64,000 bases of DNA from Solidesulfovibrio sp. Its GTDB lineage: Bacteria; Desulfobacterota; Desulfovibrionia; Desulfovibrionales; Desulfovibrionaceae. The notes below the pieces were generated by a model. The model was not told the origin of the DNA, searched no databases, and was given only the letters and a program-made list of their open reading frames with translations. The stretch is from NCBI RefSeq assembly GCF_038562415.1, contig NZ_JBCFBA010000007.1, positions 62,001 to 126,000 on the forward strand. The letters run 5' to 3'. Both the position numbers and the translations under genes were made by a program. Shown here in pieces: positions 1 to 64,000 of the stretch (the first letter of the stretch is position 1; each line of letters begins with the position of its first letter).

Positions 1-195
1 GAGGCTTTTCTTTACGGCCAGGACCCGGCCGAGCACCTGGCCCGGCTGCTGGCCCACGGCTTCCTGCACCTGGCCGGCCTCGACCACGGGCCGGTCATGG
101 AAGCGCTCACGGACGCGGCCGTGGCGGCCCTGCGCGACGCGGACGCTCCGGCCTCGGACCGGGCCGTCAGCCCTCGTCCGCCCCAAGCAGGGTAA
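1..195 (+). CDS. ybeY: YbeY endoribonuclease, 3' end only
   Basis: This is the last 64 codons of a gene that begins before the window. It carries the YbeY signature HGFLHLAGLDH (residues 19-29 of the visible part), whose three histidines bind the catalytic metal in this family of 16S rRNA-processing and ribosome quality-control endoribonucleases. The reading frame runs from base 1 to TAA at 193-195. After the motif there is a tail of about 35 residues, longer and more Ala/Pro-rich than the short tail usual in the family. The 3' end overlaps the convergent histidine kinase gene by 29 bp. The identification rests on the motif; the N-terminal part is not visible. Confidence 0.85.
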   Translation, partial: EAFLYGQDPAEHLARLLAHGFLHLAGLDHGPVMEALTDAAVAALRDADAPASDRAVSPRPPQAG

Positions 196-1804
196 AGGGC
201 GCGCTGAAACAGAACAGGCTGCCCGCTCCCGGCGCGCTTTCCACGGAAAGGCTGCCGCCCATGGCCTCGGCCACCTTGCTGGCGATGGCCAGCCCCATGC
301 CCACCCCGCCGAACCGCCGGGTCACGCTGCCGTCGACCTGCCGGAACGGCTCGAAAATGGTCTGGCGCTCCCGGGCCGACAGGCCGATGCCCGTATCGCG
401 CACGGCGAACGTCAGGACCACGCGTCCCTCCCGCGGCGTGGCCGCCTCCCCCGGCCCATGGCCATTGCCCGGCGTGACCGTCACCGCCACCGCGCCCGAG
501 GCGGTGAACTTGACGGCGTTGCTGACCAAGGCGGCCAGTATCCGGCGCAGGCCCGCCCCGTCGCCGACCACCGCCGCCGGGACCTCGGGATCGATGCGGA
601 AGGACAACTCCAGGCCCTTTTGCAGGGCCGAGGCGCCGAAGGAATTGATGGCGCCCTGGACGATGTCCCCGATGAGGAAAGGCCCCTGTTGCCCGGCCTC
701 GCCGCCGGCATCCAGGCGGGCGTAATCCAGGATGCCCACCAACAATTCGGTCAGTTTCCCGGCGCTTTCGCGCAGGGTCTCGACGATGTCGCGCTGTTCC
801 CCGGAAAGTGCCGTGGCCGCCAGCATCTCGGCCATGCCCAGGATGCCGTTGAGCGGGGTTCGGATCTCATGGGTCAGGTTGTCCATGAACTCGCGTTTGA
901 GGCGTTCGGCGGCGCGCGCGGCCTCCTCGGCCAGTTGGCGCTCGGTGACGTCCTCCATGAGCCAGACGGAACCGGCTTGCGGTCTGTCGGGATACAGGAC
1001 CTGGCCGATGATGCGGCACCAGAAATCCGTGCCGTCCAGGCGGCGCATGACCCGCACGGAATCGACCCGTTCCCCGCGGGCGATCAGGGGATAGAACTGC
1101 TCGCCGAAGGCCTCGTAGGAGGCCTGATCGGGATAGAAGGCGGCCGTGGGCTTGCCGACGACGCCGCCCGGCGGGCTGGCGAAGAGTGCGTGGAAATGCG
1201 GATTGGCCCGGCGCACGATGCGGTCGGTCACAAAGGAGATGCCGATGGGGCTGTTCTCGAAAATGAGGTTGAGGCTGCGGTGCGATTCCTCCAGGGCCTT
1301 TTCGGCCTTGTGGCGCTGGACGATCTGGCGGCGCAACTCCTGATTGACGCGGCGCAGGTCCTCGGCCTGCTCGGCCACGTCCCGTTCCAGCTCGCGCCGG
1401 GCGATCCGGGCGTCGGTTTCCAGGCGCTTGCGGGTGGTGATGTTGCGGGCGGTGCAAAAAATCCCGGTGATGCGGCCCAAGCCGTCGCGCACCGGCGTCT
1501 TGAGCACTTGCAGCCAGACCGAACGGTTGTCGTGGACCACCTCGTATTCGAAGGAGGCGAACCGGCCGGAAGCGAGAACGGCCTGGTCGGCCCGGTAATG
1601 GCGGGCGGCGTTGTCGCCGGGAAAGATCTCGAAATCGGTATGGCCGATGATCGCGTCGCGAGGCAGGGCGAACAGGTTGCAGAAGGCCTTGTTGACGTAC
1701 CGATACACGCAACCCGCATCCTTGAAGAAGAACAGGTCGGGCGAGGCATTCATGAGCGAGGCGACAAAAGCGGGGTCTTCCATGGGCTGCGCACGATCCA
1801 TCAT
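167..1804 (-). CDS. PAS-PAS sensor histidine kinase
   Basis: Predicted soluble sensor kinase of 545 residues with no membrane segment. An N-terminal PAS domain (about 10-125) is followed by a coiled-coil linker (130-175), a second PAS domain (about 178-295), a HisKA dimerisation domain with the phospho-acceptor in THEIRTPLNG (His312) and a HATPase_c domain. In the last, the N box lies around Asn429, the G1 box DTGIG at 470-474 and the G2 box GGVGMGLA at 499-506. There is no receiver or HPt domain, so a separate response regulator is expected, but none lies next to it. Two ATG codons stand in tandem at 1804 and 1801 and no strong ribosome binding site distinguishes them. The ligand is unknown. 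The 3' end overlaps ybeY. Confidence 0.92.
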   Translation of the reverse strand: MMDRAQPMEDPAFVASLMNASPDLFFFKDAGCVYRYVNKAFCNLFALPRDAIIGHTDFEIFPGDNAARHYRADQAVLASGRFASFEYEVVHDNRSVWLQVLKTPVRDGLGRITGIFCTARNITTRKRLETDARIARRELERDVAEQAEDLRRVNQELRRQIVQRHKAEKALEESHRSLNLIFENSPIGISFVTDRIVRRANPHFHALFASPPGGVVGKPTAAFYPDQASYEAFGEQFYPLIARGERVDSVRVMRRLDGTDFWCRIIGQVLYPDRPQAGSVWLMEDVTERQLAEEAARAAERLKREFMDNLTHEIRTPLNGILGMAEMLAATALSGEQRDIVETLRESAGKLTELLVGILDYARLDAGGEAGQQGPFLIGDIVQGAINSFGASALQKGLELSFRIDPEVPAAVVGDGAGLRRILAALVSNAVKFTASGAVAVTVTPGNGHGPGEAATPREGRVVLTFAVRDTGIGLSARERQTIFEPFRQVDGSVTRRFGGVGMGLAIASKVAEAMGGSLSVESAPGAGSLFCFSAPFTLLGADEG

Positions 1805-1935
1805 GGCTTGCTGTTACGCCATTTCGACGCGCTTGACCAGGGATGGCGCAATGTGCCGGCCATTGCCGGGACGCGGGAAATGTGCTTCATTCCCGGGCAT
1901 GCGATCACGGCCCATCCGGCCGCCAGGGAGAATGC

Positions 1936-2259
1936 ATGCGCAAGGTTGTCGTTTCGGTTTTCTGTTCGGCCGCCCTGTTGGGCGCGGCCACGCTGGCCCA
2001 CACCGCCGACCCGGCCGCCGCGCCGGCCCCGGCGCCCCAGGCGCAATCCGCGCCCGCGGACAAACCCCATCCGTCCACCCCCCGGGCGGACGCGGCCGAA
2101 GCCCGCTACCGGGCCTGGTCCGAGCGCGAGCACGCCAAGGACGCGGCGGAGTTCACCAAGGACAAGACCAAGATCGAGGACAAGTACAAGGGGTATGTGC
2201 GGCCCAAGCGGGAGAAAAATCCCAAATCCAGTCCATCGGGCTCCGGAAAGCAGGAATGA
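1936..2259 (+). CDS. Small exported protein of unknown function
   Basis: A 107-residue protein. The start at 1936 is preferred because a CAGGGAG ribosome binding site lies just upstream and the N-terminus is then a classical signal peptide: basic residues, a hydrophobic core (VVVSVFCSAALLGAATLA) and an A-H-T-A cleavage region. The mature part begins with an Ala/Pro-rich, disordered stretch and continues with a charged helical segment (EREHAKDAAEFTKDKTKIED). There is no recognisable domain or cofactor motif. An in-frame ATG at 1843 exists but would bury the signal peptide. The gene is divergent from the histidine kinase. Function unknown; probably periplasmic. Confidence 0.6.
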   Translation: MRKVVVSVFCSAALLGAATLAHTADPAAAPAPAPQAQSAPADKPHPSTPRADAAEARYRAWSEREHAKDAAEFTKDKTKIEDKYKGYVRPKREKNPKSSPSGSGKQE

Positions 2260-2339
2260 GCGGTAGCGGTAGCCGTAGCCGGTATGCCGCATTTCCCGTC
2301 CTGGGTTTGATTATGGAACCACCTTAACCTCTGGTGCAA

Positions 2340-3629
2340 TCACCCCATATCTTCTTGTTGTTCAGGGAAATAATTGGTTCGAGGTTTTGGGTCTAAATAG
2401 TTATAAATTTCTTTTGGTAAATTCTTAGGCAAAATACATTGGACAATAGAAAGTTCAGGATCTTCATCCAGACCGAAAATAAGAGCCTCTTCTTTTGGAA
2501 TGACAGGATCATAAAGAAGGATTGCAGGTTTAAGCGGATTTTTGGAATTAACCGATATCACCATGCCAATTGCGTCATTTGTCAATTGGACGACACTCCC
2601 AGGAGGATATATTCCAACACTACGAACAAAGTAAGTAAACATCTGAGGATCAACCAAGCATTTGTATTTCGAAAATATCAATGACAAAGCATGATACGGA
2701 AGCAACGCCTTGTTTTGATCCATAGGATTACATAGCGTGTCATATATATTTGCAATCGACGTAATCATAGACAGCTTCGAAATAGATGTCCCCTTTAGGC
2801 CCAGGGGATAACCTTCTCCGTTTACACATTCATGGTGCTGATGAATAATTTTGGCAGCATGAATAGGAAAAGCCCTCAACTTATCCACAATATCCAATCC
2901 GTAGACAGGATGAAGATTAAGCAATTCTTGCTCAGCTTTCGTCAGCGGATTCTTTTTTCTGATTATTTTCTTTTCAATTTTACTTTTTCCAATATCATGT
3001 AAAAAAGCTCCAAGCCCTAATATTTGCATCTCTTCGGAAGATAATTTAGCAGATTTTCCAGTCATCAACGCAAGAACAGTTACGTTTAAAGAATGGCTGA
3101 AAAGACTATCCTCACCTGACTGACCATCCATCAAATGGACAACAGAATCAGAATCCTTTAGGAAAACTTCAGCAATCTCCGTGACCATACCCGCTGTCTC
3201 ATCCAAAGCAGAACTGGAACCAGCAACAACGTTTCTCATTATCAATGGCATCTTGCTTAACGTTTCTCTATATTTTGCCTTTGCCTTTGCTATGCAATTT
3301 TTTTTGTTTTTAAGAAGTGAAATACGCTCTTTCTTTACTTCCCACATACCATTTAGATCCACCTCACCCTTAGGCAAAGTTCGACTTTCAACTTCCTGAT
3401 CTTGACTCGCGAATTTGCTCTTGGCCATGGGCAGATGGTCGCACTTACCTGGCACACATAAAACTTCTTTTATTCCAACATTTTTCAACGCCTCGATTTG
3501 AGACTGACTTTTAATTTTAAAATTCTGAAACAAAAAAGGGTGTTGAAACCATTTCTCTTTCAACTTGACATAAACACCTTCTTGAAGATCGTCTACGCAT
3601 ACCACATATTCAGGCAACTGCAACGACAT
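2340..3629 (-). CDS. HD-GYP domain phosphodiesterase, AT-rich gene
   Basis: Predicted cyclic-di-GMP phosphodiesterase of 429 residues. The N-terminal region (1-70, MSLQLPEYVVCVDDLQEGVY...) resembles the DUF3391 domain often placed before HD-GYP domains. The HD-GYP core follows, with HS around His179, HDIGK (211-215), HPVYG (240-244), HQHHE (263-267) and GEGYP (271-275), so the metal ligands look complete. The ATG at 3629 is chosen over the TTG one codon upstream because it follows GAGG by 6 bases. Base composition is far more AT-rich than the flanking kinase and succinyl-CoA synthetase genes, which suggests transfer. It stands alone on its strand and ends beside the small hairpin repeats. Known role of the family: c-di-GMP turnover controlling motility or biofilm. 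Confidence 0.9.
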   Translation of the reverse strand: MSLQLPEYVVCVDDLQEGVYVKLKEKWFQHPFLFQNFKIKSQSQIEALKNVGIKEVLCVPGKCDHLPMAKSKFASQDQEVESRTLPKGEVDLNGMWEVKKERISLLKNKKNCIAKAKAKYRETLSKMPLIMRNVVAGSSSALDETAGMVTEIAEVFLKDSDSVVHLMDGQSGEDSLFSHSLNVTVLALMTGKSAKLSSEEMQILGLGAFLHDIGKSKIEKKIIRKKNPLTKAEQELLNLHPVYGLDIVDKLRAFPIHAAKIIHQHHECVNGEGYPLGLKGTSISKLSMITSIANIYDTLCNPMDQNKALLPYHALSLIFSKYKCLVDPQMFTYFVRSVGIYPPGSVVQLTNDAIGMVISVNSKNPLKPAILLYDPVIPKEEALIFGLDEDPELSIVQCILPKNLPKEIYNYLDPKPRTNYFPEQQEDMG

Positions 3630-3681
3630 CAAATACCTCGCTCGATAAAAAGCGCAGCAACTGCTTATTTCATTAAGAATA

Positions 3682-3780
3682 CAGGCAAAGCCTGCTCATA
3701 GTCAATTGCTCCCGGCAAAGCCGGGGCATATAACTGTGAGCCACGCAAAGCGGCTTCCTCTGGGGCCGCCGCAAGGCGGC
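3682..3780. repeat. Cluster of short GC-hairpins with GCAAAGC cores
   Basis: Several short palindromes lie within 100 bases: CAGGC-aaa-GCCTG (3682-3694), CCCGGC-aaa-GCCGGG (3711-3725), a CGC-aaa-GCG element (3744-3752) and GCCGCC-gcaa-GGCGGC (3765-3780). The shared AAA loop between G+C stems makes them look like one repeat type rather than independent terminators, and none is followed by a T-run. They sit directly beside the transposase-like relic at 3780-3893. This recalls IS200/IS605 ends or REP-like elements, an inference from position and shape only. Confidence 0.5.
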
Positions 3781-3893
3781 TATGCCGTTACCAGCTTCCG
3801 CTGCCCAAGCCGCTGCTCTTCTTGCCTCTGCCGGCGAACATATTCTCGGATCATTTTTTCATCACGATCCCGCACCTTGCTCTCCGTAACCAC
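3780..3893 (-). pseudogene. Relic resembling the C-terminus of an IS200-type transposase
   Basis: On the minus strand an open frame ending in TAG at 3780-3782 reads ESKVRDRDEKMIREYVRRQ and then RQEEQRLGQRKL. The pattern, a helix with IREYVRRQ followed by an acidic/basic tail, resembles the last helix of TnpA-like Y1 transposases of the IS200/IS605 group. Only about 37 codons remain. Upstream the frame runs into the succinyl-CoA synthetase gene in a different frame, so the rest is gone. The assignment is from memory of the family and is tentative. The flanking small hairpins are the main supporting context. Confidence 0.35.
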
Positions 3894-6001
3894 TACCCGC
3901 CGCACAAAAGCCCCGCCATCACCCCGGCCACATCGCCCAGCTCCGGGCAGACCGCGATGCCGGCCCGGGACAGGCAGGCCAGTTTCTCCGCCACCCCGCC
4001 CGGACGTTCGAGCAGGGCGCCGGCATGCCCCAACGCCCGGCCCGGCGGGGCGGTCAGCCCGGCCACGAAGGCCGCCACGGGCTTGGGATAGCCCTCCCCC
4101 AGCACGAAGGCCGCGGCGTCCTCCTCGGCCCGGCCGCCCACTTCGCCGATGAGCATGACCGCCCGCACCCGGTCGTCGTCGCGCACCATGCGCAGAAGCT
4201 CCACGAAGCCCGCCCCGCCGAAGGGATCGCCGCCGATGCCGGCGGCCAGGGCCTGGCCGATGCCGGCCGCCGACAGCCGCGAGCAGACTTCGTAGGTCAA
4301 CGTGCCGCTGCGTGAAAAGACCGCCACCGGTCCGGGCAGGAAGGGCTCGGGCGGCATGATGCCGGCCTGCATGCGCCCGGGCAGGAGCAGGCCCGGCGTG
4401 TTGGGGCCGAGAAACAGCGTGCCCCGGCCGCGAAGCGCCGCCCGCACGGCCAGCATGTCCTTTTGGGGCACGCCGTCGGTGATGCAGACAATGCGCGCGA
4501 TGCCGGCCTCGGCCGCTTCCAGCGCGGCGTCGGCCGCGCCGGCGGCCGGAACGAAGAGCACCGAAAGGGCGATGTCGTGGTGGCGCACGGCCTGGGCCAC
4601 GGTGTCGTACACCGGCACCCCGTCCACGTCCCCGCCGCCGCGAAAGGGCGTCACCCCGGCCGCGACACGCGTGCCGCAGGCCCGCATGCGCGCCGCGTGC
4701 AGCCGCCCGGCCCGGCCGGTCAGCCCCTGGATGAGCACCCCGCTTTCCCCGTCCAGATCGAGCAGCGACGGGAGCCCCGCGACGCCGGCCGCGGCGGCGG
4801 TCGTCTCCGGCCGCAGCGGCGCCATCCGGCAGGCCTCGGCGGCCGGGGCATCCAGGCCGTGCCGGGGGCCCACGGGCACCAGCTCGGAAAGCATGGCCAC
4901 GGCCTGGTCCATGTCCTCGGCCACGAGCAGCGCCGGCAGGCCCAGCCGCCGCAGCATGTCCGCCCCCTTGGCGGCGCTGTTGCCGGCGAAGCGCACCACC
5001 ACGGGCCGGGCCGGCGGCGCGTCGCCCAGGGCCTCGATCAGCGCCCGGGCCACGTCGGCGCAGGACAGGATGCCGCCGAACATGTTGACCAGGCAGGCGG
5101 CCACGCGCGCGTCGGCGAAAAGCAGGTCAAAGGCCGCCCGCAGCCGCACGGCATCGGCCGTGCCGCCGAAATCCAGGAAATTGGCCGCCGGCAATCCGGC
5201 CGCTTCCAGGGCGTCCATGGTGGCCATGGCCAGCCCGGCGCCGTTGGCGAGCAGCCCCACCCGGCCCGGCAGGCCGACGAAGGCCAGGCCGTATGCCGCG
5301 GCCCGGCGCTCGGCCACGGGTTGCAGGCGGTCGTCGCCGAAACGGCGCAGTTCGGGCCGCAGGGCCACCACGCTGTCGTCCAGGAGCATCTTGGCGTCCA
5401 GGGCGACCAGCCGTCCGTCCGGGGTCACGGCCAGGGGGTTGATCTCGGCCAAAAGCAGGCCATGCGCGGCCACGGCCGTGAAAAGCCGCTCCAGCAACCC
5501 ATGAAACGGTTGCCACAGTTCCTTGGGGAAACCGAGATGGAAAAAGGCCCGCCTGGCCAGGCGGGGCGTGAGGAGAAACGGCGGCGGCACGTCGAGGACG
5601 AGCAAGGCGTCGCTGCCGGCCAGCCCTTCCACGTCCACCCCGCCCTGGCCGGCCACGGTCAGGCACAGGCTCCCCCGCTGCCGCGAGACCCCCAGGGAGA
5701 GGTACACGGCCCGGTCATGGGGGATGGCCGGCTCCAGCAGCAAGAAAGGCGGCCTCGCCCCGCCGATGGCCAGGGTGAACAGGTGTTCGGCGGCCGGGGC
5801 GATTGCCTCGGCCGTTTCCAGCCGCACCACGCCGCCGGCCTTGCCCCGGCCGCCGGCCAGGACTTGCGCCTTGAGGTACCAGGGGCCGGGCCAGGGCGGC
5901 GAAACCCGGGTCTCCTCGCCCGGCCCGATGACGATGCCGGGCGGGGCCTCGATGCCGGCTTCGCGCAGCAGCGCCTTGCCGGCGTATTCGGTCAGGTGCA
6001 T
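3893..6001 (-). CDS. Fused succinyl-CoA synthetase (beta plus alpha subunits)
   Basis: A 702-residue protein that joins both subunits of an NDP-forming acyl-CoA synthetase. Residues 1 to about 385 match the beta subunit: an ATP-grasp fold beginning MHLTEYAGKALLREAGI, then the LAEINPLAV and GAGLAMATMD segments. Residues from about 415 match the alpha subunit, with a CoA-binding Rossmann region (VLIQGLTGRAG), VPQKDM, GPNTPGLL and the phospho-histidine motif GHAGA (His659). E. coli keeps these as separate sucC and sucD. Reaction inferred: succinyl-CoA + ADP + Pi to succinate + ATP + CoA. It is last in the kor operon, 119 bp after korC, which fits substrate-level ATP formation from 2-oxoglutarate. 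An acetyl-CoA or other acyl-CoA substrate cannot be excluded. The start has GGGGAG upstream. Confidence 0.88.
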   Translation of the reverse strand: MHLTEYAGKALLREAGIEAPPGIVIGPGEETRVSPPWPGPWYLKAQVLAGGRGKAGGVVRLETAEAIAPAAEHLFTLAIGGARPPFLLLEPAIPHDRAVYLSLGVSRQRGSLCLTVAGQGGVDVEGLAGSDALLVLDVPPPFLLTPRLARRAFFHLGFPKELWQPFHGLLERLFTAVAAHGLLLAEINPLAVTPDGRLVALDAKMLLDDSVVALRPELRRFGDDRLQPVAERRAAAYGLAFVGLPGRVGLLANGAGLAMATMDALEAAGLPAANFLDFGGTADAVRLRAAFDLLFADARVAACLVNMFGGILSCADVARALIEALGDAPPARPVVVRFAGNSAAKGADMLRRLGLPALLVAEDMDQAVAMLSELVPVGPRHGLDAPAAEACRMAPLRPETTAAAAGVAGLPSLLDLDGESGVLIQGLTGRAGRLHAARMRACGTRVAAGVTPFRGGGDVDGVPVYDTVAQAVRHHDIALSVLFVPAAGAADAALEAAEAGIARIVCITDGVPQKDMLAVRAALRGRGTLFLGPNTPGLLLPGRMQAGIMPPEPFLPGPVAVFSRSGTLTYEVCSRLSAAGIGQALAAGIGGDPFGGAGFVELLRMVRDDDRVRAVMLIGEVGGRAEEDAAAFVLGEGYPKPVAAFVAGLTAPPGRALGHAGALLERPGGVAEKLACLSRAGIAVCPELGDVAGVMAGLLCGG

Positions 6002-6120
6002 GGACGCTTCTCCCCGGCCCGGCCCGGGAGGGCGCGGGCCGCCGCGCGCCTTGGCGTCGCGGTCCCCTTCCCTAGCCTATTTCCGCGGGAAAAATCCATC
6101 CATGCCCGAGCCGTCCGCCG

Positions 6121-6765
6121 TCAATCGTCGGCCATGATGTTGCAAAGCTCCATGCGCTCCTCCTCCTGGCCGTCGCCGTCGGTGGCATCGGGAATGGCCA
6201 TGGGCGCGCCCAGGCGTTTTTTGGCCTCGGTATAGCCGAGGTTGAAGGCCCGCAGGTTGGCCGCCCGGATCTTTTCCGGCAGCGAGGCCTTGAGGCTCTT
6301 GCGCACGGCCTCGGGCTTGGCGAAGGGCAAAAGCCAGGTCACGGCGCCAAGGGCCACCACATTGGTGGCCTGGGGCACGCCCACCGTGTCCCGGGCCAGG
6401 GCGGTAAAAGGCAGCCCCAGAAAGAGGTTGGACGGGGTCTGGCGCACGAGCTCCGTGTCGATGACCAGTGTTCCCCGGGGCTTGAGGTAGTGGGCGTAGC
6501 TGGCCACGGCCTCCTGGGACAGGGCCACCAGCAGGTCGAGGTATTCGGTCTTGGGGTAGCTGATGGGCTCGGAGCTGACGACCAGGTCGGCCCGGCTGGC
6601 CCCGCCCCGGGCCTCGGGGCCGTAGCTCTGGGTCTGGGTGACGTGGTAGTCGTGGTAAAGGGCCAGGGCCTGGCCGAGCAGCCGGCCCATGGTCAGGATG
6701 CCCTGGCCGCCCAGGCCGGAAAGCCGGATCTCGTAGCGCGCGAGCACCATGTCCTTGCCGTTCAT
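6121..6765 (-). CDS. korC: 2-oxoacid:ferredoxin oxidoreductase gamma subunit
   Basis: A 214-residue gamma subunit of a 2-oxoacid:ferredoxin oxidoreductase. The N-terminal motif EIRLSGLGGQGILTMGRLLG and the segment QSYGPEARGGASRADLVVS are typical of the PorC/KorC family. The ATG at 6765 overlaps the korB stop codon (ATGA), indicating translational coupling. A longer open frame extends into korB but is only the shadow of that gene. The C-terminus carries an acidic extension (DATDGDGQEEE). It is expected to complete the KorABCD complex that decarboxylates 2-oxoglutarate to succinyl-CoA with ferredoxin as acceptor. Confidence 0.92.
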   Translation of the reverse strand: MNGKDMVLARYEIRLSGLGGQGILTMGRLLGQALALYHDYHVTQTQSYGPEARGGASRADLVVSSEPISYPKTEYLDLLVALSQEAVASYAHYLKPRGTLVIDTELVRQTPSNLFLGLPFTALARDTVGVPQATNVVALGAVTWLLPFAKPEAVRKSLKASLPEKIRAANLRAFNLGYTEAKKRLGAPMAIPDATDGDGQEEERMELCNIMADD

Positions 6766-7598
6766 GCCGCGCCTCCCTTTTTGGCCCGAAGCGTCTCGCG
6801 CATGGCGGCGTAGCGCGTCTCCAGCCCCGGGGCGTCGCGCTTGACGAAGACGCCGATGGGGATGCGGCCGGCCTTGTCCTCGAGTTTTTCGTAGGTTTCG
6901 CGCGGCACGGCCTTCTCCTTGAGCCACTTGAACATGTCCACGGCGCTTTTGAAGCCGTTGCCCCGGCCGTACTGGGTGAAACACGGGGTGAGCGCCTCGA
7001 CCAGGTTGAAGCCGGGCTGGGTCAGGGCGGCGGTGATGAGGCCGTCCAGGGCCTTCACGTGAAAGACCGTGCCCCGGGCCACGCCGGAAGCCCCGGCGGC
7101 TTTCGTGAGCTCCACGATGTCGAAGGCCGCCTCCAACTGGCCCATGGGGCTGGTGTGGGAATAGGCGCCTTCCGGGGTGGTGGACGAGCACTGGCCGCCG
7201 GTCATGCCGTAGATGAAGTTGTTGAGCACAAGGGCCGTCACGCCGATGTTGCGCCGGGCGGCGTGGATCAAGTGGTTGCCGCCGATGGAAAAGGCGTCGC
7301 CGTCGCCCATGACCGCGATGACGGTGAGCGCCGGGTTGGCCATCTTGATGCCCGTGGCGATGGTCAGCGCCCGACCGTGGGTGGCGTGGACGGTATTGAA
7401 GTCGACGTAGGCGGCGATGCGGCCGGAGCAGCCGATGCCGGCCACGACGACCACCTCGTCCTTGGACAGCCCCAGGGCGTGGACGCCGCGCACCAGCGAC
7501 CCGAGCACGATGCCGTGGCCGCAGCCCGGGCAGAAAACCAGCGGAAACTTCTTGTTGTGGCGCAGGTACTGGTGGATGAGCTGGGTGACCTCGGCCAT
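6762..7598 (-). CDS. korB: 2-oxoacid:ferredoxin oxidoreductase beta subunit
   Basis: A 278-residue thiamine-pyrophosphate-binding beta subunit. Visible motifs are FCPGCGHG (22-29), the first part of the TPP-binding region, GIGCSGR (55-61), and GDGDAF followed by GGN (98-108), the Mg-TPP motif. The start at 7598 (MAEVTQLIHQYLRHNKKFP) lies one base after the korA stop and restores the family's normal N-terminus; the longer frame upstream is a shadow of korA. It should carry out decarboxylation and electron transfer together with korA. 2-oxoglutarate is the favoured substrate because the gene order korD-A-B-C is typical and a succinyl-CoA synthetase follows. Confidence 0.93.
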   Translation of the reverse strand: MAEVTQLIHQYLRHNKKFPLVFCPGCGHGIVLGSLVRGVHALGLSKDEVVVVAGIGCSGRIAAYVDFNTVHATHGRALTIATGIKMANPALTVIAVMGDGDAFSIGGNHLIHAARRNIGVTALVLNNFIYGMTGGQCSSTTPEGAYSHTSPMGQLEAAFDIVELTKAAGASGVARGTVFHVKALDGLITAALTQPGFNLVEALTPCFTQYGRGNGFKSAVDMFKWLKEKAVPRETYEKLEDKAGRIPIGVFVKRDAPGLETRYAAMRETLRAKKGGAA

Positions 7599-7599
7599 G

Positions 7600-8742
7600 T
7601 CACGCGATCTCCTTGAGTATCTGGGACGGGGTGATGATCTGGCCGTCGATGCGATTGATGGTGCGCACGGCCGTGTAGCCCTCGTTGACGCGTTTGACCT
7701 CGCGGGAGATCTGGCCCACGTTGAGTTCGGGCACCACCACCAACCGGCAGTTGCGCATGAGCTTTTCCGCATGGACCCGGGGGAATGGATAAAGCGTCCT
7801 GAGGATGAGCAGCCCGGCCCTGACCCCGGCCTCCCGGGCCTGGCGCACGGCCAGCCGGGCCGAGCGGGCCACGCAGCCGTAGGCGATGACCAGCACCTCG
7901 GCGTCGTCGGTGTTCACGTGCTCCACGAGCTGGATGTCGTGGAAAAACCGGTCGATCTTGCGGAACTGGCGCTCGACCATGGCCCGCACTTCCTCGGGCC
8001 GGGCCGTGGGAAAGCCCAGGGGATCGTGGGACAGCCCCGTGACGTGGAAGCGGTAGCCCGTGCCGACGGGCGGCATGGGCGGCACGCCGCGCAGGGTCTC
8101 CTCGTAGGGCTTGTACCATTCCGGGGGCATGGTCGGGACGAGGCGGGAAAAGATCTCGAAATCGCCGGGCTCGGGCAGGCCGATCTTCTCCCGGGTGTGG
8201 GCGGTGATCTCGTCGAGGAGCAGGATGACCGGCGTGCGGTATTTTTCGGCGAAATTGAAGGCCACGACCGTCATCTCCAGGCATTCGGGCACATCCGAGG
8301 CCGACAAGACGATGATGGGGTGGTCGCCGTGGGCGCCCCAGCGGGCCTGCTGCACGTCGCCCTGACCGGGGCTGGTGGGCAGCCCGGTGCTGGCCCCGCC
8401 GCGCATGACGTCCACGAGCACCAAGGGCGTCTCGGTCATGGCGGCGTAGCCGATCTGCTCCTGCATAAGCGAGAACCCGGGGCCGGACGTGGCGGTCATG
8501 GCCTTGCGGCCGGCCAGGGAGGCGCCGATGACCGCGCCCATGGAGGCGATCTCGTCCTCCATCTGCAAGAAGACGCCGTCCACGACCTGGGGCAGGCGCT
8601 TGGCCATGGTCTCCATGATTTCGGTGGACGGGGTGATGGGGTAGCCGGCGTAGAAGGAGCAGCCGGCGGCCAGGGCGCCCTCGACCACGGCCTCGTTGCC
8701 CAGCAGGAAGGCCTCGCGGCGTTTTTTGCGGATCTGGCTCAC
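7600..8742 (-). CDS. korA: 2-oxoacid:ferredoxin oxidoreductase alpha subunit
   Basis: A 380-residue alpha subunit. It has the pyrimidine-binding and transketolase-like domain with GNEAVVEGALAAGC and YAGYPITPSTEIME near the N-terminus, SGPGFSLMQE, and GGASTGLPTSPGQGDV, which is characteristic of KorA-type enzymes. The C-terminal domain (from about 255) has EVLVIAYGCVARSAR, typical of domain II. Start codon ATG at 8742 overlaps the korD stop (ATGA). Within the operon it follows the ferredoxin subunit and precedes korB with a one-base gap, so the four subunits are probably made in fixed ratio. An isovalerate- or other branched-chain-type substrate is possible but less likely given the neighbour. 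Confidence 0.93.
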   Translation of the reverse strand: MSQIRKKRREAFLLGNEAVVEGALAAGCSFYAGYPITPSTEIMETMAKRLPQVVDGVFLQMEDEIASMGAVIGASLAGRKAMTATSGPGFSLMQEQIGYAAMTETPLVLVDVMRGGASTGLPTSPGQGDVQQARWGAHGDHPIIVLSASDVPECLEMTVVAFNFAEKYRTPVILLLDEITAHTREKIGLPEPGDFEIFSRLVPTMPPEWYKPYEETLRGVPPMPPVGTGYRFHVTGLSHDPLGFPTARPEEVRAMVERQFRKIDRFFHDIQLVEHVNTDDAEVLVIAYGCVARSARLAVRQAREAGVRAGLLILRTLYPFPRVHAEKLMRNCRLVVVPELNVGQISREVKRVNEGYTAVRTINRIDGQIITPSQILKEIA

Positions 8743-9053
8743 GGCTGTCCCTCCTTATCGTCGGCCGGCGGGTTCGGGGAGGGTTGGCCGGCGGGTTGCG
8801 GCTCGGGCGCGGCCGGCTTGTGGCAGCCATTGCGGCCATTGCCGTTTCGCGGCGCCACGACGATGGCGAAATCCGGGCAATGGGGTTCGCAGAAGCCGCA
8901 GTTGACGCAGGCGTCCTCGTCCACGACCCTGGCCTTGCCATCGGGGCCGGTGGCGAGTACGTGTTTCGGGCAAAATGCGACACAGATGCCGCAGCCCTTG
9001 CACCAGTCGGGGTAGACGACGACGCGGTTTTGTCCTTTCGATGCCTCGGTCAT
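8739..9053 (-). CDS. korD: Ferredoxin-like delta subunit of 2-oxoacid oxidoreductase
   Basis: A small 104-residue 2x[4Fe-4S] ferredoxin subunit. Cysteines fall in two CxxCxxCxxxCP motifs at 18/21/24/28 (CKGCGICVAFCP) and 49/52/55/59 (CVNCGFCEPHCP). A Pro/Gln-rich tail (about 75-104) follows. The ATG at 9053 is preferred because a good sigma-70 promoter (9132-9160) lies just upstream and would overlap a longer reading. However, an upstream ATG at 9155 has AAAGGA eight bases before it and would add a basic 34-residue leader, so the start is not certain. First gene of the operon; it passes electrons from KorAB to soluble ferredoxin. Confidence 0.88.
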   Translation of the reverse strand: MTEASKGQNRVVVYPDWCKGCGICVAFCPKHVLATGPDGKARVVDEDACVNCGFCEPHCPDFAIVVAPRNGNGRNGCHKPAAPEPQPAGQPSPNPPADDKEGQP

Positions 9054-9131
9054 GCCGTGATCCCGGGATGAAAATGTTTCGATTGGCCGGACTGTGACGT
9101 TTTCGTCGGAATTTGGCAATGCGCGCCGACG

Positions 9132-9160
9132 ATTATTTTTTGCTCTCGACGACATGGCAA
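9132..9160 (-). promoter_or_regulatory. Probable sigma-70 promoter of the kor operon
   Basis: Read on the minus strand: TTGCCA at 9160-9155, a 17-base spacer, and AATAAT at 9137-9132. Each hexamer differs from consensus at two positions, and the spacing is ideal. It is the only AT-rich patch in front of korD, about 80 bases before the ATG at 9053. It also lies between the divergent kor operon and the cyclophilin gene. Confidence 0.55.
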
Positions 9161-9204
9161 ATTTCCTTTAGGGCGGTACAACTTTTTTCGGAGGGTTACG
9201 TTAT

Positions 9205-9813
9205 ATGGTGACACAAGGCCGGATTTTCTGGCTGCGGGCGCTTGTGGCGCTTTGCTGCGTTCTGGCCGCAACCCTGGGCGGTGTTTCCGTCGCCCGGGCC
9301 GAGGGAGGTAAACCCATGGTCAAGCTGACGACCAGCAAAGGCGACATCGTCATCGAACTGGACAAGGAAAAGGCGCCCATCACGACCGAGAATTTCCTGA
9401 AATACGTCAAGGCCGGCCATTATGACGGCTTGGTGTTCCATCGGGTCATCAACGGCTTCATGATCCAGGGCGGCGGCATGGACAAGTCCATGAAGGAGCG
9501 CGCCACCCAGGCCCCGATCCAGAACGAGGCGGACAACGGGCTCAAAAACAAGGCCTACACCTTGGCCATGGCCCGCACGGCCGATCCGCATTCGGCCACG
9601 GCCCAGTTTTTCATCAACGTGGCCGACAACGGCTTCCTGGACCACACGGGCAAGAACCCGCAGGGCTGGGGCTACGCGGTGTTCGGCAAGGTCATCTCGG
9701 GCCAGGAGGTGGTGGACGCCATCAAGGCCGTGCCGACGATGACCAAGGGTTTCCACGAGAACGTGCCCGTGGTGCCGGTGATCATCGAAAAAGCGGAAGT
9801 GGTCAGCGAGTAG
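9205..9813 (+). CDS. Cyclophilin-type peptidyl-prolyl isomerase with signal peptide
   Basis: A 202-residue cyclophilin. Residues 1-33 form a signal peptide ([23 protein letters not shown], cleavage after ARA), predicting a periplasmic enzyme. The catalytic domain has [14 protein letters not shown] and the family core [15 protein letters not shown] 9205 follows GGAGGG by nine bases. A second in-frame ATG at 9316, immediately after the predicted signal peptide, has its own strong site GGGAGGT six bases upstream. Translation from there would give a cytoplasmic form starting [16 protein letters not shown], exactly where cytoplasmic PpiB proteins begin. A strong terminator follows. Confidence 0.94.
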
Positions 9814-9837
9814 GCCCCTTTCGCCGAGAATACCCAG

Positions 9838-9869
9838 GCCGCTCCGGGATGACCGGGGCGGCTTTTTTT
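9838..9869 (+). terminator. Rho-independent terminator of the cyclophilin gene
   Basis: A 10-bp stem (GCCGCTCCGG / CCGGGGCGGC, one G-T pair), loop GATGA, followed directly by seven T. It begins 25 bases after the stop codon at 9813. Confidence 0.9.
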
Positions 9870-9939
9870 CGTTGTGAGGTCCGCCACGGGTTTGTTGGGC
9901 GAAAAAACCCAGGAAAATGGGAGCGGGCGCAAAAAAGTG

Positions 9940-9968
9940 TTGACGGACCCTGGCAAGGTGCGTAGATG
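9940..9968 (+). promoter_or_regulatory. Probable promoter of tRNA-Arg
   Basis: TTGACG at 9940-9945, a 17-base spacer and TAGATG at 9963-9968, ending 14 bases before the mature tRNA 5' end. A good -35 box with a weaker -10, as is common in stable-RNA promoters. Confidence 0.55.
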
Positions 9969-9982
9969 TCCTCTTCTCGCGT

Positions 9983-10059
<77 letters not shown>

Positions 10060-10069
10060 AAGAAAACAA

Positions 10070-10107
10070 GGGGTTAGGCCGAATAGGCTTAACCCCATTT
10101 TCTTTTT
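10070..10107 (+). terminator. Terminator after tRNA-Arg
   Basis: Stem GGGGTTAGGCC / GGCTTAACCCC (one G-T pair) with loop GAATA, followed by ATTTTCTTTTT. It starts 11 bases after the tRNA CCA end. Confidence 0.85.
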
Positions 10108-10481
10108 GGGCGATTTTGTCCCCCACCTGTCCCCCAATTTGAGATTGTGCGGGTGAAGTGAAAAACGCCCCACCCCGCCAAAGGGGATTGCGGCCCATGG
10201 GGACTGTCCCCCGGCGACCAGCCTGCCCTTCCTGCTGAACGCTCCTCCTCGTGCCGCCGCCCCGTTGCAGAACCTCCCTTTGGTTCGGCGCTGTCGTGGT
10301 ATACAGGTCGAGAAAAGAGATCAAAGACTTCCGATCACGACCCGGGAGAGTCTATGGCCGCTGTTATCCGCATTCCCAATTCGTCTTCGGACACGAAATA
10401 TTTGATCGATCCAGAAGCGGACCCATCCGTTCTGACCGATCTCGCCATGGCCGCGCTTGTCGCCGCCCGCCCTCTCGCCGG
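10108..10481. other. Gene-free stretch downstream of tRNA-Arg
   Basis: About 370 bases without a convincing gene. Open frames here have no ribosome binding site or recognisable domain. The part near the tRNA contains two copies of TGTCCCCCA/C (around 10118-10137). On the minus strand it reads as a Gly/Asp-rich tail (GGQVGDKIAQKENGV) of a kind often met where integrase genes end next to tRNAs. No integrase body or duplicated tRNA end is present, so a former integration site is only a possibility. It may also hold the 3' untranslated region of the dehydratase-like gene that ends at 10482. Confidence 0.4.
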
Positions 10482-11621
10482 CTACAGTATCTCCAGGAAC
10501 GCTTCCACGCGCGTGCGCAGCTGTTCCACGTCGGCGTCGGCGTAATCCGTCTCGATATGCAGCGTAGGCAAGCCGTGCTTTTCCAGCATGTGCGCGGCCA
10601 CGATCGGGGATTCCACGTTGTAGGTGTGGCAGCAGTGCCAGGTGAGGTCGACCACGCCATGGGGCCGCATCTCCTGCGTCAACCGGTCGAGCAGTTCGAG
10701 TCGGCCGGCGTTGGGGGTCATGACCGAGCAGGGGATGCGCAGATAACGGCGGGCGATGGCGGCCAGGGGATCGCCCGCCTCCTCCACCAGGCCATCGAAG
10801 CTTTTGACCCCCGAGCAGTTCTCGGCGGCGACCACCACGGCGCCGCTTTCCTCGATCAGGCGCAGAAGCTTCTCCGAACCGCGTCCCACCGGGCAACCCG
10901 TCAGGAGGATGCGGCGGGCGTCGGCGGAGACGCAGGAGGTCCCGGCGGCCGAAAGCGCCTCCAGTTCGGCCGACAGTTCCCGCAGTGTGGCGGCATAGGC
11001 GTGGGGGTCGGCGCTGAAACTTTTGGCTTCGGTGACGCGCAACATGTCCAGGCCGCTTAACGGGACGCACGGGCCCCGCGATGTGGAGAGCACCAGGGAA
11101 AGCAGGCGGCGCACCTCGTTTTGGAGGCGGATTTCCGCGCCCAGGGCCTCGTCCGTGATGGCCCGGCCGGTGGCCGATTCCAGGAACGTCTTGAACCGCC
11201 GCACCTCGCCCAGCCAATAGGCGTCCTGGGCCTCGCCGCCGGTCGCCGGCAGGTGCATGAGATGCAAGGGCTTTATCTTGCCCAGGTGCTCGTACATCTT
11301 CTTTTTGCCGTCGCAGGTCGTTTCTCCGACCAACAGATCCGCCGCGGCGAAATAGGGACAGGTGTCCGTCACCGCATAGCCGTAACTGGACTTGATCAGC
11401 GGGCAAAGATTGGCGGGCAGGGTCCGCTCGGCCGCGGGGATGGGCGCTTGCTTCTTGCCGCAAAGGCCCACCGGCACGGCGCCGGCGGCGCGCACCAGTT
11501 CCACCGGGGCGTAGGTGCAATAGATACCGACGACGAGGCTTCCCGAGTCCTTGAGGGGCTCGATGTCCGCCAAAAAACGATCCGCCAATCCGTCGAAGCG
11601 TTCCATGATGGATGGACGCAT
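10482..11621 (-). CDS. Double-cubane-type 2-hydroxyacyl-CoA dehydratase family reductase
   Basis: A 379-residue member of the HgdB/HgdC (2-hydroxyacyl-CoA dehydratase D-component) superfamily, probably the YjiM-like double-cubane reductase branch. Candidate cluster-ligand cysteines are Cys35 (GIYCTYAP), Cys54, Cys73 (NLCPLIKSSYG), Cys88 (TDTCPYF), Cys103 (ETTCDGKKK), GCPVG, ENCSGVKSFDG and WHCCHTYNVE. Such proteins carry [4Fe-4S] or fused [8Fe-9S] clusters and are activated by a small ATPase (HgdC/YjiL-like); no such activator gene is adjacent here. The physiological substrate is not known for this branch. Start ATG 11621 follows GGGAGG. The upstream region has stacked palindromes (11716-11747). 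Cytoplasmic and oxygen-sensitive by family knowledge. Confidence 0.82.
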   Translation of the reverse strand: MRPSIMERFDGLADRFLADIEPLKDSGSLVVGIYCTYAPVELVRAAGAVPVGLCGKKQAPIPAAERTLPANLCPLIKSSYGYAVTDTCPYFAAADLLVGETTCDGKKKMYEHLGKIKPLHLMHLPATGGEAQDAYWLGEVRRFKTFLESATGRAITDEALGAEIRLQNEVRRLLSLVLSTSRGPCVPLSGLDMLRVTEAKSFSADPHAYAATLRELSAELEALSAAGTSCVSADARRILLTGCPVGRGSEKLLRLIEESGAVVVAAENCSGVKSFDGLVEEAGDPLAAIARRYLRIPCSVMTPNAGRLELLDRLTQEMRPHGVVDLTWHCCHTYNVESPIVAAHMLEKHGLPTLHIETDYADADVEQLRTRVEAFLEIL

Positions 11622-11715
11622 GGCATGCCTCCCGACGTTTTACTACCGCCTGAAGCCGGGCATGTCTCAGGCGTGTCCAGCGTCATAGGCTAGGCCCATC
11701 CCTCGTGTCTGTAAA

Positions 11716-11747
11716 ATTGATAAAATCAATCGATCGACAATGATTGT
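11716..11747. promoter_or_regulatory. Stacked palindromes upstream of the double-cubane reductase gene
   Basis: In 32 bases there are ATTGAT-aaa-ATCAAT (11716-11730), CGATCG (11731-11736) and ACAAT-g-ATTGT (11737-11747), in an unusually AT-rich patch. The first resembles an FNR half-site pair (TTGAT...ATCAA) but has a 3-base rather than 4-base spacer. It lies about 95 bases upstream of the reductase start codon, a plausible operator position. Confidence 0.4.
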
Positions 11748-11769
11748 ATCGGAAAGATTGTCGTTGATA

Positions 11770-12084
11770 TCACTGCATCGGATCGGTAGCCCACATACAG
11801 TAGTTGCGGATTTGATTGTTTTGGCGTGCAGCGGTCTCCTTGTACTGTAAATAAACGTAAACACCGCGATGTAACGGTGGCGAGCGGATAACCGGATCAT
11901 GGGCGACGGATTTTCCCTTTGTCTCGATATGTCCTTCGATTGTTTGGGTTGAGGCAATTGTGCCGGGAAACGATGATTCTTCCTGGCCCTGTTGATATAG
12001 GTTCGCCGCATGTCCGTGTTTGTCGTGCATGACGCTTGGCGTCTGAAACAGTTTTCGCATCGTGTCGCCGGGTACGCCGCCCAT
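11770..12084 (-). CDS. Hypothetical protein, uncertain
   Basis: A possible 104-residue protein. ATG at 12084 follows GGAGGGACC, a good ribosome binding site. Composition is His/Gln/Asn-rich (MHDKHGHAANLYQQGQEES, then QYKETAARQNNQIRNYC) and more AT-rich than the flanks. No motif, membrane segment or signal peptide is evident. It lies in the decayed region left of the PPOX and anfK fragments, and the frame is continuous with the PPOX/anfK remnant frame through a stretch of random-looking sequence. It could be a true small gene or just an open frame in debris. Confidence 0.35.
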   Translation of the reverse strand: MGGVPGDTMRKLFQTPSVMHDKHGHAANLYQQGQEESSFPGTIASTQTIEGHIETKGKSVAHDPVIRSPPLHRGVYVYLQYKETAARQNNQIRNYCMWATDPMQ

Positions 12085-12413
12085 GGTCCCTCCGGCATTT
12101 GGCTCCTGCTGTTCGGAGGGAAGCGGCGAAGGCTTCGTTTCCTCCGGGTCGGAGGAGCTCCTCTTCGGTAAAACGGCGATCCGGGAAGGCCTGCGCTTCC
12201 CCGCCCTCGCCAAGCGACGGTCGCTTCCCCCCGGCGGCTTGCCGGGCCAGACGCCAACGGGCGTCGCGCTGCGGGGTTTCGTTCCTGAATCCGCCGCCTG
12301 TTCGTCTCCTGCCTGGATTTTCCCGCCGCCTCGTAATCCCCGGCGGTCCGGTTGCCGCGGTCGGCCGGGCGACCGCGCAGGCGGGTGACAGCAAATTCCC
12401 CTCCACAGCCATC
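12085..12413. other. No gene recognised between the hypothetical gene and the PPOX remnant
   Basis: About 330 bases on the anf-remnant side of the locus. Frames are open on both strands because of high GC, but none gives a recognisable protein or starts at a ribosome binding site. It probably contains unrecognisable debris of the rearranged locus plus the promoter region of the short gene to its left. Confidence 0.4.
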
Positions 12414-12930
12414 TCAAGCCAAGCCGTGGCGTTTGCCCTTGATGGACTCGATCGCGATGCGCACGACGGCCGTGGCCGCCAGGCTTGGGATAGTCGAACT
12501 TCCTGTCCGTGAACCGCGCCACGCTCCGGTCCAGGGCGGCGATCTTTTCCGCCTCGTCCTCCACCACGCTCGCCCGGCCAAGGCCCACCACGGTGCGGTG
12601 GGCGGCCTCGAAGTCGCAGGCGTTCTCACTCTCCACCACCCCCTGGTCCAGGGAGACGGCGAAGCAGAGCTTGGGATTGCGCTTGAGAATGGACATCTTC
12701 GTGCCCACGCGCGCGCCGTGGAAATACAGGACGTCGCCGGCGAAGGCGTAGAAGACCGGGACGAGAAACGGCGTGTCCTCGTCGCAAAGGGCCAGATACA
12801 GGACCTTGCCGGCCGTAAGCACGGCGTCGATGGCGGCGCGGTCCGTGACCTCCCAAAAGCGCAAGCCCTTTGGCCGCCGGCTCTCCCCTTGCCCCCCGGC
12901 CTGGGGGAAACCGCCGTGGCGGGGCCTTGC
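12414..12930 (-). pseudogene. Broken PPOX-family (pyridoxamine oxidase-like flavin) protein
   Basis: Minus-strand remnant of a split-beta-barrel flavin protein of the pyridoxamine 5'-phosphate oxidase / NimA-like type. Recognisable segments are [56 protein letters not shown] and [18 protein letters not shown]. After FDYPKP (about 12484-12490) the frame shifts. The natural ending, [20 protein letters not shown], continues in another frame to TGA at 12414-12416. The 5' end has no start codon of its own; the frame runs straight into the anfK fragment at about 12930. Both the missing start and the frameshift indicate a dead gene. Confidence 0.8.
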
Positions 12931-12936
12931 GGCCTG

Positions 12937-13311
12937 CAGGCCGATGGCCAGATCCGGGTTGCCGTAGATGGCCACGCGCTTGTCGGCGAAGAACATGTGG
13001 GCGAGGTCGGTCAGCGCGTCGATGGCGATGCCGCGCTCGCGCACGAGCGACTCGGGGATGGGCTTGCCGGTGAGCTTTCTGCGGTTGGCCAGAAAGGTGT
13101 CCGTGCTGCGGATGCCGATGGGCGTCGGGCCGATCACGGTCGGGAGGCCGAGCTCCTTTTCCAGGTACTGGGCGGCCTTGCCCCCTTCGTAGGGATTCAG
13201 CGCGATGGTGCCCACGGCGTTGGCCGTGCCTTCCAGGTCGGCGATGGTGGTCTCGCCGTGGGAGACGTGGTTGCCCGAGGGCATGAGCGGCGAATCGAAG
13301 GCCTCGATGCC
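12937..13311 (-). pseudogene. anfK: Internal fragment of Fe-only nitrogenase beta subunit
   Basis: About 125 codons on the minus strand closely resemble the middle of AnfK as remembered from Azotobacter: [59 protein letters not shown] and [20 protein letters not shown]. This corresponds roughly to residues 210-335 of about 460. The N-terminal half (with the P-cluster cysteines) and the last quarter are absent. The right edge is sharp, at 13311/13312, where a NifA-type gene begins on the other strand. The left edge lies at a 12-base palindrome GGCCTGCAGGCC (12931-12942), beyond which the frame continues into the PPOX remnant. No anfH, anfD or anfG remains in this window. Confidence 0.85.
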
Positions 13312-14171
<860 letters not shown>

Positions 14172-14332
14172 CTTCGGATCGCAGCCAGCAGATGGCGGAA
14201 ACGCGGGACCTGGTTCCGTTGCGGACGGCGCCGGGAGCCGCTCGTCGCGCTGGACAAGTCCGCATGGATGTGGCAATGACTGCTTTTGTTCAAAAAATAA
14301 TGAATATTGCAATATTTCCGACAGAGGCTTTC

Positions 14333-14695
14333 ATGCATCGCTTAGGTAGAGTGTTTTTCCAGTTGGCGGCTGTTGTGATCGTTATTTTTCTTGGGTGCGT
14401 GTCTCCTGCCCGGGCGATATCGATTCCTATCAACGGCAAAGTGCTCAACAGCGCCGAGACGTTCACCGGCATGGCGACGGTGTATTTCAGCGGTGGCGGC
14501 AAGTTGACCCTGACGACGAACGGGGGCGTGGCCTGCAAGGGGGATTTTATCCACGTGTCACAGCAGGAAGGCACCGGCACGGTCAGCTGCGAAGATGGCC
14601 GCCTGGGCTCCTTCAATTTCGTCACCGCCGGCTTTTCGGGCAGCGGCTCGGGGAGGATCGGCAACGAAAGCTTCGATTTTCGTATCGGAAAGTAG
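14333..14695 (+). CDS. Small exported protein of unknown function
   Basis: A 120-residue protein. The ATG at 14333 has AGAGG seven bases upstream and starts a clear signal peptide (HRLGRVFFQLAAVVIVIFLG, cleavage near SPARA). The mature part is Gly/Ser/Thr-rich and predicted mostly beta (TATVYFSGGGKLTLTTN-type strands, ending GSGSGRIGNESFDFRIGK), with two cysteines (ACKGD, VSCED) that could form a disulfide. In-frame ATGs upstream are possible but would bury the signal peptide. The family is not recognised. It is the first gene of the AT-richer island that follows the anf remnants. Confidence 0.6.
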   Translation: MHRLGRVFFQLAAVVIVIFLGCVSPARAISIPINGKVLNSAETFTGMATVYFSGGGKLTLTTNGGVACKGDFIHVSQQEGTGTVSCEDGRLGSFNFVTAGFSGSGSGRIGNESFDFRIGK

Positions 14696-15021
14696 CCGCT
14701 TCTCGCCCCTCTCTCCGCCCTGTGGCCTGATGCGACCGCGCGGCAATGGCCCAAGGGCACAGGCAACGCCGGTCTGCCCCTGCCATCGGCATCTCGCCTC
14801 GGTCCTTGTGTTCTCCCAAGCAGGACACGCACCAGAAGCGGCCCCCTTCCGGCATGTTGAACACCGAGTGGACTCTTACGAAATCGGCGCGCATTGACAG
14901 GCACCAAGTGACCGGTGTATTTGATTTGGTAAAAAACGTTGAGGCAAAGATGAGAAAATGAAGTCAGGCGGGCAAACAGCATTTCTCCTGCACCCGGCAC
15001 ACCTCTTACAATAGAAAGACT
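14696..15021. other. Intergenic stretch with a possible decayed zinc-ribbon frame
   Basis: About 325 bases with no convincing plus-strand gene. On the minus strand a frame (14622-14894) reads MPEGGRFWCVSCLGEHKDRG then EMPMAGADRRCLCP. This has a C-x2-C ... C-x-C pattern like small zinc-ribbon proteins, but its second half turns into random-looking sequence antisense to the upstream gene. It may be a short real gene or a relic. The right-hand part (14890-15020) is AT-rich and should contain the promoter of the lipoprotein-like gene at 15022. Confidence 0.35.
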
Positions 15022-15573
15022 ATGACATCAAACAATAGCGCGAAATCATGGAGCACCACAGCAACCAAGTCCACCCGAAAGCACCTATGTGTATCCTATA
15101 TACTGTCATTAGCCGTAATCATGTTCTCTTGCTCACAAGCGAACAATCAACTGGCCGAGTTGGTTACGCTCGATGATCGCGACACTGGCGACGTGTTCAT
15201 CCTGAGCGGACTGTACCCTACGGAAGGGAGCCGCTCGGACAAGTGGCGATGGGGAACCGGCCAGACCTCAAGTCTTTATTTTTATATGGACAAACCGGGT
15301 ATCGTTATCATTTCCGGCACATTTGAAAACCCCCACACAGGCCAGACAGTCAGGTTTTCATTGAATGGCAAAGAACTAGTGACCCTTTCGAACCTGCCAA
15401 AAAACGAAGACAAGGCGGCGCCACTCACATTCAACATGGAGGGTATGGCCAACCAGGGCCGTAATATTTTGGAAATTTCTTATTCCCACTGGACGGGCAA
15501 CACCGGGAGCACTTCCACAGACACGCGTAATTTTTCCGTTAAATACAGAAAGCTTACGATAACCACACGATAG
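15022..15573 (+). CDS. Membrane-anchored or lipoprotein-like protein with a beta-rich domain
   Basis: A 183-residue protein of the AT-rich island. A Lys/Thr-rich N-terminus leads to a hydrophobic segment (VSYILSLAVIMFSC, residues about 30-43) ending in a cysteine, a possible but imperfect lipobox. The rest is predicted beta-sandwich. The motif LSGLYPTEG...KWRWGTG resembles carbohydrate-binding-like accessory domains attached to membrane glycosyl- or glycerophospho-transferases; this is a resemblance only. It is followed after one base by an SGNH-hydrolase-like gene, so the two are probably co-translated and act together at the cell envelope. Confidence 0.6.
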   Translation: MTSNNSAKSWSTTATKSTRKHLCVSYILSLAVIMFSCSQANNQLAELVTLDDRDTGDVFILSGLYPTEGSRSDKWRWGTGQTSSLYFYMDKPGIVIISGTFENPHTGQTVRFSLNGKELVTLSNLPKNEDKAAPLTFNMEGMANQGRNILEISYSHWTGNTGSTSTDTRNFSVKYRKLTITTR

Positions 15574-15574
15574 T

Positions 15575-16948
15575 ATGCGCGAAAGCAACATCATACCCAT
15601 ACAGAATCTCGCAATCGGGCTACCGACTGTTGCCATCCCCTTGGTATTTTGGTACATTATAGACATAAACCTTAAAGAGATCAAGACGTTCGCCTTGATC
15701 CTAGAGGCACTATGCGTTGTAGTATTTTGTCTTTCCTTCAAAAAAAATCGTATCGGTAAAATAGCTTTAAACACTCAGCTTGTTCTTTGTTCTCTTTTTT
15801 TGTTTTTTGCTTTCTTTGAAATCACCGGTCGGTTCTTTCCCAATGTGTTTCCATACCAGATAAGAGTTTTTCTTAAGAGTGACGCTGGCCAACACGACCG
15901 GCAAGCGATGATTCAATACCTCGACCAGTCACCATGGATGAAATTCAAACCCAATGTCACGGTACGGCTTCCTGGTTTTCGGGAGCCAGCCGATAGATTT
16001 TCATACAGTTGGCAGACAGACGATTTGGGCTACAAAAACGACGCCAACCTGCTTGCCAAACCTATTACAGCGGTAGCACTGGGTGACAGTTTTACCGAAG
16101 CGATGGGATGCAAAACGGAAAATACTTGGGCGACGTTGTTGGGGGCGAAAGGATTTCCAACCTACTCTATGGGTGTGCATGGTTATGCACCGAGTCAGAT
16201 GGCAACGACCTATCGGAACTATGGCCAGGACTTCACACCGAAGTATGTTTTCATTGGATATACTGAGACTATTTTTCAACGAGAAAAGCTTTTTTTGGAT
16301 TTAACAGAAAAAAACAAAGAAGAGTTACAGAAAAACGGCTTGAGCGCTATGGCGAATTTGAATTTGCTGCTTGGACGGCAGGAAGTTCGCCTGGTAACAA
16401 AATCACCGGTCCTCGCCACCGTTATGTTTGTAATGAGCCAGAACGATCCTCTTTTTCTTAAAAAGATTTCAAACATTTCCTTCAGCAACGCCGAGGTCAA
16501 CAAAGACGTTTTTTTGCGCTATTTCAACGATCTCAAATATATCGACAACAATATTCCGGCAATAAAACTGATCGAAAACTCACCTGAGTGGACCAAATCA
16601 ATGAATAGCCTTTTAACAATCAAAGAATTGGCCGACAAAAAAGGGGCTAAAACCATTCTTATCTATTTCCCCTCCCGGCACACGATATATTATAAAAAAA
16701 TTATTGGCCAATCAATCCCAGAAGAAAAAGACTACGGGGCCAAAGAGAAAAAAGCCATTCACGATTTTTGCGCAACCAACGGGATTGTTTTTGTCGACAT
16801 ATCTCCAAGCCTTGAATCCTACGTTGCCGCCTTGCCGATAACCGCTACAGTTGACGAATTACCTTATTTCGAGTTTGATATGCATATGAACCCAACAGGG
16901 CAGCATATCATTGCTGACACGGTTGCAGCATCTTTGACTCCTAATTAA
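15575..16948 (+). CDS. Membrane-anchored SGNH hydrolase-like protein
   Basis: A 457-residue protein with about three hydrophobic helices at the N-terminus (roughly 12-30, 37-53, 63-83) and an extracytoplasmic SGNH/GDSL-type domain. The nucleophile block is ALGDSFTEAMG (Ser172) and the C-terminal catalytic pair is in FDMHMNPTGQH (Asp435, His437), the D-x-H arrangement of AlgJ/AlgX-like acetyl transferases. Such enzymes move or remove O-acetyl groups on exopolysaccharides. The ATG follows the previous stop after one base. Composition is AT-rich like its neighbours. Likely role, by inference: acyl modification of the surface glycan made by the island. The substrate is unknown. Confidence 0.78.
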   Translation: MRESNIIPIQNLAIGLPTVAIPLVFWYIIDINLKEIKTFALILEALCVVVFCLSFKKNRIGKIALNTQLVLCSLFLFFAFFEITGRFFPNVFPYQIRVFLKSDAGQHDRQAMIQYLDQSPWMKFKPNVTVRLPGFREPADRFSYSWQTDDLGYKNDANLLAKPITAVALGDSFTEAMGCKTENTWATLLGAKGFPTYSMGVHGYAPSQMATTYRNYGQDFTPKYVFIGYTETIFQREKLFLDLTEKNKEELQKNGLSAMANLNLLLGRQEVRLVTKSPVLATVMFVMSQNDPLFLKKISNISFSNAEVNKDVFLRYFNDLKYIDNNIPAIKLIENSPEWTKSMNSLLTIKELADKKGAKTILIYFPSRHTIYYKKIIGQSIPEEKDYGAKEKKAIHDFCATNGIVFVDISPSLESYVAALPITATVDELPYFEFDMHMNPTGQHIIADTVAASLTPN

Positions 16949-17053
16949 AAGACAATTTTCATTCTTTCGATACAAAAGTTATATGTGTGATTTGCGAACG
17001 CAACAAAGGACTCGCGTTCATTTCCAATCTTTAAACGCCTCACGAGCAGTTTC

Positions 17054-17992
17054 ATGAATACGACCCCCCAAAAAATATCCGTACTTCTTCCCGTCATGAA
17101 CGAAGAAGATAACATCTTGCCTCTCGTAGAGCGGCTTGTCCCTGTCCTCGAATCAGTTACTGAGGATTATGAGATCATATTTGTTGACGACGGTTCAAAA
17201 GACAATACCGCAGAAAAAATTCTTACCGCACGAAAATCAAATACAAAAATAGTTTTGATTAAACTTTCAAGAAATTTCGGACAACACTTCGCTGCACAGG
17301 CAGCTTTCGATTACTGCCATGGTGATCGTATTGTATGGATGGATGCGGATTTGCAAGAACCCCCCGAGGCAATTATCAGCCTACTCAACAAAATGGATGA
17401 AGGCTACGATGTTGTTTATGGTGTCAGAAAATCACTAGGCGGCCCTTTTTTCAAGAGAATGGGGTCATTGCTCTATATCTATGTGTTTAATAAACTTGTA
17501 AAACACCCGCAACCGATGAATGCCTCAGTCATGCGGATTTTAAACCGTAAATGTGTCGAAGCGATAAACATGATGCCCGAACGGGTTCGGTTCATCACAG
17601 CTTTAAACTCCTGGGTTGGCTTCAAATGGGCTGGCGTCGAAATCGATTATCACGTCAGGCGCTCCGGCAAGACAAAATACAATTTTTCAAAAAGGATTAA
17701 CAATGCCTTAGACGCCATCCTCTCATTCACAATGATTCCACTCAAATTCATCTCCATAGTCGGTTTTTTTATATCTTTGTTGAGCATTGCCTTTTCTTTG
17801 TGTATTCTATTAGCTTTCATCACAAAAATTTGGACAGCTGGCGTTGTTGGATGGACGACAATTGTAGTGTCGTTATTTTTTCTGGGTGGCGTACAAATGA
17901 TGTGCCTGGGTCTAATAGGTGAATATATCGGACGTATATACTTTGAAGTTAAAGCCAGACCTCTTTACATCATTGACAGCATTACAGACTAG
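17054..17992 (+). CDS. GtrB/DPM-type polyprenyl-phosphate glycosyltransferase
   Basis: A 312-residue family 2 glycosyltransferase. The GT-A core has ISVLLPVMNEEDN, VDDGSKDNT (44-52) and the metal-binding MDADLQEPPEAI (96-107). Two C-terminal transmembrane helices (about 230-257 and 268-291) are typical of GtrB/bactoprenol glucosyltransferases and ArnC-like enzymes. It should transfer a sugar from a nucleotide donor to undecaprenyl phosphate on the cytoplasmic face, giving a lipid-linked donor. The large membrane protein downstream could use that donor on the outer face, as in O-antigen modification systems. No GtrA-type flippase gene is adjacent. Confidence 0.9.
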   Translation: MNTTPQKISVLLPVMNEEDNILPLVERLVPVLESVTEDYEIIFVDDGSKDNTAEKILTARKSNTKIVLIKLSRNFGQHFAAQAAFDYCHGDRIVWMDADLQEPPEAIISLLNKMDEGYDVVYGVRKSLGGPFFKRMGSLLYIYVFNKLVKHPQPMNASVMRILNRKCVEAINMMPERVRFITALNSWVGFKWAGVEIDYHVRRSGKTKYNFSKRINNALDAILSFTMIPLKFISIVGFFISLLSIAFSLCILLAFITKIWTAGVVGWTTIVVSLFFLGGVQMMCLGLIGEYIGRIYFEVKARPLYIIDSITD

Positions 17993-18240
17993 AAACCTGA
18001 ATTTATTTTGACTGCTAAGCACCACACCACATCTCTTGACTGATACCATGAGCGCTTTTTTCGCAAACAAATCTATTTAATTAAAGAATATTGAGCTGCA
18101 CAGCCTCCATAATTCAACATGCTGTTGCGTATCCTTGTATCAAATACAGAGGCCGTTATACTTGGCACGGACCATGGTGTTCAACACCTTCAACGTTATC
18201 TTGATATATTTTGCTATCGGTATAATCGCAATCAGCAGTG

Positions 18241-20862
18241 ATGAATCAGCCACGCAAACTCTCATATAGCGTTCACCCGGCAGTCTGGGGTGCTATTGCG
18301 CTACTCTTCACCATCCAATTGATTGTCATCGGCAAGATGCGCGGGATTGGTGACCACGAAGGGTATCTGCTTAACACTTCACGGATTTTTTCTATCAATA
18401 CATACGAGGACGACGGATCTGCCAATATCGCCCTAGCACTGGGGCATGCCGAAAACCTTCCACGATACTTGCCCTATGGGATGGATATTGGTGGTCCATA
18501 TTTATATCTTGGACGCTTGGTTCTTCGAGCTGCCGATCGACTTGGATTGATCACCATCTTCGCCGACCCCTCGCTCTACCTCTTATACCCGGACACTTAT
18601 AAAAGCGTATGGAAAACGTTTGCCATATACAAAGCCGCCCTACTAATACTTGTTCCATTGTCACTGTCTTGGCTTTGTTCAAACCATTACAATAGGTCAT
18701 CCGGAATACTTGCCGCCTGGATATTCGTCGCCATGCCGTTTGTCCCAGGTTTCGAAACTCGTTTGAAAGTTGATTCGCTAGCTGTTGCCGTTGGATTGTT
18801 ATCCATAATACATCAACTTCAATACGTACGGACACGACAAGAACGATATTTTATATATGCAGCGATTTGGCTAGGCTTAACCCTGTCTATGAAATTTATT
18901 TTTATTCCAGCAGGGGTTACGCTAGCCTGTATTCATGCGTATTGCTCCATAAATCATCCTGGTCGACTGCATTATTTTTTTAAGAAAGGACTACTCGCAG
19001 CCTTTGCTCTTCTTGCAGTTTACGTAATGGCCAACCCCATGGCTCTATCCGGGTGGCTTGTATATGCACAATCGATAACTAGACACTTGGGAGAAAACAC
19101 AACAAATCCCATAAGCACGTTAAGTGCTTTATGGCTACGCTGGTCATCGCTAGATATTTTTTTGGGCCCGATTTTTATCTGGATTATCCCACCAGCTTTG
19201 ATATTATTTTCTTGGTTAATTTTTTATTCCAAGGAATACAGATTGCTCTTTGGCACATTACTTGCCTTACTTATTCTTCAGACAATATATTTCAGCGTCT
19301 CTTTCAGAGGCACTCTAGCCAATACTACATACTATTACTATTCACATTCTATTGTGGTAATTCCAATAATTTCGATATGCATCATATGGTTTCGAACCTT
19401 GACAATAGCCAAAATACCATGGCTCACCTTTCTCGTGACCCTGGCTATTTGTATTTCAATAATATTAACATTCAAGACTCAATTCAATATAATACGGTAT
19501 CTAACATCTTTAACAGACCGACAGAGTATGCTCCTTTGGATAAACCAGAATCTTCCACCAGGCACCTCCCTTGGTGTTCCTATTGAAAAAGACACGAACG
19601 TCATTAATACATTGATACAGGTTGATCCTTTTACCTACCGGGTTATACCAGTAGGAAAGGATGCTGCACTGGTCACCCAATTCAATCCTGATTACGTTTT
19701 ATGGGTACGCACCGATCCTTCGACTCCACCTCTCGCCGTTCCAGGATACACCCTGGCCGCTCGTTTTAATGATGGTGTTGAATTACCTCACAACCGTTAC
19801 GATCTCTACCAGGAAGAGGTCTATGAAATTTACGCTCGCAGAGAAAAAATATCGCCAAGAATTATTCCAAAATCACCCTGGGATCTGGAATATGATATTG
19901 GCCAGTTTGTGCGCCAAGATCCTGAACTACAATTCAATATTTTACAATTTCAAGGCTTGCACTTTTACCCAATCACATTAAATCTATTTCGTAAAACTCA
20001 AAGCACAGTAAGTCCTTTTCCAACCCAAGCTTTTGCAACATCCATACGATATGGTACTTCTCCATTGGCTTACATTCATCAAGCCGATCCTCTTTGTCTC
20101 ACTCTCTGGGGTATAAAGTACGTCATTGCAGATATGCGCCCTGAATCGGCTTTCGTTAAAAATACAATCACGACTCCAGAAGTACCCTTGGTGCCTGTGC
20201 AACGATTGCTCACTACTTTTGACAATCAAGCCAGGGAAATTGGGATTTTTAAAAATACAAGCTATTTAGGGCAAGCTTTTTTCGCTGCCGCACCTAATCC
20301 CTCAGAAGTGATCACGCTTCGCAAAGCACGAGGACGTCTCCTCGAACATCCGATAAAGACCTACGGTGAACTTTATCCAGGAAACTTGCTTCAAACCGGA
20401 AATATTAGCGCCTTAGAGGCACACTTTATTATCGAAACCGACACAACTGTAGACATTTTAATCAAAAATTCGCATTACAAGCAGTCATATCTTGTTGGCC
20501 CAGGTTATCATGACATTATTTTACCTTTTTCAGTCACCAAAACGAACGAGAGCGTTTCCTATGAAATCAATCCCATCTCAGAATCTGGGAAAATAACTGT
20601 TCATGCTTTATCGGCATCTCCCCTGCGACTGAAAAGAACACCCATCGTGTCGTTTAGTGATGTCGATCCGAACCATGGATTTGTGCATGTTGAAAGTACA
20701 GAACCAGGACGAGTTATTTTCGCTCTACCTGATCATGGATTATGGCGGGCTGAAGTGGATGGGCAGAAGGTAAAAACCATGCCAGGCCCTGCAGGATGTA
20801 TTTCTGTTCCAATACCTGCAGGCGAACATTTCATAGCTTTGAGGACAACATTTTTAGAATGA
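18241..20862 (+). CDS. Large YfhO/GT39-like membrane glycosyltransferase candidate
   Basis: An 873-residue protein starting at ATG 18241 (a GTG codon directly upstream is an alternative). The first 430 residues contain about 10-12 transmembrane segments, with an early periplasmic loop RGIGDHEGYLLNTSR reminiscent of the acidic catalytic loop of lipid-dependent GT-C enzymes. The remaining 440 residues form a large soluble region. Its end (RVIFALPDHGLWRAEVDGQK, then IPAGEHFIALR) resembles the C-terminal domain of YfhO-type membrane proteins. The function is inferred: transfer of sugar from a polyprenyl-phosphate donor, probably made by the GtrB-like enzyme just upstream. The stop overlaps the start of the methyltransferase gene (ATGA). 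AT-rich. Confidence 0.7.
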   Translation: MNQPRKLSYSVHPAVWGAIALLFTIQLIVIGKMRGIGDHEGYLLNTSRIFSINTYEDDGSANIALALGHAENLPRYLPYGMDIGGPYLYLGRLVLRAADRLGLITIFADPSLYLLYPDTYKSVWKTFAIYKAALLILVPLSLSWLCSNHYNRSSGILAAWIFVAMPFVPGFETRLKVDSLAVAVGLLSIIHQLQYVRTRQERYFIYAAIWLGLTLSMKFIFIPAGVTLACIHAYCSINHPGRLHYFFKKGLLAAFALLAVYVMANPMALSGWLVYAQSITRHLGENTTNPISTLSALWLRWSSLDIFLGPIFIWIIPPALILFSWLIFYSKEYRLLFGTLLALLILQTIYFSVSFRGTLANTTYYYYSHSIVVIPIISICIIWFRTLTIAKIPWLTFLVTLAICISIILTFKTQFNIIRYLTSLTDRQSMLLWINQNLPPGTSLGVPIEKDTNVINTLIQVDPFTYRVIPVGKDAALVTQFNPDYVLWVRTDPSTPPLAVPGYTLAARFNDGVELPHNRYDLYQEEVYEIYARREKISPRIIPKSPWDLEYDIGQFVRQDPELQFNILQFQGLHFYPITLNLFRKTQSTVSPFPTQAFATSIRYGTSPLAYIHQADPLCLTLWGIKYVIADMRPESAFVKNTITTPEVPLVPVQRLLTTFDNQAREIGIFKNTSYLGQAFFAAAPNPSEVITLRKARGRLLEHPIKTYGELYPGNLLQTGNISALEAHFIIETDTTVDILIKNSHYKQSYLVGPGYHDIILPFSVTKTNESVSYEINPISESGKITVHALSASPLRLKRTPIVSFSDVDPNHGFVHVESTEPGRVIFALPDHGLWRAEVDGQKVKTMPGPAGCISVPIPAGEHFIALRTTFLE

Positions 20863-21680
20863 ACCAATGCAAATTATCCAAAATTCGCCGAATTGTAGAC
20901 AGCAGTGTCTTTTTCCAAATACGAAATGAGCATGTGCTGCTCGGCGACATTAGCAGAAATACGCAAAGAACCGCTGGGCAGGGTTGTCTCGGGCGTTTGA
21001 AAGATTTTTTCAAACGCCATGGGAAGCTTTATTCTTTTCTGACGGCAACACTGACTTCTGTTCGCATTTCAAATCAATTCAAGCGAGAACTTGATTTCGT
21101 ATTGCAACGATATGGTGAAAATTCTGTCATTTTAAACATAGGGAGTGGGCCTTCACGCATCAAGAATCGTAATGACATTATTAATGTTGACATTTTTGCC
21201 TTTGATGCGGTCGATGTTTGCATTGGTCCTGGGCCGTTGCCCTTTAAAAACGACAGCATCGATCTCCTTATCAGTATAGCTACACTTGAGCACATTTCTG
21301 ACCCAATCGCGATAGTGCACGAATTTCGACGTGTACTGAAAGATGGCGGTGAAATGTTACTCTATATTCCTTTTATGCAACCTTTCCACGCCGCACCTTC
21401 AGACTTTCAACGCTGGACAGAAGAAGGCTGTAAAATTCTTTGCTCTGATTTTCCTCATGTTTCTTCGGGAATCGGTGCCGGGCCAACATCGGGATTCCTC
21501 TGGATTGGTTGCGAGTGGTTAGCGCTTATTCTCAGCTTCGGGAACACAACCTGCCATTCGTTGTTAAGTCTCTTGTTTATGGTAATAACCTGCCCCCTCA
21601 AGTATCTTGATGCTCTGTTCGAACGTAACCCCAATGCAAAATATATAGCTAGCGCTTTTTATGTTCTGGCCAAAAAGTAG
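20859..21680 (+). CDS. Class I SAM-dependent methyltransferase
   Basis: A 273-residue protein. The ATG at 20859 overlaps the preceding stop codon, so it is translationally coupled to the large membrane protein. After about 80 residues the methyltransferase fold appears: motif I VILNIGSGPSRI, the acidic end of strand 2 NVDIFAFDAVD, then PFKNDSIDLLISIATLEH and FRRVLKDGGEMLLYIPF. This is the Methyltransf_11-like pattern. A hydrophobic segment near residues 218-240 could touch the membrane. Its place in the island suggests methylation of a sugar or glycan end; the substrate is not visible from sequence. Confidence 0.82.
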   Translation: MNQCKLSKIRRIVDSSVFFQIRNEHVLLGDISRNTQRTAGQGCLGRLKDFFKRHGKLYSFLTATLTSVRISNQFKRELDFVLQRYGENSVILNIGSGPSRIKNRNDIINVDIFAFDAVDVCIGPGPLPFKNDSIDLLISIATLEHISDPIAIVHEFRRVLKDGGEMLLYIPFMQPFHAAPSDFQRWTEEGCKILCSDFPHVSSGIGAGPTSGFLWIGCEWLALILSFGNTTCHSLLSLLFMVITCPLKYLDALFERNPNAKYIASAFYVLAKK

Positions 21681-21937
21681 GACTCTGTAAGGATTCGTCC
21701 ACCTCGTTTTTTGCTTTAACAAACTTGCTGACAACCTGCGTACTGGCATTTTATTGTTGGAACATTCGATCATGCCGTCTCCATTCCGATACCGACCCAA
21801 AATCTTCGGAACATGTAGCAAGCGCCACCAATCATGGGTAATTTTTACTAGGAACAATAGTTGCAATTATTATGAAAGCATGTTGCCAGAATATCCTCAC
21901 TGACGGTCTTCTGTAATCCATCCAATGGGGTAACCCT

Positions 21938-23245
21938 ATGTCTTTTCCCAGAAACATGCTCTTTTCAAGCTATTATCGAATAAAAAAATTATCTTCCCAG
22001 GTTTTGGGCATTATTTCTTTTGTCATGCTAAAAATATCAACCCCAATATTGCTTGTACTGCTTTTACTCATTGGTACATATGAACTTTATCTTCGACTGA
22101 CATCTGGTTATTTCACGCCATTGATCTATACTTTCAAAGACAACATTGGATTTGTTTACGATCATTTCGCAGCACCCAACGTTGTCAATGCGTTCGGATT
22201 TGTCGATAAAGACCGTAATCCAAACATCAACGACAGAAAACGCGTACTCATTGTTGGTGATTCGTTTGTCAGTGGCACGTCACTTGCCGAGCAGATAGAA
22301 CGCGATTTAAACAAAGCAATTCCTGAAGAACACTTCGAGGTCATTCCCATGGGGTTTCCTGGAATCGGCCTTGGAAATATGTACTCTTTTGTCGAGCAGT
22401 ATGGTTTGCTTTTTAAGCCTGTCGCCGTTGTCGCCATTTTCAATTCATCCACTTTGGCAAATAATTCACGACTACTGGAATCGATTAAACTCGGATCGCA
22501 TCCAGATCATTCCATGCGCTTGTTTTTCGAAGAAGACAATGGACAATGCCATAAAATGCCTATCGATTCCAATTTTCAACAATATTTTCTCAAAGAATTG
22601 CCAGCCAGGCAGAGCAATACACTTTATACCGAAATCGACAACTTCCTGAAATCGACCATAGGCCGTCTTTATGTTTTTAGCTGGCTAAACGATATTGTCA
22701 TGAGCAGAGATCAATACGCCTTTCTTTCACGAGATAACGAATTCGCTTATCGATATTATCAATTACGATCGACGCCGTCCTTTAATCAGCAATTGTCTGA
22801 TTGGTTGTTCCCTGCCGACCTCGATATAAACAATATGTTTTGGATTTCAACGGAAGAATTGCCCGTCGTTTTTCGTAGCGCATTAAATTCCACAAAATGT
22901 GCCTTCATTGAATTCAACAAACTCGCTTCTGCAAATGACTTCAAATTCATCGTCGCAATATCGGACGATTGCTCAGCACAAAATTCATTACAAAAAAGTG
23001 AATTTCAATACCGATCAGACAAAACACAACGCCACTTCATTGACCAAGGATATAAAAATAAGGTTGTGACAATAGCCGAAGAAACAAGAACAAAGTATAT
23101 TGACCTTTTTAATGCTTTTAAAATCAATCAAGACGCTTTTCATCAATATCAGAATATTCACTGGAATGAAGAAGGAATCAAGATAGCCGCTTTTAGCATC
23201 AGTAAATACATTGTTTCGACATTGTCCATCAACCAAACACCATAA
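21938..23245 (+). CDS. Second membrane-anchored SGNH-like protein, with Asp to Asn change
   Basis: A 435-residue protein with one strong N-terminal transmembrane helix (about 30-50) and an extracytoplasmic domain. It has the nucleophile block VLIVGDSFVSGTS (Ser119) and a C-terminal NIHWNEEG block. Here the histidine (His408) is kept but the usual aspartate two residues earlier is asparagine (Asn406). It may therefore be a weak enzyme or a binding protein, or another acidic residue may serve. It ends the AT-rich island; a 15-bp hairpin follows. The paralogous protein upstream (15575-16948) keeps the standard D-x-H pair. A role in acylating the surface glycan is inferred. Confidence 0.72.
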   Translation: MSFPRNMLFSSYYRIKKLSSQVLGIISFVMLKISTPILLVLLLLIGTYELYLRLTSGYFTPLIYTFKDNIGFVYDHFAAPNVVNAFGFVDKDRNPNINDRKRVLIVGDSFVSGTSLAEQIERDLNKAIPEEHFEVIPMGFPGIGLGNMYSFVEQYGLLFKPVAVVAIFNSSTLANNSRLLESIKLGSHPDHSMRLFFEEDNGQCHKMPIDSNFQQYFLKELPARQSNTLYTEIDNFLKSTIGRLYVFSWLNDIVMSRDQYAFLSRDNEFAYRYYQLRSTPSFNQQLSDWLFPADLDINNMFWISTEELPVVFRSALNSTKCAFIEFNKLASANDFKFIVAISDDCSAQNSLQKSEFQYRSDKTQRHFIDQGYKNKVVTIAEETRTKYIDLFNAFKINQDAFHQYQNIHWNEEGIKIAAFSISKYIVSTLSINQTP

Positions 23246-23288
23246 TGCTCCCTCCGCCAGTCGCCTGGCCTACCTGCTGCACGGCTTT

Positions 23289-23323
23289 GGCCCGTCCGGC
23301 GGCGCGCTGCCGCCGGACGGGCC
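23289..23323. terminator. Strong hairpin between convergent genes
   Basis: A perfect 15-bp stem GGCCCGTCCGGCGGC / GCCGCCGGACGGGCC with a 5-base loop, in the 86-base gap between the SGNH gene (plus) and cysK (minus). There is no T-run on either side; it probably acts for both directions. Confidence 0.6.
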
Positions 23324-23331
23324 ACATGACA

Positions 23332-24291
23332 CTATTCGTTGCCGACCCCTTCGAACAAGACCGTAGACAGATAGCGTTCCGCCGCATCGGGCAGAATCAC
23401 GACAATGGTCTTGCCGGCAAACGCGTCAAGACCGGCCAGGCGTATCGCCGCCGCCGCCGCCGCGCCCGCGGATATGCCGGCCAGGAGACCCTCTTCCTTG
23501 GCCAGGCGCCGGGATACGGCGATGGCTTCCTCGTTTTCGATCTGTTCCACCCGGTCGAGCAGCGACAGGTCGAGGGTGTCCGGAATGAACCCGGCACCGA
23601 TGCCTTGAATCTTGTGCGGACCGGGTTTTATCGGCTCGCCGGCCAGGGCCTGGCTGATGACCGGACTCGTTTTGGGTTCCACGGCCACCGAGACGATCGC
23701 CTTGCCCCTGGTGTTTTTGAGGTACCGCGAAACGCCGGTGATCGTGCCGCCGGTGCCGACGCCGGAAACGAGCACATCCACTGCCCCGTCGGTGGCGTCC
23801 CAAATCTCGGGGCCGGTCGTCTGCTCATGGATGGCCGGATTGGCCGGGTTTTTGAATTGTTGCGGCAGGAAATACCGCGTCGGTTCGGACGCCTTGATCT
23901 CCTCGGCCCGGCGTACCGCCCCGGCCATGCCTTCCGATCCGGGAGTCAGCACCAGCTTGGCCCCCAGAAAGGCCAGCACGCGCCGGCGTTCCAGGCTCAT
24001 GGTCTCGGGCATGGTCAGGGTCAGCGGATACCCCTTGGCCGCGGCCACGAAGGCCAGGGCGATGCCGGTATTGCCGCTGGTGGGCTCGATGATCTCCCTG
24101 CCCGGGGAAAGTTCCCCGCGTCTTTCCGCGTCCTCGATCATGGCCGTGCCAATGCGGTCCTTGACGGAATAGGCGGGGTTTCTCCCCTCGATCTTGGCCA
24201 GGACCACCGCCTTGTCGCCGGCGATCCGGTTGAGGCGCACCAGCGGGGTGCGACCGACGGAACGGGATGCATCCGAAAAGACCTGTGACAT
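23332..24291 (-). CDS. cysK: Cysteine synthase A (O-acetylserine sulfhydrylase)
   Basis: A 319-residue PLP enzyme of the CysK family. It forms cysteine from O-acetylserine and sulfide, a natural partner of sulfate reduction. Visible features are the PLP lysine in [11 protein letters not shown] (Lys44), the substrate loop [11 protein letters not shown], the phosphate loop [15 protein letters not shown] and [11 protein letters not shown] near the C-terminus. Length is normal for the family. The ATG at 24291 has GAGGAGG upstream; the longer open frame beyond it is not coding. No cysE lies in the window. An 18-bp palindrome about 150 bases upstream (24443-24460) is a candidate operator. Confidence 0.95.
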
Positions 24292-24442
24292 GCTTGCCTC
24301 CTCGTCGTGCCTGGGCTGCGACTCCGGCCGAACCGTGTCCGCATCCGGCCGGGATCGCTCGCCGTACCTCGTAAATATCATTAATACGACCAGACTGGTG
24401 ATGTAAATACAGAAACCGTGCCGCCTTGTCGAGGACTTTCCG

Positions 24443-24460
24443 GGAAATTTGAAAATTTCC
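24443..24460. promoter_or_regulatory. Perfect palindrome in the divergent cysK promoter region
   Basis: GGAAATTT-ga-AAATTTCC: two perfect 8-base arms around a 2-base centre. It lies in the 319-base gap between cysK (minus, start 24291) and the MptE-like gene (plus, start 24611). The arms are too AT-rich and the spacer too short for a terminator, so a dimeric regulator's binding site is more likely. Confidence 0.5.
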
Positions 24461-24610
24461 TTCCCGGTTGCCATGCATCCTGCCCCAGGGCAGACCCCGA
24501 CACGCCTGCCCCTTTCCACCGGCACCGAGGCCATTCCGAACCGCCCGGGCTTGCCTCCCGCTGCCGGCTTCCCTATGCTCGGCGGATCACGCCGCAAGAA
24601 GGATCGTCCT

Positions 24611-26434
24611 ATGCCCTTGCCCGCATTTCTGGCCGTCAACGACGCCGTCCCGGAACTCGACGGCCAATGCCTTGCCTGCCTCGGCCGCCCGGAGGTTCTC
24701 CCCGAGCGCCACCGCGGCACGACCCTCGTGTTTGACACCGTCACCGAGGAGACCCTTGCCCATATCGCCGCCCTGGACCCGAAGCTCATGGCCGAAGGCC
24801 TGGTCATCGTCACCTCGACCCCGGAGCACCAGGCGCGCCCGCGGGCCGTGCTGCGGGCGCAAAAGCTGCTGGCCTACCTGTTCGTGAAAAACGTCTTGAT
24901 GCCGGCAGGCTCCACGCGGGTTCCCGATCCCCTGCACCTGCGGCCCGACAACGCGCCGCCGGAATACCTGCATCAGCTCAACATCTATCGCAACACGCCC
25001 CTGCACCTGCGCCACTGCCTGGTGGACAAGCTGGAAAAACAACGCGTGGGCCTGCCCTGCCTGCTGCTGCTGCCGGGGCCGTCCCTGTCGCAACTCGCCC
25101 CCTCCTTGCGGGAACTGAACCGGCGCTTCCTGACCGTGGCCATCTCCCGCAGCCTGCCCTTTTTGCGCCAAAACGGCCTCAAGCCCGACATCCTGCTGCA
25201 AATCGACACCGTCCCCATGCAGCAGCATTTCCACGATCCCGACGAGCGGTTCCCCGACTCCGTGCTGCTGACCCTGTCCCTGGCCCCGGTCCACGGCATC
25301 GCCCCGCGCTTTCGCCGGGTGTTTTTCATCGACAGCTTCAACCTGGCGGCCCTGCCCAATACGGCCAGAATCCGGGAATCCTGGCTCAGCTCGCTGCTGG
25401 CCGTTCTCGGCTGCGCCGAAGCCCTGCATGCCCCGCGTGTGCTGCTGGCCGGAGCCGACCTGCGCCTGGTGGGCAATGCCACCTATTTCAACGAGGGCGA
25501 GGGCGACCTCGGCCCGGGGCTGGACCAGCCCGCCGCGCCCATGCGCTGCCACGACGGGGACACCGTCGTTCTCCCCGACGCCATGGGCCGCCCGGCCCAC
25601 ACCAGGCTGCAGTATTTCGCCTCCGCCGGCGAAGCCGAGCTGTTCGCCACCCAAATCCAGGCCGACAAGGGGACAACCTTCGGCAACCTCTCGCCGGTGA
25701 GCATCCTCGACCAGGCGATCTTTCCCCCCGTGGCGCTTGAAGAGGCGCTGGCCGCCCCGGCAATCGACAAGCGCGTCCTTATGGCCAAGGCCGACGCGGC
25801 CGACACCGCCAGCGAAACCATTTCCCTGCGCTCCTTGCGGGCCACGTACAGCCGCGAGATGCAAAACGCCCGCAAGGACCGCGACCTCATGACCTGCCTG
25901 CACCTGGGCGGGGCCGAGGCGCTGGAGCGTCATGTCTGCTTCCGCTATGTCCGGGACAACCTGCCCTGGTTCCGCCCGAAGGACGTATCCAAGCAGGGGC
26001 TGGTGGCCGCCAACCTGGCCGGGGAGCTGTACCGGGCGGCCCGCTTCGCCCGAAACGTCACCACCCTCCACCTGCTGGGCGCCAAAGGCTCGGCCGTGCC
26101 GGTGTTGGCCACGGCCGAGGAGGAGGCCTGGGCCCGCCGGGGGCTCTCCCAGTGGCGGCCGGACTGGAAATGGCGCTTCTGCGGCATCAGGACCCTGGGC
26201 TACGAGGCGCCCATGCCCACGGGCGGCGGCGTCGAACTCGCCTCCTTGTGCGACTGGCTTTCCTTCCAAGACGCGGTGGTCATCTCGCCCGGCCTGGCCA
26301 GGGAGTTCGACTACGTCCTGTCCCTGGTCTCGGGCGAAAACGTGATGCCCCTGGAGGAACTGCTCGCCTACCGGCCGGTGGCCGGGGAAGACGGCCAGGA
26401 GGGCCAGGCCGGCGACGAGCCCGCCGCCCCGTGA
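24611..26434 (+). CDS. MptE-like (DUF115) protein, motility accessory factor type
   Basis: A 607-residue protein. The central region (about 140-330) resembles DUF115 / 6-hydroxymethylpterin diphosphokinase MptE-like proteins: [40 protein letters not shown] and DILLQIDT, then [12 protein letters not shown]. In flagellated bacteria this family includes the Maf proteins that attach nonulosonic acids to flagellin. The start at 24611 follows AAGGA. Nearby genes encode a glycosyltransferase and a NeuB-type sialic or pseudaminic acid synthase, which supports a role in glycosylation rather than pterin synthesis. The exact acceptor is unknown; no flagellin gene is in the window. Confidence 0.68.
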
Positions 26435-26489
26435 GGCAAGACTGGGTTCGGGACAGCGACGACCCGGCCGGGCTTTTCAGAAGGCAACG

Positions 26490-27446
26490 CTAGGCGAGGT
26501 TTTCGTAGAAGCGGACCAGGTCGGCGACGAGGCGGGCCTCGGTCCAGACCGTTTCCATGAAGGCCCGGGAAGCGGCGCCAAGGCGGACGCGTTCCCCGGG
26601 GTCGCGGACCAGGCGGCGCACGGCCTCGCCCAGGGCCTCGCGGTCCCGGGCCACGACCCAGGGCAGGCCGTCGCAGCCGAAATAGCCGCGGATGGTCGCG
26701 ATGTTCCAGTCGTCGAGGCCGGCGATGACCGGCAGGCCCTGGGACAGGGCCTCCAGGGAAGCCATGCCGTAATAGCCCTGCATGTGGTCGAAGGCCAGGT
26801 CGCAGGCCTGCTTGCGGGCCAGGCACTCCCGATGGGGCACGTCGTCGATGAGCTCCAGTTCGAGCTGGGGCAGTTGCGCGGCCAGTTCCCGGCACACGGC
26901 CAGGAGGTCGTCGGTGTTCTTGAGGTCCTTGCGCGTGGGCGAATGGGCCAGGCGCACCTTGCCGTCGGGCGAACGCGGCGCCGGGCGGTAGGCCGGCAGG
27001 TGTTCGGGCACGAGGTTGGGCTGCCAGCGCGCCCCGGGGAGCTTTCGCAGCAGGTCGGGCGTGCTGACCAGCAGGTTCGTCCGGCCGAGGTCGCGGTATT
27101 TTTTCTGGAAGATCTCCGGGTTGGCCCGGAAGACGTGGTGGCCGTGGTGGTGGTGGACGATGCGCTTGCCGGGCAGAAACGGCGCGGCCGTGATGGCGCC
27201 CAAGGGCATGTGCTCGTCGGCCAGCATGTGGAAATGGAAGACGTCGGCCGCCTCCAGGACCGCTTGCAGCTCGTCGCGGCCGGCGGCGTCCAGGTCCGGC
27301 ACATGGAGGTCCTTTTCCCAGGCGTGGCTGTAGCGCGTCTGGGTGGTGACCAGGCGGCAGGCGTGGCCCGTGTGGCGGTGCAGGGCGTTTCGCAGCAGCG
27401 AGCCGACCCCGGCCGGGTCGTTTTCCGCGATCATGACGATGCGCAT
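26490..27446 (-). CDS. Family 4-like glycosyltransferase
   Basis: A 318-residue GT-B fold glycosyltransferase. The N-terminus MRIVMIAENDPAGVGSLLRN is the usual first strand and glycine loop. VFHFHMLADEHMPLGAI and RIVHHHHGHHVFR are the acceptor-side segments. The C-terminal domain has VRLAHSPTRKDLKNTDDLL and GYYGMASLEALSQGLPVIA, the E-x7-E-like nucleotide-sugar region of GT4 enzymes. ATG 27446 has GGGGGAGG upstream; the longer open frame beyond is non-coding. It is convergent with the MptE-like gene and in the same direction as neuB. It probably adds a sugar in the same glycosylation pathway. Confidence 0.82.
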   Translation of the reverse strand: MRIVMIAENDPAGVGSLLRNALHRHTGHACRLVTTQTRYSHAWEKDLHVPDLDAAGRDELQAVLEAADVFHFHMLADEHMPLGAITAAPFLPGKRIVHHHHGHHVFRANPEIFQKKYRDLGRTNLLVSTPDLLRKLPGARWQPNLVPEHLPAYRPAPRSPDGKVRLAHSPTRKDLKNTDDLLAVCRELAAQLPQLELELIDDVPHRECLARKQACDLAFDHMQGYYGMASLEALSQGLPVIAGLDDWNIATIRGYFGCDGLPWVVARDREALGEAVRRLVRDPGERVRLGAASRAFMETVWTEARLVADLVRFYENLA

Positions 27447-27594
27447 GCCGCCTCCCCCGCCCGGGCCGGAAAACGATCCCCGGCCAGGCGCCAAGGCCCG
27501 GCGCGGCGCGCCCCCGCCGGCCGCCGCGCCGCCCAGGCGGCGTGGCCAACGTCCCTTCGTGCGGCAACCATCCCGACCCCGACGCGCCGTTCCG

Positions 27595-28728
27595 TCAGGA
27601 ACGGTTGCCGGCCGCCTGCTTGCGGCAGCGCTTGGCCGGCCCGGGAACGGGGTCGGCCGGCGCGACGGCGCAAGGCCCCAGGGCGTTCCAATCGACCAGC
27701 TCCTCGCAGAAAACACCCCGGGTCAGGCGCATGCCGAGCACCTCGTCCCACAGCACCGGGGAAATGCCGTTGCCGGGGCACTTGAGGGTGATGTCGGCCG
27801 GGGTGAGCACATGGCCGGCCGGCAGGTCGCGGGCGAAAACGATGCTTTTGCGCAGCTTGGCCGCCGAGGCCAGTTCGGCCGGGCAGACCTGCTTTTCCGT
27901 CAGCCGCATGGCCGCCTCGGCCTCGCGGATCATGGCCCGCAGGGCGGCGAACCCGGCCGGGTCCAGGGAAGCCTGGTGGTCGGTGCCGCGCTGGGTGCGG
28001 TCCAGGGTGAAATGGCGCTCCACCACGCAGGCCCCGAGCACGGCGGCGGCCAGGCTCGGGCCAAGCCCGGCCTCGTGGCCGGAATAGCCCACGGCCAAGC
28101 CGTAGCGGCGCGACAGGGCGTGCATGACCGGCAGCCCCACCAGCTCGTCCGGGCAGGGGTAGGAGCTGTTGCAATGCAGCAGCACGATGCGCTCGTGGTA
28201 GCGGCGCATCTCGGCCACGGCCACGTCGATGTCGTTCCACTGGCTCATGCCCGTGGACATGACCACCGGCACGCCCGTCTCGCCGACCAGGCGCAGCAGG
28301 GGGATGTTGACCACGTCGGCCGAACAGACCTTGAACAGTTCCATGCCCAGTTCCAGCATGTCCCGGGCGCTGACCAGGTCCCAGGCCGAGGCGAAAAAGA
28401 CCAGCCCCAGGGACTCGGACAGGGCCTTGAGCTCGGCCATGGCCTCCATGGGCAGTTCCAGGGCCAGGCGGTGCTCACCGTAGGTGGCGCCGAAACTGTT
28501 CTTGCCGCCGTAGGGGGCGGTCAGGCCGGCCTGGGTGAAAAGGGCGTTCATGTCGCGCTTCTGGAACTTGACGGCATCGGCCCCGGCCTCGGCCGCGGCG
28601 TGCACCATCTCGCGGGCCATGGCCAGTTCGCCCTGGTGGTTGTTGCCTATCTCCGCGACGAGAAAGCAGGGTTCGCCGTGACCGATCCGCCTGCCGGAAG
28701 CCAGATGGATGCTTTGCTCAGTGCTCAT
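27595..28728 (-). CDS. NeuB-type nonulosonic acid synthase
   Basis: A 377-residue member of the N-acetylneuraminate / pseudaminate / legionaminate synthase family, which condenses phosphoenolpyruvate with a six-carbon amino sugar. Visible features are EIGNNHQGELAMAREMV near the N-terminus, AVKFQKRD, VMSTGMSQWNDID, LLHCNSSYPCP, VGYSGHEAG and ERHFTLDRTQRGTDH. A SAF (antifreeze-like) domain at the C-terminus contains LTPADITLKCPGNGISP. The family normally uses a catalytic metal bound by histidines in these segments. The start overlaps the stop of the upstream regulator gene (ATGA). Partner genes such as neuC, neuA or pse genes are not in the window, so which acid is made cannot be told. Confidence 0.92.
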   Translation of the reverse strand: MSTEQSIHLASGRRIGHGEPCFLVAEIGNNHQGELAMAREMVHAAAEAGADAVKFQKRDMNALFTQAGLTAPYGGKNSFGATYGEHRLALELPMEAMAELKALSESLGLVFFASAWDLVSARDMLELGMELFKVCSADVVNIPLLRLVGETGVPVVMSTGMSQWNDIDVAVAEMRRYHERIVLLHCNSSYPCPDELVGLPVMHALSRRYGLAVGYSGHEAGLGPSLAAAVLGACVVERHFTLDRTQRGTDHQASLDPAGFAALRAMIREAEAAMRLTEKQVCPAELASAAKLRKSIVFARDLPAGHVLTPADITLKCPGNGISPVLWDEVLGMRLTRGVFCEELVDWNALGPCAVAPADPVPGPAKRCRKQAAGNRS

Positions 28729-29354
28729 AGGCTCACCATCTCCATCCCCCGGGCGAGACACAGGGGCTCTAATTGTTGACGGATCTCGTCCCGACGCCCG
28801 AAGGACGTGATCAAGACGGCCTGGCAGTCCACCATCTCGAGGACATGGGGCGGAGACACGACGTAGCCGTGAAAAAGGCCGCCCTGCTTGCCCAGGTCGT
28901 TGTCCACCACGGCCAGGACCTTGATCGGCAGGCCGGCCAGGACCGACAGGGCCACCTCGCAGGTTTCCGAGGCGCCAAACAGGGCGATCCGCTCGATGTT
29001 GTCCCGGGCAAGCCCGTGCAGGCGCTCCCCGACCTGCCGCTTGAGGGCGGCGTAGATGCGGATGGCTTCGCTGGAAAAATCCCGGGCCATGTCGGCGCGC
29101 AGGGCCTGGCCGTCGGGTGTGGGGATATAGCGGTAGCTCTTGCCGTTTCTGGCTTCGAAACGGATCAGCCCCCGTTCCTGGAGCTCCCGCAGGTGCTGGT
29201 TGACCACCGCGCCGCTGACGCCGAGCTTGCGGGCCAGATCGCGCTGGGACAGGCCGCTGTCGTGGCAAAGCGCGTCCAAGATGGCCAGCACCCAGGTGTC
29301 GCGGCTGGGGGCGAAATACTGGGTATCCAGTGGCAAGGCCGGCAAACTGCTCAT
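28725..29354 (-). CDS. Winged-helix protein fused to a Rossmann-like domain
   Basis: A 209-residue protein. Residues about 15-85 form a winged helix-turn-helix of the ArsR/MarR type (LSQRDLARKLGVSGAVVNQH, then LRELQERGLIRFEARNGKSYR). From about 115 a Rossmann-like domain follows: IERIALFGASETCEVALSVL, VLAVVDNDLGKQGGLFHGY and QAVLITSFGRRDEIRQQLEP. That pattern also occurs in sugar-nucleotide and CoA-binding-like domains of glycan pathways. The start at 29354 is chosen because further upstream codons are non-coding in style. Its stop overlaps the neuB start, so it is translationally coupled. A regulator that senses a sugar nucleotide or similar metabolite is a reasonable inference. Confidence 0.72.
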   Translation of the reverse strand: MSSLPALPLDTQYFAPSRDTWVLAILDALCHDSGLSQRDLARKLGVSGAVVNQHLRELQERGLIRFEARNGKSYRYIPTPDGQALRADMARDFSSEAIRIYAALKRQVGERLHGLARDNIERIALFGASETCEVALSVLAGLPIKVLAVVDNDLGKQGGLFHGYVVSPPHVLEMVDCQAVLITSFGRRDEIRQQLEPLCLARGMEMVSL

Positions 29355-29499
29355 AATGCGATCATTTTGTTGCACAAGCCCGTTCCTATCAGGGTCATCC
29401 CGCCAACACAACCCACCAAGGCCATTCCTGCCGTCTCCGCTGGCGCGCCCCGTCCCCGGGGTGGGTTCGGCCGGGGTCGATCGTTCGCCTTCCAAACGA

Positions 29500-30927
29500 T
29501 TATCGGCCGACGGACGGAAAATCTTTACCGCTCGGCGCCCCGATCAAGGCCGCCGCCCCGAGCTTGGCCAGGGCCACGGCATCCCGAGTGCGCGCCCGGC
29601 GCCGGCGCAGTTCGCCGCCCAAGGCTGCGGCGTCGAAGCCCTGGCGCGGCAAGGCCTTACCTTGCAAGGTCCGGGCCAGCCAGTCCGTAACCTCCCGCTC
29701 CTCGATCGCGTCGCGCGCGAAACCGGCCAGCGCCGCCCCCAGCGCCCGCCGCCAGGCCGCTCGCCCCGGCCGGCAAGCCTCGTGCGCGGCCGTTTCCCCG
29801 GCCCGGGCGCCAAAAACCAGACAGGCCGCCACCATGGCCCCGCCCAGGCGGTTGGCCCCGTGCATGCCCGCGGCGCATTCGCCCACGGCCCAAAGCCCCG
29901 GCACATTCGTCCGTCCCCGCCCGTCGATGCGCGCCCCGCCGTTGGCGGCATGGGCAAAAAGCGCCACCGCCGTCGCTTCCCCGTGCCGGTCCACGACGAC
30001 CGTGCCGTCGGGCGCGGCCGTATCGAGCAGCCACCGGTCCAGGGCCGCGTCGGCCAACCCGTGCCCCAGGGGGCAGTGGCTGGCCCGGCCGGCGGCCAGA
30101 CGAGCCACGGCCTCGGGCAGGGAAGCGGCGACCCTGGCCCGGCCGTCGAGCAGCTCCCATACGGGCCAGAAGCGCCGATCGGCCAGGCGCGCCCACATCC
30201 ATTGCAGGAAGGCGGTATTGGCCATGACCGCCCCGGCGGCCCCCAGCAGGCCGTGGCCGAATCCGACCCCGGCCGCCGCGCCCTGATGGCGGGCGAAAAG
30301 CGGGGCCGGGCCGCCCATGGCCGCCACCACCGCCCCGGCCGGCTGGGCGAAAAGCCGTCCCGAGGCGTCTTCCAGAAGCGCCCCACGGACCGCCCCGCCG
30401 TCCGGCTCCCGGACAAGGCCCACGGCCGTTCGCCGCGGCAACCACAGTCCGCCGGATGCCGTCACCCGGTCGCCCATGGCCCGGCCGAGCCCTGGCAGGT
30501 CGGTCACAATGGCGGCCCGCCGGGAATCGGGGCTGAAGCACGAGCCGAAAAGCCTGAGCGCCCCGTCCGGGCCGCGCTCGAAGGCGACCCCCAGGGCCTC
30601 CAGTTCGCGCCGGCGGGCCAGGGCCTCGGCAGCCAGAATCGCGACCAGGCCCTCGTCGAGCATCCCCGGGCCGGCCACGGCCGCCGCCTCGCGGCAAAAG
30701 GCCTCGGCCTCGGCGGCCCCATCCGGGGCATGGATGCCCAGGCGGCCGTTGGCATTATAAAAGGAAGCCCCGGACGGCCCCGGGCCGGGCATGGCCACGG
30801 CCACGGTTGCCCCCGGTCGCGCCGACAGGGCGGCCCAGGCGGCGCGCAGGCCGGCCAGGCCGGCCCCGAGCACCAGGACGTCCACCGGGGGGAGCGTTGC
30901 GATAGCCGGGGAAACGGGGGCGGTCAC
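29500..30927 (-). CDS. FAD-dependent oxidoreductase, NadB/SdhA-like
   Basis: A 475-residue flavoprotein of the FAD_binding_2 (fumarate reductase / L-aspartate oxidase) superfamily. The dinucleotide-binding motif VDVLVLGAGLAGLRAAWAAL is at 15-34. The C-terminal flavin contact is GLWAVGECAAGMHGANRLGG, followed by AMVAACLVFGARAG, and an Arg/Ala-rich helical tail like that of NadB and SdhA. The segment that usually holds catalytic Arg/His is diverged, so L-aspartate oxidase activity is not assured. No iron-sulfur or membrane subunit gene is adjacent and no nadA or nadC is nearby. Gene and downstream neighbours run on the minus strand with a 145-base gap before the regulator. Confidence 0.75.
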   Translation of the reverse strand: MTAPVSPAIATLPPVDVLVLGAGLAGLRAAWAALSARPGATVAVAMPGPGPSGASFYNANGRLGIHAPDGAAEAEAFCREAAAVAGPGMLDEGLVAILAAEALARRRELEALGVAFERGPDGALRLFGSCFSPDSRRAAIVTDLPGLGRAMGDRVTASGGLWLPRRTAVGLVREPDGGAVRGALLEDASGRLFAQPAGAVVAAMGGPAPLFARHQGAAAGVGFGHGLLGAAGAVMANTAFLQWMWARLADRRFWPVWELLDGRARVAASLPEAVARLAAGRASHCPLGHGLADAALDRWLLDTAAPDGTVVVDRHGEATAVALFAHAANGGARIDGRGRTNVPGLWAVGECAAGMHGANRLGGAMVAACLVFGARAGETAAHEACRPGRAAWRRALGAALAGFARDAIEEREVTDWLARTLQGKALPRQGFDAAALGGELRRRRARTRDAVALAKLGAAALIGAPSGKDFPSVGR

Positions 30928-31000
30928 GGAGCACCCCGGGACTTTTCGTCAAAAAACCGACGAGGGAAGAAAGAGACCCGGCGCGGGCCAGGGGCCGCCA

Positions 31001-32506
31001 TCACCGGCCCGCGTCCCTTTTCCTGTAAAACACGCTGTAGCCGGCGTTGGAAAAGCCCTCCTCCCAGTCGGGCAGCCGGCCCATGGCCGGCCAGGCCTTT
31101 TCCGTTTTCCGCAGCACCACGATGTCCGCGCCGTAGCGGTCGAGAAACGCCCCGGGCTCCAGGCGGCCGCCGACAAAGGCGAAATAGGCGTCCGTGTAGG
31201 CATCGTCGTAGACCGTCTCGTAGCGCCCGTCCATGCCGACCCGATAGGCCGGCGGCAACGACCACAGCAGATACTCGCCCCACTCGAACTGGGGCATGAT
31301 CCGGCCGGCCGGACGCGTCTCCCGGATGTGCCGCAGCCCGTCCAGGGGATAATACAGGAGCCCTTCGTCGGGCCGGAAGGCCGCCACGTCCACGACCTTG
31401 AGGGAAGCGATGCCCCGCCGCCACAGCGCCCCGCCCTGCCACAGGCAATAGCCCAGCCCCAGCAGGACAAGGCCCGGCAGGGCCAGCCGCCGCAACGGCC
31501 GGGCCCGGTCAAGCAGCCGCTGCACATACGGATCGATCAAGGCCGGCACGTAGAGGACCACGGCCAGGCAGAGGTAGGTGAGCATGCGCACGGACTTGGC
31601 CGCGGCCACGAGGAACCCGAACAGCATGAGCAGCGACACGGCGTCCCGCCGGCTTTTGCCGAGAAGGACGGCGGCGACGACGACCAGGCCGAGCGTGGCG
31701 AAGAACAGGCCGAATTCCGGCCTGGCCGCGATGAAATGGAAAATGTTCTGCCACTCCAGGATATCCGGGCGGGGATGCTTCCAGGCGTAGAGGAAAAACG
31801 TCCACAGGGACGGGCCGTAGGGATTGACGAAGGTCGCGGCGAAGCAGGCCAGGCCCAGGGCGCCGATGCGCCGGCCCGCCGGGACGTCGCGGTCGAGGAG
31901 CGCCCCCACGGCGTAGGCGCCAAGGGCCAGAAAACCCACGGCCACCTCGCCGTGCACATTGGCCCAGAAGGCGAAAAGCGGCACCAGGGGCAGCACGCCG
32001 GCCAGGCGCCCGCCCCGGCGAAAGCGCTCCAAGGCCAGGACCGTCAGGACGAAAAACAGGTGTGAAAAGACTTTCGCCCGGGTCGGGCTGGCGTTCATGG
32101 CGAATACCGGCGTCACGTAGGCGGCGGCGAGAAAGGCGGCGGCCATCCCCGCCCCGCGCAACCGGGAAACGGCGACGGCCAGGAAGAGCGTGGCGAGCAG
32201 GGCCGCGTACTTGAGGTATTGCAGGGCTTCGAAACCGAAAAGGCCCACGAGCTTGTAATAAAGCACGCCGAGCAGCCATTCGTGGTAGACCCAGACGTCT
32301 TTGACCGGCGTGAAGGCGAAAACGTCCTTGTAGGGAAAGCCGCCCTCCCAGAAAAGCCGGCCAAAGGCGAGGTAGCCCCACAAGTCCGGATCGGCGTTGG
32401 TCATGGCCGTCTTGTCCAGCAGATACAGGCCGAGGGCCGCCCACAGGACCAGCAGGCCGGCCTTTTGCGCCACCCCTTCGCGATGCACCTTCCATCCCAG
32501 CGACAT
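31001..32506 (-). CDS. Polytopic membrane protein, GT39/GT-C like
   Basis: A 501-residue protein with about 10-11 transmembrane helices, followed by a C-terminal soluble part of roughly 110 residues (FRPDEGLLYYPLDGLRHIRE onward). Early loops contain MTNADPDLWGYLAFGRLFWE; a D-containing first periplasmic loop is typical of GT-C lipid-dependent glycosyltransferases. KDVFAFTPVKDVWVYHEWLL and YVTPVFAMNASPTRAKVFSH also occur. No specific family could be confirmed by eye. The start at 32506 (MSLGWKVHREG) is followed at once by the first helix. It probably acts at the periplasmic face in glycan or lipid modification. It is divergent from the kinase-like gene. Confidence 0.6.
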   Translation of the reverse strand: MSLGWKVHREGVAQKAGLLVLWAALGLYLLDKTAMTNADPDLWGYLAFGRLFWEGGFPYKDVFAFTPVKDVWVYHEWLLGVLYYKLVGLFGFEALQYLKYAALLATLFLAVAVSRLRGAGMAAAFLAAAYVTPVFAMNASPTRAKVFSHLFFVLTVLALERFRRGGRLAGVLPLVPLFAFWANVHGEVAVGFLALGAYAVGALLDRDVPAGRRIGALGLACFAATFVNPYGPSLWTFFLYAWKHPRPDILEWQNIFHFIAARPEFGLFFATLGLVVVAAVLLGKSRRDAVSLLMLFGFLVAAAKSVRMLTYLCLAVVLYVPALIDPYVQRLLDRARPLRRLALPGLVLLGLGYCLWQGGALWRRGIASLKVVDVAAFRPDEGLLYYPLDGLRHIRETRPAGRIMPQFEWGEYLLWSLPPAYRVGMDGRYETVYDDAYTDAYFAFVGGRLEPGAFLDRYGADIVVLRKTEKAWPAMGRLPDWEEGFSNAGYSVFYRKRDAGR

Positions 32507-32699
32507 GGCCGTTCCTTCTCCCGTCGGTTGTTTCACGCCGGCAACCTTGCCTTTTCGCCCCCGAACGCACAAGCGCCGGCGCCACGGACGCCCGCTCTCC
32601 GGAGGCGACCGGCGGCCATGGGAAAATGCCCGCCGGGCATTGCCCGTTTGGCCCGATTGCGGCATATCGGCATGACATTCGACACGATACGAGGTCGCC

Positions 32700-33662
32700 T
32701 TGCCCCCATCCGCCCGCGAACTGCTGGCCCGCCTGGCCCCGGATTTCCCCGTCCGATACGCCGGGGAAATCCATACCGACACCACGGAATTCATGCGCAT
32801 CGGCTATGGCGACGTCATCGCCGTGGGAGAACGCCATTTCCTGGTGCTGCGCGACGAGGCCGAACGCCGCTTCGGCCTGGAAGACCCCAAATACTGGGTC
32901 AAGCGCTGCCGCGACCTGGAAACCGGCGGCCGCAACCTGGTCAAACTCGTCTTTCACGAATCCTTTCCCATGACCATCGGCAGCATGGTCGTGACCTGCA
33001 CCCGCAGCCCCCGCAAGGAATCGCGCATCCTGGACCTGGTGCGCGGCGACGACCGCTTCATGCAGGGGCTGACCATCCCCGACACGGCGGGCAATCCGGT
33101 GCGCATTCTCGACGTGGTGCCGGGCAAGCGCCTGGACGAGAAGATCGAGGCCCTGGACATGCCGCACCGGGACTATTTCCTCGAGCTATTTCCCGAGGTG
33201 CTGGCCCGGTTCATCGAGGCCTGCCAGGCCATCGCCTGGCTGCACGCGCGCGACGAAAAACACGGCGACGTACGGCGCGACCACCTGTACGTGCGCTACG
33301 ACACCGGAACCTACACCTGGATCGATTTCGACTACACTTTCGACTTCCAGGACAGCCCCTTCGGCCTGGACCTGTTCGGCCTGGGCAACATCCTCCAGTT
33401 CCTGGTCGGCATGGGGCAGCACACCACCCAGTCCGTTTCGGCCGAGATGCGTTCGCGCATCGTCCCGGAAGACTGTTCCATCATGTTTCCCAACCGCATC
33501 GTCAACCTGCAAAAGCTCTTTCCCTACATACCCGACGCGCTCACCAAGGTGTTGTCGCGTTTTTCCCTGGCGGCCAACATCTTTTACGACGCCACGCCCG
33601 ACCTCATCCGCGACCTGACCCAGGCCCACGAGGCCGTCGCGCGCCTGCGCCAAGCCCCCTGA
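32700..33662 (+). CDS. Kinase-fold protein (RIO / Kdo-kinase like), TTG start
   Basis: A 320-residue protein with a eukaryotic-like kinase catalytic core. There is a lysine in NLVKLVFHES (Lys82), a helix with FELFPEVLARFIEAC-like character, the Brenner motif KHGDVRRDHLYV (His188, Gly189, Asp190) and the metal motif WIDFDYTF (Asp209, Asp211 region). That is the arrangement of RIO, Kdo/heptose and aminoglycoside kinases. The start is TTG at 32700 with GAGGT upstream; no better ATG gives the full N-terminus. It precedes a UspA gene by 15 bases, likely an operon. The substrate could be a protein, a lipid A sugar or a small molecule; the sequence does not decide. Confidence 0.75.
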   Translation: MPPSARELLARLAPDFPVRYAGEIHTDTTEFMRIGYGDVIAVGERHFLVLRDEAERRFGLEDPKYWVKRCRDLETGGRNLVKLVFHESFPMTIGSMVVTCTRSPRKESRILDLVRGDDRFMQGLTIPDTAGNPVRILDVVPGKRLDEKIEALDMPHRDYFLELFPEVLARFIEACQAIAWLHARDEKHGDVRRDHLYVRYDTGTYTWIDFDYTFDFQDSPFGLDLFGLGNILQFLVGMGQHTTQSVSAEMRSRIVPEDCSIMFPNRIVNLQKLFPYIPDALTKVLSRFSLAANIFYDATPDLIRDLTQAHEAVARLRQAP

Positions 33663-33677
33663 ACGACCGGAGCAGCC

Positions 33678-34166
33678 ATGAACATCGGTAAAATCCTCAT
33701 CGCCTTCGACGGCTCGGAAAACTCCCGCCGCGCCGTGGCCTACACCGCCGCCATGACCGGCGGCGGGCCCGAGCGCCGCATCACCGTGGCGGCCATCGAG
33801 CGGCCGCCGGACCGTGACCTCTACCCCGACGACGCCTCCTGGAAGGAGGAATGCGCCCGGCGCGTGGCGCAAATCCACACGGCCCTGGACGACGCCAAGG
33901 ACATGCTGCAGGCGGCCGGCATCCCGGCCGCGCGCGTGGAGACGCAATTCGTGGAAAGCTGCCGCTCGCCGCTTCGCGAATCCCGGGAGTGCAGCATCGG
34001 CACGAGCATCGCCCTGGAGATCCTGCGCCTGGCCGAGGAAGGCGGCTACGGCACCCTGGTGGTCGGCCGGCGGGGCGTGTCCAAGCAGGAGGAGTTCCTG
34101 TTCGGCAGCGTCTCGACCAAGATCATCCAGGCGGCCAAGGGCCTGGCCGTGTGGGTGGTGGCCTAG
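33678..34166 (+). CDS. Universal stress protein UspA family
   Basis: A 162-residue single Usp domain. The N-terminus KILIAFDGSENSRRAVAYTA has the Asp of the nucleotide site, and the C-terminus has LVVGRRGVSKQEEFLFGSVS, the G-x2-G-x9-G-S/T ATP-binding signature. An insertion around 95-115 (ESCRSPLRESRECSIG) is unusual. It follows the kinase-fold gene closely and is probably co-transcribed. Its TAG stop shares the CTAG at 34163-34166 with the convergent pdxA stop. ATP-binding Usp proteins respond to stress or energy state; a link to the kinase upstream is an inference. Confidence 0.9.
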   Translation: MNIGKILIAFDGSENSRRAVAYTAAMTGGGPERRITVAAIERPPDRDLYPDDASWKEECARRVAQIHTALDDAKDMLQAAGIPAARVETQFVESCRSPLRESRECSIGTSIALEILRLAEEGGYGTLVVGRRGVSKQEEFLFGSVSTKIIQAAKGLAVWVVA

Positions 34167-35191
34167 GTCCGGCCGCCTGTCAGCCGTCCGGCCAGTTCCA
34201 GGGCCGCCCGCAAGCTGCCCGTGGCCGCCCGGCCCGTGCCCACCAGTTCGAAGGCCGTGCCGTGGCCGACCGAAGTGCGCACGAACGGCAGGCCCAGGGT
34301 CACGTTGACCGTCTCGTGGAAGTGCAGCATCTTGAGCGGCGGCAGGCCCTGGTCGTGGTACATGGCCAAAATCGCCGAGAATTCGCCGGCCACGGCCCGG
34401 TGAAAGACCGTATCCGCCGGCAGCGGCCCGGTCGCCGCCATCCCCTTGCCCCGGGCCGCCGCCACGGCCGGGCGCACCACCGCCTCGTCCTCGCCGCCGA
34501 GCAAGCCCCCCTCCCCGGCATGGGGATTGAGCCCGCACACGGCCATGGGCTTGGCGGAAAGCCCCAGCCGCTTCACGTACTCCCAGGTGAGCGCCAGGCA
34601 CAGGGCCACCCGGTCGTAGGTGACAAGCGCCGGCACGTTCGCCAGGGGCGGATGGGTGGTGACGAGGCTGACCCGCAGGACCGGCCCGCACAGGTGCATG
34701 CACACCCCGGCGCGCCCCACGCCGGAACGCTCGGCCAGAAATTCCGTATGCCCGGGAAAGGCGAAGCCGGCGGCGTTGAGCGCCGCCTTGGACAGCGGCC
34801 CGGTGACCAGCCCCCAATCGGGGTGGCGGGCCAGGTTGGCCACGGCGTATTCCAGGGATTCCCCGGCGGCCAGCCCGCCGGCCGGGGTCTCCCTGCCAGG
34901 CGTGACCGGCAGCCCGGCCAGGCGCGGCGGCACAAGCAGATAGACACCCGGCGGGCAAGCGGCCAAGGCGTCGGGCGCGGCGGCGTCGAGGGGCGTCCAG
35001 AACGGGGCCAGGGCAAGGCGTTGGCAGTGGGCCAGCAGGGCCGCCTCGGGGCCGATGAGGCCGATGGGCCGGTCGGCGGCGAGGCGCGGTTCGTCCGTGA
35101 ACAGCCGGCAGACGAGTTCGGGGCCGATGCCGTTGGCGTCGCCGAGGGTCAGCAGCAACGGGGGGAGGGGCATTGGGGAGGATGTCGTCAT
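34163..35191 (-). CDS. pdxA: 4-hydroxythreonine-4-phosphate dehydrogenase
   Basis: A 342-residue PdxA-family enzyme of vitamin B6 synthesis; it oxidises and decarboxylates 4-phosphohydroxy-threonine with NAD. Visible features are LLTLGDANGIGPELVCRLF at the N-terminus, VTGPLSKAALNAAGFAFPGH, HTEFLA, NPHAGEGG and MYHDQGLPPLKMLHFHETVN, containing the conserved metal-binding His residues. ATG 35191 is taken; ATG 35173 (MPLPPLLLTLGD) is a shorter alternative, and neither has a clear ribosome binding site. The upstream side holds the large nested palindrome after glgB. Confidence 0.9.
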   Translation of the reverse strand: MTTSSPMPLPPLLLTLGDANGIGPELVCRLFTDEPRLAADRPIGLIGPEAALLAHCQRLALAPFWTPLDAAAPDALAACPPGVYLLVPPRLAGLPVTPGRETPAGGLAAGESLEYAVANLARHPDWGLVTGPLSKAALNAAGFAFPGHTEFLAERSGVGRAGVCMHLCGPVLRVSLVTTHPPLANVPALVTYDRVALCLALTWEYVKRLGLSAKPMAVCGLNPHAGEGGLLGGEDEAVVRPAVAAARGKGMAATGPLPADTVFHRAVAGEFSAILAMYHDQGLPPLKMLHFHETVNVTLGLPFVRTSVGHGTAFELVGTGRAATGSLRAALELAGRLTGGRT

Positions 35192-35232
35192 GGGGAATGC
35201 GCGCGGAAGGGTTACAGGGTTGGGTTCCAGAG

Positions 35233-35316
35233 CCACCTCCCCCCTTCCGGGGGGTCCGGGGGGGATGATCCCCCCCGGTGGAGGTGGGTCCGGGAGGAGG
35301 CAACGCCTCCTCCCGG
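35233..35316. repeat. Nested G/C palindromes between glgB and pdxA
   Basis: An 84-base structure. The outer arms CCACCTCC (35233-35240) and GGAGGTGG (35280-35287) enclose two hairpins: CCCCCC-ttcc-GGGGGG (35239-35254) and CCGGGGGGG-atgat-CCCCCCCGG (35256-35278). Beside it is a perfect 12-bp hairpin CCGGGAGGAGGC-aac-GCCTCCTCCCGG (35290-35316), ending three bases before the glgB stop codon. There is no T-run. Such compound GC palindromes after genes look like a dispersed intergenic repeat that may also end or stabilise transcripts. Confidence 0.7.
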
Positions 35317-35318
35317 TC

Positions 35319-37244
35319 TTACTCCGGCGTCAACGCGACGGCGGCCAGGGGGGGGAGCGTCAGGGAGAGGTAGTGGGGCCAGCCGCCGTAGGTGGCGGGC
35401 CGGGCCATGACGCCGCCGCCGTTGCCGATGTCCGTGCCGCCGAAAAAGGCGGAATCGGAATTGAAGATCTCCTTCCAGAAACCCGGCGCGCGGCAGCCCA
35501 CGTCGTAGTTTTCGCGGGCCACGGGCGTGAAGTTGAAGGCCCACAGGATGGGCGGGGCGCCTTGCGCCTTGCGCAGGAAGGTGATGACCGAGGAGGTGTA
35601 ATCCGACAGGTCCACCCACTCGAAACCGGTCCAGTCGTTGTCGCGGGCGTGCATGGCCGGCCAGGCCCGGTGCAGGGCATTGAGGGTCCGCACCAGGTCC
35701 ATGGCCCCCCGGTGGCTGGGGAATTCCGTGAGCACCCAGTCCAGTTCCTCCCGGGCGTTCCATTCCTTCCACTGGCCGAACTCGCAGCCCATGAACAGCA
35801 GCTTCTTGCCCGGGTGGGCCCACATGTACGACAGGAACAGGCGCAGGTTGGCCATCTGCCGCCACTGGTCGCCGGGCATCTTGCCGACCAGCGACCCCTT
35901 GCCGTGGGTGACCTCGTCGTGGGACAGCGGCAGGACGAAGTTTTCGTGGAAGGCGTAGAGCATGGAAAAGGTCAACTGGTTCTGGTGGTAGGACCGGAAG
36001 ACGGGGTCCTTGGCGAAATAGTCCAGCGTATCGTTCATCCAGCCCATGTTCCACTTGAAGGTGAACCCGAGGCCCCCGGTGTAGACCGGGCGCGAGACGC
36101 CGGGCCAGGAGGTGGACTCCTCGGCGATCATGGCCGCGCCCGGGAAATGCTCGTGGACCACGACGTTGAGGTCGCGCAGGAACTCGATGGCTTCCAGATT
36201 CTCCTTGCCGCCGTACCTGTTGGGAACCCACTCCCCTTCCTTGCGGGAGTAGTCGAGGTAGAGCATGCTGGCCACGGCGTCGATGCGGATGCCGTCGATG
36301 TGGAATTCCTTGAACCAGTACAGGGCGTTGGCGAAAAGGAAGTTGCGCACCTCGTGGCGGCCGTAGTTGAAGACGTAGGTGCCCCAGTCCGGGTGTTCGC
36401 CCTGGCGCGGATCCTCGTGCTCGTAGAGCCCGGTGCCGTCGAAGCGGCCCAGGCCCCAGCTGTCCTTGGGGAAATGGCCGGGCACCCAGTCGAGGATGAC
36501 GCCGATGCCGGCCTGGTGGCAGGTGTCGATGAGCAGGCGCAGGTCCTCGGGCGTGCCGAAGCGCGAGGTCGGGGCGAAGTAGTGCCCGGTCTGGTAGCCC
36601 CAGGATTCGTCCAGGGGATGCTCGGCCAGGGGCATGAATTCGATGTGGGAAAAACCCAGGTCGCGCACGTAGGGCACGAGGTGTTCGGCCAGGTCGCGGT
36701 AGGAATAAAACGAGCCGTAGTCCTTGGTTTTCCAGCGCCAGGAACCGGCGTGGACCTCGTAGGCGGACACGGCGTCGTTTAGGGGCAGGCCGTTTTCCCG
36801 CCGGGCCTCCATCCAGGCGGCGTCGTTCCAGGCGTAGCCGTCGAGGCTCCAGGCGCGGGCGGCCACGCCGGGGCGCATCTCGGCGAACAGGGCGAAGGGG
36901 TCGGTTTTTTCCACGGTCTCGCCGTATTTGCCGGTCACGGCGAACTTGTAGAGCGTGCCGTGGGCGAAGCCCGGGATGTAGCCGGCCCACACGCCGGAGG
37001 CGGCCACGGGATGCAGGCCGTGGGCGCCCGGGGCCCAGGCGTTGAAATCGCCGACCACGGACACGGCCCGGGCGTTGGGCGCCCAGACGGCGAAGCGGTA
37101 GCCCGGGCCTTGCGGCCCGTCATGGGGATGGGCGCCGAGCACGCGGTAGAGGTCCCAGTGCTGTCCCTGGCCGAAAAGGTAGATGTCGAGCTCGCCGATG
37201 GTCACGGGCAGGCAGGACGTCGCGGTCGTGGGGCTGGCTGGCAT
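35319..37244 (-). CDS. glgB: 1,4-alpha-glucan branching enzyme
   Basis: A 641-residue GH13 branching enzyme. There is an N-terminal CBM48 region (YRVLGAHPHDGPQGPGYRFA, VWAPNARAVSVVGDFNAW) and a TIM barrel with DGIRIDAVASMLYLDYSR (nucleophile Asp), MIAEESTSWPG (acid Glu) and VLPLSHDEVTHGKGS (transition-state Asp). The ending is the usual C-terminal beta domain. It moves segments of alpha-1,4 glucan to alpha-1,6 positions in glycogen. The start has AAAGGAG upstream. It is 11 bases after glgA, in the same operon. The longer open frame continuing through glgA is a shadow. Confidence 0.97.
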   Translation of the reverse strand: MPASPTTATSCLPVTIGELDIYLFGQGQHWDLYRVLGAHPHDGPQGPGYRFAVWAPNARAVSVVGDFNAWAPGAHGLHPVAASGVWAGYIPGFAHGTLYKFAVTGKYGETVEKTDPFALFAEMRPGVAARAWSLDGYAWNDAAWMEARRENGLPLNDAVSAYEVHAGSWRWKTKDYGSFYSYRDLAEHLVPYVRDLGFSHIEFMPLAEHPLDESWGYQTGHYFAPTSRFGTPEDLRLLIDTCHQAGIGVILDWVPGHFPKDSWGLGRFDGTGLYEHEDPRQGEHPDWGTYVFNYGRHEVRNFLFANALYWFKEFHIDGIRIDAVASMLYLDYSRKEGEWVPNRYGGKENLEAIEFLRDLNVVVHEHFPGAAMIAEESTSWPGVSRPVYTGGLGFTFKWNMGWMNDTLDYFAKDPVFRSYHQNQLTFSMLYAFHENFVLPLSHDEVTHGKGSLVGKMPGDQWRQMANLRLFLSYMWAHPGKKLLFMGCEFGQWKEWNAREELDWVLTEFPSHRGAMDLVRTLNALHRAWPAMHARDNDWTGFEWVDLSDYTSSVITFLRKAQGAPPILWAFNFTPVARENYDVGCRAPGFWKEIFNSDSAFFGGTDIGNGGGVMARPATYGGWPHYLSLTLPPLAAVALTPE

Positions 37245-37255
37245 GGTGGGCTCCT

Positions 37256-38713
37256 TTAAATATCCGCCCCGAGTTCCCGATACAGGCTGATGTAGTTTTT
37301 GGCCGCCTTTTCCCAGGAATAGTCCGCCCGCATGGCCCGCCTGACCATGCCGCGCCACTCCCCGGGCTGCTCCCACAGGGCCACGGCGTCGCACACGGCC
37401 CGGAAGAACTGATCGGGGTCGGGTTCGCGGAAGGTGAAACCCGTGGCCTCGGGGTCGGGCCAGGACACGATGGTGTCGCGCAGCCCGCCCACGGCCGTGG
37501 CCACGGGCGGCGTGCCGAAGCGCAGGGCGTACATTTGCGTCAGCCCGCAGGGCTCGTAGCGCGAGGGCATCAGGAAAATGTCGGAGCCGGCCTGGATGCG
37601 GTGGGCCAGGTCCTCGGTGTAGCCGATGCGCACCACCAGCCTGCCGGGATAGGTCTCCATCATGTCGAGCAGCACGGCCTCGTAGTCGAGGCTGCCCTCG
37701 CCGAGCACCACCACGGCCACGTCCTTTTCCATGAGCCGGGCCATGATGTCGATGAGCAGGTCCACGCCCTTCTGGTCGCGGATGCGGCCGATGAACCCGA
37801 GGATGGGCCGCTTGAGGAAGCGGCGGTCGATGCCGAGTTCGGCCACGAGGTTGCGTTTGCAGATGTCCTTGCCCGACAAATCGTCGGGGCTGTAGATGCT
37901 TGGCAGGTAGCGGTCGTTTATCGGGTCCCAGACGGTGTAGTCGGCGCCGTTTAAAATGCCGCGCAGCCTGTCGGCCCGCTTGGTCAGGATGCCCTCCAGG
38001 CCGCAGCCGAACTGGGGATAGAGGATCTCCAGGGCGTAGGTGGGGCTGACGGTGGTGATGATGTCCGAGTAGGCGATGCCGGCCTTGAGCAGGTTGAAAT
38101 CGCCCCAGAACTCGGCCCCGTCCATGGTCCAGGCCTCGCGCGGCAACCCGCAGTCCCAGAAAAGCCGCGAGGCGAACCGGCCCTGGAAGGCCAGGTTGTG
38201 GATGGTCATGATGGTTTTGGTGTCGCGCCAGTAGGGGGCGCCGGGCCGCAGGAAGCGCAGATAGGCCGGCACCAGGGCGGCCTGCCAGTCGTGGGCGTGG
38301 ACGATGGCCGGGGCGCCGTCCAGGCGGCTGGCCCAGGCCATGGTGGCCCGGCAAAAGAAGATGAAGCGTTCGCAGTTGTCGAAATAGTCGCCGTCGTGGG
38401 TGTTGTAGTAGAAGCGGCGGTCGAAGTATTCGCCGCGCTGGACGAAATAGACCGGCACGTCGTCGCAGGTGGCGGTGTAGATGTCGGCCGTGATGGGCGC
38501 CCAGGGATAGCCGACGCGGATCTTGGAATAGATCAGGCGCAGTTGGTGGTCGCCGGTATTGAGCCGGCCGTAGTAGGGGGCGATCAGGGCGACGTTGACG
38601 CCCTGGCGCTTGAGTTCCTTGGGCAGCGCGCCCATGACGTCGCCAAGACCGCCGGTCTTGGAAAAGGGATATATCTCCGAAGCGACAAAGAGGACCTTGT
38701 GATGAAACTTCAT
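37256..38713 (-). CDS. glgA: Glycogen synthase (GT5)
   Basis: A 485-residue ADP-glucose-type starch/glycogen synthase. [16 protein letters not shown] at 19-34 is the donor-binding signature; [18 protein letters not shown] and [16 protein letters not shown] follow. The C-terminal GT-B half has [20 protein letters not shown] and [20 protein letters not shown] (catalytic E-x7-E region). GAGGAGCG precedes the ATG. Upstream is an intergenic region of 143 bases before the Nudix gene. With glgB this makes a minimal glycogen operon; glgC is not in the window, so the ADP-glucose supply is elsewhere. Confidence 0.97.
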
Positions 38714-38856
38714 CGCGCTCCTCGGCCTGGCCGGTTGCGTTCACGGGCGCAAAAGGCCCTGTCCCTGGCGAAGTCGGACGCCGTTGCCGCCTGTTCGTCG
38801 CGGCGCCCTTTCTCACGGCGGTTCGCCCGATTCCTTGCCGTCACCGAAACATCTTT

Positions 38857-39318
38857 TTATAACGGATTGACGTTGGTAAACAGCCTCGCATAATCATTGA
38901 CGATCCGCTCGTGGTCGAAGCACAGCGGCCTGGGCCATTGGCCGATGGGAAAGACGGCCACTTCCTTGGCGTCGTCGCCGGCGGCCAGTTCGTCGGGGTC
39001 GAGGGCCTGGGCGAGATAGACCACGCTCAAGGTATGCTGCCTGGGGTCGCGGGCCGGGTCGGAATAGACGCCCAAAAGCCCCGTCAGTTCCACCGTGAGC
39101 CCGGTTTCCTCCTTGGCCTCGCGGATGGCGGCTTTTTCGGCGCATTCGCCGTAGTCGACGAACCCGCCGGGCAAGGCCCAGCCGTGGGGTTCGTTGAGGC
39201 GCTTGACGAACACGACGCCGCGCCCCGGGATGTGGATGAGGGCATCGACCGTGGGCACGGGATTGCGGTAGTGGACCACGGGCTGGCCGCAATGGGGGCA
39301 GGGTTTGGTCAGGGCCAT
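38857..39318 (-). CDS. Nudix hydrolase with N-terminal zinc ribbon
   Basis: A 153-residue protein. The Nudix box is complete: GFVDYGECAEKAAIREAKEE followed by TGL (G-x5-E-x7-REUxEExGU). The N-terminus CPHCGQPVVHYRNP is a two-cysteine ribbon start found in NADH pyrophosphatase-like and related Nudix proteins; only one CxxC pair is present. The start at 39318 has GGAG upstream. It is convergent in style with its left neighbour glgA (same strand) and divergent from the GT9 gene. It may clean up nucleotide diphosphate sugars or NAD(H); the substrate is not determined by sequence. Confidence 0.88.
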   Translation of the reverse strand: MALTKPCPHCGQPVVHYRNPVPTVDALIHIPGRGVVFVKRLNEPHGWALPGGFVDYGECAEKAAIREAKEETGLTVELTGLLGVYSDPARDPRQHTLSVVYLAQALDPDELAAGDDAKEVAVFPIGQWPRPLCFDHERIVNDYARLFTNVNPL

Positions 39319-39442
39319 GCGTCATCGGCTCCGGGAGGGCCCGAGGCGCCCCCCCTTTTGGCCCGCCGACCGGGCGCGCGGGGAAAAGATGCCTCAAGCG
39401 TTTATAAAAAAACGTTTTTTCTTAACTGTGAGAGTACGCGAA

Positions 39443-40372
39443 ATGCAGTCCCCTGACAAGGTCGTTTTGGAACATGCCGGGGCACTTGGGGATTTTCTTC
39501 TGGCTTGGCCGTTTTTCCTGTCCCTGGCCCGGCATTTCCGGGAAATCCCGATCCTGCGGGCCGTGCCGCCGGCCCATGCGCCGTTTCTCGCGCCCTGGGC
39601 CGCGCCCTGCCCGCCGCCGATCCGCCGGGCCCTGGACGCCCGGTTCGCCGGCGAGGCCTGGCCGCCGGCCCTGGACCGGACCCTGGTCGCGCGCCCGGGC
39701 CTGGGCACGCGCCCGCCCGTGGCCGACAGCCCGTGGTTCTGGTTCGTTCCCGGCCTGGCCCCGGGGCGCGACGACTCCCCGGCCGAGCGCTACCGCCAGG
39801 CCCTGGACGCGCGGGGCATCGCCTTTGCCGCCGATTTCGCCGGCGTTTTTCGGCAACATTTCGGCGGCCATGCGCCCCAGGGGGACACGGCGCTGCTGTT
39901 TCCCGGGGCCGGGCACGCGGACAAGGCCTGGCCCCTGGACCGGTTCGAGCGGCTGGCCGCGTTGCTGCGGGAGCGCGGCCTGCGGCCGGTGTATGTCGTG
40001 GGGCCGGTGGAACGCGACCGGGGCATCGTGCCGCGCCGGGGGGAGGTCCTCGAACCGGAAAGCCTGGAGGCGCTTTCGGCGGCGCTGTGCGCGGCCCGTT
40101 TCGTGATCGGCCCGGACAGCGGCCCCCTGCACCTGGCCGGCCTGCACGGCGTGCCCGGCCTGGCCCTTTTCGGCCCGACCTCGCCCCGCCAGTGGGGGCC
40201 GCTCGGCCTGGACGTGGTCACGGCGGGCCTGGCCTGCGCGCCCTGCACCGCCGTGACCTCGGGCGCCTTCGCCCCGGGCTGCGCCCGGCCGCTGCCGTGC
40301 CTGGCCGGGATCACGGCCGAGGCGGTCCTCGCCCGGCTACGGCAGCTCGACCTGGTATCCGGCCCCCCCTAG
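39443..40372 (+). CDS. Family 9 glycosyltransferase (heptosyltransferase-like)
   Basis: A 309-residue GT9 protein, the family of LPS core heptosyltransferases. The start at 39443 gives SPDKVVLEHAGALGDFLLAW, the expected N-terminal G-x-GD-like motif (AGALGDFL). The C-terminal half has LLFPGAGHADKAWPLDRFER, FVIGPDSGPLHLAGLHGVPG and LALFGPTSPRQWGPLG, the donor-binding region. A longer in-frame start at 39389 is possible. It is divergent from the Nudix gene. Its 3' end overlaps the YrdC gene by 36 bases on the other strand. Likely role: adding a heptose or similar sugar to lipopolysaccharide. Confidence 0.87.
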   Translation: MQSPDKVVLEHAGALGDFLLAWPFFLSLARHFREIPILRAVPPAHAPFLAPWAAPCPPPIRRALDARFAGEAWPPALDRTLVARPGLGTRPPVADSPWFWFVPGLAPGRDDSPAERYRQALDARGIAFAADFAGVFRQHFGGHAPQGDTALLFPGAGHADKAWPLDRFERLAALLRERGLRPVYVVGPVERDRGIVPRRGEVLEPESLEALSAALCAARFVIGPDSGPLHLAGLHGVPGLALFGPTSPRQWGPLGLDVVTAGLACAPCTAVTSGAFAPGCARPLPCLAGITAEAVLARLRQLDLVSGPP

Positions 40373-41011
40373 GGCGGCCGCCGTCACCGGGCCCTGGCGG
40401 AAAATCCGCAACCGCTTCGCCCCGAGCAGGCCGGCCACGGTGGAGGCCAAGCCCCCGCCGGGCGGCGGCCCCTCGGCGACGAGCCCGTCGGAGGCGGCAA
40501 CGACCGCCGCATCGAGGTCCTCGGCCCGGGCCGCCGGGGGATTGCCGCTGACGTTGGCGCTCGTGGCCACCAGCGCCCCGCCGGCCAGCCGGCACAAGGC
40601 CGCCGCGACCGGATGGGGCGTGAACCGCACCGACACCATGCCCCGCCCGTCCGCGACCAGCGCCGGGAGCCGCGCCCGGCACGGCACGACCAGCGACAGC
40701 GGCCCCGGCCAGAACCGCCCGGCCAGTTCCAGGAAATCCTCGCCAAGCGGCCCGTCCAGAAAACCCCGCTCCACCACGCCGGCAAGCTGGGCCATCTCGC
40801 CGATCAGAAGCGGCAAGGGCTTGGTCGCCGGCCGGGCCTTGATGGCCGCGACGCGCTCCAGGGCGGCCCCGCAATCGGCCAGCGCCCCCAGGGCGAAAAA
40901 GGTCTCCGTGGGATAGACCACGCAGCCGCCGGCGCGCAGCCGGCGCGCCGCGGCGGGGATGTCGATGGAGGGCAGAGGCGGCATGGCGGATATGGGGGGC
41001 ATGGGGGGCAT
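40337..41011 (-). CDS. YrdC/Sua5-domain threonylcarbamoyl-AMP synthase
   Basis: A 224-residue protein with a YrdC domain, which makes threonylcarbamoyl-AMP for the t6A modification of tRNA. Motifs are AGGCVVYPTETFFALGALAD, KARPATKPLPLLIG, FWPGPLSLVVPCRARLP and VRFTPHPVA, then ALVATSANVSGNPPA. The start region carries four in-frame ATG codons in a tandem ATGCCCCCC run (40984-41011). The outermost, 41011, is preferred because GGAGG lies 11 bases upstream. It shares the 3' end with the convergent GT9 gene. A TsaE partner lies at 44916-45422 on the other strand, so two steps of the t6A pathway are within 5 kb. Confidence 0.87.
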   Translation of the reverse strand: MPPMPPISAMPPLPSIDIPAAARRLRAGGCVVYPTETFFALGALADCGAALERVAAIKARPATKPLPLLIGEMAQLAGVVERGFLDGPLGEDFLELAGRFWPGPLSLVVPCRARLPALVADGRGMVSVRFTPHPVAAALCRLAGGALVATSANVSGNPPAARAEDLDAAVVAASDGLVAEGPPPGGGLASTVAGLLGAKRLRIFRQGPVTAAALGGAGYQVELP

Positions 41012-41172
41012 GGGCAAGAAGCCTCCGGCGGCCAGGAGGGACGCGGCCCCTCCTGGACCTCCCGCATGGAAGAAAGCCGCATGGAGCGCCGCGGTCCGGT
41101 CGATGGACTTTTGGTCGGGGTTTCCGTAGTGCGGAAGGCAACCTACCATCAATGCAATCAAGGGAAAAGGCC

Positions 41173-42873
41173 ATGCCGCCAGCCAACGATTTTTCGTCCT
41201 TGCCGCCCCTGCCCGCGCCGGCACCGGGCTTTGTGGCCGCCATGTGCGATGCCCTGCCCATCTGGGCGCTCACCAGCGAGCAAAGGGAGCTGCGGCTGTC
41301 GCTGTGCCGCATCCTGCTCGGGCGAAACAATTCCGACGGCCTGGCCGCCGCCCAGGGCCTGCTGGCCTTGAGCTTCCAGGAAGACCCCTTCGACGCGCCA
41401 AGCCTGGCCCTGCTGGCCGAGGCCGAGGCCAAACACCCCTTCCTGCCCCCCAGGCAGGCGGCCATGGCCCGCCTGGTGGCCGCCGCCCTGGCGGACATTC
41501 CCGACGACGTCCCCTTCGAGGCCATCCGGGCCGGCGGCGACACGGACCTTATTGCCCGCTACCTGGAGGTGGCGGCCAAGGATAAGGCGCATGGCCTGGC
41601 CCGGCTGGCCCCGGCCTTTGGCAGCCTGTGCCGGCTGCCCGACGCCGACCTGGCCGGGCGGCTCCTCGACGGCTTCGCCCCGCACCTGCCCGGGACGCTT
41701 TTCGCCCGGCTGTCGGCGGAACTGGCCTTCCTGCGCGGGACACCCGAGGCCGCCCTCAAGGCCCTGGCCGGCCTGGACCCCACGGCCTGGGGCCTTTTCG
41801 CCGCCATCGCCGCCTCCCGCGCCCTGGAACACCTGGGGGCGCGCAGGCAGGCCCTGGCCGCCTGCCTGGCCGCCCGGGCCGTCCTGCCCCAACACGTCAA
41901 CCTGACGCTGCGGGCCTTCGCGCTGGCCCAAGCCCGTCCCGCCGCCGCGCCGGCCCAACGGGACGAGGCGGCGGTGTGCCTGTATTCCATGAACAAGGCC
42001 GGGCTGTTTCGCGAATGCCTGGCCCACCTGGCCGCAACGGACCTCGGCGGGGCGCTGGTCGCCGTGCTGGACAACGGTTCGACCGACGACACGCCCGCGG
42101 TTGTGGCCGAGGCGGCGAAGCGCTTCCCCGAGGGCCGTTTCCTGTCCGTGCGCCTGCCGGTCAATATCGGCGCCCCGGGCGCGCGCAACTGGCTGCTCGC
42201 CCGGCCCGAGGTGGCCGCCTGCCGGCACGTGGCCTTTCTCGACGACGACGCCTTTCCCCAGGCCGACTGGCTCTCGCGCCTTCTGGAAACCGCCCGGGCC
42301 CATCCCGAGGCCGGGACCATCGGCTGCGCCATCGTGGACGTGGATGCGCCGCGCGACCATCAGGCCGCCGACTTCAACCTGTTTCCGCCCGAGATGGGCG
42401 CACAGAGCCTGCCGGAGACCCGCGAGCGGCTGTTCGTGTGCGAGCCCTGCCGGGGCGCGGCCGATTACGGCCTGTACGCCTACACCCGCCCCTGCCTGTC
42501 GGTTTCGGGCTGCTGCCATCTGCTGCCCCGGCGCACCATCGAGGCCGTGGGCGGCTTCGACATCCGCTTCAACCCCACCCAGTTCGACGACCTCGACCGG
42601 GACATCCGCTCGTTTCTGGCCGGCGCGCCCTGTGTCTATGACGGCACGGTGCGCGTGGGGCACAAGCAGGGATCGAGCCTGGCCGTGGCCCAGACCCAGG
42701 GGCAAGTGGCCCAGGTCGTGGGCAACAAGATCAAGCTCGAATACAAGGTGTCCGACGCCGAGGCGGACCGGCTGTGGCGGGAGAACCTGGCCCTTCTCGG
42801 CCGGGACCTGCTGGCCAAGGACGCGGCCGTGGGCGAACTGGCCCGGGCCGTCGCGGCCAAACCGACGGCCTGA
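41173..42873 (+). CDS. Family 2 glycosyltransferase with helical N-terminal region
   Basis: A 566-residue protein. Residues 1-265 are Ala/Leu-rich and helical, with a repeat-like pattern that may be TPR-type. A GT2 domain follows: EAAVCLYSMNKAGLFRECLA, VAVLDNGSTDDTPAVVAEA, PVNIGAPGARNWLLARPEVA and the metal motif HVAFLDDDAFPQADWLSRL, then GCCHLLPRRTIEAVGGFDIR. Start ATG 41173 has AAGGGAAAAGG upstream; ATG 41152 is an alternative. It is divergent from the YrdC gene. Cys residues in CEPCRGAADYG and SGCCH are unusual. A role in envelope glycan synthesis is likely; donor and acceptor are unknown. Confidence 0.8.
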   Translation: MPPANDFSSLPPLPAPAPGFVAAMCDALPIWALTSEQRELRLSLCRILLGRNNSDGLAAAQGLLALSFQEDPFDAPSLALLAEAEAKHPFLPPRQAAMARLVAAALADIPDDVPFEAIRAGGDTDLIARYLEVAAKDKAHGLARLAPAFGSLCRLPDADLAGRLLDGFAPHLPGTLFARLSAELAFLRGTPEAALKALAGLDPTAWGLFAAIAASRALEHLGARRQALAACLAARAVLPQHVNLTLRAFALAQARPAAAPAQRDEAAVCLYSMNKAGLFRECLAHLAATDLGGALVAVLDNGSTDDTPAVVAEAAKRFPEGRFLSVRLPVNIGAPGARNWLLARPEVAACRHVAFLDDDAFPQADWLSRLLETARAHPEAGTIGCAIVDVDAPRDHQAADFNLFPPEMGAQSLPETRERLFVCEPCRGAADYGLYAYTRPCLSVSGCCHLLPRRTIEAVGGFDIRFNPTQFDDLDRDIRSFLAGAPCVYDGTVRVGHKQGSSLAVAQTQGQVAQVVGNKIKLEYKVSDAEADRLWRENLALLGRDLLAKDAAVGELARAVAAKPTA

Positions 42874-42900
42874 CCCGCGCCCGGGCAACGGAGGCAGCCT

Positions 42901-44448
42901 ATGCCACTTCTCGATGACCGTTATTTCGACCCCCTGCCCACGCCGGCCGAGATCGCCGGCTGGGACGCGGCCAGCCTGGCCGAATGCGGCATGTCCTTTC
43001 TGGCGCTCATGGAAAACGCCAGCCGCGAGGCCATGCACGGGCTTGTCAGCGAAATCGGCGCCGTGCGGGGCAAGGACGTGCTGCTTCTGGCCGGCCCGGG
43101 CAACAACGGCGGCGATGCCGTGGCCCTGGCCCGGCACCTGGCCGGCCGGGGGGCCAAGGTGCGCCTGGCCCTGGCCCGGCCGCGCACCCGCTACAAGGGC
43201 GCGGCCGGCTACAACGCCCGGCTCGCGGCCAGGTTGGGCCTGCCCATGCTGCCCCTGGCCAAGGTCGACTGGCGCACGTCCGAAGCTCCGGACGTGCTCG
43301 TGGACGGCCTGCTCGGCACGGGCTTCGCCGGACAGCTGCGGCCGGAACTGGCGGCCGTGGTCGAGGCGGTCAATGCCCTGGCCGGCAAATCCTACATCTA
43401 CGCCCTGGACATTCCGTCCGGACTTTCCGGCCAATCGGGCCGGCCCTCGCCCGTGGCCGTGCGGGCGACGGCCACCGTGGCCTTCGAGGCGGCCAAGACC
43501 GGCCTGGTCACGGCCGAGGCCGCGCCCTACGTGGGCAAGCTGCTCGTGCGCGAGATCGGCATTCCGCCCATCGTCAAGGAGCGCCATCCCTGCCGGGCTT
43601 ACCGCATCGCCCCGGGCATCATGGGCGCCCGGGGCGGCGTCCCGCCGACGCTGCACAAGGGCAGCGCCGGCCGGGTGGTGGTGGTCGGCGGCAGCAGAGG
43701 GCTTACGGGCGCGCCGCTGCTGGCGGCGCTTGGCGCCTTGCGCTCGGGCGCGGGGCTGGTCAGCGTGGCCTGCCCCGGGGCGGTGGAGATCGCGCTCAAG
43801 GCCGGCTTTCCCGACGTCATGACCATGCCGATCGGCGCGGGCGGACATTTCACGGCCGCCGACGCCCCGGCCGTGCGCGCCTTCTGCGCCGGGGCCGGGG
43901 CGGTGGCCCTGGGGCCGGGCCTGGGCCGGCACGGGGAGACGGCGGAGTTCCTGGAAGCCCTGCTGCCCCTGCCCTGCCGGCTGGTGCTCGACGCCGACGG
44001 GCTGTATGCCCTGGCCAACACGCCGGGGCTGGCCGCCAGGCTGTCCCCGGAAACGGTCCTCACGCCCCATCCCGGCGAGGCGGCCCGGCTTCTCGGCACG
44101 GACATCGCCACGGTGGAGGCCGACCGCTACGCCTGCGCCCGGGAACTGGCCGCGCGCTTCGGCGCCGTGGCCGTGCTCAAGGGGCCGGCCACGGTTGTCG
44201 CCGCGCCGGACGGCACGGTGGCCGTCTCGCCGGTGATTGCCCCCAACCTGGCCGTGGGCGGCTCCGGGGACGTCTTGTCCGGGCTTGCCGCCGCGCTTTG
44301 TTGCGGCCCGCATTCCCCCTTGCTTGCCGCCTGCCTTGCGGTGTATTGGCATGGGCTTGGCGGCGCGCGCCTTGCCGCCGCCTACCCCATGCGGGGCAAC
44401 CTGGCTTCGGAAATCGCCGACATGCTGCCCCGGACCCTCACGGAGTGA
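42901..44448 (+). CDS. nnr: Bifunctional NAD(P)H-hydrate epimerase / dehydratase
   Basis: A 515-residue two-domain repair enzyme for hydrated NAD(P)H. The N-terminal YjeF_N epimerase (about 1-215) has MSFLALMENASREAM, LLLAGPGNNGGDAVALARHL and YALDIPSGLSG. The C-terminal carbohydrate-kinase-like dehydratase (about 230-510) has GRVVVVGGSRGLTGAPLLAA, VALGPGLGR, LTPHPGEAARLLGT and LAVGGSGDVLSGLAAAL. It is 28 bases after the GT2 gene and two bases before the CBS gene, in a run of five plus-strand genes. The nnr-tsaE neighbourhood is conserved in many bacteria, here with a CBS protein between them. Confidence 0.95.
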   Translation: MPLLDDRYFDPLPTPAEIAGWDAASLAECGMSFLALMENASREAMHGLVSEIGAVRGKDVLLLAGPGNNGGDAVALARHLAGRGAKVRLALARPRTRYKGAAGYNARLAARLGLPMLPLAKVDWRTSEAPDVLVDGLLGTGFAGQLRPELAAVVEAVNALAGKSYIYALDIPSGLSGQSGRPSPVAVRATATVAFEAAKTGLVTAEAAPYVGKLLVREIGIPPIVKERHPCRAYRIAPGIMGARGGVPPTLHKGSAGRVVVVGGSRGLTGAPLLAALGALRSGAGLVSVACPGAVEIALKAGFPDVMTMPIGAGGHFTAADAPAVRAFCAGAGAVALGPGLGRHGETAEFLEALLPLPCRLVLDADGLYALANTPGLAARLSPETVLTPHPGEAARLLGTDIATVEADRYACARELAARFGAVAVLKGPATVVAAPDGTVAVSPVIAPNLAVGGSGDVLSGLAAALCCGPHSPLLAACLAVYWHGLGGARLAAAYPMRGNLASEIADMLPRTLTE

Positions 44449-44450
44449 CC

Positions 44451-44906
44451 ATGCTTACAGCCAAGGACGTGATGACGACGGCCGTCGTCACCATCACCGA
44501 GGACACGGAAATCAGCGTCGCCGCCAAACTCCTGTTCGACCAGGGGTATAACGGCGTGCCCGTCCTCGACGCCTCCGGGGCGCTCACCGGCATCCTCTGC
44601 CAGGCCGACCTCGTGGCCCAGCAGAAAAAGCTGTCCCTGCCCTCGGTCTTTTCGCTGCTCGACGGGTTCATTCCCCTGGGCTCCATGAAGGACCTGGACC
44701 GGGAAGTGGAAAAGATGTCGGCCCTAACCGCCGCCCACGCCATGACCCGGCATCCGACCTTCGTGACGCCGGCCACCGGCATCGACGAGGTGGCTTCGCT
44801 CATGACCGACAAGGGCTTCCACACCGTTCCCGTGGTCGAGGCCGGCAAGGTCGTAGGCATCATCGGCATGCGCGACATCCTGGGCACGCTTCTGGAGAGG
44901 AAGTAG
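44451..44906 (+). CDS. Protein with two CBS domains
   Basis: A 151-residue protein made of a CBS pair. The first CBS is MLTAKDVMTTAVVTITEDTE, then LLFDQGYNGVPVLDASGALT; the second is AAHAMTRHPTFVTPATGIDE, then GFHTVPVVEAGKVVGIIGM. The loop between them (about 58-95) is longer than in the shortest CBS pairs. Such stand-alone proteins bind adenosine nucleotides and act as energy-state sensors. The ATG is two bases after the nnr stop with GGAG overlapping it; translational coupling is likely. tsaE starts nine bases later. Confidence 0.92.
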   Translation: MLTAKDVMTTAVVTITEDTEISVAAKLLFDQGYNGVPVLDASGALTGILCQADLVAQQKKLSLPSVFSLLDGFIPLGSMKDLDREVEKMSALTAAHAMTRHPTFVTPATGIDEVASLMTDKGFHTVPVVEAGKVVGIIGMRDILGTLLERK

Positions 44907-44915
44907 CCCGGCCCG

Positions 44916-45422
44916 ATGGACCCCAGCCACGCCCTTGACCTGACGCTTGCCGACGAGGCCTCCACCCTGGCCCTGGGGCGTACCCTGGCCGGGGTCGTGG
45001 CCGCGGCGGCGACACGCGCCGCCCTGCTCTTGCGCGGCGGGCTGGGTTCGGGCAAAACCACGCTGGTCCGGGGGCTTGTCCTGGCCCTTCCCGGCGGGGA
45101 AGAGGCCGAAGTGGCCAGTCCCAGTTTCAATATCGTCAATATCTATCCCACGCGCCCGGCCGTCCGCCATGTGGACCTGTACCGGATTCCCGGCGGCGAT
45201 GCCTGCGTCGAGGAACACCTGGAGGCCGGGGCCGAGCGCGACGACCTGGTCATCGTGGAGTGGGCCGAGTATCTCCCCGCCCTGGCCGTGCCGCCCGACA
45301 GGCTGGAAATCGCGTGGCTGCCGGCCGAAACGGGCCGGCGCTGCCGGCTGACGGCGGCCGGCCCGCGCGGCCGGGCCGCCCTGGCCGCCCTGGCCGGACG
45401 GGTGACCGGAAGGCAATTGTGA
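44916..45422 (+). CDS. tsaE: tRNA t6A biosynthesis ATPase TsaE
   Basis: A 168-residue P-loop ATPase of the TsaE (YjeE) family, required with TsaB and TsaD for threonylcarbamoyl-adenosine formation on tRNA. Walker A is LLRGGLGSGKTTLVRGL, followed by ASPSFNIVNIYPTRPAVRHV and DLYRI and by the VIVEWAEYLPALAVPPDR segment. It is slightly longer than the typical 150-160 residues, with an Ala/Gly-rich C-terminus. It follows the CBS gene by nine bases and precedes aspartate kinase by about 47 bases. The TsaC-type gene is nearby at 40337-41011. Confidence 0.93.
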   Translation: MDPSHALDLTLADEASTLALGRTLAGVVAAAATRAALLLRGGLGSGKTTLVRGLVLALPGGEEAEVASPSFNIVNIYPTRPAVRHVDLYRIPGGDACVEEHLEAGAERDDLVIVEWAEYLPALAVPPDRLEIAWLPAETGRRCRLTAAGPRGRAALAALAGRVTGRQL

Positions 45423-45469
45423 CGACGGCTCGGGGGAGCAAGGCCCCGGCCGCCTTATCGGAGGAAGCC

Positions 45470-46705
45470 ATGCGGATTATGGTGCACAAATACGGCGGAA
45501 CGTCGGTCAAGGGGCTGGAGCGCATGCGCCTGGTCCTGGACCGGGTCCGCAAGTCCCATGCCCTGGGCTACAAGATGGTGGTGGCCCTTTCGGCCATGTC
45601 CGGCGAGACCAACCGGCTGCTCACCCAGGCCAGGGAATTTTCGGCCGACCCCGATCCGGCCGAGCTCGACGTGCTGGTCACCACCGGCGAGCAGGTTTCG
45701 GTGGCCCTTTTCACCATGCTGGCCAAGGACGCCGGGCTGCGCGCCCGCTCGCTACTCGGCCACCAGATTCCCATCACCACCAATTCCAATTTCACCCGAG
45801 CCCGGATCATGGAGATCGACGCCCCCCGCATCAAGGCCATGCTGGAGGACTACGACCTGCTGGTGGTGGCCGGGTTCCAGGGCGTGGACTGCCACGGCCG
45901 GGTGACCACGCTTGGGCGCGGCGGCTCGGACACCACGGGCGTGGCCCTGGCCGCGGCCCTTTCCGCCGAGGTCTGCGAGATCTACACCGACGTCAACGGC
46001 GTCTACACCACCGACCCCAACCTGTGCCGCACCGCCCGCAAGCTCGACCGCATCACCTACGACGAGATGCTCGAGCTTTCCAGCCAGGGCGCCAAGGTCC
46101 TGCAGATCCGGTCGGTGGAGTTCGCCAAGAAATTCAATGTCCCGGTCCGGGTCCGCTCGACGTTCAGCGACGACCCCGGCACGCTGGTCACCGCGGAGGA
46201 TACGGAAATGGAAGACGTCCTGGTTTCGGGAATCGCCTACGACAAGGACCAGTGCCGCATCACGGTCAGAAACGTCATGGACCGCCCCGGGGTGGCCGCC
46301 GCCATTTTCTCCCCCATCGCCGAGGCCGGCATCCTGGTGGACATGATCATCCAGAACACCGGCCGCGACGGCCGCACGGACATGACCTTCACCATTTCCC
46401 GGGCCCACCTCGACCGGACCATGGCCATCCTCGACAGCCTGCGCCCGGTCATCGGCGCCGAGGACATCCAGCACGACGTCAACGTTTGCAAGGTCTCGGT
46501 CATCGGCGTGGGTATGCGCAGCCATTCGGGCGTGGCCTCGACCATGTTCACGCTCATGAAAAAAGAGAACATCAACATCCTCATGATCGCCACCTCCGAG
46601 ATCAAGATTACCTGCCTCATCGAGGAAAAGTATCTTGAATTGGCGGTGCGCACCCTGCACGACGCCTTCGGCCTGGCCGAGGGGCCGGCCAAGGCCTGCG
46701 CCTAG
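45470..46705 (+). CDS. lysC: Aspartate kinase
   Basis: A 411-residue aspartokinase, the first step to lysine, threonine, methionine and isoleucine. The N-terminal kinase domain has MVHKYGGTSVKGLERMRLV, TTGEQVSVALFTML and TTLGRGGSDTTGVALAAAL. Two C-terminal ACT domains follow (ITVRNVMDRPGVAAAIFSPI; VSVIGVGMRSHSGVASTMFT), indicating feedback control by an end-product amino acid. The ATG at 45470 follows GGAGGAAGCC. It lies between tsaE and the citramalate synthase gene, with an 11-bp hairpin downstream. Confidence 0.97.
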   Translation: MRIMVHKYGGTSVKGLERMRLVLDRVRKSHALGYKMVVALSAMSGETNRLLTQAREFSADPDPAELDVLVTTGEQVSVALFTMLAKDAGLRARSLLGHQIPITTNSNFTRARIMEIDAPRIKAMLEDYDLLVVAGFQGVDCHGRVTTLGRGGSDTTGVALAAALSAEVCEIYTDVNGVYTTDPNLCRTARKLDRITYDEMLELSSQGAKVLQIRSVEFAKKFNVPVRVRSTFSDDPGTLVTAEDTEMEDVLVSGIAYDKDQCRITVRNVMDRPGVAAAIFSPIAEAGILVDMIIQNTGRDGRTDMTFTISRAHLDRTMAILDSLRPVIGAEDIQHDVNVCKVSVIGVGMRSHSGVASTMFTLMKKENINILMIATSEIKITCLIEEKYLELAVRTLHDAFGLAEGPAKACA

Positions 46706-46741
46706 GGCGCGCGGCGTCTCGCAGACCCCGATACAACCCGC

Positions 46742-46777
46742 GCCCGCGCCGTCGCATCACCCGGCAACGGCGCGGGC
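46742..46777 (+). terminator. Hairpin between lysC and cimA
   Basis: An 11-bp perfect stem GCCCGCGCCGT / ACGGCGCGGGC with a 14-base loop, about 40 bases after the lysC stop. There is no T-run. It could be a weak terminator, a processing or stability element, or part of a leader for cimA, whose start is 60 bases further on. Confidence 0.45.
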
Positions 46778-46836
46778 AACACGGCCGCCGGGCAACGCCC
46801 CGCCCCTGTTTCCCCGGCGGCGCTCCAGGATTCATC

Positions 46837-48465
46837 ATGGCACGCGTGCTTTTATACGACACGACCCTGCGCGACGGCACCCAGGCCGAGGACATCAGCC
46901 TCACCACCGAAGACAAGCTGCGCATCGCCCTCAAGCTCGACGAACTGGGGCTGGCCTACATCGAGGGCGGCTGGCCGGGATCGAACCCCACCGACAAGCG
47001 GTTCTTCCAGGAGATCCAGAACTACGGCCTTAAAAACGCCAGCATCGCCGCCTTCGGCAGCACCCACAATCACCGGGGCACGGCCGAAACCGACCCCAAC
47101 CTCAAGGCCCTGGCCGAGTCCGGCGCCCCCGTGGCCACCATCTTCGGCAAGTCCTGGGACATCCACGTCACCGAGGCGCTGGGCACGACGCTTTCGCGCA
47201 ACCTCGACCTGGTGGGCGATTCCCTGGCCTGGCTGCGGCCGCATTTCCGCGAGGTCTTTTTCGACGCCGAACACTTCTTCGACGGCTACAAGAACAATCC
47301 CGACTACGCCCTGGCGGTGCTGGCCCGCGCCCACGCCGCCGGGGCCGACGTGCTGGTCCTTTGCGACACCAACGGCGGCACCCTGCCCTCGGACTTCCGG
47401 GCCATCATGGCCGCCGCCATGGCCGCCCTGCCCGGGGCCGCATTCGGCGTCCACTGCCACAACGACTCGGGCGTGGCCGTGGCCAACTCCATCGAGGGCG
47501 TGGAACTCGGGGCCGTGCAGATCCAGGGCACGATCAACGGCTACGGCGAGCGCTGCGGCAATGCCAACCTGTGCTCCATCATCCCGTCGCTCGTCCTCAA
47601 ACGCGGCATCGACTGCCTGCCCGCCGGCAAACTGGAGCTGCTCACCCCCACGGCCAACTTCGTCTCGGAGATGGTCAACCAGCAGCCGCCCTCCAACCAG
47701 CCTTACGTGGGCGACGGCGCCTTCGCCCACAAGGGCGGCGTGCACGTTTCGGCCGTGGTCAAAAACCCGCTCACCTACGAGCACGTGACCCCGGAATCCG
47801 TGGGCAACGTCCGCCGGGTGCTGCTGTCCGACCTGTCGGGCCAGAGCAACATCCTGTACAAGGCCCGGGAATTCGGTTTCGAGCTGGACAAGAACGACCC
47901 CTTCGTGCTGGAGCTTCTGACCACCATCAAGGAACGCGAGGCGCTCGGCTACGAATACACCGCCGCCGAGGCCTCCTACGAGCTGCTTTTAAACCGCGTC
48001 CTCGGCCGGGCCCGCGGCTATTTCACCGTCACCCGGTACCGGGTCCTCGACGACAACGCCTACGAGTGCATGGAACCGCTCACCGAGGCCACGGTCATGA
48101 TCAAGGTGGGCGGCCGGGTCAAGCACACCGCCGCCACCGGCCGCGGTCCCATTAACGCCCTGGACAAGGCCATCCGCAAGGCGCTTCGCGGCTTCTACCC
48201 CCGCCTGGCCGAGATGCGCCTGCTCGACTTCAAGGTCCGGGTGCTCTCCGGCACCGTGGCCGACGAGAATTGCGGCAAGGGCGGCTGCGGCACGGCCTCC
48301 CACGTCCGGGTGCTGGTGGAATGCGGCGACACGGCCAAGCGCTGGGTGACGGTGGGCGTGTCCCACAACGTCATCGAGGCCAGCTTCCAGGCCATGGAGG
48401 ACGCCATCAACTACAAGCTTTTCAGCGACGACAAGGAAAAGCTCACCAAGGCCCTGCGGGGATAA
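46837..48465 (+). CDS. cimA: (R)-citramalate synthase
   Basis: A 542-residue CimA, which condenses pyruvate and acetyl-CoA to citramalate, the threonine-independent route to isoleucine. The N-terminal DRE-TIM barrel has VLLYDTTLRDGTQAEDISLT, TEDKLRIALKLDELG, YIEGGWPGSNPTD and FGVHCHNDSGVAVANSIEG, then GTINGYGERCGNANL. These are the sequence marks that separate CimA from LeuA. After a linker with HKGGVHVSAV, the C-terminal regulatory (LeuA-like) dimer domain starts near 430. Length is normal for the longer (D-type) citramalate synthases. It sits next to lysC, grouping amino acid genes. Feedback by isoleucine is expected from the regulatory domain. Confidence 0.96.
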   Translation: MARVLLYDTTLRDGTQAEDISLTTEDKLRIALKLDELGLAYIEGGWPGSNPTDKRFFQEIQNYGLKNASIAAFGSTHNHRGTAETDPNLKALAESGAPVATIFGKSWDIHVTEALGTTLSRNLDLVGDSLAWLRPHFREVFFDAEHFFDGYKNNPDYALAVLARAHAAGADVLVLCDTNGGTLPSDFRAIMAAAMAALPGAAFGVHCHNDSGVAVANSIEGVELGAVQIQGTINGYGERCGNANLCSIIPSLVLKRGIDCLPAGKLELLTPTANFVSEMVNQQPPSNQPYVGDGAFAHKGGVHVSAVVKNPLTYEHVTPESVGNVRRVLLSDLSGQSNILYKAREFGFELDKNDPFVLELLTTIKEREALGYEYTAAEASYELLLNRVLGRARGYFTVTRYRVLDDNAYECMEPLTEATVMIKVGGRVKHTAATGRGPINALDKAIRKALRGFYPRLAEMRLLDFKVRVLSGTVADENCGKGGCGTASHVRVLVECGDTAKRWVTVGVSHNVIEASFQAMEDAINYKLFSDDKEKLTKALRG

Positions 48466-48471
48466 CGCAAA

Positions 48472-48505
48472 AAGGCCCGGGCCGCCTCGCCGCGGACCGG
48501 GCCTT
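48472..48505. terminator. Terminator-like hairpin after cimA
   Basis: A 9-bp stem AAGGCCCGG / CCGGGCCTT around 16 bases that themselves contain a short GC hairpin. It starts seven bases after the cimA stop. On the plus strand only TT follows; on the minus strand the flanking A-run gives a T-tract, but no minus gene ends here. Confidence 0.55.
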
Positions 48506-48524
48506 GGCTTGCGGCGGAAAACAC

Positions 48525-49598
48525 ATGGGTCTGGTGCGATTCCTCCTGGCCGTGACCGTGGTCCTCAACCACACCGGCCCGCTTTTCGGCCTGGTCTTCA
48601 CCGACGCCTACATGGCCATCAAGGTGTTCTTCATCATCTCGGGCTTCTACATGGCGCTCATCCTGTCCGAGAAATACACCGGCCCGGGCCGCTGCCGGCT
48701 TTTTTACACCAACCGCTTCCTGCGCCTGTTCCCGGTCTACTGGGTGGTGCTGCTCGTGTCTTTGGCCGTGTCCCTGGCCTTCAAGTACGGCCTGCACACC
48801 GCCTTGCTGCTCGGGCCGTGGCAGACCTGGCTCGGACGCCTCAGCCCCGGCACCGTGGCCGCCCTGGCGGCGGCCAACCTCGGCATCCTCGGCCAGGACC
48901 TCCTCTTTTTCAGCCACCTCGACCCGGCCACGGGCACGCTGTCCTTTGCCGGCGACGCCTTGTACCGGGCCGTTCCGGCCTGGTTTTTCCTGCTCATCCC
49001 GCAGGCCTGGACCATTTCCCTGGAGCTGGTCTTCTATCTGCTCGCGCCCTGGCTGGTGCGCCGCTCGACCGGCTTCCTGGTCGCGGCCATCGCCGCAAGC
49101 CTGGCCCTGCGGGCCGGTGTCTACCTGGCGGATTTTCCCTTCGATCCCTGGAAACAGCGGTTTTTTCCGGTGGAATGCGGCTTTTTCCTGTGCGGCATCC
49201 TGTCCTACCGGCTCTATGCCCGGCTCAAAACCGTGACCGTTCCCCGGCGCCTGCCGTGGAGCGTGGCCGGCCTGTATCTGGCGGCCATCCTCGGCTACCA
49301 GTTCCTGCCCGGGGCCAAGGGCAAGGAATTCTACCTGTACGCGGCGACCATGGCCTCGATCCCCTTCCTGTTCCTGCTGACGAAAAAAATGCGCTTCGAC
49401 CGGGCCATCGGCGAGCTGTCCTATCCCATCTACATTTCCCATTGGACCGTCATCATGGTGGCCGAGTACGTTTGCGGCAAAAAGCACCTGCCCGAGGTGG
49501 CCCTGGCCGCGACCATCCTGTTTTGCCTGGCGCTCAACCGGCTGGTCGCCGACCCCATCGAGCGCCTGCGCCAGCGGCGGGTGCGGCGCGCCGGCTAA
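48525..49598 (+). CDS. Acyltransferase family 3 membrane protein
   Basis: A 357-residue integral membrane O-acyltransferase of the OafA/NodX/YrhL family. About ten transmembrane helices are seen. The start LVRFLLAVTVVLNHTGPLFG carries the conserved catalytic-type His in the first helix region (NHTG), followed by KVFFIISGFYMALIL and FYTNRFLRLFPVYWVVLL, the R-x10-P-like loop. The C-terminus ends with ELSYPIYISHWTVIMVAEY, where the second conserved His occurs. Such enzymes acetylate envelope or exported glycans. The ATG at 48525 is taken as the start; no strong SD is visible. It is followed by an unrelated UspA gene. Confidence 0.9.
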   Translation: MGLVRFLLAVTVVLNHTGPLFGLVFTDAYMAIKVFFIISGFYMALILSEKYTGPGRCRLFYTNRFLRLFPVYWVVLLVSLAVSLAFKYGLHTALLLGPWQTWLGRLSPGTVAALAAANLGILGQDLLFFSHLDPATGTLSFAGDALYRAVPAWFFLLIPQAWTISLELVFYLLAPWLVRRSTGFLVAAIAASLALRAGVYLADFPFDPWKQRFFPVECGFFLCGILSYRLYARLKTVTVPRRLPWSVAGLYLAAILGYQFLPGAKGKEFYLYAATMASIPFLFLLTKKMRFDRAIGELSYPIYISHWTVIMVAEYVCGKKHLPEVALAATILFCLALNRLVADPIERLRQRRVRRAG

Positions 49599-49688
49599 CA
49601 GGCCGCCATGAAAAACCATCTTTTGCTCGGCGCGCCGGCGTGCTAGGGTCTTTCGACCAGCAACCCGCAACCTCGAGGAGCAAAGCCC

Positions 49689-50141
49689 ATGGTCGCAATC
49701 AAGACCATCGTGTGCGCCCTGGATTTTTCCGAAGTCAGCCCCAAGGTGGCCGCCTACGCCAAGACCCTGGCCGAAGCCTGCGGCGCCAAGGTCGTGGCCC
49801 TGTACGTGGCCCCGTCGCTGACCCAGTACGTGGAGTTCCACGTCCAGGCCAGCTACATCGACGACTTCGTCACCGGCATCGTCAGCGGCGCCTCGGACAC
49901 CATGGACTCCTTCATCAAGGAATACTTCGCCGGCGTGCCCGTGGAAGGCCGGGTGGTCTCCGGCTACGCCGCCGAGGAGATCGTGAGCGTGGCCGAGGAG
50001 GTGGGGGCGGACCTCATCGTGCTCGGCACCCACGGCCGCAAGGGCATCGACAAGATCCTGTTCGGCTCCGTGGCCGAGAAAGTCATCAAGACGGCCAAGG
50101 TGCCCGTGCTGTCCATGCGCCCGGAGGGCAAGGCCGCCTAG
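49689..50141 (+). CDS. Universal stress protein UspA family
   Basis: A 150-residue Usp domain with ATP-binding signature LIVLGTHGRKGIDKILFGSV (G-x2-G-x9-G). The N-terminal strand KTIVCALDFSEVSPKVAAYA carries the conserved Asp. GAGGAGCAAAGCCC precedes the ATG, a good ribosome binding site. It is distinct from the UspA-like protein at 33678-34166, which lies beside a kinase-fold gene. Upstream is the acyltransferase gene (plus) and downstream an alpha/beta hydrolase. Expected to be induced by stress or starvation. Confidence 0.94.
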   Translation: MVAIKTIVCALDFSEVSPKVAAYAKTLAEACGAKVVALYVAPSLTQYVEFHVQASYIDDFVTGIVSGASDTMDSFIKEYFAGVPVEGRVVSGYAAEEIVSVAEEVGADLIVLGTHGRKGIDKILFGSVAEKVIKTAKVPVLSMRPEGKAA

Positions 50142-50205
50142 GGCCGCGCCCGGCACCGGACGCCACGGCCGCCCGGGCCGCTACGGGCAGGCCAAGGACC
50201 TCGCC

Positions 50206-51027
50206 ATGCGGGAAAACGTCACGGACCCCGTCCACCGCCACGGGCCGGCGCCCTACCGCATCGCCGTGCTCCACGGCGGCCCCGGGGCCGCCGGCGAAAT
50301 GGCCCCCGTGGCCCGGGTCCTTTCGCGCCGGGGCGGCGTGCTGGAACCGTGGCAGACGGCCCTGTCCGTGGACGGCCAGGTCGCGGAACTGGCCGGCTGG
50401 CTGCGCGAGGCGGCGACGCCGCCCGTCGCCTGCGTCGGCCACTCCTTCGGCGCCTGGCTCGGCCTGCTGCTGGCCGCGCGCCATCCCGGCCTGGTGGGCA
50501 AGCTCATCCTTGTCGGCAGCGGCCCCCTGGAGGCGCGCCACGCCGAGGGCCTGACGCACACGCGCCTGGGCCGCCTGGCCCCTGGCGAGCGCCGGGAAGC
50601 CGAGGCGTTGCTGGCCGCCGGCCCCGGCCTGGACGACGCCGGCCTGGCCCGCCTGGGCGCGCTCTTCGGCCGGGCGGACGCCTACGATCCCCTGGCGCCC
50701 GAGGACACGCCTCCGTCCGGACCGGACGCCGGCGTCCAAGCCGCCATTTTTTCCGCCGTCTGGCCCGAGGCCGCCGCCCTGCGGCAAAGCGGCGAACTCC
50801 TGCGCCAGGCGCGCTCCCTGCGTTGCCCGGTCATCGCCATCCACGGCGCGCACGACCCCCATCCCCTCGCCGGCGTAAGCGAGCCCCTGGCCGGCCTGGC
50901 GGGATTTCGCTGCCTCACCCTACCGCGTTGCGGCCACACGCCCTGGCTGGAACGGCAGGCCCGCGAGTATTTTTTCGAAGCGCTCGCCGCGGCCCTGGGC
51001 GAGGACGCCCCGTCGGCCGGAGCCTGA
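50206..51027 (+). CDS. Alpha/beta hydrolase
   Basis: A 273-residue alpha/beta hydrolase. The oxyanion-hole segment is IAVLHGGPGAAGEM, the nucleophile elbow is VGHSFGAWLGLLLA (Ser80), and the acid and base fall in AIHGAHDPHPL and RCGHTPWLERQA. The gene lies in the same direction as the upstream UspA gene, with a 64-base gap. GC is high and codon use is ordinary. The substrate (ester, lactone, peptide) is not inferable. The next gene begins 272 bases later, after an AT-rich promoter-like zone. Confidence 0.88.
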   Translation: MRENVTDPVHRHGPAPYRIAVLHGGPGAAGEMAPVARVLSRRGGVLEPWQTALSVDGQVAELAGWLREAATPPVACVGHSFGAWLGLLLAARHPGLVGKLILVGSGPLEARHAEGLTHTRLGRLAPGERREAEALLAAGPGLDDAGLARLGALFGRADAYDPLAPEDTPPSGPDAGVQAAIFSAVWPEAAALRQSGELLRQARSLRCPVIAIHGAHDPHPLAGVSEPLAGLAGFRCLTLPRCGHTPWLERQAREYFFEALAAALGEDAPSAGA

Positions 51028-51299
51028 CGCCTTTCCCGGGCTTCTCCGGCCCGGCAGATCCTTACATTGTTGGCGATCAGCTTCTGCCCCACGCGGATGC
51101 CGCCTCCGCCCGGACGGTCACGCCTGGCGCCGGCTCCGAGTGCAAGGCGCCGCCAGCGCAACAGGCCTACTTTATTCAATTTAAAAAGAATCATTCCTTT
51201 CATTATGTTGCGGAATCATTATTTGTCGTTGCTTTTTGCTCCAGAAGCGGTAAGGGGTACCCGTGTCGGATTTTACTTTTTTTGTGAAAAGGAGCGTCC

Positions 51300-51548
51300 A
51301 TGGACAAGCAGACTCTGGAGAAAGTCTTTGAATACGCCTCGTCCCCGGTTCACGGCACCCTGTCGCGAAAATTGCGCAAGGGCGTGAAACTCCAGGTGAA
51401 CGAGGGAACGGTCTTCGAAAGCGCCACCCTGTTCCTCGGCGACGCCTTCGTGCGCCTCACCGCCAAGGTCGGTGAGGAAACCCGCAACACCTATTACGCC
51501 TGGGACAAGATCTGCTGCGTGACCACCATCGGCAAGGTCGAAGACTAG
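51300..51548 (+). CDS. Small conserved-looking hypothetical protein
   Basis: An 82-residue protein with no recognised family. AAGGAG precedes the ATG by five bases, a very good ribosome binding site, and an AT-rich region (about 51175-51290) upstream looks like its promoter. The sequence is compact and alternating (EKVFEYASSPVHGTLSRKLR, then KLQVNEGTVFESATLFLGDA), predicted mostly beta, with two adjacent cysteines near the end (DKICCVTTIG). There is no signal peptide. A 243-base gap follows before the next small gene. Confidence 0.7.
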   Translation: MDKQTLEKVFEYASSPVHGTLSRKLRKGVKLQVNEGTVFESATLFLGDAFVRLTAKVGEETRNTYYAWDKICCVTTIGKVED

Positions 51549-51791
51549 CATCGGGCGGCCCGGGACAGGGCACGGGCCCGGTCCGGCGGCCTCGGTGTCC
51601 CTGATTTGGTCCGCGCCGGCACCCCTCTCCCGACGTGGGCCATGCGCCGCCCCACCTCTCCACGGGGCGGCGTACTTTTTCCAAATCTGCAAATCCTCGC
51701 CTGCGAACCCCGACCATTGCCCCGTTAAGGATGATGATTATCCTTTTCAGGAGAGGAGAGAGACCCCTGGTGCACGGCCAAGGAGAATGCC

Positions 51792-51998
51792 ATGGAGCGC
51801 CTGACCACAACCTATAAGGGCTACCGCATCGAGCTGACCCCGGGCGGCGAGTATTGCGCGAGTTTCAGCGCCGATATCCGCGACGGCTCCGGCCTGGTCG
51901 TGTCCCACCTCGGCACGGCCGGCAACACCGAGGACCGGGCCGTCTCCCGCAGCCGGGAATGGATCGATTTCGAGGAAGCCTACGGCAACGGCCATTGA
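51792..51998 (+). CDS. Small hypothetical protein
   Basis: A 68-residue protein (MERLTTTYKGYRIELTPGGE, then DIRDGSGLVVSHLGTAGNTE). AAGGAG lies six bases before the ATG. It is predicted to be a small alpha/beta fold with no membrane segment or cysteine cluster beyond one Cys. Family not recognised. It stands in front of the CobW-type gene with an 87-base gap containing its 3' untranslated region and the CobW promoter area. A link to metal homeostasis would be guesswork. Confidence 0.6.
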   Translation: MERLTTTYKGYRIELTPGGEYCASFSADIRDGSGLVVSHLGTAGNTEDRAVSRSREWIDFEEAYGNGH

Positions 51999-52085
51999 CC
52001 AGGCGCCGGGCGGCCCCGGCCGCCTCTGGCGCTTGTCCCTGTTTGGTGCTACCCCCGGGGCCGACATCGACCCCGGGGAGAACAC

Positions 52086-53066
52086 ATGCCCGCCATTCCC
52101 GTCACCGTGCTGACCGGCTTTCTCGGAGCCGGCAAGACCACCCTGCTCAACCGGATCCTCTCCGAGGACCACGGCCGCAAATTCGCCGTCATCGTCAACG
52201 AGTTCGGCGAGATCGGCATCGACAACGAACTGATCGTCTCCTCCGACGAGGAGATCCACCTCATGAACAACGGCTGCGTCTGCTGCTCCGTGCGCGGCGA
52301 CCTCATCCGCGTGCTCGGCGGACTGGCCCGGCGGCGCGGCGCCTTCGACGCCATCCTGCTCGAAACCACCGGCCTGGCCGATCCGGCCGCCATCATCCAG
52401 ACCTTCGCCATGGACGAGGACACCGGCGACGCGTTTGCCCTCGACTCCGTGACCACGGTCGTGGACGCCGTCCACTTTTCCCGCCACGCCGCCGAAAACC
52501 GGCAGGCCCTGGAACAGGTGGTCTACGCCGACCTGATTCTCCTCAACAAGGCCGACGCCGTCGCCCCGGAAGCCCTGGCGGCCATCGAGGGCCAGATCCG
52601 GCGCATCAACGACGTGGCCGAGGTTGTGCGCACCGTGCGCTGCGACCTGCCCGTGGCCAGGCTCCTCGGCCGCAAGGCCTTCGACATCGGCCGGCTGCTG
52701 TTCGGCCAGCCCGGCCTGGCCGGCCCGGCCGGTCACGGCCACGACCACGACCATGGCATCCAAAGCCTGAGCCTTACCCTCCAAACGCCCCTGGACCCGG
52801 AAAAGCTCGGTGCGTTCCTGTCCACGCTCCTTCGCGAACAGGGCCAGGACATCTACCGCTGCAAGGGCATCATGGCCGTGGCCGGGGCGAAGCAGCGCTT
52901 CGTCTTCCAGGGCGTGCACATGTACCTGGAAACGGCCTGGGGCCGGCCCTGGGCCGAGACCGAGGCCCGGGAGAGCCGGGCGGTCTTCATCGGCCGGGGC
53001 CTGGACCGGGCGGTGCTGGCAAAGGGACTGGCCGGCTGCGCGGCGAAAAAAGGAGATGCGGCATGA
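52086..53066 (+). CDS. CobW/COG0523 metal-chaperone GTPase
   Basis: A 326-residue G3E GTPase of the CobW/ZNG group. Walker [14 protein letters not shown] (10-22), Mg site [14 protein letters not shown], the metal-binding [13 protein letters not shown] with C-x-C-C (Cys64, 66, 67), ETTGLADPA and NKAD are all present. A His-rich stretch HGHDHDHG (about 220-227) marks it as a metal carrier, and the C-terminal CobW_C domain follows. Zinc is the most frequent cargo of this group; cobalt or nitrile-hydratase assistance are alternatives. The stop overlaps the start of the WD40 gene (ATGA), so the two proteins are made together. Confidence 0.92.
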
Positions 53067-54081
53067 ACTTTTCCCCCGACGAGGCCGTCCCCGGCCTGCG
53101 CACCGCTGCCCTCGGCGCCTACGTGTCAGGCTGCGCCGTGTCCCCGGACGGGGACACGGCCGCCTATGCCCTGGGCGACGGCCGGCTGGTCCTTCTGGAC
53201 ACGGCCAGCGGCGAGGCCGCGTCCGTGGACGCCCACGACGGTGGCGTCCTGAGCCTGGCCGCCGCGCCCCAGGGCTTCGTCACCGGCGGCGACGACGGCC
53301 GGGTGGCCCTGACCCGGCCGGACGGCCGGACAACCGAACTGGCCCGCTTTCCCGGCCAGTGGATCGAACACGTGGGCGCCAGCCGCGACGGGTCGGTCCT
53401 GGCCGCCGCGCGCGGCAAGGCCGTGGTTCTTTTCCGCGGCGAGGACCTCGCCCCCCAGCTGCTGCCGGAACTGCCGGCCGTCATCGGCGGCCTGGCCGTG
53501 CGCCGCGACGGCCGGGCCGTGGCCGCCAGCCACTACGACGGGGTCACGGTCTATGCGCCGCCCCGGCCGGACGCGCGCGGCAACACCTTCGACGGCCCGG
53601 GCGCCAACCTGACCCTGGTTTTTTCCGACGACGGCGCCAAGATGGCCTGCGCCACCCAGGACAAGAGCGTACGCGTCTACGACCTGGCCCAATCCGCCGG
53701 TTATCTGCTGGAAGGCTATCCGGCCAAGGTGCGCTGCCTGTGCTTTTCCCCGGACGGGAACATGCTGTGGACCGGCGGCGAGCAGGCCTTCGTCGGCTGG
53801 CCCGTGGACGCGGCCACCGATCCGGCAAGGCGCGAGGCGGTGGTGTTCGGCGCCTTCGAGCACGGCCTGCTCGGGGCCGTGGCCGCCCATCCGGTCCTGC
53901 CGCTGGTGGCCGGGGGTTTCGACGGCGGCGTGATTTTCCTCGGCAGCCCCGAGCGCCGGGGTGCGGCGCCCCTGCTCGTCCTGGAAAACCGGCGCGTCAC
54001 GAGCCTGGCCTGGTCGACCGACGGCCGGCGGCTGGTCGGCGGCGGCGACGGCGGCGCGGCCTTTTTCATGGACATGGCCGG

Positions 54082-54085
<4 letters not shown>
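53063..54085 (+). CDS. WD40-repeat protein coupled to CobW-type GTPase
   Basis: A 340-residue protein with repeated beta-blades: [60 protein letters not shown] and [20 protein letters not shown]. Six to seven blades fit a beta-propeller. It has no signal peptide. The ATG overlaps the stop of the upstream COG0523 GTPase, so the two are translationally coupled, as seen for WD40 partners of CobW-like proteins in other bacteria (from general knowledge). It may be a scaffold or regulator of the metal chaperone. Its TAG stop shares CTAG at 54082-54085 with the convergent kinase. Confidence 0.85.
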
Positions 54086-56916
<2,831 letters not shown>

Positions 56917-57102
56917 GCCGCGTCTCACCTCCCCCCTGATCTTGCCCTCTTCCCCTAGCCCAGCCACGGGCCAATGACAACTCGTCCGGTCCACAAAAAC
57001 GGCCCGAAAGCCCTGCGGCGCTTGTCCACGGCGCGGCTTTCGGGCTACAGTGCCGCCGCCGGGCCGACGGCCGACCCGATTCCGCCCCTTCGGAGGACCC
57101 CC

Positions 57103-58053
57103 ATGCGACAAACCCAATGCCTGATCATCGGCGCCGGCCCGGCCGGCCTGTCCGCGGCCATCTACACGGCCCGGGCCGGCATGGACACCCTGGTCGCCGG
57201 CTGCGAGCCGAAAATCGCCGGCGATTACGACATCGACAACTACTTCGGCTTTCCCGAGACCATCTCCGGCCGCGAACTCATCGACCGCGGCATGCGTCAG
57301 GCCGAACGCTTCGGCGCCCGCCTGGCCTGCCAGCGCGTGCTTTCCGTGCACATGGCCGAGGACGGGGCCTTTCTCGTCAAGACCGACCAGGACGAATACC
57401 AGGCCCAGGCCGTGATCATCGCCGCCGGCGTGGCCCGGGTGCGCCCCGGCATCGCCAACCTGGCCGACTACGAGGGCAAGGGCGTGTCGTATTGCGTGAG
57501 CTGCGACGGGTTTTTCTTCCGGGGACGCGCGGTGGCGGTGGTGGGCGAGGGCAACTACGCCGCCAACCAGGCGCTGGAACTCACCAATTTCACGTCGGCC
57601 ATCACCGTCTACACCCAGGGCAAGCAACCGGCCATGGGCGAGGTCTTCACCGGCAAGCTGGCCGCCGCCGGCATCGCCGTGTCCACGGCGAAAATCGTGC
57701 GCCTCTCCGGCCAGCCGGCCCTGACCGGCCTCGTGCTGGAAGACGGGAACGAGGCCCCGGCCGAAGGATTGTTCGTGGCCATGGGCCAGGCCTCGGCCCT
57801 GGATTTCGCCAAGACGCTCGGGGTCACCGCCCGGGGGGCGTTCCTCGAGGCGGACAGCGAACAGAAGACCAACGTGCCTGGGGTGTTCGCGGCCGGGGAC
57901 TGCGTGGGGCATTTCATGCAGATCAGCGTGGCCGTGGGCGAGGGGGCCAAGGCGGGCCGGGCGGCCATCGCCCACATCAAGGAACGGGCCGGCCGGGCCG
58001 GTGCCGAGGCGGGGGGCATCCCCCTTGACAGGACGAGGCTCTCCGGCTTATGA
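57103..58053 (+). CDS. Thioredoxin reductase-like FAD/NAD(P)H oxidoreductase
   Basis: A 316-residue enzyme of the low-molecular-weight thioredoxin reductase family. The FAD site is [20 protein letters not shown] (6-25) and the redox-active disulfide is [13 protein letters not shown] (Cys131, Cys134). The NAD(P)H site [17 protein letters not shown] has the G-x-G-x2-A form, and the C-terminal FAD contact is [29 protein letters not shown] precedes the ATG. The family makes reduced thioredoxin or related thiols from NADPH; no thioredoxin gene is adjacent, and the altered second dinucleotide motif may change cofactor preference. A tRNA-Met gene follows 23 bases after the stop. Confidence 0.88.
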
Positions 58054-58076
58054 AATAGAGTTTGCGAACACGATAT

Positions 58077-58152
58077 GGGCCTATAGCTCAGTTGGTAGAG
58101 CCACCGGCTCATAACCGGCAGGTCCCAGGTTCGAATCCTGGTAGGCCCACCA
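58077..58152 (+). tRNA. tRNA with anticodon CAT (elongator Met; Ile2 possible)
   Basis: 76 bases, GGGCCTATAGCTCAGTTGG to encoded CCA. The acceptor GGGCCTA/TAGGCCC, D arm, loop CTCATAA and T arm GGTTCGAATCC are intact. The standard 1-72 pair rules out initiator tRNA. CAT also serves isoleucine tRNAs that receive lysidine, so tRNA-Ile2 is not fully excluded. As in the tRNA-Arg, the outermost anticodon-stem pair is a mismatch (A-C). Confidence 0.94.
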
Positions 58153-58226
58153 CGAAGGATACATGGCCGCCCCCACCCTTGCCACTGCCAACGCTTCCGC
58201 CGACGAGGCGGCGACCCTGACGCGAC

Positions 58227-58269
58227 AAAGGCGCTCGCGGACCGCCCCGGCCCGTCAAAGCGCCTTTTT
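58227..58269 (+). terminator. Terminator after tRNA-Met
   Basis: A 9-bp stem AAAGGCGCT / AGCGCCTTT with a 23-base loop and further T. It ends 10 bases before the Nif3-like ATG. Confidence 0.7.
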
Positions 58270-58278
58270 CATGGTCCC

Positions 58279-59304
58279 ATGCGCGTAGACGACCTCCTCG
58301 CCGTCATCGAGGCCACGGCCGACCCCGGCCGCGCCGCCTCCTGGGACCGCTCGGGCGTGCAGATCGCCGGCACGGCCGAGCGTTGCGACAAGCTGGCCGT
58401 GGCCCTGGACCCGAGCCCGGATCTGGCCCGGCAGGCCCTGGCCTGGGGCGCGCAAGTCATCCTCACCCACCACCCCGTCAGCCTGGCCCCGCGCCTGCCC
58501 GACCGCCTGGACGACCACCACCGCCTGCTCACCCTGGTCCTTTCGCGGGGTGCCTGGCTCTACGCCGCCCACACTTCCCTGGACACGGTCGTGGACGGGC
58601 CGCCGGCCTGGCTGGCCGACGCCTTCGCCCTCGTCGGCCGCCGCATCCTCGAACCGGCCGGCCGCATCCCCCATCTGGCCGTGCGCTGGCGCGCCGCCTC
58701 GCCCCCCTCGGGCCGTGCCGCCTTGGCCGGCCTCAACGGCGTTTCCGTCATGCTGCTCGGCAACGACCTGCTCGAAGCGGTCTTCCCCCGGCGGCTTACG
58801 GCCCGCGTCCTGGCCATGGTGGCCGCCGCCTGCCCGGACGCCCGGGAACTTTCCCGGCTCAGCCTCGACGAACCGGCCGAAGCCTACGGTTACGGCCTGG
58901 TGGGCGACCTGCCCGCCCCCCTGCCCCTGGACGCGCTGCTGGCCCGCCTGGCCGACCTGCTGCCCAGGCGCTTTTTCCTGCTCGCCGGGAGCGCGCCCGA
59001 GACGGTGTCGCGACTGGCCTATTGTCCCGGTTCCGGCGCGGACATGGCCGGGCGCGCCTTCGCCGCCGGCGCCGAGGTCTACCTCACCGGCGACCTCAAA
59101 TACCACCAGGCCCTCGCCGTGCCGCCGGGCCGGTGCGTCGTCGACGTGGGGCATTTCTCCCTGGAAGAGGTCATGATGCGCCGCTTCGCCGAATCCCTGG
59201 CCGCCGAACTGGGGCCGGACGGACCGGCCGTGCGCTATTTCCCCGGAAACGACCCGTTTTCGGCGCATGTCCCCGGGGGTGCCCTGCCCCGGCGGACCGA
59301 ATAA
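58279..59304 (+). CDS. Nif3-like dinuclear metal protein
   Basis: A 341-residue Nif3/YbgI family protein (a ring-shaped dimetal protein, sometimes named GTP cyclohydrolase I type 2; true activity unsettled). Motifs are SWDRSGVQIAGTAERCDKLA, VILTHHPVSLAPR with the metal-binding His-His pair, AAHTSLDTV and, near the C-terminus, EVYLTGDLKYHQAL and VVDVGHFSLEE, which hold further metal ligands. The usual DVGHY/xxE pattern is conserved as DVGHFSLEE. The ATG at 58279 follows a terminator loop with no clear ribosome binding site. It is 17 bases ahead of the zinc-ribbon coiled-coil gene; such pairs often occur together. Confidence 0.9.
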   Translation: MRVDDLLAVIEATADPGRAASWDRSGVQIAGTAERCDKLAVALDPSPDLARQALAWGAQVILTHHPVSLAPRLPDRLDDHHRLLTLVLSRGAWLYAAHTSLDTVVDGPPAWLADAFALVGRRILEPAGRIPHLAVRWRAASPPSGRAALAGLNGVSVMLLGNDLLEAVFPRRLTARVLAMVAAACPDARELSRLSLDEPAEAYGYGLVGDLPAPLPLDALLARLADLLPRRFFLLAGSAPETVSRLAYCPGSGADMAGRAFAAGAEVYLTGDLKYHQALAVPPGRCVVDVGHFSLEEVMMRRFAESLAAELGPDGPAVRYFPGNDPFSAHVPGGALPRRTE

Positions 59305-59321
59305 CAACGCGGAGAACTCGC

Positions 59322-60077
59322 ATGTATTTGAAACAGATCGAGCAACTGGTGGTCTTGCAGAAGGTGGACGACGAGATCGTCCTGCTTCAGGATGAACTCA
59401 AACGGGCTCCCCAGCGCATTTCCGAGCTCGAAAAGCGCCGCCAGGAGATCGAGGACAGCGCCGAGATCGTCCGCGACAAGCTCAAGTACTTAAACGACCA
59501 GCAAAAGCGCCTGGAAACCGAGATCGAAACCGATTCCATGCGCCTCAAAAAAAGCAAAAGCAAGATGATGCAGGTCGGCAACAGCAAGGAATACCACGCC
59601 ATGATGCGTGAGATGGACAACCTGGAGAAGCAGAACCGCGGCCGCGAGGAAGAAAAGGTCACCGTGGCCGAGGAGCTGGCCCGCCAGAACCTGGAGCTCA
59701 AGTCCATCGACGAGGACACCCAGGGACTCGACGCCGAACTGGCCGTGGCCCGCCAGAGCCTCGACGAGCGCATCGCCGTGGCCAAGGCCCGCCTGGCCGA
59801 ACTCGACGCCCGCCGGGCCGAAGCCGGCACCGCCGTGCCGAGGCCCATCCTCCAGCGCTACGAGTTCATCCGCTCGCGGCTCAAAAACCCGGTCATCGTG
59901 CCCGTGGACGCCGGCGTCTGCTCCGGCTGCCACATCTCCATCCCGCCCCAGTCGTTTATCGAGCTGCAAAAGGGCGTCCAGATCCTCAGCTGCCCCAACT
60001 GCCAGCGCCTGATCTACTGGAGCGACCACATCGCGCCCGAGGAAACCCCGGAAACGGCCGAAACCCCGGCCGAGTAA
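59322..60077 (+). CDS. Coiled-coil protein with C-terminal zinc ribbon (DUF164 type)
   Basis: A 251-residue protein. Residues 1-175 form a long coiled coil (KQIEQLVVLQKVDDEIVLLQ, EIVRDKLKYLNDQQKRLETE). The end holds a four-cysteine ribbon in VCSGCHISIPPQ and LSCPNCQRLIYW. That is the C4-type zinc-ribbon domain protein family that often follows Nif3-like genes; it lies 17 bases after one here. The start with GGAGAACTCGC is well placed. Role in the cell is not established; nucleic-acid binding has been suggested for the family. Confidence 0.92.
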   Translation: MYLKQIEQLVVLQKVDDEIVLLQDELKRAPQRISELEKRRQEIEDSAEIVRDKLKYLNDQQKRLETEIETDSMRLKKSKSKMMQVGNSKEYHAMMREMDNLEKQNRGREEEKVTVAEELARQNLELKSIDEDTQGLDAELAVARQSLDERIAVAKARLAELDARRAEAGTAVPRPILQRYEFIRSRLKNPVIVPVDAGVCSGCHISIPPQSFIELQKGVQILSCPNCQRLIYWSDHIAPEETPETAETPAE

Positions 60078-60081
60078 TTCC

Positions 60082-60117
60082 CGGGGACGCCGGCGCCCGA
60101 CCCGGCGCCGGCGTCCC
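60082..60117. terminator. Strong 15-bp hairpin after the zinc-ribbon gene
   Basis: A perfect stem GGGGACGCCGGCGCC / GGCGCCGGCGTCCCC with loop CGACCC, starting five bases after the stop. Followed by TTCCCC rather than a full T-run. Confidence 0.65.
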
Positions 60118-60190
60118 CTTCCCCTGCCCGCCCCCGTCCCCCGCCGCGAAAACGCCTGGACCCGGGAGGCCTTCCCGGGCATGGTCGGCC

Positions 60191-61285
60191 ATGCGTCGCA
60201 ACCTTGCATCCAAGGGGCTCGCCAGGCCGTTTCGCCTCGTTTGCGCCGTCCTGGCGACGGCCTGCCTGTGCCTGCCGCCCCTCGGGCCGGGAGAGAAGGC
60301 CATGGCCGCCGCGGCACCCCCCCTCGTCATCGCCCACCGGGGCGCCTGCGGCTCCCGCCCCGAGCACACCCTGGCCGCCTACGAACTGGCCATCGACCAG
60401 GGCGCGGACTTCATCGAGCCCGACCTCGTGTCGACCCGGGACGGCGCGCTCATCGCCCGCCACGAGAACGACATCGCCGACACCACCGACGTGGCCGACA
60501 AGTTTGCGGAGCGCAAAACCGTCAAGCGCATCGACGGCCGCGCGGTGGAGGGCTACTTCACCGAGGATTTCAGCCTGGCCGAAATCAAGACCTTGCGCGC
60601 CAGGCAACGCCTGCCCTTCCGGGACCACGGATACGACGGCCTCTTCGAAATCCCCACCTTCGAGGAGATCATCGCCCTGGCCAGGCGCAAGGGCAACGAA
60701 CTCGGCCGGGTCGTCGGGCTGTACCCCGAAACCAAGCATCCCTCGTATTTCAAGGCCATCGGCCTGCCCCTGGAGCAGCGGCTGGTGGCCCTGTTGCGCG
60801 AAAACGGCTACGACGGGCCGGACGCGCCGGTGTTCATCCAGTCCTTCGAGCCGGGGAACCTGCGGGAGCTGCGCCGGATGACCCGGGTCCGGCTGATTCT
60901 GCTCTACGAGGCCCCGGACCGGCGGCCCTACGACCTGGTCCTGGCCGGCGACGACCGCACCTACGGCGACCTGCTGACACCCGCCGCCCTGGCCGAGGTC
61001 GCCACCTTCGCCCAGGGCATCGGCCCCTGGAAGGGCCTCATCCTGCCGCAAAACCCGGACGGCACCCTCGGCCCGGCCACGCGCCTGGTGGCCGACGCCC
61101 ACGCCGCCGGGCTTCTCGTGCATCCCTACACCTTCCGCGACGAACCCCGCTTCCTCGCCCCGCAGTACGGGGGCGACCCCATCAAGGAATACCTGCGATT
61201 CTATGAGCTTGGCGTGGACGGCCTGTTTTCGGACTTCCCGGCCACGGCCGTGGCCGCACGGGCCGTCTTCCTGGGAAAGCCCTGA
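60191..61285 (+). CDS. glpQ: Periplasmic glycerophosphodiester phosphodiesterase
   Basis: A 364-residue GDPD-family enzyme. Residues 1-40 make a signal peptide (FRLVCAVLATACLCLPPL, cleavage near AMAAAA). The TIM-barrel fold begins LVIAHRGACGSRPEHTLAAY, with EPDLVSTRDGALIARHENDI (catalytic His and metal Glu/Asp) and YPETKHPSYFKAIGLPLEQR further on. It hydrolyses glycerophosphodiesters to glycerol-3-phosphate and an alcohol in the periplasm. Ordering and length agree with GlpQ rather than cytoplasmic UgpQ. No glpT or glpK lies nearby. The start is not backed by a strong ribosome binding site. Confidence 0.9.
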   Translation: MRRNLASKGLARPFRLVCAVLATACLCLPPLGPGEKAMAAAAPPLVIAHRGACGSRPEHTLAAYELAIDQGADFIEPDLVSTRDGALIARHENDIADTTDVADKFAERKTVKRIDGRAVEGYFTEDFSLAEIKTLRARQRLPFRDHGYDGLFEIPTFEEIIALARRKGNELGRVVGLYPETKHPSYFKAIGLPLEQRLVALLRENGYDGPDAPVFIQSFEPGNLRELRRMTRVRLILLYEAPDRRPYDLVLAGDDRTYGDLLTPAALAEVATFAQGIGPWKGLILPQNPDGTLGPATRLVADAHAAGLLVHPYTFRDEPRFLAPQYGGDPIKEYLRFYELGVDGLFSDFPATAVAARAVFLGKP

Positions 61286-61537
61286 GCCGGCCGCTCCCGG
61301 GCCGGCGGGCGCGTGTTCCCGCGGTTCGGCTTCACGCCCGATCCAGCCTTTTCACATCCGAGCGGGACACGACGCAAGAGGCACTCAAGGGAAAGACCAC
61401 GACACAAGTTCTTGACTCTTGTTGAAAGACATGCAATGTATCGAAATACGTCACAGCCTTACCCGATGGCATCTGTCCGTTGTAGAGAATATTTCTCAAA
61501 TGGTATTCGCCAACATGCCAACTTCGGCCCACACGGT

Positions 61538-63622
61538 ATGGTCATGGAACAAAGAAAACTTTCCATAAAGACGCAACTTCGCTTGCTCAGTATTCTGGTT
61601 CTCGCCGGCCTCGTCGTCAATCTTGTAGTTTTTTTCCAATATTCCGGAACGACAACGGCCGCCACCGATCGCATCATCAACATCGAGGGCGAAAGCGCCC
61701 TCCTGTTGCAAACCATGCTCGCCAACGGCTTGCAGACCGAGCAAGCCCTGCGCAACATCATCCTCAATCCCCGGGACACGCAAGCGGCCACCAACTCCGA
61801 TGCGGCCGACAAGGAATTCGCCGACAACCTGCTGGCCGTTTCCCGGTTGCTGCCCGGCGAGGGCCAGGCACTCGATGGCCTGCGGCGCGACCGGGAAACC
61901 CTGGCCCAGATCCGCGCCGCCATCCGCAAGCTCGGCCTGGACGGGCAACGCGAAGAAGCCGTCGCGCGCCTCAACACCGACGAAACTCCCATCTGGCGGA
62001 AAGTCAAATCCGCCCTGATCGAACTGGCGGCAGCCCAGAAAAGGCAGTTGCAACGCTCCCTGGAATCGCAACGCCAAAACGAACGCACCGGGCAACGCAC
62101 CGTGGCCTCGGTCACGGTCGTCCTGTCCGGGGCCGTCCTCGTTTTGCTGTGGACCCTGGGCCAGGGCATCGCCAAGCCCTTGTCCGCCATGGACGCCTTT
62201 TCCCGCAAAGTCGCCCAGGGGGACTTCAATACCGCCCTGACGGGCAGCTTCGCCCTGGAGTTTCGGCGCCTCCAGGGCACGCTCGCGGCCATGTCCCGGG
62301 AACTCAAAACCAGCCTGGGTTTTTCCCAAAGCGTCATGCGCGGCTTCAACCAGCCCTTCCTGACCATCGACAGCACGGGCCAGGTGACCCACCTCAACCA
62401 GGCCGCCTTGGACATGCTCGACATCAAGGCCGCCCCCGACGGCTTCATCGGCCGGCCGGCCGGGGCCTTTTTCTACGACGATCCCGACAGGCCGACCAAG
62501 GTGGCCCAGCTTATCGCCTCGGGCGACTGGAACAGCGCCGAGGATACCGTCCTGACCACGCGCACGGGCCGGCACGTCACGTTGCGGGCCGAGCGCTCGC
62601 TGCTTCGGGACCTCGACGGCAACATCATCGGCGGCATCGCCACCTACATGGACCTGACCGCCATCAAGGAAAGCGAGGCCTTGGCCCTGGAACAGGCCCG
62701 ACGCCTCCACGAGGCCGCCGACAAGATCCGGCGTGTGGCCGGCGTGCTCGGCGAAGCGTCCCAGGGGCTCTCGGCCCAGATCGAACAGTCGACCCAGGGC
62801 GCCCAGGCCCAGTCGCGACGCGTGGTCGATACGGCCACGGCCATGGAGGAAATGAACGCCACGGTGCTCGAAGTCGCCCGCAACGCCTCCGAGGCGGCGC
62901 AGATTTCGTCCCGAGCCAAATCCATGGCCGAGGAAGGCGTTCGGGCCGTGGTCCGGGTGGTCAGCTTCATGGGCCAGGTCAACGACAACGCCCGGCAGTC
63001 CCTGGAGGCCATGGGCCACCTGGGCAAACGGGCCGAAGGTATCGGCGGCATCCTCGGCACCATTTCCGACATCGCCGACCAGACCAACCTGCTGGCCTTA
63101 AACGCCGCCATCGAGGCCGCCCGGGCCGGCGAGGCCGGGCGCGGCTTCGCCGTGGTCGCCGACGAGGTCCGCAAACTCGCCGAGAAGACCATGACCGCCA
63201 CCAAGGAAGTCGGGGAGGCCATCCAAGGCATCCAGCACGGAACGCGGGACAATTACGAGCAGGTGGCCCAGGCGGTTGCGGCCATCGGCGAGGCGACCTC
63301 CCTGGCCAAACAGTCCGAGGGCATCCTCGACGAGATCGCCGGGCTCGTGGACACCACCGCCGACCAGGTGCGCTCCATCGCCACAGCCTCGGAACAGCAG
63401 TCGGCCACCAGCGAGGAAATCAACCGGAGCATCGACGAGATCAACACCATCTCCTCGGAGACGGCCGCGGCCATGCGCCAGTCTTCCCAGGCCGTGGCCT
63501 CCCTGGCCGACCAGACCCGGGAATTGTCGGAACTGATCGTGTCCATGGGCCAGGATGGCGACGCCCTCCCTTCCAGGGGCGCCGTCGCTCCCGGCCTGGC
63601 CCTGAGAGGCCGCCTGTCCTGA
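61538..63622 (+). CDS. Methyl-accepting chemotaxis protein with PAS domain
   Basis: A 694-residue chemoreceptor. There is an N-terminal transmembrane helix ([20 protein letters not shown], about 15-35), a periplasmic four-helix-type sensor region (about 36-185) and a second helix ([20 protein letters not shown], about 188-207). A HAMP segment, a PAS domain (about 265-375, [20 protein letters not shown]) and the signalling domain follow. The last contains the conserved hairpin tip ([40 protein letters not shown]). ATGs at 61538 and 61544 are both possible. It couples an unknown ligand and internal PAS signal to CheA. Upstream about 200 bases are AT-rich, with a palindrome GAGAA-tat-TTCTC at 61485-61497. 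Confidence 0.95.
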
Positions 63623-63648
63623 TGCACCTTCCGGGCGCCGCCAATGCG

Positions 63649-63683
63649 AACGCCGGCCCGGGCATCCGTCCCGGACCGGCGTT
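63649..63683. terminator. Hairpin between the chemoreceptor and the convergent gene
   Basis: An 8-bp outer stem AACGCCGG / CCGGCGTT with additional inner C/G pairs (CCGGG ... CCCGG). It lies 27 bases after the chemoreceptor stop and may serve both convergent genes. Confidence 0.55.
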
Positions 63684-63734
63684 CGGCCGTGAAAAAAGCG
63701 GCGCCCTGGCGGAGGCCGCCACCCGGACGTCGGG

Positions 63735-64000
63735 CTACAGCAGCGTCTGCAACAGCCCCATGGGCGTGCCGGAGGGCAGGGGCAGGCGTTTGTCGGGCAA
63801 CAGCCGCGTGGCCAGCATGGTCAGCCACTGGCGGGAGAAGGCCAAGTCCTCGAAGGTCAGGTGGCCGCGCCCGGAACCGTCGGTGGCCAGGCCGTAGCCG
63901 AAGACCGTGGCCCGTATGGGCTCGCACTCGCCCACGGGCAGGATCTCCAGGCTGATGGAGCGGGCGGCGGAATCGAGGGACAGGTCCCGGACCTCGCCGT
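63735..64000 (-). CDS. Hypothetical protein, 3' part only
   Basis: The last 88 codons of a minus-strand gene that enters from the right edge. Visible text: GEVRDLSLDSAARSISLEIL, FGYGLATDGSGRGHLTFEDL, AFSRQWLTMLATRLLPDKRL. There is no recognised motif or signal. An ATG at 63935 is in frame, but the frame remains open to the window edge and reads like coding sequence before it, so the gene probably begins outside. It is convergent with the chemoreceptor gene. Function unknown. Confidence 0.6.
   Translation of the reverse strand, partial: GEVRDLSLDSAARSISLEILPVGECEPIRATVFGYGLATDGSGRGHLTFEDLAFSRQWLTMLATRLLPDKRLPLPSGTPMGLLQTLL

What the first reader, a model, noticed from the sequence alone, without database searches (positions are those of the whole stretch)
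14333..23245. AT-rich surface-glycan island with a possible undescribed modification system
Six linked plus-strand genes plus an exported protein form an island much more AT-rich than its flanks: beta-rich lipoprotein-like protein, SGNH protein, GtrB-like transferase, 874-residue membrane protein with YfhO-like tail, methyltransferase, second SGNH protein. It looks like an O-antigen-style modification unit in which the GtrB-like enzyme charges a polyprenyl carrier, the large membrane protein transfers the sugar, and SGNH and methyl groups decorate the product. The exact combination is not one I recognise as a named system.
Basis: inference. Interest (0 to 1): 0.7.

Follow-up and report, generated by a model that had tools for sequence, protein, structure and literature searches.

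The report
Sugar-adding cassette with methylation genes
A foreign-looking stretch of DNA in a sulphate-reducing bacterium carries a small kit that probably hangs a methylated sugar on the cell's outer sugar coat; the general kind of kit is known, but this gene mix, with a methylating enzyme kept near the sugar-transferring enzyme in the relatives examined, looks like an undescribed version.

Summary
Six plus-strand genes (15,022-23,245) have 38-49% GC against 58-69% for measured neighbours; the exported-protein gene at 14,333 (58%) is probably outside the island. The 874-residue protein is predicted to be a GT-C transferase (Z 27 to ALG12, 24 to Pmt4, 21 to ArnT) with an invariant EDD motif. 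The GT2 is a clear GtrB relative. GT-C homologues occur in 12 of 199 family genomes, own included. In the 11 other loci a methyltransferase gene is next to it (10) or one gene away (1), and a GT2 lies near it in 10, although methyltransferase families differ. So the core is GT2 + methyltransferase + GT-C. Homologues of either SGNH protein were not found near other copies; a CBM-domain protein lies 6.5 kb away in one locus and an unrelated SGNH gene close by in another. The beta-rich protein folds like CBM35/CBM6 modules. No GtrA flippase was detected in the genome. Best reading: a three-component-like cassette adding a methylated sugar to a surface glycan. New variant of a known kind.

The parts
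14333..14695 (+). exported small beta-rich protein (120 aa; export and beta content judged by eye); probably outside the island
   Evidence: ORF; GC 57.6%; no family above a cut-off
15022..15573 (+). bp: exported or lipoprotein-like protein (signal judged by eye and hydropathy), 183 aa, CBM35/CBM6-like jelly-roll domain (residues about 60-183)
   Evidence: model pLDDT 78; Foldseek and VIA best matches CBM35/CBM6, Z up to 11.4; same domain at the C-terminus of PMT-type GT-C and AT3 acyltransferase proteins
15575..16948 (+). sgnhA: 457 aa, hydrophobic N-terminal segments plus SGNH/AlgX-like domain with GDSF (170) and DMHMN (435)
   Evidence: Pfam ALGX just above its cut-off, 27.6 against 26.5 bits; motifs; 34% homologue inside a polysaccharide gene cluster
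17054..17992 (+). gtrB: polyprenyl-phosphate glycosyltransferase, 312 aa, GT2 with DAD motif (97) and C-terminal membrane segments
   Evidence: PDB GtrB sll0501 E 7.5e-79, ArnC E 2.7e-56; Shigella phage SfII GtrB 36.6% over 96%; hydropathy
18238..20862 (+). gtc: GT-C glycosyltransferase, 874 aa; membrane domain, invariant E57-D58-D59 in the first exported loop, C-terminal beta domains (685-797 CBM-like)
   Evidence: A1; model pLDDT 79, pTM 0.81; Foldseek and VIA
20859..21680 (+). mt: SAM-dependent class I methyltransferase, 273 aa, start overlapping the gtc stop
   Evidence: Pfam Methyltransf_11 E 1.3e-8; 45-46% homologues beside gtc in three genomes; sequence
21938..23245 (+). sgnhB: one N-terminal membrane segment plus SGNH-like domain, 435 aa; GDSF (107), catalytic Asp replaced by Asn (NIHWN, 406)
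   Evidence: homologues 53-54% and 31%; alignment; Pfam only E 0.074 for the window protein, ALGX above cut-off for the 31% relative

Best explanation
A horizontally acquired extracytoplasmic glycan-modification cassette. Inferred order of events: the GtrB-like GT2 loads a sugar from a nucleotide sugar onto undecaprenyl phosphate at the inner face of the membrane; the cytoplasmic methyltransferase methylates the sugar (as nucleotide sugar, as lipid-linked sugar, or on the acceptor); a flippase that is not GtrA turns the lipid over; the GT-C enzyme transfers the sugar outside the membrane to a surface glycan, perhaps held by its CBM-like C-terminal domain. The CBM-like protein and SGNH-A probably act as a periplasmic pair that O-acylates or trims the same or a nearby glycan; SGNH-B may be a weakened relative. 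Shown by computation: the predicted folds and family relations, and the conserved GT2-methyltransferase-GT-C linkage. Inferred: acquisition (from composition), the sugar, the acceptor, the methylation step, and every part of the SGNH role.
For: GT-C fold with acidic motif invariant in 11 of 11 aligned rows (the twelfth homologue, cut by a contig end, was left out). GtrB identity. In the 11 other gtc loci a methyltransferase is the next gene in 10 and one gene away in 1, and a GT2 lies within a few genes in 10, while the methyltransferases fall into families that do not match one another over their length: the partner role is kept although the protein differs. Sugar-tailoring genes near other gtc homologues: DegT aminotransferase somewhere in 7 of 11 stretches, B12 radical-SAM in 2, and, among the few neighbours scanned, one formyltransferase and one WbqC. 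CBM-like bp. sgnhA relative in a cluster with a Bac_transf sugar transferase. Two MBOAT genes elsewhere in the genome, one beside an ALGX-family gene.
Against: No GtrA found in the genome, and none of the island proteins matched a flippase family in Pfam. No sgnhA or sgnhB homologue in the 11 other gtc loci; a bp-domain protein in only 1 of 11, 6.5 kb away. The two closest sgnhB relatives stand in AT-rich pockets without gtc, and the 31% relative is in a 62% GC gene; sgnhB lacks the catalytic Asp. The 105-257 bp gaps are no proof of one operon, and promoter- and terminator-like sites are at chance level. The window GT2 is only 26-30% identical to GT2s of other gtc loci. The gtc tree does not group the four loci that share the window's methyltransferase family as one clade (in 22% of bootstrap trees). 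A genome with a strong mt relative carries GT2 and DegT with no gtc found.
Confidence: 0.6

Rival explanations
1. Only GT2, methyltransferase and GT-C form a functional unit; the CBM-like and SGNH genes are unrelated AT-rich passengers gathered in a hot spot.
For: No SGNH homologue and only one distant bp-domain protein in the other gtc loci; two sgnhB relatives sit in 41-45% GC pockets; large gaps; the left flank holds gene remnants, and four relatives with a close cysK share no other flanking DNA with the window.
Against: One other core locus has an unrelated SGNH gene two genes after gtc; the strongest sgnhA relative lies in a glycan cluster; five of the six genes have similar GC, 38.5-43.4%.
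Confidence: 0.4
2. The GT-C enzyme glycosylates exported proteins (PMT- or OST-like), not a polysaccharide.
For: Pmt4, STT3 and AglB are among the best structural matches; sub-threshold Pfam PMT_2.
Against: ALG12 and ArnT, which glycosylate lipid-linked acceptors (recalled), match about as well; C-terminal CBM-like domain; neighbours in other loci include sugar-tailoring genes.
Confidence: 0.15
3. The methyltransferase acts on the backbone (for example a chain-end methyl cap) and not on the added sugar.
For: A methyltransferase-kinase chain terminator is known in O-polysaccharide loci (PMC11127046, passages read); the methyltransferase substrate is untested.
Against: The partner is kept near GT-C and GT2 even where its family differs.
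Confidence: 0.3

Closest known systems
GtrA/GtrB/Gtr serotype-conversion systems (Shigella, Salmonella, phage SfII)
   Same: GtrB-like GT2 plus GT-C enzyme encoded together
   Different: no GtrA found; adds methyltransferase, CBM-like and SGNH genes; no sequence-family match of the GT-C to a named family at cut-off
CsbB-YfhO teichoic-acid glycosylation in Bacillus and Listeria (PMC5836110, passages read)
   Same: GT2 and GT-C gene pair; flippase not encoded in the pair
   Different: Gram-negative host; no Pfam YfhO match for the protein; methyltransferase linkage
gsf cluster of Actinoplanes missouriensis (PMC13390465, passages read)
   Same: published GtrA-dependent cluster that also holds GT2s, a SAM methyltransferase, an AT3 acyltransferase and an 11-helix protein without predicted domain
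   Different: has GtrA; its authors name no GT-C enzyme in the passages read; actinobacterium; methylation is not presented in the passages read as a linked step
ORF12/GT136 three-component pentofuranose addition (PMC11127046, passages read)
   Same: GT-C with a C-terminal CBM, lipid-linked donor, post-polymerisation side sugar
   Different: donor made from PRPP, not by a GtrB-type GT2; its flippase gene is in the cluster
ArnC/ArnT aminoarabinose pathway
   Same: GT2 resembles ArnC (PDB E 2.7e-56) and gtc resembles ArnT (Z 21); related loci hold aminotransferase and, in one, formyltransferase genes
   Different: no aminotransferase, formyltransferase or deformylase match among the island proteins; acceptor not known
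MBOAT-SGNH and AlgX-type polysaccharide O-acetylation (PMC12148441, outline with abstract and start of introduction read)
   Same: membrane-anchored AlgX-like SGNH protein with Ser and DxH motif; CBM-like partner
   Different: no MBOAT or AT3 match in the island; sgnhB lacks the Asp

Membership tests
Three-component (Gtr-type) glycosylation system | GtrB-type polyprenyl-phosphate GT2 with DXD motif and C-terminal membrane segments | tested here: met
Three-component (Gtr-type) glycosylation system | GT-C fold transferase encoded with it | tested here: met
   predicted model
Three-component (Gtr-type) glycosylation system | acidic motif in an exported loop of the GT-C enzyme | tested here: met
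   E57-D58-D59 invariant in 11 of 11 rows; loop position from hydropathy; that loop is low-confidence in the model
Three-component (Gtr-type) glycosylation system | GtrA-type flippase | tested here: not met
   no PF04138 match in own genome, 7 of 14 control genomes positive; another flippase type is not excluded
Three-component (Gtr-type) glycosylation system | lipid-linked donor transferred to a surface glycan | not testable with these tools
   needs biochemistry
YfhO family (Pfam) | match to the Pfam model | tested here: not met
   not listed at E up to 1
CBM35/CBM6-like modules (bp) | jelly-roll fold of the clan | tested here: met
CBM35/CBM6-like modules (bp) | sequence-family match | tested here: inconclusive
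   none for bp; E 0.0087, under cut-off, in one homologue; profile E 0.017 to GH31 chains
CBM35/CBM6-like modules (bp) | carbohydrate binding | not testable with these tools
   needs binding assay
MBOAT-SGNH acyltransferase system | SGNH protein with catalytic Ser, Asp and His | tested here: met
   sgnhA by motif; sgnhB has Asn for Asp
MBOAT-SGNH acyltransferase system | MBOAT or AT3 partner encoded alongside | tested here: not met
   none among the island proteins; two MBOAT genes elsewhere in the genome; AT3 genes elsewhere not searched
Arn-like amino-sugar pathway | DegT-type aminotransferase in the cluster | tested here: not met
   none among the island proteins; present in 7 of 11 related stretches

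The most novel reading that the evidence does not exclude
A modular 'tailored-sugar' cassette built round one GT-C family of Desulfovibrionaceae: the same extracytoplasmic transferase is paired in each lineage with different cytoplasmic tailoring enzymes (class I methyltransferases of unrelated families, B12 radical-SAM, formyltransferase, aminotransferase) that act on the undecaprenyl-phosphate-linked sugar before it is flipped, so that methylation of a lipid-linked sugar becomes a fourth component of Gtr-type systems.
Probability: 0.25. Interest if true: 0.55.

Novelty: new variant of a known kind. Interest (0 to 1): 0.35.

Why it matters
It would extend three-component surface-glycan modification to Desulfovibrionaceae and add methylation as a linked step, giving a testable case of how one GT-C scaffold is reused with changing sugar-tailoring partners. 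It also points to a CBM35/CBM6-like domain, without a Pfam family at cut-off in the proteins scanned here, that recurs on glycan enzymes of these bacteria.

Tried and rejected
Mobile-element origin: no plasmid match for the island DNA, for gtc or for sgnhA; no phage match for sgnhA; no viral contig for gtc or sgnhA. bp, mt and sgnhB were not searched in phages or viral contigs. GtrB itself matches 133 phage records, all under 60% identity; this shows family, not origin. The nearest tRNA found is about 5 kb left of the island; repeats found near the edges are short.

Empty-site test: orthologues of the downstream cysK (81-83% identity) in four genus members share no other flanking DNA or tested flanking protein with the window, so no empty site could be shown.

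Homology between gtc and bp: not supported by profile comparison.

The phylum search (395 genomes) gave only partial matches besides the own genome.

SGNH labels: two proteins that I first took for SGNH by eye (L047, 513 aa; L099, 400 aa) have no Pfam support, so they are not counted; in L099 only the MBOAT and the bp-domain protein are supported. The SGNH scan of the other loci used a crude motif pattern that would miss divergent members. The sgnhB reading rests on a GDSF motif and on relatives.

Literature: of six paper searches, bear on the combination. I saw their listings; from them I read passages of PMC11127046, PMC5836110 and PMC13390465. The last describes a GtrA-dependent cluster with methyltransferase and AT3 acyltransferase genes, which I had overlooked at first; it lowers my interest score from 0.38 to 0.35. 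I saw no description of a conserved GT2 + methyltransferase + GT-C unit, but most subscription journals are not in the library.
Full report
Observation. The window lies in a 5.07 Mb genome (G000). Six plus-strand genes between 15,022 and 23,245 have 38.5-48.7% GC, against 65-69% for the two genes just downstream. The exported-protein gene at 14,333 (57.6% GC) is intermediate and I leave it out of the island.

The large membrane protein. An AlphaFold2 model built on 11 sequences has mean pLDDT 79.4 and pTM 0.81. Foldseek and VIA-align both place residues 9-538 on GT-C transferases: ALG12 (Z 27.1, 429 residues, 6.9 A), Pmt4 (23.8, 380, 3.9 A), ArnT (21.0, 322, 3.6 A), STT3, PglB, AftB. Residues E57-D58-D59 are invariant in 11 of 11 rows, in the stretch after the first membrane segment; modified DXD motifs in an extracellular loop are a stated mark of GT-C enzymes (PMC5836110, passage read). 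That loop itself is modelled poorly (pLDDT under 50 at 38-57). Residues 685-797 resemble a carbohydrate-binding module (8xmz, Z 9.4), though such middling Z values are common and toxin binding domains of the same shape score close behind.

The GT2. It matches the solved GtrB sll0501 over residues 7-309 (E 7.5e-79) and ArnC (E 2.7e-56), and GtrB of Shigella phage SfII at 36.6% over 96%. It keeps the DAD motif and C-terminal membrane segments. It most likely loads a sugar on undecaprenyl phosphate (inference from the family).

Linkage elsewhere. gtc homologues (30-37% identity) occur in 12 of 199 family genomes, own included, in two genera; one of the 12 is cut by a contig end. I fetched 11.9-20 kb round each of the 11 others. 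A methyltransferase is the neighbouring gene in 10 of 11; in L015 a B12 radical-SAM gene lies between. A GT2 lies within a few genes in 10 of 11; in L013 none was found and a radical-SAM/SPASM gene lies beyond the methyltransferase. The query methyltransferases and one GT2 query were themselves taken from these loci after inspection; Pfam confirmed three of the methyltransferases and three of the GT2s. The loci are not independent: by near-identity they make about seven lineages. A rough chance level: 48 Methyltransf_11 matches in the 5.07 Mb own genome, so, assuming one gene per kb, about 2% of genes would have one as a direct neighbour; glycan regions are probably richer in methyltransferases than average, so this overstates the contrast. 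The window's methyltransferase family (45-46% identity) recurs in L014, L017 and L018; seven other loci use a family that gives no full-length match to it (seven matched by queries of that family; five of them compared), and L013 a third, related to the second. The gtc tree makes those seven loci one clade (100/100) but does not group the four that share the window's family (22% of bootstrap trees); the window's own place is weak and on a long branch. In the reverse test, the five genomes with strong matches to the window's methyltransferase family (E below 1e-70, own included) comprise four with gtc beside it and one (G069) where it sits with a GT2, a second methyltransferase and a DegT gene but no gtc was found. 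DegT aminotransferase genes lie in 7 of 11 fetched stretches, not always close; B12 radical-SAM genes lie next to gtc in L015 (by similarity) and L016 (by Pfam). I scanned only some other neighbours: a formyltransferase lies next to gtc in L018 and a WbqC-like gene in L013. This points to a cassette that prepares tailored sugars for one transferase family.

The accessory genes. The beta-rich protein (bp) folds like CBM35/CBM6 modules (model pLDDT 78; best Z 11.4 over 121 residues). Other proteins of this jelly-roll shape (meprin, Eph receptor, toxin binding domains) score close behind, so the fold is firm and sugar binding is inferred. The domain occurs in 21 of 199 family genomes, own included. 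In the 19 proteins, it lies at or near the C-terminus of a larger open frame in 17 and makes up most of the protein in 2 (L045, L050). Those identified by Pfam are PMT_2-type GT-C proteins (two: L095, L094) and an AT3 acyltransferase; most of the others gave no Pfam family. In L099 it lies beside an MBOAT gene. In L013 a protein with two copies lies 6.5 kb from gtc. sgnhA just passes the Pfam ALGX cut-off and has intact GDSF and DxH motifs; its only strong relative among 390 phylum genomes besides itself (34%) lies in a polysaccharide cluster with a Bac_transf sugar transferase, and the family search gave only weak partial matches. sgnhB has two relatives of 53-54% in AT-rich pockets (41-45% GC) and one of 31% in a 62% GC gene; in it alone among the four aligned sequences the Asp of the DxH motif is Asn. 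No sgnhA or sgnhB homologue was found in the 11 other gtc stretches; one unrelated SGNH gene is two genes downstream of gtc in L016.

Mechanism. The best reading is a Gtr-type, lipid-linked, extracytoplasmic glycosylation in which methylation is a linked step, with a CBM-like protein and SGNH-A as probable periplasmic acyl modifiers. The flippase is missing: no GtrA (PF04138) was found in the genome, while the same search found it in 7 of 14 control genomes. In the 2018 B. subtilis study the flippase of the CsbB-YfhO system was also unknown and not part of the gene pair (PMC5836110, passages), so this is not fatal. Acyl donors for the SGNH proteins could come from the two MBOAT proteins elsewhere, one of which lies beside an ALGX-family gene; this is inference.

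Comparison. Three-component systems with GT-C enzymes, including one with a C-terminal CBM (GT136; PMC11127046, passages read), are well described, so the kind is known. A GtrA-dependent cluster with methyltransferase and acyltransferase genes is also in print (gsf of Actinoplanes missouriensis; PMC13390465, passages read), so the mere presence of such genes is not new. What I did not find described is the conserved methyltransferase partner and the change of tailoring enzymes round one GT-C family (searches). I rate it a new variant of a known kind.

Noticed in passing
window 11770-14171: Apparent gene remnants: a nitrogenase component 1 fragment (profile 177-305 of 399) in one minus-strand frame with a pyridoxamine-oxidase-like stretch, and a sigma-54 activator whose AAA match lacks the start of the domain and which is spread over two plus-strand frames.
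   Followed up: partly
window 2000-4000: A second AT-rich patch (47% GC) holding a DUF3391/HD-domain gene at 2340-3632 on the minus strand.
   Followed up: no
   Followed up: partly
L036-L054, L094, L095, L013 1052-2110: A CBM35/CBM6-like domain of about 120 residues, with no Pfam family at cut-off in the proteins scanned, recurs in many proteins of Desulfovibrionaceae, mostly C-terminal; one protein has two copies.
   Followed up: partly
window 24449-26434: MptE-like (PF01973) protein of 661 residues beyond cysK; a weak NCBIfam match to flagellin modification protein PseD (E 0.037).
   Followed up: no
L152 8741-13829 (G069): Relative of the window methyltransferase followed by GT2, second methyltransferase and DegT, with no gtc found.
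   Followed up: partly
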